Part shown: one piece after another, positions 1-38,917 of the stretch | How the letters are laid out: every line of letters starts with the position of its first letter | How positions within the stretch are numbered: the first letter of the stretch is position 1 | Assembly (NCBI GenBank): GCA_903915625.1 | Contig: CAIWTN010000240.1 | Location: forward strand, 1-38,917 | Source of the DNA: an uncultured Pseudomonadota bacterium | GTDB taxonomy: Bacteria > Bdellovibrionota_B > Oligoflexia > Oligoflexales > CAIYRB01 | DNA: 38,917 bases | Reading direction: 5' to 3' | Made by a program: the position numbers and the translations under genes | The notes under the pieces: generated by a model | The model's input: the letters and a program-made list of their open reading frames with translations, nothing else | Database searches by the model: none | Told to the model about the DNA's origin: nothing

Positions 1-3000
1 CGCTGTCACTCGACCTTTTTCATCGACAGTGACACGGAAATAGGTGCCAGCTGGGACTCCCGTGGCTGTTAGCACTGGATTCGGATAAGCGCCAGTTAAG
101 TCACCACCGGCGCTTCCAGTAGGCGCAGCTCCGGAAACCCAGCCCAGGGTGCCGGATCCGTTGATGGTCAGCAGTTGACCATTAGTGCCGTTGGTACTCG
201 GTAGAGTCCAGACGATGGACCCATTCATCTCATCGGGGGCCTTCAACGCATATGAATTGATTGAGCCACGATCATTGAGAACCAAGCGATTTGCGGTCGT
301 GCTATTCCCTTTGATAACGATGTTGCCAGTGGAAGCTATGCCGTTTGCACTAATGCTACTTGTTGTATCTATTGTAGTCGCGCCAGTGATTAGAGTTGTC
401 CCGGAAATCGTGCCATCGTTTATCATAGGTGCGGTCAAAGTTTTTCCGCTTAGAGTTTGGATCGAAGTGTCGGTGACGACCACGCCTGACGTTGGGAATG
501 TGGCCGTTGAATTGACTCCAATACCACCACGGTCGGTTGGCAAGATGCCAGTTACAGACTCGGATTGGCTAAGGTCAACCGCGCTGAAGTAGGGAGTGCC
601 GCCGTCCGCGGGCACAGTTAAGCTTTGGAAGCGCCCACCTGCTGCGGTGGAGCTAAGTGGTCCGTAAGAGTTACCGAGGATAACGCCATTGGTATAAAAG
701 GCTGAAGCACCGGTACCGCCATACATGACTGGAAGTTGACCATCATTGATGATTGAAGCTGGTAAACGAGGAATATCCTCCATCGACAAACTAGCGCCTT
801 CAATTACGCGGCCTTTGCTATCGACGGTCAGCTTTGTGTAGTTGCCGGCAACGACGCCAGATGGTGCAAGCGTAGGGTTAGGGTATAAACCCGTTAAGTC
901 CCCACCTGCCACCCCAGAAGGTGGTGCAGAGGATACCCAACTCAGAACTCCAGCTCCGTTTGTACTAAGAATATTACCGGAGCCACCGTCAGTTCCTGGC
1001 AAAACGTAGCCAATCGAAGATGCCATAGTATCTGGTGCGCGTAGCGACACGCCGAAGTTCGAACCTTTGTCGTTGAGCACCAATCTATTGGAGTTGGTGT
1101 TGTTACCGCGGATGGACACATTGCCTGACACTACTGCCGAAGCAGCGCTAATAGCGCCGGTCGTGTTAATAGTCGTCGAGCCGGTTATGACCGACGCACC
1201 GTTTATGGTGCCGGCTGTAATCAGCGGGCTGGTCAATGTTTTGTTAGTCAGAGTTTCTGAAGCGGTTTGTGTGACTACGACACCAGAACTTGGGAAGGTT
1301 GCAGTCGAGCTCAGCCCAATACCACCCCGACTAGTCGGTAAAATTCCTGTCACCGCAGCGCTTTGAGATAAATTTATCGCGCCAAATGAAGGCGTCCCAC
1401 CATCACTTGGTACCACCAGGGTTTGGAACGCAGCTCCAGCTCCCGTGGAAAGTAAATTACCACTGTCGTTACCAAGAATGACCCCATTGTTGGTAAAGCT
1501 AGTAGCGCCTGTGCCACCTCTGCTTACGCCAAAGACTCCTGACGTGATATTGACGGTAGATAGATTGGGGATATCTGCCACAACTAAGCTGGTGCCTGCT
1601 GTGACGCGACCTTTGGCGTCGACAGTGACTTTGGTGTAGCTGCCAGCTTGCACACCTGTTGTGGTCAAAACTGGATTAGGGAAGGCTCCAGTTAAATCGC
1701 CGCCAGCATTGCCACTTGGTGTCGCGCCCGTAACCCAAGTTAATTCTCCAGAGCCCGTGGTAGTAAGGAGCTGGCCACTGCTACCCTCAGTTGCGGGAAG
1801 TGTGAAAGTGACGGAGCCTGTTAGACTGTCGGGCGCCTTAAGTGCTACTGAATTAGTCGTACCGCGATCGTTCAACACCAACTTGTTAGAATAGGTACCT
1901 TGGCCTTGAATGGTTACATTGCCGGCCAGTGTCGCTGTGCTAGCCTTAACCGATCCGCTGGTATTGATGTTCGTAGATCCGTTAATTAATGATGCGCCGG
2001 TGATCGTGCTTGCAGTAACGATCCCGCCACTTAGAACTTTGTTGGTTAGTGTGGCAGAGCCTGCTTCTGTAACCACCACACCTGTAACTGGGAAGGTTGC
2101 TGATGAATTGATACCTGTACCACCCAGGGAGGTAGGCAACAATCCCGTTACTGCGGCCGGCTGTGCAAGGTTCAATGCACCGAAGGCTGGAGCACCACCA
2201 TTCGCAGAAATTACCAGAGTTTGGAATGGTGACCCAGCAGCAGTCGAGAACAGATTGCCAGTCTGGTTGCCAATGATGACTCCGTTACTGGAGAAGTTAT
2301 TGGTACCAGTACCACCATTGGCGACAGAAACCATTCCCGATTTGATAATGCTTGCGTCTAATCCAGGAATATCGGACGCATTTAATGTGGTGCCGGAAAC
2401 GACACGACCTTTAGTGTCAACATTCACCTTTGGATACGCACCGGCATATACCCCAGTGGCTGCGAGTTGTGGATTCGGATACGAGCCGACTAAGTCACCG
2501 GTAGCAGGACCAGACGGCATAGAGCCGCTAACCCAGGTCATAGCACCTGTACCATCAGACGTTAAAATCTGACCGTTATCACCTATGCTAGACGGCAGTG
2601 TCAAAGTGAGCGAGGAAGCTAGATTATCTGGTGCTTTTAAAGACACACCATTTGTCGTTCCCCTGTCGTTAAACACTAATGAGTTTGCTGTTGTGTTGTT
2701 ACCTTGAATGGTTACGTTGCCAACCACAGTTGCAGCGCGAGCTTTGATTGCGCCAGCGGTATCGATTTCTGTCGATCCGGTGATCACCGATGTCCCGGCG
2801 ATCGTGCCATTTGTAATGGATGGGGCGAGTAGAGTTTTATTGGTCAAATTATCGGTGGTATTTCGACCTACCAAGGTGTCGGTAGCAGTCGGTAGTGTCA
2901 ACAAACCTGTATTGCTGATCGTGCTAATGACGGGGGCCACCAACGTTTTATTGGTTAACGTAGTGGTGGCGTCTTCAGTAACGATAACGCCCGATGGCGG

Positions 3001-6000
3001 GAATACGGCAACTGAGTTAATTCCTGTACCACCAGCTCGAGTGGGCAATATACCCGTGATTGCTGCTGATTGAGTCAGGTCTACGGGAGCGAAATAAGGT
3101 GATCCGCCATCGCTTGGCACAATCAAGCTTTGATATGCGGAACCGGCAGCCGTAGACGTTAAATTCCCGTCAGAGCTACCAACCACGACACCTTTTGCAC
3201 TAAACCCACTTGTGCCGGTACCACCTCTTGTCACCGGAATGATTCCCGAGCTTATGATCGAGGCTGGCAGGCTTGGGATATCCGAAACAAGCAGGTCAGA
3301 GCCGCCAAGTACACGGCCCTTCTCGTCTACCGAAACCCGGAAGTAAGTGCCTGGTGTGACACCTGTAGGCGCAAGTATCGGGTTAGGGAAGGAGCCTGTA
3401 AGGTCGCCGCCGGCTGGACCGGCTGGAGTAACTCCAGACTGCCAGGTTAGAACGCCAGCACCGTCGGTGGCAAGCATTTGACCGGCACTGCCAATGGTGT
3501 TTGGTAGTGTCAATTCGACGGATCCATACAGCGTGTCTGGCGCTTTCAAAGAGACCGAGTTAGCGGTGCCTTTATCATTGAACACGAGTCTATTAGCTGT
3601 TGTCGCATTGCCGCGAATAGTTACGTCACCGACTACTGTTGCTGCACCAGTTTGCACTGTGCCAGTGGTGTTGATGACGGTAGCGCCACCGATGACGGAG
3701 TTGCCTGTGATGTTACCGCTATTAATAACCGGACTAGTCAGTGTTTTGTTACTTAAAGTGTCAACAGTAGCGCGACCGACTAAAGTGTCGCTAGTCGTCG
3801 GCAGAACCAATACCCCAGTATTAGAAATCGCACTAATGACTGGGTTAAGTAAGGTTTTATTGCTGAGTGTTTCTGACGCTGTTCTGGTAACTACCGTCCC
3901 CGTTGTCGGGAACACAGCGTCTGATTTGACCCCAGTACCGCCTAAGCTTTGCGGTAGGATGCCCGTGACGGCTGCGCCTTGCGATAGGTTTATGGCACCA
4001 AATGTAGGTACGCCACCACCGGCCGGAACCGTTAAGCTTTGATACTCGGTGCCGGCGCCCGTAGAGAACAGGTTACCTGCATTGTTGCCAAGGATGACAC
4101 CGTTACTAGCAAAGCTGGAGGCACCGGTACCGCCATTGACAACCGGCAGCATGCCCGAGCCGATGCTAGAGGCTGGCAATTTGGGGATGTCACTGACAGT
4201 AAGACTCGTACCAAAAAGTACCCGACCTTTTGCATCAACTTGGACTTTTTGATAAGTCCCTGCAGTGACGCCGGTCGCCATAAGTATCGGGTTTGGATAG
4301 TAACCAAATAGGTCGCCACCAGCGGCACCAGAAGGTGCTGCACCCGTCACCCAGTTTAGGACTCCGTTGCCGTCTGTCGCAAGAATCTGGCCGTTAATTC
4401 CGCCACTGCTTGGCAGCGTTAAGGTCACGGATGCGTCGAGAGTATCTGGTGCCTTCAACGATACCGCATTCACTGCCCCTTTATCGTTCAGTATTAAACT
4501 ATTGGCAGTAGTGTTGTTACCTTGGATTTTCACATTGCCAGTGATAGTTGTTGCACCAGCTTTAATCGTGCCGACAGTGTCGATGCTGGATGCGCCAACT
4601 ATTACTGTGGTGCCCGTAATGGTGCCGTTGGTTAGGATCGGACTTGCTAAGGTTTTATTCGCTAGTGTGTCGGTTGTATTGCGTCCAACTAGAGTGTCGT
4701 TTGTAGTTGGGAGATTTAGTGTTCCACCGTTTACAATGGCGCTAATGACGGGCTCAGTTAAGGTCTTATTGGTTAGCGTATCTGTGGTATCTCGGCCAAC
4801 CAATGTGTCGCTAGTCGTAGGCAGAGTTAGAACTCCACCGTTGGCAATCGTACTGATTGTGGGTTGAATCAGCGTCTTATTCGTAAGACTTGCAGGTGCA
4901 GCCTCAGTGACAATGACGCCCGTGCTCGGGAAGGTAGCATTTGAAGTGATGCCGGTACCACCGAGAGTTCTAGGTAGAATTCCAGTGACTGCGGCTGATT
5001 GTCCTAAGTCAATTGCGCTGAAGTACGGAGTCCCTCCGCCACTTGGAATCGTCAAGCTTTGGTAAGCCGTACCTGGTGCTGTCGAGAACAAGTTGCCAGT
5101 TGCGTTACCTAATACGACACCGTTAGTGCTAAAGCTGGATGATCCCGTACCACCTCGGTTTACTCCCAGGACTCCGCTACCAATCTGAGAGGCTGGCAAA
5201 CTTGGTAAGTCTCCAACACTCAAACTCGTTCCCTGCAAGACGCGGCCTTTATCGTCGACGGCGACTTTGAAGTAGGTACCAGGGCTAACGCCTGTGGCTT
5301 TTAAAGTAGGGTTCGGATAAACACCAGCAAGATCACCGCCAGCATTGCCGGTAGGAGCGGCGCCAGCTACCCAGCTCAGCATGCCTGCTCCGTCAGTCAT
5401 CAGGAGCTCACCGCTGTTACCAGTGCTGCCAGGCAGCGTCAGAACGACGGATCCAGTTAAATTATTTGGCGCCTTCAGAGCCACCGAATTAGTGGTGCCA
5501 CGGTCGTTCAAAACCAGTGCATTGGCGGTGGTGTTGTTACCGCGAATGTTGACGTCACCAGTGACGGTGGTCGCCCCAGAGCTGATAGTTCCCGTTGTGT
5601 TGATTACCGTTGAACCGCTAATTAATGCCGCTCCGGTTACCGTGCCACCGTTCAATAGAGCGTTAGTTAAAGATTTATTGGTCAACGTGTCAGCGGTATT
5701 GCGGCCTACTAAAATATCAGTCGTTGTTGGCAGTGTCAGAGTGCCAGTGTTGGTAATCGAGCTAATTTTTGGTGAAACTAAGGTTTTATTTGTGAGTGTG
5801 TCAACGCTATCACGGGCCACTACGGTATCATTCCCGCTTGGCAGGATTAGTAGTCCGTTATTGGAGATGGAACTAATGACTGGCGTTGTTAGTGTTTTAT
5901 TCGTGAGTGTAGCTGGTGCTGCCTCCGTGACAACAACTCCGAAGCTTGGGAATACGGCGGTTGACATGACGCCGATACCGCCGCGTCCGGTCGGTAGTAT

Positions 6001-9000
6001 GCCGCTGACGGCAGCCGATTCGGAAAGATTCAGTGCACCAAACGAGGGAGCGCCGCCATCGCTTGGAATGGTCAGCGTTTGATAAGCGGTGCCTGTTGTT
6101 GTAGATACGAGGCCGCCAGTGACTTTCCCGATGACTACACCGTTATTGTTGAAGCTAGATGCTCCGGTACCGCCGTTCACTACCCCTAGCACGCCACTGC
6201 CTATCACTGATGCATTTAGGCTGGGGATGTCGCTAGCAATCAACGTACCACCGGCTGTGACTCGACCTTTCACATCGACGGTGACTTTCTGATAGATGCC
6301 CGGGGTTACTCCTGACGGTGCCAAAATTGGGTTTGGGTATTGCCCAGCCAAATCGCCGCCTGCATTCCCGTTCGGGGCGGTGCCGGTGATCCAGCGCATA
6401 CTGCCGGCACCGTCGGTAGTGAGGACTTGGCCATCGGCGCCGTCGCTACCGGGCAAGGTATAGATGACTGATGAGGTGAGCACATCCGGTGCCTTTAAGG
6501 CCACCGAATAAGTAGTTCCCTTGTCGTTAAACATTAACTTGTTTGCTGTATTGGTATTTCCTTTAATGGAGATGTCTCCATCAATATTGGTGGTGCCGGC
6601 ACTCAGTGTTCCGCTGATATCGATCGTGGTCTGGCCTGTGATCCTGGAATTTCCTGCGACTGTCCCGGAGGTAATCACTGGAGAAATTAATGTCTTATTG
6701 GTTAAGTTGTCAGTTGTGTTACGTCCTACCAAAGTGTCAGTGCTGGTTGGGAGGCTGAGCGTTCCAACGTTCGTAATTGTGCTGATTACCGGGTTCGTGA
6801 TGGTCTTGTTATTCAAAGTCTCAGTTGCATCTCGTGTGGCGACTATGCCATCAGCCGGGAATGTAGCGGTGGAACTTATTCCGATACCGCCCCGTGTCCG
6901 CGGCAGTATGCCTGTCGTTGCTGGCAGCTGTGAAAGGTCGATTGAGCTGAAGCTAGGTGCACTGCCATCACTTGGGATTGTCAGGCTTTGGTAGGCTGTG
7001 CCCGGTGCAGTTGCGTTGATTCCGTCAGTTCCGTTTCCTAGTAAGACACCATTTGCGGTAAGGGACCCAACTCCCGTGCCGCCTCGTGGTACTCCGATGA
7101 TGCCAGTATCGATCTTCGATGCCGGGAGTGAAGGTATGTCGGCGATGTTTAGTGTAGTGCCGGCACTGACTCGGCCTTTGGCATCCACTGTAACTTTGGG
7201 ATATATGCCAGGTTGGACACCGGTGGTCGTCAGCGTCGGGTTAGGATAAATGCCGGTGAGGTCGCCACCGGCGGCACCGGTTGGGCTAGCACCGGATACC
7301 CAGCTTAGGTTTCCTGAGCCATCGGTAAAGAGCAGCTGATTAGGGGTTCCATCTGCACCAGGCAACGTCCAAGTTACTAGGCCTGCGAGTGTGTCTGGAG
7401 CTTTTAGTGAAATTGCATTTATAGCATTTTTATCAGTCAAAATTAGTTTGCTCGCGGCTCCGCTCGCGGCTTTGATAGTGACGTCACCAGTGACAGTGGT
7501 GCTGCCAGATTTTACGGTTCCAGTGGTGTCGATTGATGTCGATCCGGTGATCAGTGCTGCGCCGCTAATGGTGCCTCCGTTGAGCAGAGGAGACTCCATT
7601 GTCTTATTGCGTAGCGTTTCAGTTGCATCGCGGGTTACCACAACCCCCGAGGTCGGAAAGGTGGCCGATGAATTAACGCCAGTACCGCCCAATGAGGTTG
7701 GTAGCGTGCCGCTGGTAATGATCGAAGCTGATAAGCTCGGTATGTCTCCCGGTGACAGGGTGGTACCCGAGGTCACGCGGCCCTGTGCGTCTGTGCTTAT
7801 TTTAGTATAGCCGCCAGGGACGCCTGTGTTTGGAAGGCCGATGATCGCCGAGTTGCCAACAGTAGTCACAACTATGCCGCTGCCCGCTGTTACGCTCCCA
7901 ATCTTGTTGTTAAAGGTGAGCCAATCGACCACGGAAAGATAGCCGGACGATACGGATGAGGCTTGACCCAGCGAAATCCGACCATTTGTCGAATCATAGG
8001 AGACAGGCGCGGTGGCTGAAATGGCTCTTTTAGCAGCCGATTGAGCACGGGCATCGGTATAGTAGAGATTACTGCCCTCGCTCACATCGCTTGTGGTCAG
8101 GCTGATGTTTCCGGTTTTGCCCGCAACGGAGGTCACCGGCACCTGCGGAAAAGATCCCCAGCTGAGTCGGCCTGAACCATCAGTCTGGAGTATCTGACCG
8201 GTCGCTCCATCTGCGGATGGCAGCGTCCAGACTATGTCACTTGGAACATCGTCCGGTGCCTTCAGACCGACATAGTTTGAGCCGGAAAGGCTGCCGAATC
8301 TGAGTTCGCCGGTCTGTCCAGCTCCGGTACTATAGGCTTTAAGCTCAACGCCGGCTTGCATCGCAGTGGAGATGGAACCCGCGGTAAGAATGGAGTCTGC
8401 AGTAATTGCTGTTTGTTTAGTGTTGAAAGCCAGCCAATCTGCCGTACTAAGGTAACCATCGCTGACACTTGTGGCAGCGACTATAGACACAGTTGGGGTC
8501 GTACCGGTCATCGTGACCGCAAGTGGCGGTGTTGCCGTTACAGTCGTAGTCGCAGGAGACCACATCACACCATCGTAACTTAGAACTTGTCCTGCCACGG
8601 GGGCAGCACCGCTGATGTTCGTTCCTTGTATCGCACTCGCGTTTGGCGTCGGACTTCTCCAAACAAACTTGCCATTCGCATCTTTAGTCAAAAACTGGTT
8701 AGCTGCTGGGGCTGTAGATGGACCGACACTAAGTTTACCATCGGTATTAAAATCGACAGTCTTGCCATCGACCGGCACTCTTGCTGCATAAGGAACAGTA
8801 ACGACCTGTTGTAGAGGATATGGTGCGCTGGCATGGGTCAGGTCTGTGATTTGGAACCAGACTGGCTGTGAAACATCAGGGAATACTTTAGCGTAATCAG
8901 CAGCGCTCAGTGTCACTCGGACCTGGAAGATCCCTTCCTGTAGGTTCACACTTTCGAATCCGTTTGTAACTGCCAGGACTGGCGCGCTACCTTGGCCGTC

Positions 9001-9165
9001 ATGGAAAAAAGAAATCTCTAGTGCGACAGGTCCAGCGACTGGTTTGCCACTAGTTTCAGTCAGCCGCCCGCTGAGCACGAAGTCTAAAGTAGACTGAGCG
9101 ATCGCTGCTTTGGCGGCAAAGACCAACGTAAACAGGAGAAATGATATGCGCACTACACTACGCAT
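1..9165 (-). CDS. Giant secreted repeat protein, tail-fibre/collar-like (3' end outside window)
   Basis: The frame is open from ATG 9165 to the left edge, 3055 codons with no stop, so the C-terminus is missing. A ribosome site GGGAGGA lies 5 nt before the ATG. Residues 1-24 form a signal peptide with likely cleavage after AIA, before Gln. Residues about 25-120 form a beta-rich domain of the kind that ends in 'VTVPYAAR' before fibre repeats. The rest is repeats carrying recurrent motifs: GGDLTGxYPNPxL, VTVDxKGRVxxGT, GGTGxxSF, GVILGN, TLTNKTL, LKAPDxL, TLPxxxGxxGQLL and LSWVSG. Such motifs are known from phage tail fibres and from large surface fibres of Bdellovibrionota and Bacteroidota. I infer an extracellular, perhaps trimeric, fibre or adhesin. 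No autotransporter or anchor domain is visible because the end is cut off. Plus-strand open frames across this region are antisense shadows. Confidence 0.9.
97..7260 (-). repeat. Eight complete tandem protein repeat units, lengths quantised
   Basis: Using the Leu codon of the GGDL motif as a landmark, copies lie at low coordinates 97, 895, 1693, 2491, 3400, 4309, 5329, 6349 and 7258. The intervals are 798, 798, 798, 909, 909, 1020, 1020 and 909 bp, all exact. The copy at 2491 reads TGDL instead of GGDL. Protein conservation is high while synonymous codons vary widely, so the units are not recent DNA copies. Confidence 0.93.
2840..6830 (-). repeat. Extra 37-residue TLTNKTL modules inside the larger units
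   Basis: Five of the eight units contain one or two additional 111-bp modules of the form 'NPVISxISNTGxLxLP' followed by a [22 protein letters not shown] end. They lie near 2840-2970 (one), 3740-3870 (one), 4640-4890 (two), 5670-5920 (two) and 6700-6830 (one). Each adds exactly 37 residues and accounts fully for the differences between unit lengths. Boundaries are approximate because the modules are circularly permutable. Confidence 0.85.
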
Positions 9166-9170
9166 CGAGT

Positions 9171-9177
9171 TCCTCCC
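9171..9177 (-). promoter_or_regulatory. Ribosome-binding site of the giant gene
   Basis: On the minus strand this reads GGGAGGA, 5 nt upstream of ATG 9165. It fixes the start so that a proper signal peptide follows. Confidence 0.75.
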
Positions 9178-9404
9178 ATTAGTTGCGAACGTTGTTTAGC
9201 GTCGGAACGATTGCGACAAAAGGATTCCAGCTTCGCCTCGGAAAGCGAAGAGTTGGTCACTTTGGAGAATTCAAGCGCCATGTGCCGGAGTCCTCGTTCA
9301 GAGCCAACAGAAGCGGAAACGCATCTGTCCATGGCGATACGTCGGCACAATGTTAGGGGACCTTGAGTCGGAAGTTGGCTGCATCTGAAATATCTGCAAT
9401 ACCC

Positions 9405-9426
9405 AGCAATATTTGCCTATATTGCT
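9405..9426. promoter_or_regulatory. Inverted repeat, possible operator
   Basis: AGCAATAT and ATATTGCT form perfect 8-bp arms with a 6-nt spacer. The site is about 240 bp upstream of the giant gene's start and in the only intergenic region available for its promoter. An operator role is inference. Confidence 0.35.
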
Positions 9427-9871
9427 AGTCAAAATGTGCCTACCTGATTTCTTGGCGTATGCGGCTGAAATGATTGACTAACATGCTCGCTTATTGAAGT
9501 TTCTAAGGCGACCTAGCTAGCTCTGTCTTCGGTGATTAGCTGTTTGTCGGTTTATATTAATAAGTTGTTTAATTACTGGTGGTTGAGGGGTCTCGTCGGC
9601 CGGGAAAGAGCTTTCATAAAAAAATTGCACGCAGTGATCAACTAAACGTTCTTTTTGATTTTTGGGATTGAAACGAGTGAGGGGGGGGACCCGCTTGGAT
9701 CGGTCCAAAGCAAACACTGACCAGCCGGCCAATTTTACTGTGGCGCTTTTCACACTTTTCTGACGGCACTTAACTTGCAAGGTGAAAATGGTGGGAGAAG
9801 GCAAGGATGTTGCGTCGCTTCGTCGTCTGTTTGCTCTCGTTCCTCAGAATAAATATTAGGGGGAGTTAGTC

Positions 9872-10258
9872 ATGGGAGACACCACCAAAACTCTGCCACA
9901 GCAATTTCATCATGCTGGCTACGATCGTGAAGAAGAATATTTTTATCAAATGAACCGCGAGCTGATTGAGCGGAATCGGCGCGAGTTAGACAAGCAGCGG
10001 CAGGAACTCGCGACCGTGAGTTTGGCACAGGCTTATTGGATGAAATGTCCGAAATGTGGTGCTGCGCTCAAAGAAGAGACCGTCCTCGGACTTAAGGGAG
10101 ATGGTTGCGAAAAATGTGGTGGTGTTTTCTTCGATCGCGAGGAGATTATACAGCTAGCGGAGACTCACGAACCTCATGCATTCAAAGAGGCCATAAGCCG
10201 AGTGTTCGGTGCTGCTGCGAAAAAACTGCCTAGTGGTATCGGTCAGTTCCCGGTATAA
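9872..10258 (+). CDS. TFIIB-type zinc-ribbon protein
   Basis: A 128-residue soluble protein. Residues about 58-97 form a zinc ribbon with two CxxC knuckles, MKCPKCG and CEKCGG, followed by VFFDREEI. This matches the small bacterial 'zf-TFIIB' family, whose molecular function is mostly unknown. The N-terminal half (about 15-50) is charged and likely a coiled-coil helix rich in Glu, Arg and Gln. A purine-rich GGGGGAG tract precedes ATG 9872 at normal spacing. The M20 peptidase gene starts 60 bp downstream on the same strand and may be co-transcribed. Confidence 0.85.
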   Translation: MGDTTKTLPQQFHHAGYDREEEYFYQMNRELIERNRRELDKQRQELATVSLAQAYWMKCPKCGAALKEETVLGLKGDGCEKCGGVFFDREEIIQLAETHEPHAFKEAISRVFGAAAKKLPSGIGQFPV

Positions 10259-10317
10259 ATGAGACAAAGTCGAAGGCCTATCTCGGGCTGAGGACTCGCT
10301 CTCAAAGGCCGGTAGAT

Positions 10318-11775
10318 ATGAAAAAGTTCGCGGTGGCCCTAGGTCTGGCTCTTTGCGTTTTGGTCGCTGTTTTAGTGGGGCGGACGTGGCGTTTAACGGG
10401 GTCATCGACTGCACCAGCGGCCGCTGTGAAGGCTGATCTCAATGCGTCATTATTGGCCGGGCGATTGGCTAAAGCGCTACAGATTCAGACTATTGCTCAC
10501 GAGCCACCTGAGCCTAATGAACTGATACCTTTTCAGGCGCTGCATGAGTTGATGCGTAGTTCATTTCCCCGTACGTTTAGCGCACTCAAGACGGAAGTGA
10601 TCGCGGGCGGCAGCTTGCTGATGACGTGGCAGGGTAGTGATCCGTCGCTTCCGCCCGTACTACTTCTGAGCCACCAAGATGTGGTGCCGGTGTCGCCTGG
10701 TACCGAGGGCGATTGGCTGCACCCGGCTTTTTCTGGTGTCATTGACCAGGGCTTTATCTGGGGCCGGGGCACTCTCGATGATAAAAGTGGCGTGTTTGGT
10801 CTGCTTGAGGCTGTGGAACATCTATTGCTCCAGGGGGTAAAGCCGAGGCGTAGCGTAATCTTGGCCTTCGGCCATGACGAAGAGGTCGGTGGCAGTGGCG
10901 CAAAAGCTATGGCCACTTTGTTGGCTGATCGCGGTACCCGAGCGGAGTATATCCTCGATGAAGGTGGCATGGTGGGCGAAGGAATTATAAGCGGTATCGC
11001 TCGGCCGGCTGCGCTTGTAGGTGTCACCGAGAAGGGAGTAGTCAGCATCGAGCTGACAGCGCAAGATCCCGGAGGTCACTCATCTATGCCGCCCAGGACC
11101 ACCAATATTGGTCGGCTAGCGCGTGCCATCACTCGCCTCGAGGCGAATCAGGAACCTCTTCGCATCGGCTCGACCTTAGCGGAGTCTTTGCAAGCTTTGG
11201 CGCCGGCGATGGGGTTTGGGCGCCGTCTTGCTGTGGCCAATTTATGGCTGTTTTCTCCGGTGATCAGCAAAATGCTGGCCACTTCGGATTCAACGCGAGC
11301 CGGCATGCACACGACGCTAGCGCCAACGATATTCCAGGCCGGTATTAAGAATAATGTCCTGCCAGGTATTGCAAAGGCAGTGGTCAATTTGCGTCTTATT
11401 CCCGGCGATTCGATTGCCAAGGCAATGCAGCGCGTTGAAGCGGCGATCGATGATCCTGAAGTGAAGATTCGGACGCTCGCTCACGGCCGTGAGCCGGCTC
11501 CAGAATCGGATCCCAAGGCAGGCAGTTTTATCGCACTGTCAGATACGATTCAGCAGGTGTTTCCCGATGCTATTGTCGCTCCGTTTTCTACAGTAGCCGC
11601 GACGGACGCCGCGCATTACGCCGCAATTTCGCCGAACGTGTACAGATTTTTGCCGGTGCGGTGGGGGGCAGAGGATCAAAAACGCTTCCATGGTACCAAT
11701 GAGCGTATCAGTGTTGAGGGATACGCCGATGCTGTCCGGTTTTACATTCAGCTGATTAGTAATACGGCTGGGTAG
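10318..11775 (+). CDS. Membrane-anchored M20 family metallopeptidase
   Basis: A 485-residue zinc-dependent amidohydrolase/carboxypeptidase. Residues 5-22 form one N-terminal hydrophobic segment, an uncleaved anchor or signal peptide, so the enzyme should face the periplasm. All di-zinc site landmarks of the M20 family are visible: His119 and Asp121 in LLSHQDVVPV, Asp154 in GRGTLDDKSG, Glu188 (catalytic base) and Glu189 in GHDEEVGG, Asp214 in ILDEGG, and His458 in RFHGTNE. The dimerisation ('lid') domain starts near 230 with GVTEKGVVSIEL and GGHSSMPP. Length and motifs are closest to the PM20D1/carboxypeptidase-S-like branch that hydrolyses N-acyl amino acids or dipeptides. The exact substrate cannot be read from sequence. 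Confidence 0.9.
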   Translation: MKKFAVALGLALCVLVAVLVGRTWRLTGSSTAPAAAVKADLNASLLAGRLAKALQIQTIAHEPPEPNELIPFQALHELMRSSFPRTFSALKTEVIAGGSLLMTWQGSDPSLPPVLLLSHQDVVPVSPGTEGDWLHPAFSGVIDQGFIWGRGTLDDKSGVFGLLEAVEHLLLQGVKPRRSVILAFGHDEEVGGSGAKAMATLLADRGTRAEYILDEGGMVGEGIISGIARPAALVGVTEKGVVSIELTAQDPGGHSSMPPRTTNIGRLARAITRLEANQEPLRIGSTLAESLQALAPAMGFGRRLAVANLWLFSPVISKMLATSDSTRAGMHTTLAPTIFQAGIKNNVLPGIAKAVVNLRLIPGDSIAKAMQRVEAAIDDPEVKIRTLAHGREPAPESDPKAGSFIALSDTIQQVFPDAIVAPFSTVAATDAAHYAAISPNVYRFLPVRWGAEDQKRFHGTNERISVEGYADAVRFYIQLISNTAG

Positions 11776-11875
11776 GGATTGCGAAGCGCCTCAAGGTTTT
11801 GTTTAAATAGTTGATATCATTGGTTAAATAGAGGTGGCTTCCTGACGTCTGTGGTCTGGGGCTACTACTGGAATT

Positions 11876-11905
11876 TTGACTTTGATTGGCTGACCTGCAA
11901 ATAAT
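11876..11905 (+). promoter_or_regulatory. Possible promoter of the tRNA gene
   Basis: TTGACT (11876-11881), then an 18-nt gap, then AATAAT (11900-11905). This resembles a sigma-70 promoter 65 bp before the tRNA. The match is moderate and untested. Confidence 0.3.
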
Positions 11906-11970
11906 CTGTGTCTGACGATTTCCGCTTCAAAGATACATCTGCCTTTGGTATACCGTTGTTTCTCCATCAT

Positions 11971-12057
11971 GGCGGCATGGCGGAATTGGCAGACGTGCTG
12001 GACTCAAAATCCAGTGTCCGCAAGGACGTCCCGGTTCGACCCCGGGTGCCGCTACCA
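11971..12057 (+). tRNA. tRNA-Leu (anticodon CAA)
   Basis: An 87-nt class II tRNA with encoded CCA. The acceptor stem is GGCGGCA paired to UGCCGCU, closed by a terminal G1-U72 wobble, with discriminator A73 as expected for leucine. The anticodon stem CUGGA/UCCAG encloses the loop CUCAAAA, giving anticodon CAA (reads UUG). The long variable arm GUCC-GCAA-GGAC and the T arm CCCGG-UUCGACC-CCGGG are perfect. The 3' flank is a pyrimidine-only tract up to about 12080 that may help termination. Confidence 0.96.
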
Positions 12058-12083
12058 TCTCTCTTTCTCTCTCTCTTCTTAAA

Positions 12084-13331
12084 TTAGCCCAGACTTTTAA
12101 GTATCTCTAAAGCCTCCTCAGCTATTTGCTCTTGGAAACTAGCCATGGCCTCGGTGCTCGGCTTCGTTCTCAGAAACTCCTGCGTTCGGGCTATGATCTC
12201 TCGCTGTGCTGCGAGGATCGGCGGGAGGATGCCCGTGCCCTCGCGATTGTGCAGCACCACGAGGTTCATGTATTTACTCATCTCTTGCTCAGGCATCGGT
12301 CTCAGCAGTCTTTTAAGGCGAAGAGACTCTGCCTGCATTGGGACGGTAAGGCCGTCACTAAGTGCCAGCGGTACTTTGCCAGCTTCGACCCATATTGGCA
12401 CGGCAAGAGAAGTAGCAGGCTCGCCGAGCAACACCCACAGGGTCGCTAGTGAGTTTGGATTGCCTGGTATCTTGCCCTCGATCACCACTGCCGAGGCCGT
12501 AGAGTCACGATTGATCGTGTCGACGCTAGCGTACCATTCGGCGCTTTGGGATGTTTTTGTCGCCAGGTCTTCTAAGCTCGGCACCTGGAGCAAAGTATGG
12601 CCAAAATCGCGCGCTAGGCGGTTAAAAATAAAATCGACATCGACTGCCGTCCTCTGCTGTTCGATTAAGCTAGTCGCGCGTTCAAAGCGCAAATAACCAA
12701 CGCCTTCTCCGACTGCGCCGCTGCGAGAGAAGTTCGTATTAACCAGGTAGTGTTTAGGTGACTCATTCACCGACAGTTTTTTAAATCCGTGATTGTGCAG
12801 TTCAAAGATGGAAACCTCGCCAGAAGCATCCGTGACTACAAAATTGGTTTGTGCACCTAGATTAGGACCCAGTTTTTGCTGCAGAAACTTTTCAAAATCG
12901 CCAATGCTGGCGATCGTCCTCAGGGCCTCTGCCATGATGGCCCCTTCCTGGTCCTTTGCTTCCTTCGGATCTAGCGGAAGATTGTAGGCAACGGAATTAA
13001 AAATACCAAATCCTTGGTCATTAATGCCAGCAAACACAGTGCGCCCAGTTGTCTCTGTGTGGTCGGCGAGTCCGATATATTTGTGCGGCTTTGCGTCGAC
13101 ATAAACCACTCTGTTAGACAGATCATCGGTATCGCGATTTTTCCACATCAGTGGAGCTTGAGATGCGGTGGCGACGGCTGTCCAAGCTGCTGTGGTGCAG
13201 GCATCAGCCGGGGTATACGGCAGTGCTGCTGCCAGACACAATAATAATGAATGGCCTAATTGAAATACGTTTTTACACCAATGTTTAACACTGGAAGGCA
13301 TCGGCTGTATTGCGTACGTATCACTACACAT
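12084..13331 (-). CDS. Secreted Ntn amidohydrolase, C45/penicillin-acylase-like
   Basis: A 415-residue protein. The start is taken at ATG 13331, preceded by AGGGG at 10 nt. Longer versions reach back into the heme oxygenase gene and lack a signal peptide at the N-terminus. Residues about 22-44 are a signal peptide ending ...PADA, followed by Cys45-Thr-Thr. In N-terminal nucleophile hydrolases of the choloylglycine hydrolase, penicillin V acylase and acyl-CoA:6-APA acyltransferase (C45) groups, a Cys exposed at the mature N-terminus is the nucleophile. Here signal peptidase cleavage would expose it. Also visible are KNRD (Arg66, Asp67), TNFVVTDASGEV and HYLVNTNFS, which fit the fold. The likely reaction is hydrolysis of an amide bond (acyl-amino acid, lactam or acyl-homoserine lactone); the substrate is unknown. 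Only 31 bp separate it from the upstream heme oxygenase gene. Confidence 0.75.
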   Translation of the reverse strand: MCSDTYAIQPMPSSVKHWCKNVFQLGHSLLLCLAAALPYTPADACTTAAWTAVATASQAPLMWKNRDTDDLSNRVVYVDAKPHKYIGLADHTETTGRTVFAGINDQGFGIFNSVAYNLPLDPKEAKDQEGAIMAEALRTIASIGDFEKFLQQKLGPNLGAQTNFVVTDASGEVSIFELHNHGFKKLSVNESPKHYLVNTNFSRSGAVGEGVGYLRFERATSLIEQQRTAVDVDFIFNRLARDFGHTLLQVPSLEDLATKTSQSAEWYASVDTINRDSTASAVVIEGKIPGNPNSLATLWVLLGEPATSLAVPIWVEAGKVPLALSDGLTVPMQAESLRLKRLLRPMPEQEMSKYMNLVVLHNREGTGILPPILAAQREIIARTQEFLRTKPSTEAMASFQEQIAEEALEILKSLG

Positions 13332-13362
13332 GCTAGTGGATCCCCTTTTGATTTGAGGAATC

Positions 13363-13977
13363 TTAACTTGCCCGTAGCCATTCCAGCAACAGCCGAAATG
13401 TTTCGCGGGCACTTGCTCCAGATTCACTATATTCGCTGTCTTTGACGGCATTCTGCGCTTGTGAACGGAGTGACTGCCACATGGTGAGAGTCTCGCTTCC
13501 ATAGCCATTGTAAAAATGCATCCTCGTGTCATCCAAGTTTAAATTATTTAAAAGAGATCGCCTAATCACCTGCGCACCTAAAGTCGCTCCTTCAATCACA
13601 TATAGGATTCCGACACACTTGGGCAGGCTAGAGATTTTGGAAATCCCGGCATTCTTAGGTGACTCTGCGAGATCTATCGTCGATTCTCCTAATGCGATCA
13701 GATCCGCATGAATCCACTGAGTTTTAAAACGTCGCGCAATACTCAGTCCATCGCCGAATTCTTGAACATACTGGCTCAGTCTAGCCTCTAGCGGAGTATA
13801 AAAACCCAGCATTTTGATGAGGTGTGAGCGATATTCAGCAAGGGTGAGATCTGCCCTGAGCAGCGGCATGACGGATTCTATGGATAGATGTAGGTCGGCA
13901 GTTTCGGATTTTAAAAATTCGAAGAGCGAGGGATTAGCTGGGATGCTAGAAGGACTTAGTGTCTGCAATTCATGCAT
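13363..13977 (-). CDS. bphO: Bacterial heme oxygenase (biliverdin-producing)
   Basis: A 204-residue soluble enzyme that opens heme to biliverdin IX-alpha, CO and iron. Typical family length. His30 in SETADLHLSIE is the proximal heme ligand position. The distal helix signature is seen as GILYVIEGATLGAQVI, and HFYNGYG is the usual later motif. A ribosome site (AGAAGGGAATGG) lies just before ATG 13977. The gene begins 16 bp after the phytochrome stop codon, the standard arrangement in which the oxygenase supplies biliverdin to the phytochrome. The function is well supported by sequence and context. Confidence 0.93.
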   Translation of the reverse strand: MHELQTLSPSSIPANPSLFEFLKSETADLHLSIESVMPLLRADLTLAEYRSHLIKMLGFYTPLEARLSQYVQEFGDGLSIARRFKTQWIHADLIALGESTIDLAESPKNAGISKISSLPKCVGILYVIEGATLGAQVIRRSLLNNLNLDDTRMHFYNGYGSETLTMWQSLRSQAQNAVKDSEYSESGASARETFRLLLEWLRAS

Positions 13978-13993
13978 AAGATTCCATTCCCTT

Positions 13994-16744
13994 CTATTCG
14001 ATACATGGCAGGCTTACTGCCTTAAACGCGGCAAATAGTGCTTCCCGGTAAATAGGTTTTGTTAAATAAAAGCTGAAGCCAGCGTCTAGCCCCTTGCTCT
14101 TGTCTTTTGTCGAGGCGTAGGCGCTTAGGGCTATGGCAGGGATGGGGCTTAGTTGTCGTTGCTTCTCCTCTTCGCGCCAGAGGCGGATCAGGTCGTAGCC
14201 ATTTAGGCGTGGCATTGCAATGTCGGACACCATCAGGTCAAATTTCTGGCAGCGAAGTTTTTCAAGGGCCTCCTCGCCATTGGTTGCTGTGGTGACAGAT
14301 GCGCCATTTCTAGAGCAGATTAATTGGAGAGCATTTAAGGCGTCGGGTTCGTCTTCAGCGATCAATATACGAAGACCATTTAGCAGGTTTTTGGCTTCAT
14401 TTTTTAATTTCGTTTCTTTAGGTGGATTAGGCTCATGCGATTGTATCTGCTGGATGGGGAGAGTGATGAGAAAACGACTCCCGTGACCTGGTCCTTGGCT
14501 ATATGCGCTGATGTGGCCACCGTGCATTTCCGTGAGGCTTTTCACTATAGACAATCCGATTCCTAGCCCTCCGGCCTTAGTCGCCGCGCTGTTTTCTTGG
14601 ACAAATCGGTCAAATATTTTATCTAATTTTGCTGGATCGATACCGACGCCAGTGTCTTCGACTTCGATAGTACATTCTGACTGTGACTTTGCCAGTCTAA
14701 CTCGAATCTCACCTGCGGAGGGTGTGAACTTTATCGCATTGCTTAGCACATTCCATACTATTTGATGAAGGCGATCGGGATCTGCTGACAGAGTGAATTG
14801 CTCACAAGGCTGTAACTCAACAGTGATATTTTTTGCTGTTGCAGTCGGATTCATGCCTTCGACTACCTTTTGGACGAGAGCGTTCACATCAATATTATTT
14901 TTGATATCTATCCGCATCTTCCCTGAGATGATTCGGAAAGTGTCTAATAGATCATCGATCATAGCGACTTGCAGTTTGGCGTTGCGATCTATGATTTCAA
15001 TAGCGTTTTTGACCTCTGGATTCTGATCCGGGTTGTCGCGCAATAAATCAATCCACCCAATGATAATGCTAAGAGGTGTTCTAAGTTCGTGCGACGCATT
15101 ACTTAAAAATGCGTCCTTCGCTTTATCCTCTCTTTCTAAATTCTGATAGGATTCAGATAAAATCTGCATTCGTGAAAATGTTTCCTGGACGAATGCAGAT
15201 AAAAAATAGTGGGCGACCTCTTCGTCTTCTTCGCTCCAAGGCCGAGAGAAAAACCTAACCTTCTCTATCCACTCAGCAAAAGATGCGCGTGGAGTCATCT
15301 TTTCAATGGCTCCACTAGGGGGTACAGTTAAAGTATTGGGCTGACCGCCCCAACGTACTTCCTTCGCCTCTTCGGGGCGTACCCATATGACGAAGTCTTC
15401 AAAGTTACGTAGCAGTGGGACTGCTAGTGCTCCAGCAGCATTTGGGTCTGCCTCCGCGAGATCTAAGTCTTGCTTAAGGCAGTCGCTTTTCCATGCAACT
15501 AGAGAATTTTGGGAGTGTAGGTGATTTTCCAAGATTGCCAATGTTTTTGGGTTCATGGATGCGCCGAATATTGCCTTTTTATCACCTACCTTTACAATCA
15601 CCGTAGGACTAGAAGTCATGCTCAAGAGTCGCGGCCCTGATTCTTTCAGATTGAAATCTACTTCTTTACCGAGAGCTAGATCGTTCAAAAATGATTGCAT
15701 AAAAAGCAACGTGTCGTTGCGAACCCTTAATTTTCTTCTTTCACTAAGTTCGGCCAATTTTGCCGCCAGCATGCGGGCGACTAAATCAAAAACCTCCCGA
15801 CTTTCCCGGTCGGGATGCTTGGGCTCCCTGACTTGATGAAACGAAATTAAGCCCCAAAATAGGTCATTAACTCGTATCGGGAGCGACAATGTTGATCGGA
15901 CGCCCATGTTTTCGAGGTATTGGAGGTGTATCGGGGAAACAGCGCGAAGGATACTCATGCTGAGATCGAGATCCTGAGATGATATGGATTTGCTCACTAA
16001 AGGTACAGACTCAGCCTGGCTATCGGCGATAATGCGGCATTGATTTTTAAATAGGATAGCCCTTGTGGGTGCTGGGATGTCTGATGCTGGATATTTTAGG
16101 TGGAGAAACTCGGGCATTTCCTTTTGCTTTGCTTCAGCGATGACTTCGCCATTCCACCCTTGGTCGAAGCGGTAGATTAAGATTCGACCAAATCCGGAAT
16201 GTGCAAATAATTCATCAGCAGTAGCTTTACAGGCGTCCTCGATCGACGCCGATTCATTGAGTCTCGGTATTACATTTTTAATCAGCCGAAGCGAAGTGTC
16301 TTCAACTGTTTCAGCATCAATCTCAAATTCTAAAATTAGCTTTGACATTTGGCGATGACATTTCGCGGAACTGACCCGCCCCATCATTTGATCCGGAAGC
16401 TTCGCAAAAACATGGTGTGTTGATATTAATGCACAGAATTTATCACATGTATCAAATTGACTACGGTCTCCGATGTTGATCAGGTCATAGATATGTCGCC
16501 CAATCAGACTCTCAGCTGTCTCAATATTTAGGACTTCCTCAAAGTTTTTGCTTACTGCTTCGACAATCAGGGAATCCTCGTTTGCGATGATGATCAGGCC
16601 GCAACTTTGGATTGCGCCGCAGAATGCTATTGGCTCATGATCGCAGTCGATTAGATCACTAATTTTGTATGAGAGATTTTTTGACTTTTTCTCGAGAGCA
16701 TCTTTCATGCTGAGAAAGTAATCAGGTGGGGTCTTGTCGCTCAT
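13994..16744 (-). CDS. bphP: Bacteriophytochrome hybrid histidine kinase
   Basis: A red/far-red light sensor kinase of 916 residues. The start is ATG 16744, preceded by AGGTGA at 7 nt, rather than ATG 16786, which has no clear ribosome site. Domains: PAS about 34-130 with Cys34 in DCDHEPI, the biliverdin-binding position; GAF about 155-325 with YPASDIP and SPIHLQYLENMGVRSTLSL; PHY about 335-515 with the tongue motif PRASF; HisKA with phospho-acceptor His552 in NASHELRTP; HATPase with N box NVLSNAIKF, DTGVGI and GLGIGLSIV; and a C-terminal receiver with Asp841 in LMVSDIAMP and Lys in YLTKP. The usual HIPGxIQPHG after the chromophore Cys is changed to AFCGAIQSCG, adding two cysteines. Output partners are not obvious in the window. 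Confidence 0.95.
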   Translation of the reverse strand: MSDKTPPDYFLSMKDALEKKSKNLSYKISDLIDCDHEPIAFCGAIQSCGLIIIANEDSLIVEAVSKNFEEVLNIETAESLIGRHIYDLINIGDRSQFDTCDKFCALISTHHVFAKLPDQMMGRVSSAKCHRQMSKLILEFEIDAETVEDTSLRLIKNVIPRLNESASIEDACKATADELFAHSGFGRILIYRFDQGWNGEVIAEAKQKEMPEFLHLKYPASDIPAPTRAILFKNQCRIIADSQAESVPLVSKSISSQDLDLSMSILRAVSPIHLQYLENMGVRSTLSLPIRVNDLFWGLISFHQVREPKHPDRESREVFDLVARMLAAKLAELSERRKLRVRNDTLLFMQSFLNDLALGKEVDFNLKESGPRLLSMTSSPTVIVKVGDKKAIFGASMNPKTLAILENHLHSQNSLVAWKSDCLKQDLDLAEADPNAAGALAVPLLRNFEDFVIWVRPEEAKEVRWGGQPNTLTVPPSGAIEKMTPRASFAEWIEKVRFFSRPWSEEDEEVAHYFLSAFVQETFSRMQILSESYQNLEREDKAKDAFLSNASHELRTPLSIIIGWIDLLRDNPDQNPEVKNAIEIIDRNAKLQVAMIDDLLDTFRIISGKMRIDIKNNIDVNALVQKVVEGMNPTATAKNITVELQPCEQFTLSADPDRLHQIVWNVLSNAIKFTPSAGEIRVRLAKSQSECTIEVEDTGVGIDPAKLDKIFDRFVQENSAATKAGGLGIGLSIVKSLTEMHGGHISAYSQGPGHGSRFLITLPIQQIQSHEPNPPKETKLKNEAKNLLNGLRILIAEDEPDALNALQLICSRNGASVTTATNGEEALEKLRCQKFDLMVSDIAMPRLNGYDLIRLWREEEKQRQLSPIPAIALSAYASTKDKSKGLDAGFSFYLTKPIYREALFAAFKAVSLPCIE

Positions 16745-16959
16745 AGACAGGTCACCTCGATCCAGCGGACATGCCCAGCCGGCCATTATCCTACGGACTA
16801 ACAGAATGAAGTACGCGACGCTATTAAGAATTTTATAAGTTTATGGTCAAATTCAAGAACCGACTTAAGTTACGCTTGGATTTGCCGAAACGAGAAAGGC
16901 CTGCAAGTAAAAGCAGGTGAGTATTGTGAATTACCAAATAGCTTCGAGTAACCGAACTC
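16745..16959. other. Divergent intergenic region, bphP / PEGA gene
   Basis: A 215-bp region that must hold the promoters for both directions. Only a short CCTGC/GCAGG inverted repeat (16900-16917) was noticed. No confident promoter or operator can be named. Confidence 0.4.
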
Positions 16960-18651
16960 ATGAATCGAAATGATTTCGTGCCATTGCTAATTTTTGCTCT
17001 GTCCCTTACGGGCAAAGCATATGGTATTGAGGCCGATTGTTACGACAAAGGCGACAAATACTTTATCCCGGCGGCAAACCTGCTTGAGGCTAAGAAGAAG
17101 GCGCTTCTGTGTTTTTTCGCGGAAATTACGGTTAAATCAAGCACCAGGGAAGATAACCGAGAGGTCGAATTCACCCAGGAGCTCAACCTTGAGGCCAAGA
17201 GTTCAGTCATTGATTGGCAGGGTTTACGTCGGACGGAGTCCCCAAACCTCTATCAATGGGCTATTAAAGATGTGAACGAAAATCTGAAGCACCTAGCGCA
17301 TGCGAATGAAAAGAGGATCATTCCAGTAGAAAAAGAGGTCCAGGAAGTTTGGCGCTCCAACGCCATCAAAAAAGAGGTGATTGAAATCACCTCCAAGCCT
17401 CAAGGAGCGGTTGTTACCTTTGACGGAGTCGAGAACGCGTGTGTGACGCCGTGCAAACTGGAAGTTCTTGATGGGTCTCATGCCATCGGACTTTGGAAGC
17501 AGGATTATAGTCGGCTATCGGGCACTATTAGTGTCGATTCTCGTCATGATTCATTCGGCTTTGAACTCAAAGAAAACATCGGACGGATAGCCTTCGCTGA
17601 TTGTCCTGTTGCGACATCGGTTAACATCGATGGCAATAAGTACGGAAATACCTCTGACTCAGTCATGAAGCTGGCTCCAGGTAGTTATGTTCTTGAGTTT
17701 GAGCATCCCGAATACTTCAAGAACACACAAAAAATCTCGGTAAGAGTCGGTGATAATTCAAAAGTGACATGTGCGATGAAGCCTAAAATTGGCGGTATTG
17801 AAATATCTGCTCGTAGTTCTCAGGGCGAACCCGTCAAAGCTAATATCGAAATTGACGGCATTCTCGTGGGTAAGACTCCGGGAACCTACGAGGTTCGAGC
17901 CGGATCACGTCGAGTAAGGATTTCCACAGCCGATGAAGCTTGGGAAGATACAACTATAGTCCAAAAAAGCTCGATAAGTCCGATTGTTGCCAAGCTTACG
18001 CCGATAGTGTCTGAAGAAGAAAAGATCAAAAGAAAGAGCTACCGCTCCTTTTCGACGATGATCGAAATCGGCTCAATGGATGACCTAAAGTTCATAGAAA
18101 AGAGTTCTGGTGCGGAATACAAATTTGAGGACTGCCGGGAGAGTGGTGACCCAAGCGAGGGAGACACTGGCCGTTTTATACTAGCGAAGAATCTGACCGA
18201 TAATTTTGGCATCAACATAGGCTACCTAAGTGGGCGCTACCAGGTGTGCCATATGTACTACGAACCTAAAACCTATGAGGCGCTAAGGTCCCGCTACAAT
18301 GTCGAGTTTCAGGGGGCAACCTTAGGCCTAAATTACTCGCTCTTCACCCAGTGGAATCAGGTTCAAAACCCATCCGATCGAAGCTTTACCAGATGGTTCG
18401 ATTTGAGGCTCTCTTATATGCCCAATCTGAGCATATCTCTCCAAAAAGAACAAACCCAAGGAAAGACCAGTTACGCATTGCCTGGTGCAATCCTTGGGGA
18501 GTTTTCGCTCGTCACGTGGACTTTTGATATGGTCAAAATCTCACTGATCAATGTTGGATACATTGGACAGTTCAAGCTACCCGAAGACAGCGCCGTCTCG
18601 CTGGGCGATTTTTCCCTGCTATCTTATTTCGGCTTTGGCCTATCGTTTTAA
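16960..18651 (+). CDS. PEGA-domain envelope protein with LPP20-like N-terminus
   Basis: A 563-residue exported protein. The signal peptide covers residues 1-22 with cleavage after AYG. Residues 25-135 (AANLLEAKKKALLCFFAEIT and following) resemble the helical LPP20/FlgT-type domain found in envelope lipoproteins. Three PEGA-like beta repeats follow, near 143-200, 208-272 and 277-345. They are recognised by patterns such as GAVVTFDG..TPCKLEVLDGSH, NIDGNKYGN..LAPGSYVLEFEHP and IDGILVGKTPGTYEVRAG. The last 200 residues alternate polar and aromatic residues and end ...GFGLSF, suggesting a small outer-membrane barrel or sandwich with terminal Phe. The function is unknown; a structural or surface role is inferred. 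Its stop codon overlaps that of the convergent LPP20-like gene. Confidence 0.7.
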   Translation: MNRNDFVPLLIFALSLTGKAYGIEADCYDKGDKYFIPAANLLEAKKKALLCFFAEITVKSSTREDNREVEFTQELNLEAKSSVIDWQGLRRTESPNLYQWAIKDVNENLKHLAHANEKRIIPVEKEVQEVWRSNAIKKEVIEITSKPQGAVVTFDGVENACVTPCKLEVLDGSHAIGLWKQDYSRLSGTISVDSRHDSFGFELKENIGRIAFADCPVATSVNIDGNKYGNTSDSVMKLAPGSYVLEFEHPEYFKNTQKISVRVGDNSKVTCAMKPKIGGIEISARSSQGEPVKANIEIDGILVGKTPGTYEVRAGSRRVRISTADEAWEDTTIVQKSSISPIVAKLTPIVSEEEKIKRKSYRSFSTMIEIGSMDDLKFIEKSSGAEYKFEDCRESGDPSEGDTGRFILAKNLTDNFGINIGYLSGRYQVCHMYYEPKTYEALRSRYNVEFQGATLGLNYSLFTQWNQVQNPSDRSFTRWFDLRLSYMPNLSISLQKEQTQGKTSYALPGAILGEFSLVTWTFDMVKISLINVGYIGQFKLPEDSAVSLGDFSLLSYFGFGLSF

Positions 18652-19253
18652 CGAGCTCCCTGATCATTCTCGTGAGCGAGGCCTTCGAAAAATGAGCTCT
18701 GGGCATTTAGCAGTGAGGCGCGGATCTGCGCGTTACCGCCGTTGGCTGTCGTCGCCTCACGAAGTTGGCGCTGGAGTTCCGCTTTATTGATGGCCAACTT
18801 TGCGACACAACGAAGCTTCAACACACGTTCCCCAGATTCGTCGCTTTGCTCGACTTTTTCCCAGTAGCGCTGGGTAGTCTTAACACCGCTGAGCTTTGAC
18901 TGGCTCAGGAATGCAGTGAGGGCCTCGTAGCCAGGATCGCTCGCCGCATCTCTCTCGTTGACCTGGCCGCTCGTTGAGATGTGCTCCTTGATATAGCGCG
19001 CCATAGAGGAACGGCCATCTAATTCTGCCGCTTTCAAACAAGCTTCTGTCCGACTATTTGCTCCCATGCTTACCTGAGAAACGAAGATGACATCGCTTGA
19101 TTCCTCGGCCATTGCTATAGAGCCATCCGCCCATGCTGGGGTCTCGCTTTTGTTAGCAATTCTTTCGATGACGCGAGACTCTTTGAATTCTTTCGTCGAT
19201 GCCGTGACGCAGCCCTGGGATAGTAACGTGAAAGCGATGACTTGGCGTAACAT
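18648..19253 (-). CDS. LPP20-like exported (lipo)protein
   Basis: A 201-residue protein. The start is set at ATG 19253, preceded by GGAG with 7-nt spacing. The ATG at 19271 has no ribosome site and would push the signal peptide inward. The N-terminus MLRQVIAFTLLSQGC looks like a lipoprotein signal with an imperfect lipobox (Ser-Gln-Gly-Cys). The body has the LPP20 pattern: 'ETPAWADG', then a Ser/Ala-rich helix with repeated Ala-x-x-Asp (ACLKAAELDGRSSMARYI), then 'QRYWEKVE' and 'RCVAKLAI'. LPP20-family proteins are outer-membrane associated and of unclear function. It is the last gene of the long minus-strand array. Confidence 0.65.
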   Translation of the reverse strand: MLRQVIAFTLLSQGCVTASTKEFKESRVIERIANKSETPAWADGSIAMAEESSDVIFVSQVSMGANSRTEACLKAAELDGRSSMARYIKEHISTSGQVNERDAASDPGYEALTAFLSQSKLSGVKTTQRYWEKVEQSDESGERVLKLRCVAKLAINKAELQRQLREATTANGGNAQIRASLLNAQSSFFEGLAHENDQGAR

Positions 19254-19290
19254 GTGGGTACTCCAGCTCATTTTTAGTAAGTAAACGATG

Positions 19291-19316
19291 CGGCGTCCGC
19301 CTCTAAACAGACGCCG
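19291..19316. other. Hairpin between TPR and LPP20-like genes
   Basis: CGGCGTC and GACGCCG make a perfect 7-bp stem with a 12-nt loop. On the minus strand no U tract follows, so it is not a classical terminator there. It could stabilise the upstream mRNA or attenuate the last gene. Confidence 0.35.
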
Positions 19317-19351
19317 AAAAGGAAATAAAATTCCGATAACCTAGCTAATGC

Positions 19352-19966
19352 TTACTTCAATAATTCAAGAGCTGCCTTAGCTGTGGGGTCATTGGGATAG
19401 ACTGCAAGTACGTTGTGATACGCAGATTTTGCCTCGGTATTTTTCTTCAAATAGCCTAGGCAAAATGCCTTCTGCACTAAGAAAGTTTGATCACTGGGAT
19501 ATAGCTTAAGCATTTTCTTTGCGGTTTCTAGTCCATCATCAAACTTTCCAAGCATGATGTCCGCGCGAATCTGGTTCCAGCTGGCAGCGTAATGATCCGG
19601 TGAAATTGAGAGAATCTTTTCTGATACGCTAGCTACATCGCTCCAGCGAGCCTTAGCTACATAGACATTCATCAGGCCGAGTAGTGCTTCCACTGACTTG
19701 GGCTCTGCTTCTGTTGCTCTCGTATAATGTTCTAGTGCATTGGCCGTGATGCCGGAACTAAGGAACAGATAACCTAAACGTAGATTCAGAATGTATGAAT
19801 CTGGCTGTCTTTTCTGAGCCTTCGCGATCACAGCGACGGCGTCTTTGTAGTTGTGCCTTTGCTCAAACTTGTACGACTCGCTAAGTTCATCCGCGACATC
19901 AACGTATGATGCGGCCTGTGCCGAAACTGGAGATAGAAGAGCTAAGCTAAGAAAAAATGATTTCAT
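19352..19966 (-). CDS. Periplasmic TPR protein
   Basis: A 204-residue protein. The signal peptide covers residues 1-18 with cleavage after AQA. Four to five tetratricopeptide repeats follow, recognisable from A/L-L-G-Y/L...A..Y patterns such as NLRLGYLFLSSGITANALEHY, EALLGLMNVYVAKARW and VQKAFCLGYLKKNTEAKSAY, ending in a capping helix. TPRs mediate protein-protein contacts; no catalytic motif is present. The gene starts 12 bp after the barrel gene, and its AGGAGT ribosome site overlaps that gene's TAG stop. The two are therefore translationally linked and may form one complex at the outer membrane. Confidence 0.85.
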   Translation of the reverse strand: MKSFFLSLALLSPVSAQAASYVDVADELSESYKFEQRHNYKDAVAVIAKAQKRQPDSYILNLRLGYLFLSSGITANALEHYTRATEAEPKSVEALLGLMNVYVAKARWSDVASVSEKILSISPDHYAASWNQIRADIMLGKFDDGLETAKKMLKLYPSDQTFLVQKAFCLGYLKKNTEAKSAYHNVLAVYPNDPTAKAALELLK

Positions 19967-19978
19967 CTGCGATCACTC

Positions 19979-21157
19979 CTAAAAGAAAAAAGTGCCGTTA
20001 AGTCCGAGTGCAGTCACACTAGCCGTAGAATTGGTCGAGGTATTCTCAAGACTATCCTTGGCATAAAATAATCCAATGGTAGCGCTAGTCTCGTAGAAGT
20101 AATCTAGGGACAGCTTTTGTCCACCTTTATGTACAGTAGAATTACTCCAGACCACTAGGCCATCGCCTAGGACGGCAAAAACCTGCTCGCCAGACCAGGT
20201 TGATAGAGCGAGAGAGATTGGAGATAAAGTATAACGAAGCCCGATCTCCGTAGATGTATAGGCTGATTTGAAAGCTGTAACGTTTGGATATTTAGACTTA
20301 CTAAAGGTCATTTGTGGGGCGATGTTGTGATACTTCAGGTCAAGACCAAGTAGGCCCCAATCAAAGGCATTACCAAAGGCTGTGGAAAAATTTCCGGTAA
20401 TCTGATTTACATCAAGATTAGCAGGATAATATTTTGGATATTTGCTCATTGCATACGTCATGCCAACCTGAGTCATGTCGTGGAACCAACGGGCTCCCGC
20501 AATGATATTGTAAGCACCACTTAGCGTCGACGCTGATGATGATTGCGTACGGTACCCGAGTTTAACACCGATCGCATCGATGAACCTTTGCTCAGCAACT
20601 ATAAGCATCTGAGTTTGGCTATAGTCGGAGCCATCGACTAGCTTGATGGAAGCGGGTTCGTAGTCGACAGTAACGGAGGTAGACGCAGTGTTGTAGCTGG
20701 CCATCAAGTCGTAAAAATACCCGTCCTTCAAATTTTGGTCACCAGAGAACGTTAGACTGCCGGCGACAGCACTAATGCTCCATGGCTTAGGTTCAGGAAC
20801 GGTGGAAAGTCTTTCGATTAGGGCTTTCAGTGTCGCACCTTGGTTAGTTGGCAAGGACCTAGGATTGATCCTACTAGCCGTCTCGTAGCTTAGGGCATAG
20901 TCGCCTAGTTTGTCCTGACATTGCGCGATATAGAAATTCGCGGTATCGGCCTCGGGTCCGCCACTCTTTGCCACGCCAGCGAGGTCAAGCATAGCTTCGA
21001 CGCAGTGATCGCGCTCGATCTCCTTCTTTGCTCGAGCGATCGAGGACTTTTTTTCAGACTCAGTCATTGAGCGAGCATAAACGCTGCCGCCCAAGACAAA
21101 ACCGATACTTATTGGGATTAGGCGACATGCGAGCAGCACAGACCTCGAGCATCTCAT
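19979..21157 (-). CDS. Outer-membrane beta-barrel protein with helical N-terminal domain
   Basis: A 392-residue protein. The start is ATG 21157, preceded by AGGA at about 8 nt, rather than the upstream ATG 21184. The signal peptide covers about residues 1-29, ending VYARS. Residues about 35-115 are helical and TPR-like, with conserved Cys in HCVEAMLDLAG and YIAQCQDKLGDYALSYETA. From about 125 onward amphipathic strands alternate (SISAVAGSLTFSGDQ, SVTVDYEPASIKL and so on) to a terminal FFF. A C-terminal aromatic residue is the BAM recognition signature of outer-membrane proteins. This looks like the YaiO-type arrangement of TPR plus barrel, but assignment to that family is only a suggestion. 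Confidence 0.75.
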   Translation of the reverse strand: MRCSRSVLLACRLIPISIGFVLGGSVYARSMTESEKKSSIARAKKEIERDHCVEAMLDLAGVAKSGGPEADTANFYIAQCQDKLGDYALSYETASRINPRSLPTNQGATLKALIERLSTVPEPKPWSISAVAGSLTFSGDQNLKDGYFYDLMASYNTASTSVTVDYEPASIKLVDGSDYSQTQMLIVAEQRFIDAIGVKLGYRTQSSSASTLSGAYNIIAGARWFHDMTQVGMTYAMSKYPKYYPANLDVNQITGNFSTAFGNAFDWGLLGLDLKYHNIAPQMTFSKSKYPNVTAFKSAYTSTEIGLRYTLSPISLALSTWSGEQVFAVLGDGLVVWSNSTVHKGGQKLSLDYFYETSATIGLFYAKDSLENTSTNSTASVTALGLNGTFFF

Positions 21158-21251
21158 GGTCGGAATCCTTATCAATGTTAACATTCGTGACGTTTATTAA
21201 ATCATAGTTTCAGAAAATATTTTTGGTATCGACGTTACGATTAACTACTTC

Positions 21252-23366
21252 TTAAATTTGGCAGTAAGCCTCATCGCCGATCCGTATAGACTTAATCCCG
21301 AGGATCGGGTCGAGTTTTGCCTCGCTCGTAAATTTCTTGCCATTGAACCTGACCTGTCCCGACACTGTAGTCCCCGACATATCTAGTTTATAACTCCCTT
21401 TGGGAGTCGCCTTAACGCCAAAAATACGTCCAATTTCCAGGACCCAGCGGTATGGTCCCCTCCAGGCAAGGTCTATTGGGTAATTGTCTGTGAAGGTGAG
21501 CTCATGGGAGTATGTGAGTGGTACTCGGGGAATACAGGCAAAAATCTTGGCTAGAATGGACTTCATGTTCCCGTCAAAGTCGTAAAAATAGAAGACACTT
21601 TCTTGGATCCAAAAATATAGACGGGATCCATTCCCATCGCAGAGATAACTTCGGCCCGAGAGAGGATCTTTTGCCGAAGTTAGAGCAAGTAGCTCGCCCG
21701 TAGTCTTTCCATCTTTGCTTAGGCGGCTAAATAAGAAGCGCCGACCGGAGGGCCATACAAAGGCATAATCCAGAGCCCGGTTTCTCCTGAACGGCTCTAT
21801 AACTGCGTCTTTAGGTGGTACCGCGTGATAGCTTAAATGACCGTCTGCCAGATAGCTAGCGATGCGAAATGGCAGGGTCTGTGAGGCAAAATAAGGAGAG
21901 AGTTGAACCTGTACATGCAGATGAGGTTGGGCTGAGTAGCCGCTATTGCCACACTGTGCTAGCAGCTGCCGTCCAGATACGTAGTCGCCAATGTTAACGC
22001 AGACGGAATCCTTCTTAAGATGGCAAAGCGATACATGGCAGCCCGCATCGCTGCGAATGATAATGAAATTGCCCCAATTTCGGGTTTCGTTTAGGCCGCC
22101 AATCAGGTTGTCATCTTGTGTCTGTTCCACAGCTACTATGTAACCTGAGCACGGTGCCAACACTTCAGCTCCGAACCCGTGGTAATGTCTTAACTCCAGT
22201 CCCGACTCTTCAAATTGGCGCCCGTCAGTGCCAACCTTGACAAAATCCATTGCATACTGCCAGGGTCCTTGGTGGGTCTCGTTACCCGCGAAACCCTGCG
22301 TGACTTTCCAACTGCCATCGAACGGCAATTCGATCGCATGATCTGGGTAGCCGAAGCGGTCACGGCGAGCGCTGAGTCTTTCGTAGGATTCTTCCGGAGT
22401 ACGTCCAATGAATAAATTGCGCCATTTCGATTGGTAATAAATCAGCGCTTGCATCAGCCCGATCACCACGATGTTGAATGGTGCGGCAGAGGGTCGGGCG
22501 CCGAACATGGACAGAGACTGACTTAGTCCGTCATAAAACAGCACCGTTAAAATTACGGCCAGGGCACCTATTAGTATGGACGTAATGGATGGAGTGAGAA
22601 ACACCGTCGAAATGAGAGTTCCAGCGAAGATATAGTTGTAGGACTCAGGATTGGCCACTGCATCGTGCCATATTCCCGACTTTAGAAACTGCAGAGATAC
22701 CCCTAGAAGAAAGCTTAGAAACATAGATAGAAATAGTAGGCGTGAGTAGGCCAAAATAATCAGGGCGAGACCAGCTCCGATCCAAAAATTACTCTGAAAA
22801 ACCACATACGCCATGGCGAAGCAAAAGCCTTTGATCAGCTCAGGTACACCGCCAGGTCCCCAATAGGCATCGGCCTGGTGGAATATGGTCATTTGATAAA
22901 TATGATCGTAACGAAGCGTCGCAAGTGAGAGAAAAATATTCGCTAAAGCAAAAGGCAGAGACATCACCGGCAGCTGTAAGGGGGTGGCCACTCGAGTGAT
23001 GGTAATGGTTAGGAGCAATGTCCCGATGGATACTGCCGTGAGTAGGGGGAGGGTGCTCCACTGCAGCCTGAATACATATCCAACGGACAAACCAATTAGA
23101 ATCACATTCCTGAGATAGGTGTTATTCCACTGATATGCCTTGCGGATGCCGAGGCCAAAGCCAAAAGCTAAAGCTATAAAAAGCGAAAGTAGCCCTGACA
23201 GACCTACATTTGGGTGAATGAAGGTTAGCGCTGCAACTACACCACCGAATTTCCAGTCATCGACGACGAAAATCTGTGCATAGGCACTGAATAGTTGTTG
23301 CACAGATACAGTCAAGGAACGCATCGCTGGCAACTTAAACCTACCGACACCCACGAAGGCCCCCAT
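21252..23366 (-). CDS. Urea-transporter-like membrane domain fused to M23 peptidase domain
   Basis: A 704-residue two-part protein. Residues about 20-315 hold roughly ten membrane segments. The motif LPVMSLPFALANI (133-145) and the two similar halves resemble the SLC14/urea transporter family (PF03253). After a basic loop, residues about 345-490 form a LytM/M23 zinc endopeptidase: His365 and Asp374 in HQGPWQYAMDF, then CHLKKDSVCVNIGDYVSG and the HLH signature His482/His484 in PHLHVQ. M23 enzymes cleave peptidoglycan cross-links. About 215 further residues of beta-rich sequence follow. The PLP decarboxylase stop is 8 bp upstream. No strong ribosome site is seen, and ATG 23324 is an alternative start. 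Coupling of transport and wall cleavage is inference. Confidence 0.82.
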   Translation of the reverse strand: MGAFVGVGRFKLPAMRSLTVSVQQLFSAYAQIFVVDDWKFGGVVAALTFIHPNVGLSGLLSLFIALAFGFGLGIRKAYQWNNTYLRNVILIGLSVGYVFRLQWSTLPLLTAVSIGTLLLTITITRVATPLQLPVMSLPFALANIFLSLATLRYDHIYQMTIFHQADAYWGPGGVPELIKGFCFAMAYVVFQSNFWIGAGLALIILAYSRLLFLSMFLSFLLGVSLQFLKSGIWHDAVANPESYNYIFAGTLISTVFLTPSITSILIGALAVILTVLFYDGLSQSLSMFGARPSAAPFNIVVIGLMQALIYYQSKWRNLFIGRTPEESYERLSARRDRFGYPDHAIELPFDGSWKVTQGFAGNETHQGPWQYAMDFVKVGTDGRQFEESGLELRHYHGFGAEVLAPCSGYIVAVEQTQDDNLIGGLNETRNWGNFIIIRSDAGCHVSLCHLKKDSVCVNIGDYVSGRQLLAQCGNSGYSAQPHLHVQVQLSPYFASQTLPFRIASYLADGHLSYHAVPPKDAVIEPFRRNRALDYAFVWPSGRRFLFSRLSKDGKTTGELLALTSAKDPLSGRSYLCDGNGSRLYFWIQESVFYFYDFDGNMKSILAKIFACIPRVPLTYSHELTFTDNYPIDLAWRGPYRWVLEIGRIFGVKATPKGSYKLDMSGTTVSGQVRFNGKKFTSEAKLDPILGIKSIRIGDEAYCQI

Positions 23367-23374
23367 AAAACCGA

Positions 23375-24784
23375 TCAGGAAACGTTGCGACTCTTAAAGC
23401 CTAAAACTGTTGCCTGTTTTTGCTGGAGATCTTCCGGCAATACTTCCAGGTTTTCGACGGCTTCGAGACTCTCTTTATGGCGGATCAGGTCTACTTTGCC
23501 GTTTTTTCTGACCAAAACTACGGCCGGCCTGTACTGGATGAACTGCATCCATTGCGTCACGTTGTAAGCACCGACTGGCGACAGTACGAGACGCTTCCCT
23601 ACTCTTAATGGAGGGAGCATCAAGCTGTTGTCGACTACGTCAATGTTCATACAGAGAGGGCCAAAGAGGACGGCGGGTTCGAGAAAGGAGCCTTCGTCAC
23701 CATCCAGTTCAAAAACCGGACGATACCAAGTCGACGTGTAGAGCAGGTTGACACCGGCATCTAGTACATAAGCACGTCTTGCATCCGGTAGCAGCTTGCG
23801 CGAAATTACCGAGGTAATGAGAAATCCGGCTTCGTCGATTAAATGCCGCCCAGCTTCCAAAACTAAGGTCGGGAGTTCCGAATCAGCGAAAATCCTTTTT
23901 AGGCAGCTAGTGATCGCGATCGCGTATTCGGAAATGTTGGGCACAGCGACTTCTGGAGACTGGTAAACGCCTTTTAAGTGGCTCTTAGACGGAAATCCGC
24001 CGCCCATATCAATGTATTTTAGGCGGATACCAGTGTCACTTTCGATCTCCAGAAATAAGTTCGCCATTTTTTCCGCGGCGATTTCGTACGCCTGTACGGA
24101 CAGCATGAAGGTACCTATATGGCAGTGGATACCTTCGAAATCGATGCCAGGAGCCTTGGCAAGGCGGCGTGCAGCATCCATAGCCTGTCCGCTTTCGATG
24201 TTGAGGCCAAATCTACTCCACTGCGGATAAACGCCCGTGTTCATATTGACGCGCAGGCCTACCCTTGCTGTCAGCTTGATCTCAGTCGCGATCGACTCGA
24301 TCTGATAGATTTCGTCCATGCTGTCTACATGGATGACAGCTCCCTCTTCGATCGCGCGCTTCAAAGCAGCTTTAGGTTTATACGGACCATTGAATATGAT
24401 TTGTTCCCCAGGGACTCCAAGGGCGCGCGCCTTTTCGTACTCAAAGTCACTAACCACTTCAGCAATCGCACCTTCTTCGTGAAAGATAGCGCAGATGGCT
24501 TTTAGATAGTTAGTTTTGTAGCTCCAACCGAAGACCATCTTTGGGTAAAATCGCTTAAATACTTCGGTGTAATTTGTGAAGGCATTCCTAATAGCGTCTT
24601 CAGAGAAGACAAAAAGTGGAGAGCCAAACTTTTGCGCTAGTTCAGATACGGGGACTTTGCTGATCGAGGTTCGAACGGGCACAGAATTATTTGACGCAGC
24701 GCCGTGCTTTGCGTATAGCGGTCCGCCTAGCTTTACCATGGACGGTTTGGAATATGGCCGAGTTAATTTTTTGGTCTGTTTCAT
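23375..24784 (-). CDS. Fold-III PLP-dependent decarboxylase (LysA/ODC family)
   Basis: A 469-residue enzyme of the ornithine/diaminopimelate decarboxylase family. Catalytic landmarks are present: PLP lysine Lys90 in WSYKTNYLKA, His222 in HCHIGT (ring stacking), the phosphate loop MGGGFP (260-265), EAGRHL (310-315), Cys378 in GPLCMNID (the residue contributed across the dimer) and GAY in SPVGAYNV. It therefore looks active. Substrates in this family include meso-diaminopimelate, ornithine, arginine and carboxynorspermidine; sequence alone does not decide. The N-terminal 45 residues are an extension over LysA. It lies 52 bp after the ATP-grasp gene and 8 bp before the transporter-peptidase fusion. 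That context suggests a modification pathway rather than housekeeping lysine synthesis. Confidence 0.85.
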   Translation of the reverse strand: MKQTKKLTRPYSKPSMVKLGGPLYAKHGAASNNSVPVRTSISKVPVSELAQKFGSPLFVFSEDAIRNAFTNYTEVFKRFYPKMVFGWSYKTNYLKAICAIFHEEGAIAEVVSDFEYEKARALGVPGEQIIFNGPYKPKAALKRAIEEGAVIHVDSMDEIYQIESIATEIKLTARVGLRVNMNTGVYPQWSRFGLNIESGQAMDAARRLAKAPGIDFEGIHCHIGTFMLSVQAYEIAAEKMANLFLEIESDTGIRLKYIDMGGGFPSKSHLKGVYQSPEVAVPNISEYAIAITSCLKRIFADSELPTLVLEAGRHLIDEAGFLITSVISRKLLPDARRAYVLDAGVNLLYTSTWYRPVFELDGDEGSFLEPAVLFGPLCMNIDVVDNSLMLPPLRVGKRLVLSPVGAYNVTQWMQFIQYRPAVVLVRKNGKVDLIRHKESLEAVENLEVLPEDLQQKQATVLGFKSRNVS

Positions 24785-24836
24785 AAGTCATCGTCCAAGG
24801 ATTAAGTGAGCGAAGAAACTAGCAACCGAAACATGC

Positions 24837-25859
24837 TTAAACCGAGCTCGCTAATTTAAAGAACTTATTGATATCGGTAACGATTTCATAGGTATAGCGG
24901 ACGAAGTATTTTCCAACCGGATATTCCGACGTTCGCCCTACGTCTATACCTTGCATGAGGCGTAGCAATCGCTCCGGGAGGTTAATGCCAACGCCAGTAG
25001 CGAAGTAGACCCAAGCAGGGAAGCGCGGATTGATCTCAATTAGAAAAATGTCCTCACTATTTTGAATGCACTCAAGCTCAAAAGGGCCGCGCCATTTTGT
25101 ATGGCTGACAAAGCGTTCCGCTAAATCGTTTAACGCTGGATGATCAATCGTCACGCCTGTCCAGATTTTACCAATCGAAGTGGTCATCAGTTTCTTGATA
25201 GCGACACTGCCACACAGTCCGCCCTCACCATCGCCCAGTCCGACCAAATTAATTTCGATACCTGATACCGGCTTTTGCAGAAGAATCGGCAGGCCCCAGT
25301 CAGCAGATATCTCGATGAATTTGTGGACTGCATCCTGCAAGTTATAGGCCGCGCTCGCCTTGTAATAGCGTCCCTTCACAAAAATCGGCCAATCCGGGTC
25401 TTGGTCAGCGAATTCCTGTAGTTCATCTATCGAATTAACGAGGGCTGTTTCTGGGTATTTAATATCTATATCAGCACAAAGTTTGATGAGCTTCTCCTTG
25501 CTTCGCAAAGAAAACTGATCCTCGGTCGGGAGGAAGGTTTTAATGCCCAGCTCACTCAGTTGATTCTGATGTTTGATATAGAGTGGGAGCTCGACATCTA
25601 AGCACGGGATTACAGCTTCTATTTCGTGGATTTTTTTCACATGAGCAAGTGCTTCGCTTAGAGCATTCCACCCTTTAGTCGGATACGGCATGCGATGCAC
25701 GTGATCGATCATAAAGTCCATGTAATTGCCGGGATCATGGGCATCATAGGTCAGCCCGATAATGCGGCTAGCCGCTCCGGATTCTCTTAAACTACGGGCG
25801 ACGGGAACCCCAGGTCCAGGATTGTCGGTCGCGTTCATACCTGAAATGCCTACATGCAC
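24837..25859 (-). CDS. ATP-grasp ligase
   Basis: A 340-residue enzyme with a pre-ATP-grasp Rossmann-like domain (1-110), a linker LPTEDQFSLRSKEKL and the ATP-grasp core (about 120-310). ATP-binding lysines are likely Lys162 in IFVKGRYYKAS and Lys196 in LLQKPVSG. Metal ligands sit in FELECIQ and in LIEINPRFPAW (Glu275, Asn277). ATP-grasp enzymes activate a carboxylate as acyl-phosphate and join it to an amine or thiol. Closest in style to the PylC/CarB-like small-molecule or peptide ligases. The ATG lies 2 bp after the PqqD-like stop codon, indicating tight coupling. The substrate is unknown. Confidence 0.88.
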   Translation of the reverse strand: MHVGISGMNATDNPGPGVPVARSLRESGAASRIIGLTYDAHDPGNYMDFMIDHVHRMPYPTKGWNALSEALAHVKKIHEIEAVIPCLDVELPLYIKHQNQLSELGIKTFLPTEDQFSLRSKEKLIKLCADIDIKYPETALVNSIDELQEFADQDPDWPIFVKGRYYKASAAYNLQDAVHKFIEISADWGLPILLQKPVSGIEINLVGLGDGEGGLCGSVAIKKLMTTSIGKIWTGVTIDHPALNDLAERFVSHTKWRGPFELECIQNSEDIFLIEINPRFPAWVYFATGVGINLPERLLRLMQGIDVGRTSEYPVGKYFVRYTYEIVTDINKFFKLASSV

Positions 25860-25861
25860 GG

Positions 25862-26104
25862 TTATATCACTCCGTTGATGCGTAACATTTGCATGAATTC
25901 CTGAGTATCCGTTTCAGCTTCATGTAGTGGGATCTCATAGGTTGCGGCAAGCGTGCGTGCTGCCGCGTCTTCTGATTGTCCCTTTTTCAATTCCGTCAGA
26001 ACTAGTCGCGCCGTGTCATTGAGTTGATAGGTCTCACCCGTGCGCGGATCAAAACAGAACCCCTCGTCATTTGTGGCGAGTTGCAACAGACGGCTATGAG
26101 TCAT
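25862..26104 (-). CDS. PqqD-like small protein
   Basis: An 80-residue protein. The start is ATG 26104, immediately preceded by AGGTGGAG. An upstream GTG falls inside that ribosome site and is unlikely. The pattern FDPRTGETYQLNDTARLVLTELKKG followed by two helices (EDAAARTLAATYEI, DTQEFMQMLRINGVI) matches the PqqD winged-helix fold. That fold often serves as a RiPP recognition element binding a leader peptide or a carrier for a modifying enzyme. It directly precedes the ATP-grasp gene, so it probably presents that enzyme's substrate. No precursor peptide gene was recognised nearby. Confidence 0.82.
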   Translation of the reverse strand: MTHSRLLQLATNDEGFCFDPRTGETYQLNDTARLVLTELKKGQSEDAAARTLAATYEIPLHEAETDTQEFMQMLRINGVI

Positions 26105-26190
26105 GGACTCCACCTTTGTGTAATTTTTTTATTATGTTACTCGATCACTCTGCGTGTAGCAAATAGATCGTGTTTAGTCATTAGTCGGCG

Positions 26191-27471
26191 TCAAAACGCG
26201 AAATTTGCGCCTACAGTTAGGGCAGTCTCGGTCAGTTGGAATGTACCGGACTGGGCATACCCCGGCGGAATGTCTTTGGTGCCGTTGAGTGACATTGCGG
26301 CTACTTGGATCTGGCGCCCTGACCCAAGTTGATAGCTGTATCCTGCGGCAAAAATCATGCGCGGGATAGCCTCCAGTTGGCCGAGCTGAACACCTCCAAC
26401 CTGGCGTGGCGCTTGATCGGCAGGCACTGCGTCGCCGTTGCCCATATTGCCGTCATTTTTTGCGGCTGAGATCTGCAACATGTGACTGTGCCGCAACCAG
26501 TATTTGATTCCAATCGCGATATTGTTAGTGCTCTTAAGATCGATGGTCGGTGCGTCAGTGCCGAGTCCGTTTTTTAGCACACCGCGGCCTGCTGCCCATA
26601 TCTCCCGTACGTAATCTAGAAATACCCCTACGGGCCCAAAGCGTGTTTCAAAACCTAGTCCCAAGGTTGCGGGGTCATATCCCCTGCCATTGAATGGCTG
26701 CAATTCCAGCGAGTCTGGACTATTTCTCGGAGCCACATTTACGGCGAGAGTGCCTGTGTAGCCTCTCTTTGCCGCGGTCTTATAACTTGCGGCTATATTG
26801 GTTGCAGAACCAATGTTGCCGCGCAATCCGATATTTAATTGCGCCGATTTGCCGGCGTAGCTGGCCTCAATGATCGTGCGGTCAGTGCCGGCGTTTTTTG
26901 TTGAGATGGATGTTCTCTCACTGGCGTAAATGATACCAGCACCTGCTTCTACATTGTCGAAGAGTTGCCAGGCGACGCCGGTAGCCAGCCGACCCAGAAC
27001 CTGTTTTTTTGACACATCCAGTGCTTGAAATATTCCCGGAGTTAGCTCAATTGGTACGCCGTAGTCAATTTGGGCTGAGCCAGTACCATACGGAACTGCT
27101 GCCATACCAAAAGCCAGATCAGGTCTGGGCCGCCAGGCGATGCCGGCACTAGCCATCGGCGTCTTTATGTTGAGGACTGCTGAGTCAAAGGTTTCGGTGT
27201 CACTGTTCTGGTAGGCATAAGTGACATTCGCGATAGAAAGGTCAGCTTCAGGCTGTATGCGTTCTGACAGCAGCAGGTTGGCAGGATTAAAGAATAATGC
27301 AGTAGCGCCACGCGATACCGTTTGACCCGCACCTGCAGAGGCTTTGGCCTGGATGCCCGGAAAAATGATATCCGAGGCGAATGCGGAGCTACTAGTCACG
27401 GCGCAGCCTAGGCCTACGGCAAGGCTGCGTAGCACGCCGATTTTCCATAATCTGAGCGAATTGAAATTCAT
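26191..27471 (-). CDS. FadL/OmpP1-type outer-membrane transporter
   Basis: A 426-residue barrel. The signal peptide covers about residues 1-32, ending AFAS. The mature N-terminus has the family pattern GIQAKASAGAGQTVSRGATALFFNPA, matching the FadL/TodX 'A.A.ag..a.a.d..a.f.NPA' hatch region. Many amphipathic strands follow and the chain ends NFAF, a terminal Phe typical of outer-membrane proteins. FadL proteins pass long-chain fatty acids and other hydrophobic compounds. It lies 48 bp downstream of the lipoprotein gene and 86 bp upstream of the PqqD-like gene. It may be the uptake or export pore of the same pathway, or simply a neighbour. Confidence 0.88.
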   Translation of the reverse strand: MNFNSLRLWKIGVLRSLAVGLGCAVTSSSAFASDIIFPGIQAKASAGAGQTVSRGATALFFNPANLLLSERIQPEADLSIANVTYAYQNSDTETFDSAVLNIKTPMASAGIAWRPRPDLAFGMAAVPYGTGSAQIDYGVPIELTPGIFQALDVSKKQVLGRLATGVAWQLFDNVEAGAGIIYASERTSISTKNAGTDRTIIEASYAGKSAQLNIGLRGNIGSATNIAASYKTAAKRGYTGTLAVNVAPRNSPDSLELQPFNGRGYDPATLGLGFETRFGPVGVFLDYVREIWAAGRGVLKNGLGTDAPTIDLKSTNNIAIGIKYWLRHSHMLQISAAKNDGNMGNGDAVPADQAPRQVGGVQLGQLEAIPRMIFAAGYSYQLGSGRQIQVAAMSLNGTKDIPPGYAQSGTFQLTETALTVGANFAF

Positions 27472-27519
27472 AAACCGGATCTTACCACAAATCTATTGGT
27501 CCGGCATAAAAGGTAATCC

Positions 27520-28251
27520 TTAGTCCTTAATTCTAAGATTGTTGATTGAGTTGATCGAAGGTTTGTTAGCTTGCATCGGCTGGATGAACATCGCTTGATC
27601 GAGTTGCTGCTGGTTTAGGCCCTTCTCCTTCAGGAAATAACTAGAAAGGCTTGAGCTAAGTGTCTGTGGTCCAACCATGACCTGAGACCAGTCGAGTCCT
27701 ATCGAAAGCTTGTTGGACGTTGCTGCACGCATCATGCTTCCCGCACTTACCATGGCTAGCTGGTCTGTTTGCCGCCCGCCTGATGGTGCTGCGTTGCCTT
27801 GATCTACGACAAAAAGGTCGAGCGGTAAGGCGAGAACTGTTTTTGTCTCACCTGACGGTAGTAACGCCGTGCCAGCCTGATTTGGGTCGAGTAAGAGACG
27901 AACTTGCCTATAGTCGCGGGAGGCGATCGGCTGGTTTTCTACCAACGTGACGAGATCACCGCGACTACGATCAGTCAGATCGATGTCTTTGACTGAATCG
28001 AAGATGATAGTCTCAGAGCCAGTATTCTCAGGCTTGTTCATTTTATCGTTATTAATCAGTTGTAGTCCACGTACCCTAATTGACAGGCTTTTTATCGACG
28101 TCATAGTGGCTGTTTGTAAATAAATAGACGCCGTAGTCGGCGTTTTGCCTGTTGGGTTACCGGAATTTACTCCACAACCATCGATTGACAAGCCGAACAG
28201 CAACCATAGTGTGCAGAGGATAGATTGGGACGTGTATAGACGTTTAATCAC
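27520..28251 (-). CDS. DUF4382-like lipoprotein
   Basis: A 243-residue protein. The start is taken as GTG 28251 with AAGGAA upstream. The longer frame starts at a TTG inside the regulator gene and puts the signal peptide 20 residues in. The N-terminus has a hydrophobic stretch CTLWLLFGLSIDGC and then GVNSGNPTG, i.e. a lipoprotein-like signal followed by the Gly-Asn-Pro linker common in this group. The body (SLSIRVRGLQLIN, IDLTDRSRGDLVTLVENQ, DYRQVRLLLDPNQ) resembles DUF4382, a beta-sandwich of unknown function in secreted proteins. It sits 10 bp after the TIGR02147 gene. Similar pairs of TIGR02147 regulator and lipoprotein are, to my knowledge, recurrent in Bdellovibrionota. Confidence 0.65.
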   Translation of the reverse strand: MIKRLYTSQSILCTLWLLFGLSIDGCGVNSGNPTGKTPTTASIYLQTATMTSIKSLSIRVRGLQLINNDKMNKPENTGSETIIFDSVKDIDLTDRSRGDLVTLVENQPIASRDYRQVRLLLDPNQAGTALLPSGETKTVLALPLDLFVVDQGNAAPSGGRQTDQLAMVSAGSMMRAATSNKLSIGLDWSQVMVGPQTLSSSLSSYFLKEKGLNQQQLDQAMFIQPMQANKPSINSINNLRIKD

Positions 28252-28261
28252 GGCCGTTTCC

Positions 28262-29179
28262 TTATGATTCCTGATTTGATTTTTGTTTTTTATCAGTAGA
28301 GCGCGCAATCGGAAACATTTGCATATTGAGTTGCATCACGGTATCAGCGCCCGTCGCGTGACTAGCGGCAAGAAACATAAGGTAGCTGCGAAACGACTGA
28401 ATAGATTTTTTGATGATATCCATACCCTCGGTTGTCACCGCGAGAGTCAAGGCACCGATTTCTCTCTCCTGGTATGGAACGGTTTCAATCGATTCTTTGC
28501 CGAGATCGATCATCTTCTGATGGAAACGAATGATACCGATACCCGGGACTTCACTTTTGCTTTCAAAGTCTTTGACGACTTTAACGTGCCTCCCTAGTTC
28601 AGGGTCAAAGCGGATGCATCCTAGCTTCTCCAATATTTCAAGGCTCTCTTTAATCTCTTTTTCGGTAATCGCAGCATTCAAATGCTGGGCGATCCAAGCT
28701 GTATCAGATGTGAAATTTTGCAGCCCGACCATTTCGAAGATAATAGCACGGTGCCATTCTCGGTAAAAATCGAGCTCCATCTGTGCTTCGACGTCACCGA
28801 GACTTTGCCGTTTGCAAGACAGTAAGTCGCTAAGCAATTGCTCCCGCTCGTGCGGATTGCGCTCTTCGCTGTATTGGGCGAGTAGCACGAACGCCTTGCG
28901 CTCAGAAGCAGCCAAGTCCAGGGCGGTCGCCATCCGCTCAACGCTCTGAAGATTTGGCAACCTCCTACCTTTTATGATCAGCCAAGAGCTATTCCCGAGG
29001 CCTAGGCCCAGGTCTAAGCTAAATTCTTTGTACGAATACTGCTCAAGTCGACTCTTGCTACGCTGGTAAACGCTCGCCAAATAGCTGCCAAGATCCAGGT
29101 AGCTGGAAGGCTGCATTTCGGCCGCCGTCTCTCGCAAGATAGCAAGCCTCGCCATTTGACCTTTGGGACGTCTACCCAT
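28262..29179 (-). CDS. TIGR02147/DUF4423-family regulatory protein
   Basis: A 305-residue soluble protein. The start is ATG 29179, preceded by AGGTGGAG at 6 nt, rather than the TTG at 29239. The N-terminal part (about 30-110) has the family pattern SYLDLGSYLASVYQRSKS, SYKEFSLDLGLG and SSWLIIKGRRLPN. That region resembles a cryptic helix-turn-helix in which a LGL-G-N-S motif replaces the usual HTH register. The central part has WHRAIIFEMVGL and a winged-helix-like segment (WIAQHLNAAITEKEIKESLEILEKLGCI). The family is restricted mainly to Fibrobacter and Bdellovibrionota and is presumed to be transcriptional. It heads the ten-gene minus-strand array and faces a divergent fasciclin gene across a region with a long inverted repeat, its likely operator. 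Confidence 0.85.
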   Translation of the reverse strand: MGRRPKGQMARLAILRETAAEMQPSSYLDLGSYLASVYQRSKSRLEQYSYKEFSLDLGLGLGNSSWLIIKGRRLPNLQSVERMATALDLAASERKAFVLLAQYSEERNPHEREQLLSDLLSCKRQSLGDVEAQMELDFYREWHRAIIFEMVGLQNFTSDTAWIAQHLNAAITEKEIKESLEILEKLGCIRFDPELGRHVKVVKDFESKSEVPGIGIIRFHQKMIDLGKESIETVPYQEREIGALTLAVTTEGMDIIKKSIQSFRSYLMFLAASHATGADTVMQLNMQMFPIARSTDKKQKSNQES

Positions 29180-29541
29180 GAGTATCTCCACCTTTGTTCC
29201 GACTGATTTATCGGTAAGATTTTGAAAAAACTTGAGCAAACGTCTTTGTCGCCAATATTACTGAATTTTATTACATTTTGGTGACTCTCTTTGGATAGAC
29301 AAGCGCAAAGCGCCAGACGATATGTGCGAATTTGGAGTACTTGGCGACAAATATTTGTTTGCTTGTGTAACTATTAAATTCCAGAATTGCGATAAAAAAT
29401 ACTTCTGTAAGTTACTGTTTTTAATTGTACTAACGTTTTGAATTAAAGTTTTTTCCTGTATGCGCCGATAAGGGGATTGTGAGTTGAATTCGGGGACTAA
29501 AAAAATCGACCAACTGCTTACTTAAACGGAGCAACAAGCTT
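29180..29541. other. Divergent promoter region, regulator / fasciclin gene
   Basis: A 362-bp AT-rich stretch with no gene. It holds the ribosome site of the TIGR02147 gene and a long imperfect inverted repeat (listed separately). Promoters for both directions must lie here, but no strong -35/-10 pair can be named. Confidence 0.6.
29236..29362. promoter_or_regulatory. Two inverted half-sites, candidate operator
   Basis: GCAAAC-3 nt-TTTGTCGCCAA at 29236-29255 is mirrored by TTGGCGACAAA-5 nt-GTTTGC at 29341-29362. The 11-bp core is perfect and the outer 6 bp are also perfect. The copies are 85 bp apart in the divergent promoter region. A DNA-looping or cooperative regulator site is inferred, most simply for the adjacent TIGR02147 protein. 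Confidence 0.5.
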
Positions 29542-31320
29542 ATGAGAAACATGCGACTCGGAACCGTCTTTTGCTGGCTGCTGACACTGCTAACAGCGTG
29601 CGGGCCGCAATTACAGAGTAGCCAAGACAATCGTAGTGGTAGCGCAAAAAAGGGGAGCGATGCCCTAAAGATGTTAGAGTTGAAGGGCCAATTTAAGATG
29701 CTGTCCTCTGCGATGTCCTCTGCCGGCTTAGTGGAAAGCCTTAAAGGTGACGGCCCATTCACCGTATTGGCTCCGAACGACCAGGCCTTTGCTAAACTTG
29801 GCGACGACATGGTCGATGGCCTTCTCGCTAATCCTGTCATGTTAAAGCGCGTCTTGCAGTATCACGTCATGTTAGGGGCTATGGACGCAGACAAAGCCGT
29901 CAAAACTGGGACTGTTAAAACCCTCAACGGTGACAGCGTGAGTTTTACGGAGCGTAATGGGAAGAAGTTTGTGAACGGTGCTGCCGTCATCGAATCCAAT
30001 ATGCCCGCAAGCAACGGTATGGTTCACGTCATTGATACTGTCCTGATGCCACCTGCGGTAGAGTCGTCTAACGATATTGTTGGCGTCGCAAGTGGTGACG
30101 GCCGATTTAGCACCCTCGTGAGTGCATTAAAGGCTGCTGACTTGGTTGCTACTTTACAGGGAGCTGGGCCGTTTACCGTCTTTGCGCCAACCGATGACGC
30201 CTTTGCCAAGCTCGGATCTGACACCATCAACGCTCTCTTGGCTGATAAGGCAAAACTATCCAATATCTTGCTCTACCACGTAGTTACTGGTGCGGAAGTC
30301 GACTCTGAAAAGGCTAGCCAACTTACCGAAGCTACAATGGCGAATGGTGCAAAAGTCAGCATCAGTCTAACGAATGGTATACTTAAAATTAACGACTCGA
30401 CTGTTATAATCAAAGATATCAAAGCATCTAACGGTATCATTCACGTTCTCGACACGGTCCTTCTACCCCCAGCCAATGCAGCCGCTGCTGATACTCTCAA
30501 AGATATCGTCTCAATAGCTAGCAACGACAGTCGCTTCACAACTTTGGTCACCGCGCTTAAGGCAGCTGATCTAGTTTCTACCCTAAGTGGTGCCGGACCG
30601 TTCACTGTCTTCGCGCCGACTAACGACGCATTTGCAAAGTTAGGCAATGACACTATCACCAAGCTACTAGCGGACAAGGCACAACTTTCTAACATCCTTC
30701 TCTATCATGTCGTTAGTGGCAATGCTGTGGATTCGCAAACGGCCAGCACACTGAAAAATGCTAGCATGGCAAACGGTGGCACAGTTCAAATCAGCGCGAT
30801 GGATGGGAAACTGCTCATCAACGATTCGATGGTCGTAGTGAAAGATATCAAAGCATCAAATGGCATCATCCATGTGATTGACACAGTCTTGATTCCCCGT
30901 CCTGCTGCACCAGTGGCTCAGGATATCGTCTCGATCGCTAAAGCCAACGGCAAATTTCAGACACTAACTACTGCTCTGCGTGCGGCCAACCTTGATACTC
31001 TTTTAGCTGGTCCAGGCCAATTTACAGTGTTTGCTCCGACGGACGCAGCTTTTGCTAAGCTGGGCGCAGCTACTATCAACGCCCTTTTAGCAAACAAAAC
31101 TAAGCTGACCAATGTTCTACTCTATCACGTGATTCACGGTTTCGCTGTCGACTCCGGCACAGCCATCCAATTGGATGGAGCAACGATGGCGAATCATCAC
31201 CTTGCTCACTTCAGGTCTAATAACGGCGTTCTGCATATCAACAATGCGCAAGTAGTGATCAAAGACATAAAAGCATCAAATGGCATCATTCATGTGATCG
31301 ATACTGTTCTGATTCCCTGA
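29542..31320 (+). CDS. Lipoprotein with four fasciclin (FAS1) domains
   Basis: A 592-residue protein. The signal peptide has a clean lipobox, LLTAC, with Cys20 as the acylation site. Four FAS1 domains follow (about 40-172, 177-310, 320-453 and 456-592). Each shows GPFTVLAPND.AFAKL (H1 box), LLYHVV (YH motif) and NGIIHVIDTVLIP (H2 box). FAS1 domains mediate cell adhesion and matrix binding, so this is probably a surface adhesin or biofilm matrix protein. Domains 2-4 are more alike than domain 1, and a DNA stretch coding DIKASNGIIHV recurs near 30414, 30841 and 31261, pointing to internal duplication. A CGGAG ribosome site lies about 10 nt before ATG 29542. Two hairpins follow the stop. Confidence 0.93.
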   Translation: MRNMRLGTVFCWLLTLLTACGPQLQSSQDNRSGSAKKGSDALKMLELKGQFKMLSSAMSSAGLVESLKGDGPFTVLAPNDQAFAKLGDDMVDGLLANPVMLKRVLQYHVMLGAMDADKAVKTGTVKTLNGDSVSFTERNGKKFVNGAAVIESNMPASNGMVHVIDTVLMPPAVESSNDIVGVASGDGRFSTLVSALKAADLVATLQGAGPFTVFAPTDDAFAKLGSDTINALLADKAKLSNILLYHVVTGAEVDSEKASQLTEATMANGAKVSISLTNGILKINDSTVIIKDIKASNGIIHVLDTVLLPPANAAAADTLKDIVSIASNDSRFTTLVTALKAADLVSTLSGAGPFTVFAPTNDAFAKLGNDTITKLLADKAQLSNILLYHVVSGNAVDSQTASTLKNASMANGGTVQISAMDGKLLINDSMVVVKDIKASNGIIHVIDTVLIPRPAAPVAQDIVSIAKANGKFQTLTTALRAANLDTLLAGPGQFTVFAPTDAAFAKLGAATINALLANKTKLTNVLLYHVIHGFAVDSGTAIQLDGATMANHHLAHFRSNNGVLHINNAQVVIKDIKASNGIIHVIDTVLIP

Positions 31321-31349
31321 TTCCTTGAATCCTTGCTCCTGAAAAGACG

Positions 31350-31370
31350 AGGCCGCACATTTTGCGGCCT
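31350..31370 (+). terminator. Hairpin after the fasciclin gene (first of two)
   Basis: AGGCCGCA and TGCGGCCT form an 8-bp stem with a 5-nt loop, 30 bp after the stop. Only a weak U-rich flank follows. Confidence 0.55.
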
Positions 31371-31376
31371 AAGTTA

Positions 31377-31403
31377 GACCCTGGCGCTTTTAGCGTCAGG
31401 GTC
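31377..31403 (+). terminator. Strong hairpin after the fasciclin gene (second of two)
   Basis: GACCCTGGCGCT and AGCGTCAGGGTC pair over 12 bp with one G-T wobble and a TTT loop, followed by TCCTTATTTA. It is the strongest terminator candidate in the window. Confidence 0.75.
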
Positions 31404-31616
31404 TCCTTATTTAAGTATGCCTTGAAGCTGGCTTGCGCTGCTCAACGTGTCATTCGGCAGCGCGGCTAGGGGCGCAGTATTTGTGACTAAAAGAACTGTC
31501 CATAAATCTTGGCTATTTCGATAACTTGCAAGAAAATTTCAACAAATATCTAAACTTGTAGGCCCGATCTGCCGAAAGTGTGCCCAAACATGTGCCGGTG
31601 ATTCTTGGGGTTTGGT

Positions 31617-33017
31617 ATGAAGGATTTTTTTAGACCTATTGCTGCTCTTTCCGCCGAAGATCGCGGTGAGTTCATTAGCCACTCGCACGGTAACGCGAAG
31701 CAGGCGATTCCGACCTTCATGACTATTGGCTGCATCGCTTATTCTCTATTTATCTTTTACGACATGATTTGCTTGCCTCATTTATGGAAGCAATTTTTGG
31801 TGCTGCGAATTTTTTTGGTAGTGCCAACCATGATTTACGTCTGGGCGATTAGAGGGGGGAAAGTTCCTTTTGGTGTGCACAGTAAATTGTTGCTCTGTGT
31901 ACCCAGCGTTATCGGCACGACCTATATGGTTTCCGTGGTGCCTCGTGACTTTTTTGTTTTGGAAACATGCACGGAGGTGCTCCAGATCTTGTGCACGGCA
32001 GTACTGTTTCCTTGGTTGCCAAATGAATTCTTCAAGTATGCTCTACTCTCCTTAGGCGGTTCAGCACTAATTTGGCACGGAATAGGCAATTTAACTCTGA
32101 GTGAATTGACTCTTGAATACGCAGTTTTTCTGACGACATTCGTTGCCTCCTTACTTACGGTACTTATCCATACTAATCAAGCAATCCAACTCTTCCAAAC
32201 TAACAAGCAACTGATTCGCAATGAAATATCCAAGCTGGAAATTAAGATTGGATCCATTGAGTCGCGCTTGGCTGAGTCAGATAGAAACGCCTATTTGGCG
32301 CATCACTTGGGATTATTTTTGCACGAGATTAAGAATATCCTTTTATCACTCGACATCATTTCCGACAGCCAATTCTCTGAACCAGAGGAAATTAGCTTTA
32401 TCCATTCTACAATAAAAACTTCCAGTGACTTAGCCCGGAAACGAATCGAAGCATTTCTGGCCAAAATAAAAGTGCAGTCTGATCAAAAGCAGGTTCTTTC
32501 TGTGGCTCAGGAGTTGCAGACAGCACTGCCCATAATCCGACATGACGCCAAGAAGAACAACATTACCGTTGACTATAGTTCTCCACAGGATTTGGAATCT
32601 TTTCGAGCCTTTGCCGTTCCAGGCGCAATTGCAGTTGTCTTGTTTGATATCAGTCGTAATGCTGTAAGCGCAATTGCTGAGGCACGTCGAATGTTCCCTG
32701 GACCCACTTTCTCAGGACGCATTGAGATTAGTGTGAGTGTGACCGAAGACTCAGTTTGTCTCGTGATCCATGATAACGGAATCGGTGTTAGTGAGGAGCT
32801 GAGTGCCGCTTTTGATGCTGGGGAAAAGATTGAGTCCAGTAATTCCCCGCGTGCCGGTATCGGTACTCTTGGTATGCGGCATGAAGCGCGTGAAAATCGC
32901 TTTCAAATTTCTCTTAAACCTCGCCTCGGGGGCGGCACTACCGCGACGTTGGTAGTGCCAAGGTATCGGATGGAGTTATCGCGAGAGGTTTCCGGTGAGG
33001 TCAGGAGGTTGGCGTAG
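31617..33017 (+). CDS. Membrane sensor histidine kinase
   Basis: A 466-residue kinase. The start is ATG 31617; an in-frame TTG lies 12 bp earlier and is less likely. Six hydrophobic segments span about residues 27-195, with short periplasmic loops and no extracytoplasmic domain. A coiled linker (205-225) leads to the phospho-acceptor His236 in LGLFLHEIKN, a HisKA-like helix pair and an HATPase domain with N box FDISRNAVSAIAE, G1 DNGIG and G2 GIGTLGM. It has no receiver domain, so it must phosphorylate a partner in trans. The neighbouring hybrid kinase, which begins 2 bp after this stop codon and has two receivers, is the obvious candidate. Confidence 0.9.
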   Translation: MKDFFRPIAALSAEDRGEFISHSHGNAKQAIPTFMTIGCIAYSLFIFYDMICLPHLWKQFLVLRIFLVVPTMIYVWAIRGGKVPFGVHSKLLLCVPSVIGTTYMVSVVPRDFFVLETCTEVLQILCTAVLFPWLPNEFFKYALLSLGGSALIWHGIGNLTLSELTLEYAVFLTTFVASLLTVLIHTNQAIQLFQTNKQLIRNEISKLEIKIGSIESRLAESDRNAYLAHHLGLFLHEIKNILLSLDIISDSQFSEPEEISFIHSTIKTSSDLARKRIEAFLAKIKVQSDQKQVLSVAQELQTALPIIRHDAKKNNITVDYSSPQDLESFRAFAVPGAIAVVLFDISRNAVSAIAEARRMFPGPTFSGRIEISVSVTEDSVCLVIHDNGIGVSEELSAAFDAGEKIESSNSPRAGIGTLGMRHEARENRFQISLKPRLGGGTTATLVVPRYRMELSREVSGEVRRLA

Positions 33018-33019
33018 TT

Positions 33020-36004
33020 ATGAATTTAGGACGAAAAATCGAAGGTTTTTTCGTAGCAATCGGCTATGCAACGCTGGCTATAATATTTTCTTGGTCGTCG
33101 GCAGTCAGTGCGAAAGTAGTAATTTCTGGTGACGAAATCGGTGATTTGGATATCACTGATCAGATTCACTATATAGCTGGCCAAAAATACATGCTGGAGT
33201 CGTTGAGGCCCCCTGAGGCAAGAACAATTCTTAACTATATGGCTGATTTTCGGAAAGTTCCTGCCACGCTCGATATAGGCATCATGGATACTCCTCTTTG
33301 GTTTACCTATGAAATCGAGAATCGCACTGATAATGATATGACTATTTATTTGGAAATGCCGCGCCAGTATTTCTGGACGGCAAGTATGTTTAAAATTATG
33401 CGTGGTGCTGTCGCTGAAGATGCTAAAGCAGGTATCGAAATGCAGACAGAAGACTTGGCGTTCTACTCGACCGATAGTGTCTTCCATACTCGGATTGTTA
33501 AAGGTGAAACTGTTCGGCTTTTGTTCTATACGGTGACAGACGGTCCCGTAGATCTGCGGACGTATTTGTCTACTTCGAGAGGCTATATTTCTCGCTCATA
33601 TCGGAATAATAATTTAAACGGTATGTTTTTCGGTATCATTTTTGGTCTGATCATTTACTGCGCATACAGATCATTCGTGTGCACAGAAATGCTATATGTT
33701 TATTTTTTCGGTACTGCCGTCTTTACAGGACTCATGTTCTCGACGCTCAACGGATTTGGGGTTAGCTTTCTTTGGCCTGGCGTTGGGCATTGGAGTCGGT
33801 ATTTGATGATGGTGTTTTCCGGTCTCTTTATGTTTTTTACCGTGAAAACTGTAGAGTCTGGTATCGGACAAATCGCAGATTCGCTTACTGTACTGATCTA
33901 CAAGATCGCTAAGTGGTTTAGTTGTCTATTCCTGATCGTGCCCGTTTGCCTTTCTTATCTAATAGGCGGTACTAAGGGTGTAGCGATTAATCTGACACTT
34001 GTTGGTACGATTTTGGTCACAATGCTGATGGTCGCTGCTTCACTGCGATCTTTCTTGCAAGGATTCAGAGCTGCAATATTTATGGCTTTGGCATTTGTAC
34101 CTTATTTGCTGGGGACGATCATGCGTGCCCTTGCTCTTTTTGGTGTTGCGCATGGCATTTTTTTGGAGAATATTTTTCACCAATCAGCAGCTGCAATTGC
34201 GCTGATTCTGATCGCAATTTCTCTGGAAGATCGACTGGTTTACGTGCGTGATCGGCAGTCTGCGGAAAGCGAAGCGATTCGGCAGAAAAACCAGCAGCTC
34301 ATTGACAACGAGAAGCTCATGGCCCGGGATCAAGAGGCGACCATCAGGGTAGCCCAGATGCTTGCTCACGATATTCGTAGGCCATTCTCTATTCTGCGGA
34401 TGGGGATTAACTTTATCTCTAGGGCAAGGGATTACGCAGAGGTTCAAGAGTCATTAGCAAAACTGATTCCAGAAATTGATGCTGCTTCGGGCAATGCAGA
34501 TGCGTTGATTTTGGATATCTTGGAGATGGGTTCTGTTGATAAACATTCCATTAAGGACATCATTTATCCGGAGGCTTTAATTACTGACGCTATCAAGCAA
34601 GCATTTATAGTTTACCCCCAGTCCTCCATCACTATTGATTACGATCTACGTCACTCGACGATGCTTTTTGCGAATCGTGCGAAAATGATGCGAGTTTTCA
34701 CAAATATTTATATGAATGCGGTGCAGGCGATGCATTACCACGGGCATACCTGGTTTAAAAGTCGTGATGTCATCGTGAATGGTGAGCCATTTGTAGAATT
34801 CTGTATCGGTAATGCGGGTTCCTATATTTCGGATGAGAACATCACGAAGATTTTTGATGCATATTTTACCAGTGGTAAGGCCAACGGTACGGGCCTTGGT
34901 TTGGCAGTCGCACGTAAGGTGATTACCGGAAAGGGCGGTCAAATTCGGTGTGAATCGGCGAAATCTCACGAGTATCCGGATGGTAAGGTCGAGTTCTTTT
35001 TCACAGTACCCGTAGCTAAGGGGCATCCAGCGCGTAGTCAGAAAATTTTGTTCTCTACTAGCGCGGATGTCCGAAATGCTATGGAATCTGGGGTGATCGT
35101 AGAGCACACGAGCGACAGGTCCGGGGATGATACTATCGGCTTTCTTGAGGCAGAGTTGGTCAAACGGTCGCAACTTATGGGCCGGACTTTACGGGTGCTG
35201 GTTATTGATGACGATAAGTTTTACGCTGATAGGTTGGCTGCGCTAGGTAAGAATTCGGTTGGGTTCACAAAATCGGTGTCGATCACAATGGTGCTTAATG
35301 CACAAGACGCTCTCGAAATAGTAAAAGGTCAGACCTTTGATCTGATTATTACTGATGTGGATTTAGGGGTTTTTTCCCTCAGCGGATTCGACCTCGTAAA
35401 GCAAATGAGAGGGCGCCACGTGGAGTCCGTAGTTTGTGTTCACTCGAACCGGATCGCCGCTTCGGATCATAAAATTGCCGCCATAGTTGGTGCGGATTTA
35501 TACTTGCCAAAGCCGATGGGCACAGCCCAGCTATTCAGACTTATTCTGCAGTCTAGCGACAAATTGCTCCCAAGTTCAGCCAGCTTGCTTCCGAGTTCGC
35601 CAAATTTGGTCGCGACGTTAATTAAGGCCGACACTTCTTATGTGTGGCCGCGGGAATCAGACGTGGTGATTATTATCGACGACAGTCCCTTCGTGCTTGA
35701 GGCTTGGTCGGCTGCTTTGAAAGGTCAGGCAAAGGTCCATTTGTTGTCCAGCTCTCAGGAGCTGGCACAACGCATTAGTGCACAACCGGATTTTTTGAAT
35801 CATGTTCGTTGTATTGTGACTGACTATTATCTGGGTGAAGGGTCGTTGAATGGATTGGAGATAGCACGCATGATTAAGACGCGCCGTCCTGATATACCAG
35901 TGTTTTTGAGCTCTGACGCAATTCTGGCGGATAGCGAATGGCGTGGCATCGTTGATCGTGTCATAAGCAAAGATCCGCTACCTTTCGATAAATTGTGTGC
36001 TTAA
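33020..36004 (+). CDS. 7TMR-DISM hybrid histidine kinase with two receiver domains
   Basis: A 994-residue protein. The N-terminal signal/anchor (about 10-31) is followed by a periplasmic 7TMR-DISM-type sensor domain (about 35-195: 'TPLWFTYEIENRTDND', 'YLEMPRQYF'). Seven membrane segments cover about 200-395 and a coiled coil about 405-440. The kinase core has His450 in QMLAHDIRRPF, N box FTNIYMNAVQAM and GTGLGLAVARKVI. In the G1 position the usual Asp is Asn (IGNAGS), a variant seen in related kinases. Receiver 1 (about 727-845) has IDDD, ITDVDLG and LPKP; receiver 2 (about 882-990) has IDDS, TDYYLG, LSSD and ISKD. AGGAGG precedes the ATG at 11 nt. The gene is coupled to the upstream kinase. 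Confidence 0.93.
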   Translation: MNLGRKIEGFFVAIGYATLAIIFSWSSAVSAKVVISGDEIGDLDITDQIHYIAGQKYMLESLRPPEARTILNYMADFRKVPATLDIGIMDTPLWFTYEIENRTDNDMTIYLEMPRQYFWTASMFKIMRGAVAEDAKAGIEMQTEDLAFYSTDSVFHTRIVKGETVRLLFYTVTDGPVDLRTYLSTSRGYISRSYRNNNLNGMFFGIIFGLIIYCAYRSFVCTEMLYVYFFGTAVFTGLMFSTLNGFGVSFLWPGVGHWSRYLMMVFSGLFMFFTVKTVESGIGQIADSLTVLIYKIAKWFSCLFLIVPVCLSYLIGGTKGVAINLTLVGTILVTMLMVAASLRSFLQGFRAAIFMALAFVPYLLGTIMRALALFGVAHGIFLENIFHQSAAAIALILIAISLEDRLVYVRDRQSAESEAIRQKNQQLIDNEKLMARDQEATIRVAQMLAHDIRRPFSILRMGINFISRARDYAEVQESLAKLIPEIDAASGNADALILDILEMGSVDKHSIKDIIYPEALITDAIKQAFIVYPQSSITIDYDLRHSTMLFANRAKMMRVFTNIYMNAVQAMHYHGHTWFKSRDVIVNGEPFVEFCIGNAGSYISDENITKIFDAYFTSGKANGTGLGLAVARKVITGKGGQIRCESAKSHEYPDGKVEFFFTVPVAKGHPARSQKILFSTSADVRNAMESGVIVEHTSDRSGDDTIGFLEAELVKRSQLMGRTLRVLVIDDDKFYADRLAALGKNSVGFTKSVSITMVLNAQDALEIVKGQTFDLIITDVDLGVFSLSGFDLVKQMRGRHVESVVCVHSNRIAASDHKIAAIVGADLYLPKPMGTAQLFRLILQSSDKLLPSSASLLPSSPNLVATLIKADTSYVWPRESDVVIIIDDSPFVLEAWSAALKGQAKVHLLSSSQELAQRISAQPDFLNHVRCIVTDYYLGEGSLNGLEIARMIKTRRPDIPVFLSSDAILADSEWRGIVDRVISKDPLPFDKLCA

Positions 36005-36135
36005 TCTCGACCTTCAGGTGTTTTGTAGACTTAGCGACGATCTCGAAGGCTCGAAGTGCCGATACGCATGGCTAATGTTTAGTCAGTGGCAGTGTTTAAT
36101 TGAAAACGGCCGCTCACACAGAGTCGAACTCACGC

Positions 36136-36157
36136 ATCTTTGGCATTTATCAAAGAT
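36136..36157 (+). terminator. Possible terminator after the kinase operon
   Basis: ATCTTTG and CAAAGAT form a 7-bp stem with an 8-nt loop, followed by ACTATTTTTA. The stem is AT-rich and weak. It lies in a 275-bp stretch (36005-36279) with no other recognised feature. Confidence 0.35.
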
Positions 36158-36279
36158 ACTATTTTTATTAATAAAAAATATGTTCTCGCGGGTCGCACCA
36201 CATCGTGTTTCTGCTCCCTGACTTTGGCTAGTGTCTTGCATTGCTTAAGCTGGGTTAGTGCGAAGCATGAGGTCGTCCT

Positions 36280-37431
36280 ATGACAGCTAAAGCTACAGTG
36301 TGCTACGTTCCTTTTTTCGCCATCGGGCTTGCCGTAGCCTGTAGTCAGCCTGCACCCGGTGTAAAGGCCCCCCAGCACGATCCTGTCCCCACGTCTGCGA
36401 CTGGCCAGCGGCCTGCAGATACCTCATTTTCTGATTCCTTTAGGGCCAATTCTACCGTTAAGAAGTGGGATGCCACTAATTGGACTACCGGTGATAAGTC
36501 GAGTCTTCAGGGTGCAGTAGTCACTATTGCGTCCGCTAGTGTAGCAGCGGCTACGCTCGGTTCTAATGATGAGTTTTCCTTGGCGCTCACCGACTACGAT
36601 CGTAAGCTGCGCACAAACTCGCAGAACACTGTTTCAAAGACCGAATTTTTAACCTTTGCCGCGGCTCAGGGGCAGGATTTCTGGGATGAGGAAAAGACAG
36701 AGATTCGGCGCATCATCACGGAGATATCATTGGCGGCCGGTGGCATTCCTTTGCATTTACCCGACCACATCGTGTTTGTGAAAAGTACCCAGAAAGAAGA
36801 GTTCGATGCAAATTACACCAGAGGACACGCCATCGTCCTTGGGCGTAACCTATTTGAAGATGCAAAGCACACTCACGCTGACCGTGTTAAGCTGATTGCC
36901 CATGAGATGTATCATGTAATTTCTCGCTTTGATGCCAGTCTGCGTAGGCGTTCCCATGAAGCAGTAGGCTGTGTCTATAAAGGATCGCCACTGGTAATCG
37001 ATGAGCAGACTCGTAGTATGATCATCACCAATCCTGATGCGCATGAATTCGCATGCGCGCTGCAGGTGACACTGAAGAGTGGTGTTAAAAAGTGGGTGAT
37101 GCCCGCTACTGTGCTGAAGGTTACCAACGGGGTAACGCCTACTTTCGCGGACATTACGACGAAGCTGCTCTTAGTGGATGCACCTGGCGCGCAGTGGCAG
37201 ATTGTCCGCGGCAGCGACGGCAAAGCTCAATTTATAGAGACATCGACGACCAACTACGACCAGATCATGAACATCAATACTGACTATAATATTCACGCGG
37301 AAGAAGTAGTCGCGGAAAACTTTCCGTTGATGCTCACCGAAAATACCGATGGTGTGAATAAAACAGGTGCCTCACCTTCGATTAACAAACCTGATTTTAT
37401 CAAGAAGTTGAAGGCTATTTTTGAAAAATAA
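36280..37431 (+). CDS. Lipoprotein with HExxH zinc-protease motif
   Basis: A 383-residue protein. The lipoprotein signal LAVAC has acylated Cys21, followed by a Pro-rich linker (22-50). Residues about 200-215 contain KLIAHEMYHVISR, a zinc-binding HExxH with His208, Glu209 and His212. A later segment HAEEVVAENF (about 339-348) could supply the third ligand Glu, as in gluzincin peptidases where an 'EE..A..F' motif follows. I do not recognise the family. The overall arrangement suggests a periplasm-facing or surface metallopeptidase. It is transcribed alone; the upstream gap is 275 bp and the next gene is 147 bp downstream. The repeated GNDEF/LTxxD-type helix at 95-140 has no known function. Confidence 0.75.
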   Translation: MTAKATVCYVPFFAIGLAVACSQPAPGVKAPQHDPVPTSATGQRPADTSFSDSFRANSTVKKWDATNWTTGDKSSLQGAVVTIASASVAAATLGSNDEFSLALTDYDRKLRTNSQNTVSKTEFLTFAAAQGQDFWDEEKTEIRRIITEISLAAGGIPLHLPDHIVFVKSTQKEEFDANYTRGHAIVLGRNLFEDAKHTHADRVKLIAHEMYHVISRFDASLRRRSHEAVGCVYKGSPLVIDEQTRSMIITNPDAHEFACALQVTLKSGVKKWVMPATVLKVTNGVTPTFADITTKLLLVDAPGAQWQIVRGSDGKAQFIETSTTNYDQIMNINTDYNIHAEEVVAENFPLMLTENTDGVNKTGASPSINKPDFIKKLKAIFEK

Positions 37432-37541
37432 GTAGTCTAATAGGAAACGACATCAGATTACTCGATCCCCAGTTTATGGGAGCAGTTCAAAAACTGATGC
37501 CATTCGCCGCCGCCTTGACTAAACACGGCGAAAGAAGCTAC

Positions 37542-37576
37542 TGTGTAGATCAGGGCTGTAACTCCGGATCTACACA
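37542..37576 (+). promoter_or_regulatory. Perfect inverted repeat at the ATPase start
   Basis: TGTGTAGATC and GATCTACACA are perfect 10-bp arms with a 15-nt spacer, ending 2 nt before ATG 37579. A weak TTGACT (37515-37520) lies upstream. It could be an operator, or an mRNA hairpin that hides the ribosome site. No separate Shine-Dalgarno sequence is visible. Confidence 0.55.
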
Positions 37577-37578
37577 CA

Positions 37579-38769
37579 ATGACTTATTCAACTGAAATTT
37601 CAAGAGTTTATGAAGGGCAGCTTGCTCTAGATGCCGCTGCTTTCCGCGTCGTTACCATCCTTGGTCCACGTCAATCAGGTAAGACTACCCTCGCCAAAAA
37701 GCTGTTCAAAAACTACTCCTACGCTTCTCTTGAAGATCCAGAACTCCGCAGACTGGCGATGAGCGACCCCCGCACCTTCCTCTCTCGCTTTCCAGCCCCA
37801 GCCATATTCGATGAGGTCCAGCGGGTACCAGAGCTCCTCTCCTACATTCAGGGACTCGTCGACGACCGACCTGATCAAAAAGGTCAGTATATCCTCACGG
37901 GGAGTCACCAACCGGTGCTGCAAGAGCAGATTGCTCAGACCTTGGCGGGACGAACCAGTATTTTAACTCTCCTCCCCTTGAGCTTTGTCGAGATCATCGC
38001 GGCCCAGGCAGAACGAGCCACCGACAGCCCCTGCGAGTGGATCTATCGCGGCTTTATGCCCGAGATATATCGAGCTGGCCTCAATCCCACACGGACTTAC
38101 CAGGCTTACGTGCAGACGTATGTCGAACGCGATGTTCGTCAGTTGATTCAAGTGAAGGATCTCTTCATATTCGATCGCTTTTTGCGGCTGTTGGCGGGAC
38201 GAGTAGGGCAGCTTATCAATTTTGATTCTTTAGCTTCTGATGTGGGGGTATCTGCCAAAACCATTCGCGAGTGGATATCTGTACTCGAGGCATCGTTTAT
38301 CGTTATGCGCGTTCCACCCTATTTTAAAAATATTGGTAAACGCTTGGTGAAAACACCTAAGGTCTACTTTGTCGATGTCGGGCTAGCCTGCTACCTCTTG
38401 GGTATCGAGTCACCGCAACAGGTGGAGCGGGATCCGCTGTATGGCAACCTGTATGAAAACATGGTGATACTTGAGTTGGCGAAGGCGCGCGCGGCAATGG
38501 GTCAACAGCATGGTTTGTACTTTTATCGAGATAGCCACGGCAATGAGGTCGATGTCTTGACCGAAGTGTCCCGGGTCCTGCGGCCCATCGAAGTGAAGAC
38601 CAGCGCCACCTTCCAGGATGGTTTACTTAAATCGCTGCATTATTACGAGAACCATGTCGATACCAAATGTCGACAGAGTTATCTCATTTACAGCGGAAAG
38701 AGTGCTCCGCTGACGCAAGTTTGTCAGGCTTTGCATTTCACAGCGGCTGCTGAGGCTCTGACTCCGTAA
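37579..38769 (+). CDS. AAA ATPase with DUF4143 domain
   Basis: A 396-residue protein of the widespread AAA_14/DUF4143 family. Walker A is GPRQSGKTT (29-37), Walker B is AIFDEVQ (75-81), and a sensor-like LTGSHQPVL follows. The C-terminal half has a winged helix (FDSLASDVGVSAKTIREWI) and the DUF4143 nuclease-like core YFVDVGLACYLLG, YENMVILELAKAR, FYRDSHGNEVDVL and IEVKTS. These D, E-x-D and E-x-K residues fit a PD-(D/E)xK fold. The family's biological role is unresolved; it is often mobile and patchily distributed. The start ATG follows a perfect inverted repeat and lacks a visible ribosome site. Confidence 0.92.
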   Translation: MTYSTEISRVYEGQLALDAAAFRVVTILGPRQSGKTTLAKKLFKNYSYASLEDPELRRLAMSDPRTFLSRFPAPAIFDEVQRVPELLSYIQGLVDDRPDQKGQYILTGSHQPVLQEQIAQTLAGRTSILTLLPLSFVEIIAAQAERATDSPCEWIYRGFMPEIYRAGLNPTRTYQAYVQTYVERDVRQLIQVKDLFIFDRFLRLLAGRVGQLINFDSLASDVGVSAKTIREWISVLEASFIVMRVPPYFKNIGKRLVKTPKVYFVDVGLACYLLGIESPQQVERDPLYGNLYENMVILELAKARAAMGQQHGLYFYRDSHGNEVDVLTEVSRVLRPIEVKTSATFQDGLLKSLHYYENHVDTKCRQSYLIYSGKSAPLTQVCQALHFTAAAEALTP

Positions 38770-38917
38770 AATGTATTAGCACAGCAGTCGCGGCACCTGT
38801 AGGGACAGGCCTAGCGTATCGCCACATGGCGCGTTGAAGTCCCAAAGCTACTACAGCTGCGATTGCTCCGGTGACCCATAGGATATCGTCCAGGCGTCCA
38901 GCTGCTACAAGAGACCC
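38738..38917 (-). CDS. C-terminal end of a membrane protein (5' part outside window)
   Basis: An open frame enters from the right edge and ends with TGA at 38738-38740, giving 59 residues. It contains a likely membrane helix (ILWVTGAIAAVVALGLQ) followed by the basic stretch RAMWRYARP. It converges on the ATPase gene and overlaps its 3' end by 32 bp. No family is recognised from such a short piece, and a chance open frame is possible. Confidence 0.4.
   Translation of the reverse strand, partial: GSLVAAGRLDDILWVTGAIAAVVALGLQRAMWRYARPVPTGAATAVLIHFTESEPQQPL

Follow-up and report, generated by a model that had tools for sequence, protein, structure and literature searches.

A stretch of 38,917 nucleotides from an uncultured Pseudomonadota bacterium (contig CAIWTN010000240.1; hereafter, the window) carries a highly conserved operon of four genes, encoding a PqqD-family protein, an ATP-grasp enzyme, a decarboxylase and a urea-transporter-fold protein fused to an M23 metallopeptidase (UT::M23). 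The four-gene pathway is apparently undescribed so far. We give an even chance to the reading that it is a ligate-then-decarboxylate pathway of diderm bacteria, in which a RiPP recognition element (RRE) would dock onto a tail of the decarboxylase and the product would be exported through the channel.

A conserved four-gene operon

All four genes lie on the minus strand and are packed with intergenic gaps of 2, 52 and 8 bp, exactly as an earlier note on this DNA had described:

25862-26104, minus strand: PqqD gene (80 aa from an ATG start; 83 aa from a GTG at 26113)
24837-25859, minus strand: ATP-grasp gene (340 aa)
23375-24784, minus strand: decarboxylase gene
21252-23366, minus strand: UT::M23 gene

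Conservation was assessed in a census of 79 related loci from many phyla, using the ATP-grasp gene as anchor. The PqqD gene lies beside it at all 76 assessable loci, the decarboxylase gene at 72 of 73 and the UT::M23 gene at 58 of 61, typically separated by a 4-nt overlap or a gap of a few bases. Because gene order and strand recur across phyla, the clustering far exceeds chance. Exceptions are L086, which has the PqqD and ATP-grasp genes without the remaining two, and L108, which lacks UT::M23. The earlier note had proposed an undescribed system that would be refuted if its homologues never co-occurred in other genomes; the census shows co-occurrence across phyla, and the domains it had named for the PqqD and UT::M23 proteins match Pfam models PF05402 and PF03253 plus PF01551, respectively.

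By record titles, the hosts include Campylobacterota, Aquificota, Thermotogota, Verrucomicrobiota, Planctomycetota, Cyanobacteria, Gemmatimonadota, Elusimicrobiota and Thermodesulfobacteria, along with several proteobacterial groups and others. As far as such titles tell, the named hosts are diderm lineages. A plasmid search returned no close relative of the ATP-grasp ligase, PHROGs gave no match, and none of the four proteins matched PADLOC models of anti-phage defense. The open-access papers searched yielded no account of this gene combination, only one general paper on RREs.

The operon probably extends downstream to two further genes:

19979-21184, minus strand: probable outer-membrane beta-barrel with an N-terminal helical region, likely same operon
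19352-19966, minus strand: TPR protein with an N-terminal signal-like segment (TPR_19, 3.9e-14), likely same operon

The barrel gene is the next gene in G005, G004, G001 and G002, homologues lie downstream in other phyla, and a TPR and/or barrel gene occurs within 3.2 kb downstream of UT::M23 at 37 of 48 loci.

The PqqD-family protein as a predicted RRE

The PqqD protein, the only one found in the host genome, matches PF05402 at 1.2e-12, and its best NCBIfam match is lasso_PqqD_Strm (4.7e-14, under that model's cut-off). It resembles the lasso type in sequence and, by the NF033530 (lasso PqqD) model, is not predicted to be a member of a lasso pathway, scoring 52.4 bits against a curated cut-off of 70. 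Compared with the PDB, the family profile had its closest solved relatives in TbiB1 (2.6e-12) and TfuB1 (6.7e-11), both given as leader-bound complexes (PMC13381572), and matched the PqqD of PQQ biosynthesis at 6e-5. Two residues, numbered from the GTG start at 26113, align with D70 and N33 of LppB at an equal spacing of 37 residues: D69, kept in 77 of 78 PqqD proteins, and N32, present in 65 of 78 with Ser in the other 13. In LppB, D70 and N33 are the residues that grip Tyr and Pro of the leader (PMC13381572). We therefore predict that PqqD is a discrete RRE of the lasso B1 type. The earlier note had called it a carrier or recognition protein, and only recognition stands, because the leader-binding residues of lasso RREs are present. 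A role as a covalent, LysW-like amino-acid carrier was rejected, the protein being without a conserved C-terminal Glu or an invariant Lys or Ser. In one Pseudomonadota clade, PqqD is joined to a TetR-like HTH region.

A leader-like tail on the decarboxylase

The likely partner of PqqD lies within the operon itself, at the N-terminus of the decarboxylase:

24686-24784, minus strand: decarboxylase N-terminal tail, aa 1-33, predicted RRE recognition sequence
24737-24754, minus strand: Y11-S-K-P14-S-M16, lasso-leader-type motif [Y/W]xxPx[ILMVF]
24701-24709, minus strand: K26-H27-G28, second conserved tail element [K/T]-[F/Y/H]-[G/A]

The tail is disordered in the AF2 monomer model (pLDDT 36-47), yet it is conserved. 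YxxPx[ILMV] occurs in all 71 canonical decarboxylase homologues and WxxPx[LIMF] in all 14 members of a divergent clade, so that the motif is found in 85 of 85 decarboxylases; the N-termini of LysA/SpeA paralogues have no such tail. A [Y/W]xxPx motif is documented for discrete lasso RREs (PMC13381572, PMC12710340), as is the exchange of Y and W in their ligands (PMC13381572). Lasso leaders carry Y-17, P-14, L-12, a conserved residue at -2 and G+1 (PMC10368454), and the register of the tail equals theirs, with K-H-G at positions -2/-1/+1. K26 is present in 68 of 71 homologues and G28 in 63, with Ala in another 6. Position 26 is T in L069 and in L133-L135 of the divergent clade, and among several members the replacements include T, P or D, which weakens the case for Lys26 as an obligatory acceptor. 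Judged by these sequence features, the tail is probably the ligand of PqqD and, as such, the "missing precursor." Some observations run counter to docking: AF2 was run on monomers and the tail could pack within a decarboxylase dimer, N32 is replaced by Ser in the 13 PqqD proteins above, one PqqD is without D69, and K26 is not invariant.

The search for a separate precursor came back empty. Reading all intergenic gaps longer than 60 bp in 80 loci revealed no conserved precursor ORF; ORFs of 50-57 aa in the decarboxylase-UT gap of L042, L045, L047 and L054 look like a dispersed genomic repeat and not like genes. A relaxed pattern, Y..P.[ILM]...[KNT].G, run over the whole genome gave no other good candidate, although leaders outside the pattern would escape it. 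Among the clustered neighbors there was neither a lasso C cyclase (Asn-synthetase-like) nor a further conserved enzyme gene. The failure of the earlier note to find a precursor peptide thus extends to the gaps of 80 loci. Its caution that a classical RiPP was not proven holds as regards the absent precursor, and a leader-like sequence on the decarboxylase N-terminus is the better reading.

In G006, G038 and G041, ligase and decarboxylase are fused by a linker without YxxP, and these genomes encode no PqqD anywhere. GKYGA is invariant in the linkers of all three fused proteins. KYG is thus kept where there is no RRE, which pure docking leaves unexplained. The fused variant also encodes a transglutaminase-like Cys-His-Asp protein, a candidate hydrolase with no sequence match in Pfam or the PDB. 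Two further, TGA-containing "fusions" proved to be ordinary adjacent ligase and decarboxylase genes. A search of Verrucomicrobia with the fused profile gave no match, a negative that carries no weight because it had no positive control.

Predicted ligation and decarboxylation

The ATP-grasp protein falls under the Pfam cut-off and reaches 1e-21 with the NCBIfam models of PRK12767 ("carbamoyl phosphate synthase-like"), again under the curated cut-offs; its closest solved relative by profile is PDB 2pn1 (7e-11). Identity is about 50% across phyla, and the junction with the PqqD gene, a 2-bp gap here, is a 4-nt overlap in many loci. It is predicted to be an amino-acid ligase, and the pairing of a PqqD recognition protein with an ATP-grasp ligase, which the earlier note had pointed out, recurs at every assessable locus (76/76).

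The decarboxylase is a PLP enzyme of the alanine-racemase fold, nearest to FslC/FigC (N-citrylornithine decarboxylase). Pfam models Orn_Arg_deC_N (2.3e-36) and Orn_DAP_Arg_deC match, as do the NCBIfam models for FslC (3.6e-70) and lysA (2.5e-66), with scores of 236.9 bits against a cut-off of 500 (NF041039, FslC) and 223.9 against 297.9 (TIGR01048, LysA). Its profile favored FslC (4e-88) over DAPDC (5e-66), and the first-ranked Foldseek match was 7kh2 (TMt 0.87). Alignment to 7kh2 and 1twi revealed the FslC-type active-site signature GP-x-C-M plus Y-N and the absence of the LysA Glu, Met replacing the Glu of the LysA C-E motif. By sequence, it appears to belong to the FslC subfamily as an enzyme different from FslC. 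K90, R313, C378, M379, D382 and Y407 are invariant in the family, in line with the full catalytic set that the earlier note had recognized; its assignment to the DAP/ornithine/arginine family does not hold in the sense of a simple enzyme of that kind, FslC being nearest. Enzymes of the FslC clade (FigC, SbnH, AcsE, MccE, BtrK) decarboxylate side-chain-conjugated amino acids (PMC7857480, PMC8503589). Conjugation and decarboxylation, both suggested previously, stand as predicted steps of an ATP-grasp ligase and an FslC-like enzyme.

A channel fused to an M23 peptidase

The last protein of the four-gene set comprises three domains:

22455-23294, minus strand: urea-transporter-fold membrane domain, aa 25-304 (PF03253, 3.8e-30)
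21867-22340, minus strand: M23 metallopeptidase domain, about aa 343-500 (PF01551, 6e-11)
21255-21854, minus strand: beta-rich C-terminal domain, aa 505-704 (AF2 strands, pLDDT about 90)

The membrane domain scores 105 bits against a PF03253 cut-off of 25, contains the LP-box and is modeled by AF2 (pLDDT 90) as a ten-TM fold similar to dvUT (Foldseek, 3k3f, TMt 0.83). In most UT::M23 members, the position of dvUT Q24 is E, A or S and that of E187 is A, T or S, so that the polar pore residues we take to bind urea in dvUT are mostly missing. The M23 residues H365, D374, H449, H482 and H484 are conserved in 63 of 63 proteins, Foldseek matches for this domain are to lysostaphin/LytM, and 42 aligned relatives carry the beta-rich domain in the same protein. 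Mean K+R counts are 2.3 in the N-tail, 0.38 in the inter-repeat loop and 4.65 at the C-junction. The M23 domain is predicted to face the cytoplasm because the membrane domain is homologous to ten-TM urea transporters, with an even TM count, and because charges follow the positive-inside pattern. A cell-wall role is therefore unlikely: the channel and the intact M23 domain reported earlier are both there, and it is the reading as a wall endopeptidase that finds no support.

Proposed model and alternative explanations

What the sequences show is the set of genes, the identity of their domains, the catalytic and RRE residues, the conserved tail and the fold of the channel. From these we infer all binding events, the substrates, the product, which way transport runs and what M23 does, as follows. 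PqqD would grip the decarboxylase tail, [Y/W]xxPx[I/L/M]...[K/T]x[G/A], in place of a separate precursor, and so dock this enzyme onto the translationally coupled ATP-grasp ligase. The ligase could use a side-chain group of an amino acid to join it to a partner (acyl, amine or peptide), and the FslC-like decarboxylase would then strip the alpha-carboxyl from the conjugate to give an amine. A small, largely uncharged product might cross the urea-transporter-fold channel. M23, on the cytoplasmic end of the channel, could trim the product, the conjugate or, at K-x-Gly, the tail, and the barrel in the outer membrane could finish the route together with the TPR protein. The broader idea that a RiPP leader was transplanted onto a metabolic enzyme, that a discrete RRE guides or covalently loads this enzyme in a widely distributed small-molecule pathway that has no precursor and that fusion can replace RRE and tag falls just short of an even chance in our estimation.

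Alternatively, the tail may be the enzyme's own substrate, a YxxP leader with a K-x-G core that PqqD presents to the ATP-grasp enzyme for attachment of an amino acid (at Lys26 or nearby); the tethered residue would be decarboxylated and then released by M23 or, in the fused variant, by the transglutaminase-like Cys hydrolase, with the tail as a swinging arm. The register, which coincides with that of a lasso leader followed by Gly1, agrees with this, as do K26 in 68 of 71 tails, GKYGA in all three fused linkers and a hydrolase that is nearly always encoded (M23 at 58 of 61 loci, or the Cys-His-Asp protein). BtrK likewise acts on a carrier-bound residue, and BtrI and LysW are carriers. Nevertheless, several members have T, P or D in place of K26, and an enzyme bearing its own RiPP core would, to our knowledge, be without precedent; we consider this reading unlikely. 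A classical RiPP pathway, in which an unlinked precursor is bound by PqqD, modified by the ATP-grasp enzyme and decarboxylase and freed of its leader by M23, would make the likeness of the tail a mimic or a coincidence. Such a pathway would suit a lasso-type RRE and the cleavage at Gly by M23/lysostaphin-like enzymes, and RiPP precursors can be unlinked; given that the operon gaps of 80 loci hold no conserved small ORF, that the relaxed whole-genome search gave no good second candidate and that the tail motif is found in 85/85, it is very unlikely.

The earlier note had envisaged processing of wall-derived amino acids or attachment of an amine to the envelope, with M23 as a periplasmic wall endopeptidase on a channel. 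Intact M23 residues, barrel and TPR genes that point to the envelope and named hosts that are diderm by their titles would all be in keeping with that proposal, which we hold to be quite unlikely in view of the even TM count, the dvUT/UT-B homology and the positive-inside charges that place M23 in the cytoplasm, and of a signal-like TM between the M23 part and the TPR in L069. Least probable, in our view, is a structural or regulatory tail (dimer packing, degron or translational coupling) with PqqD as a regulator, the genes then forming a side pathway of polyamines or lysine whose channel would carry urea or ammonia. The fusion of PqqD to a TetR-like HTH and a monomer model compatible with dimer packing would accommodate it, but the exchange of Y and W fits an RRE, as do the residues with which PqqD would bind a leader, the Glu of the LysA C-E motif is Met, and most channels have lost dvUT E187.

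If the tail is an RRE ligand, genome mining for RREs that requires a precursor would miss real pathways, and the binding partner of orphan PqqD proteins becomes directly testable. It would also suggest that many diderm bacteria make an amine or amide, probably exported, and that an M23 peptidase has a cytoplasmic role.

Comparison with known systems

The PqqD fold is common to discrete lasso RREs (TbiB1, TfuB1/FusB1, PadeB1), to the LPP RRE LppB and to the protein described here, which likewise has a conserved Asp and, mostly, the Asn for leader Tyr and Pro, and whose predicted partner matches their ligand motif [Y/W]xxPx[LIVFA]. Lasso RREs bind that motif on a precursor peptide, whereas here it sits on a decarboxylase, and the cyclase and B2 peptidase of lasso systems give way to an ATP-grasp enzyme and a decarboxylase.

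For the chemistry, FslA/FslC (FigA/FigC) of rhizoferrin biosynthesis offers the best match to the decarboxylase by sequence and fold, within the same subfamily, with GP-x-CM-x-x-D and VGAYN in common and the same ligate-then-decarboxylate logic as proposed here. It differs in that its ligase is an NIS synthetase and not an ATP-grasp enzyme, and the YxxP tail lies outside the FslC-alignable part. BtrJ/BtrK, from the butirosin side chain, also combine an ATP-grasp enzyme with an alanine-racemase-fold decarboxylase for a conjugated amino acid, but no acyl carrier protein was found here and the sequence is closer to FslC than to BtrK.

UT::M23 shares with the urea transporters dvUT and UT-B the full-length fold, the LP-box and the Asn motifs; it differs from them in its fusion to M23 and beta domains and in the replacement of most Q24/E187 polar residues. 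With the M23 peptidases lysostaphin, LytM and DipM, it shares the fold and all five metal and catalytic residues, and in contrast to them, it is predicted to be cytoplasmic, has H-x8-D as its first motif and is tethered to a channel.

Gene content and distribution of the operon

The window spans one entire contig (C240); the assembly that it belongs to measures 4.42 Mb and is 96% complete. The earlier note had described four packed minus-strand genes with gaps of 2, 52 and 8 bp, and both positions and gaps were confirmed:

25862-26104 (-), PqqD
24837-25859 (-), ATP-grasp ligase
23375-24784 (-), decarboxylase
21252-23366 (-), urea-transporter-fold membrane domain fused to an M23 metallopeptidase domain (UT::M23)

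Pfam identifies PqqD, the decarboxylase and both named domains of UT::M23 with confidence, and an NCBIfam search identified the ATP-grasp protein as a divergent PRK12767-type enzyme. The decarboxylase has the expected PLP lysine, K90, which like other catalytic positions is invariant across its family. Within the window's own phylum, a small one of which each search covered 56 to 58 genomes, the ligase relative adjoins a urea-transporter-domain gene in every genome having one. Congeners G001 and G002 retain the operon, with a transporter domain that has diverged below the Pfam threshold, and congener G003 lacks the set; the operon is therefore accessory.

Scanning the ligase alignment against 84,980 species genomes gave at least 581 pattern matches, of which 542 were confirmed and the best 80 kept. 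Adjacency was counted at 79 of these 80 loci (a near-identical relative was excluded), with loci having enough sequence as the denominator for each gene. The proposed co-occurrence of the four genes was borne out among these best 80 of 542 relatives, with PqqD beside the ATP-grasp gene at 76/76 loci, the decarboxylase at 72/73 and UT::M23 at 58/61. Record titles of the best 80 cover many phyla, nearly all as metagenome bins, hence some labels are doubtful; the carriers include Thermodesulfobacterium hydrogeniphilum DSM 14290, Brasilonema bromeliae and a complete Chromatiaceae chromosome. Neighboring operon genes at related loci are mostly separated by -4 to +10 nt, a spacing suggestive of translational coupling. 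In 37 of the 48 assessable loci among the best 80 of 542, a gene for an outer-membrane barrel and/or a TPR protein lies downstream. A second, remoter clade emerged when 28 of 398 Pseudomonadota genomes matched a profile of the fused ligase::decarboxylase variant; 14 of its loci were examined, and all have ligase and decarboxylase, with PqqD recognized in 12. The gene set is real and very widespread.

A predicted recognition element and its probable leader-like target

The best PDB matches of a 26-member PqqD profile were the lasso-peptide RiPP recognition elements (RREs) TbiB1 (2.6e-12) and TfuB1 (6.7e-11), with PqqD of the PQQ pathway matching far more weakly. In the structure of LppB with its leader, Asp70 makes a hydrogen bond to the leader Tyr, as does Asn33 to the kink at the leader Pro (PMC13381572). 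Alignment of the PqqD profile with the LppB chain (24-73 against 48-97, equal lengths, 37-residue spacing preserved) places these residues at D69 and N32 of the window's protein, counted from its GTG start. D69 is present in 77 of 78 members, and position 32 holds Asn in 65 and Ser in the other 13. From the lasso-RRE similarity and this conservation, PqqD is, as judged by sequence, a leader-binding RRE. The window's genome encodes no other PF05402 protein. In a Pseudomonadota clade, inspection by eye found a TetR-like DNA-binding region fused N-terminally to the operon's PqqD domain, as if the RRE doubled as a regulator or sensor. These fusions are at the following loci:

L123, 659-1477
L126, 668-1474
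L128, 2466-3284
L131, 252-1082

The earlier note found no precursor peptide, and none was seen in the intergenic gaps of 80 loci; a leader-type motif is located instead on the N-terminal tail (residues 1-33) of the decarboxylase. A tail with Y-x-x-P-x-[I/L/M/V/F] opens 71/71 canonical decarboxylases and is lacking in ordinary DAP decarboxylases; in the seeming exception, L057, the motif lies in frame upstream of the start first assumed. Tails of the remote clade carry W-x-x-P-x-[L/I/F] in 14/14, and [Y/W]xxPx[L/V/I/F/A] is the ligand motif reported for discrete lasso RREs (PMC13381572). The YxxP motif is followed by a second conserved element, [N/S]-[K/T]-[F/Y/H]-[G/A]. Numbered with that Gly as +1, the tail has Tyr at -17, Pro at -14 and Ile at -12, the same register as described for lasso precursors (PMC10368454); its penultimate position is occupied by Lys or Thr. 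The AlphaFold2 model of the decarboxylase has a confident body and disordered residues 1-33 (pLDDT 36-47). Conserved docking peptides usually appear so, disordered in models yet conserved. No matching tail was found in LysA and SpeA paralogues of the same genomes, two formal matches being upstream or internal stretches of long SpeA-type frames, and in a whole-genome pattern search this decarboxylase was the one plausible gene with the motif close to its start.

Ligase and decarboxylase form one protein of ~750 residues in genomes G006, G038 and G041, beside a stand-alone urea-transporter-fold protein and a ~202-aa Cys-His-Asp transglutaminase-like protein that had no Pfam or PDB match:

L029, 9454-13254, fused-variant operon
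L030, 9330-13133, fused-variant operon
L031, 9269-13147, fused-variant operon

PqqD was not found in these three genomes (completeness 77-91%), and their linkers have no YxxP. Because the fused variant lacks both, the simplest reading is that RRE and leader tag would hold ligase to decarboxylase non-covalently and become dispensable after fusion. However, the fused linkers retain an invariant GKYGA, an echo of the tail's K-[F/Y/H]-G, which pure docking leaves unaccounted for and which keeps alive the rival reading that the tail is modified or cleaved.

Predicted membrane channel and M23 domain

UT::M23 gave a confident AlphaFold2 model (pLDDT 90), with a full-length match to urea transporters for the first 310 residues (TMt 0.83 to dvUT, 3k3f) and a match to lysostaphin/LytM for the part that follows (Foldseek). 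Urea transporters have ten transmembrane helices with both termini inside, as established for the mammalian proteins. Lys and Arg residues in 63 members together average 2.3 for the N-tail, 0.38 for the inter-repeat loop and 4.65 for the M23 junction; like that topology, this distribution points to a C-in orientation, and the M23 domain is predicted to lie inside the cell. In L069 (3165-6422), UT::M23 continues in frame through a signal-like segment into TPR repeats (1085 aa). This joint, either a true gene fusion or an artifact of assembly, would fit an M23 part inside and a TPR part outside. With all five M23 residues invariant in 63 members, the domain is expected to work as a metallopeptidase, in an unusual compartment. 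The polar residues through which the dvUT pore contacts urea are mostly replaced in the family, making urea doubtful as cargo. In two congeners the membrane half has diverged until the urea-transporter model no longer scores, with the LPVL box retained:

L027, 10587-12677, diverged M23 protein
L028, 5720-7783, diverged M23 protein

An ABC ATPase and ABC-2 permease lie downstream in L027. By eye, a 95-aa GIY-YIG-like ORF separates decarboxylase and UT::M23 in L079 (4960-5654).

Other genes in the window

1-9195 (-), one reading frame of 3065 aa or more that continues past the contig end and consists of repeated tail-fiber/adhesin-like units; it accounts for the numerous short plus-strand ORFs in this region
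13994-16786 (-), bacteriophytochrome-type hybrid histidine kinase (PAS_2-GAF-PHY-HisKA-HATPase-REC)
27520-29239 (-), TIGR02147/DUF4423 regulator, whose gene overlaps that of a DUF4382 protein
29542-31320 (+), four-fasciclin-domain protein (460 bits)

Relation to known systems

By definition the operon does not count as a RiPP cluster, as it encodes no precursor. It appears to apply RiPP recognition logic to an enzyme. As RRE-guided biosynthesis it would be of a kind already known, with a reasonable chance of being new in principle; the open-access literature searched yielded no description of the gene set.

The closest relative of the decarboxylase in both sequence and fold is N-citrylornithine decarboxylase (profile match 4e-88, against 5e-66 for DAP decarboxylase; Foldseek rank 1). 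The two share GP-x-CM-x-x-D and VGAYN stretches, whereas LysA has Glu after its cysteine where the operon enzyme has Met. N-citrylornithine decarboxylase falls in one clade with SbnH, AcsE, MccE and BtrK (PMC7857480), whose substrates are amino acids already conjugated at the side chain (PMC7857480, PMC8503589). Because this clade acts on conjugates and the ATP-grasp gene adjoins, ligation by the ATP-grasp enzyme would come first and decarboxylation of the conjugate second, the same order as in FslA/FslC and BtrJ/BtrK.
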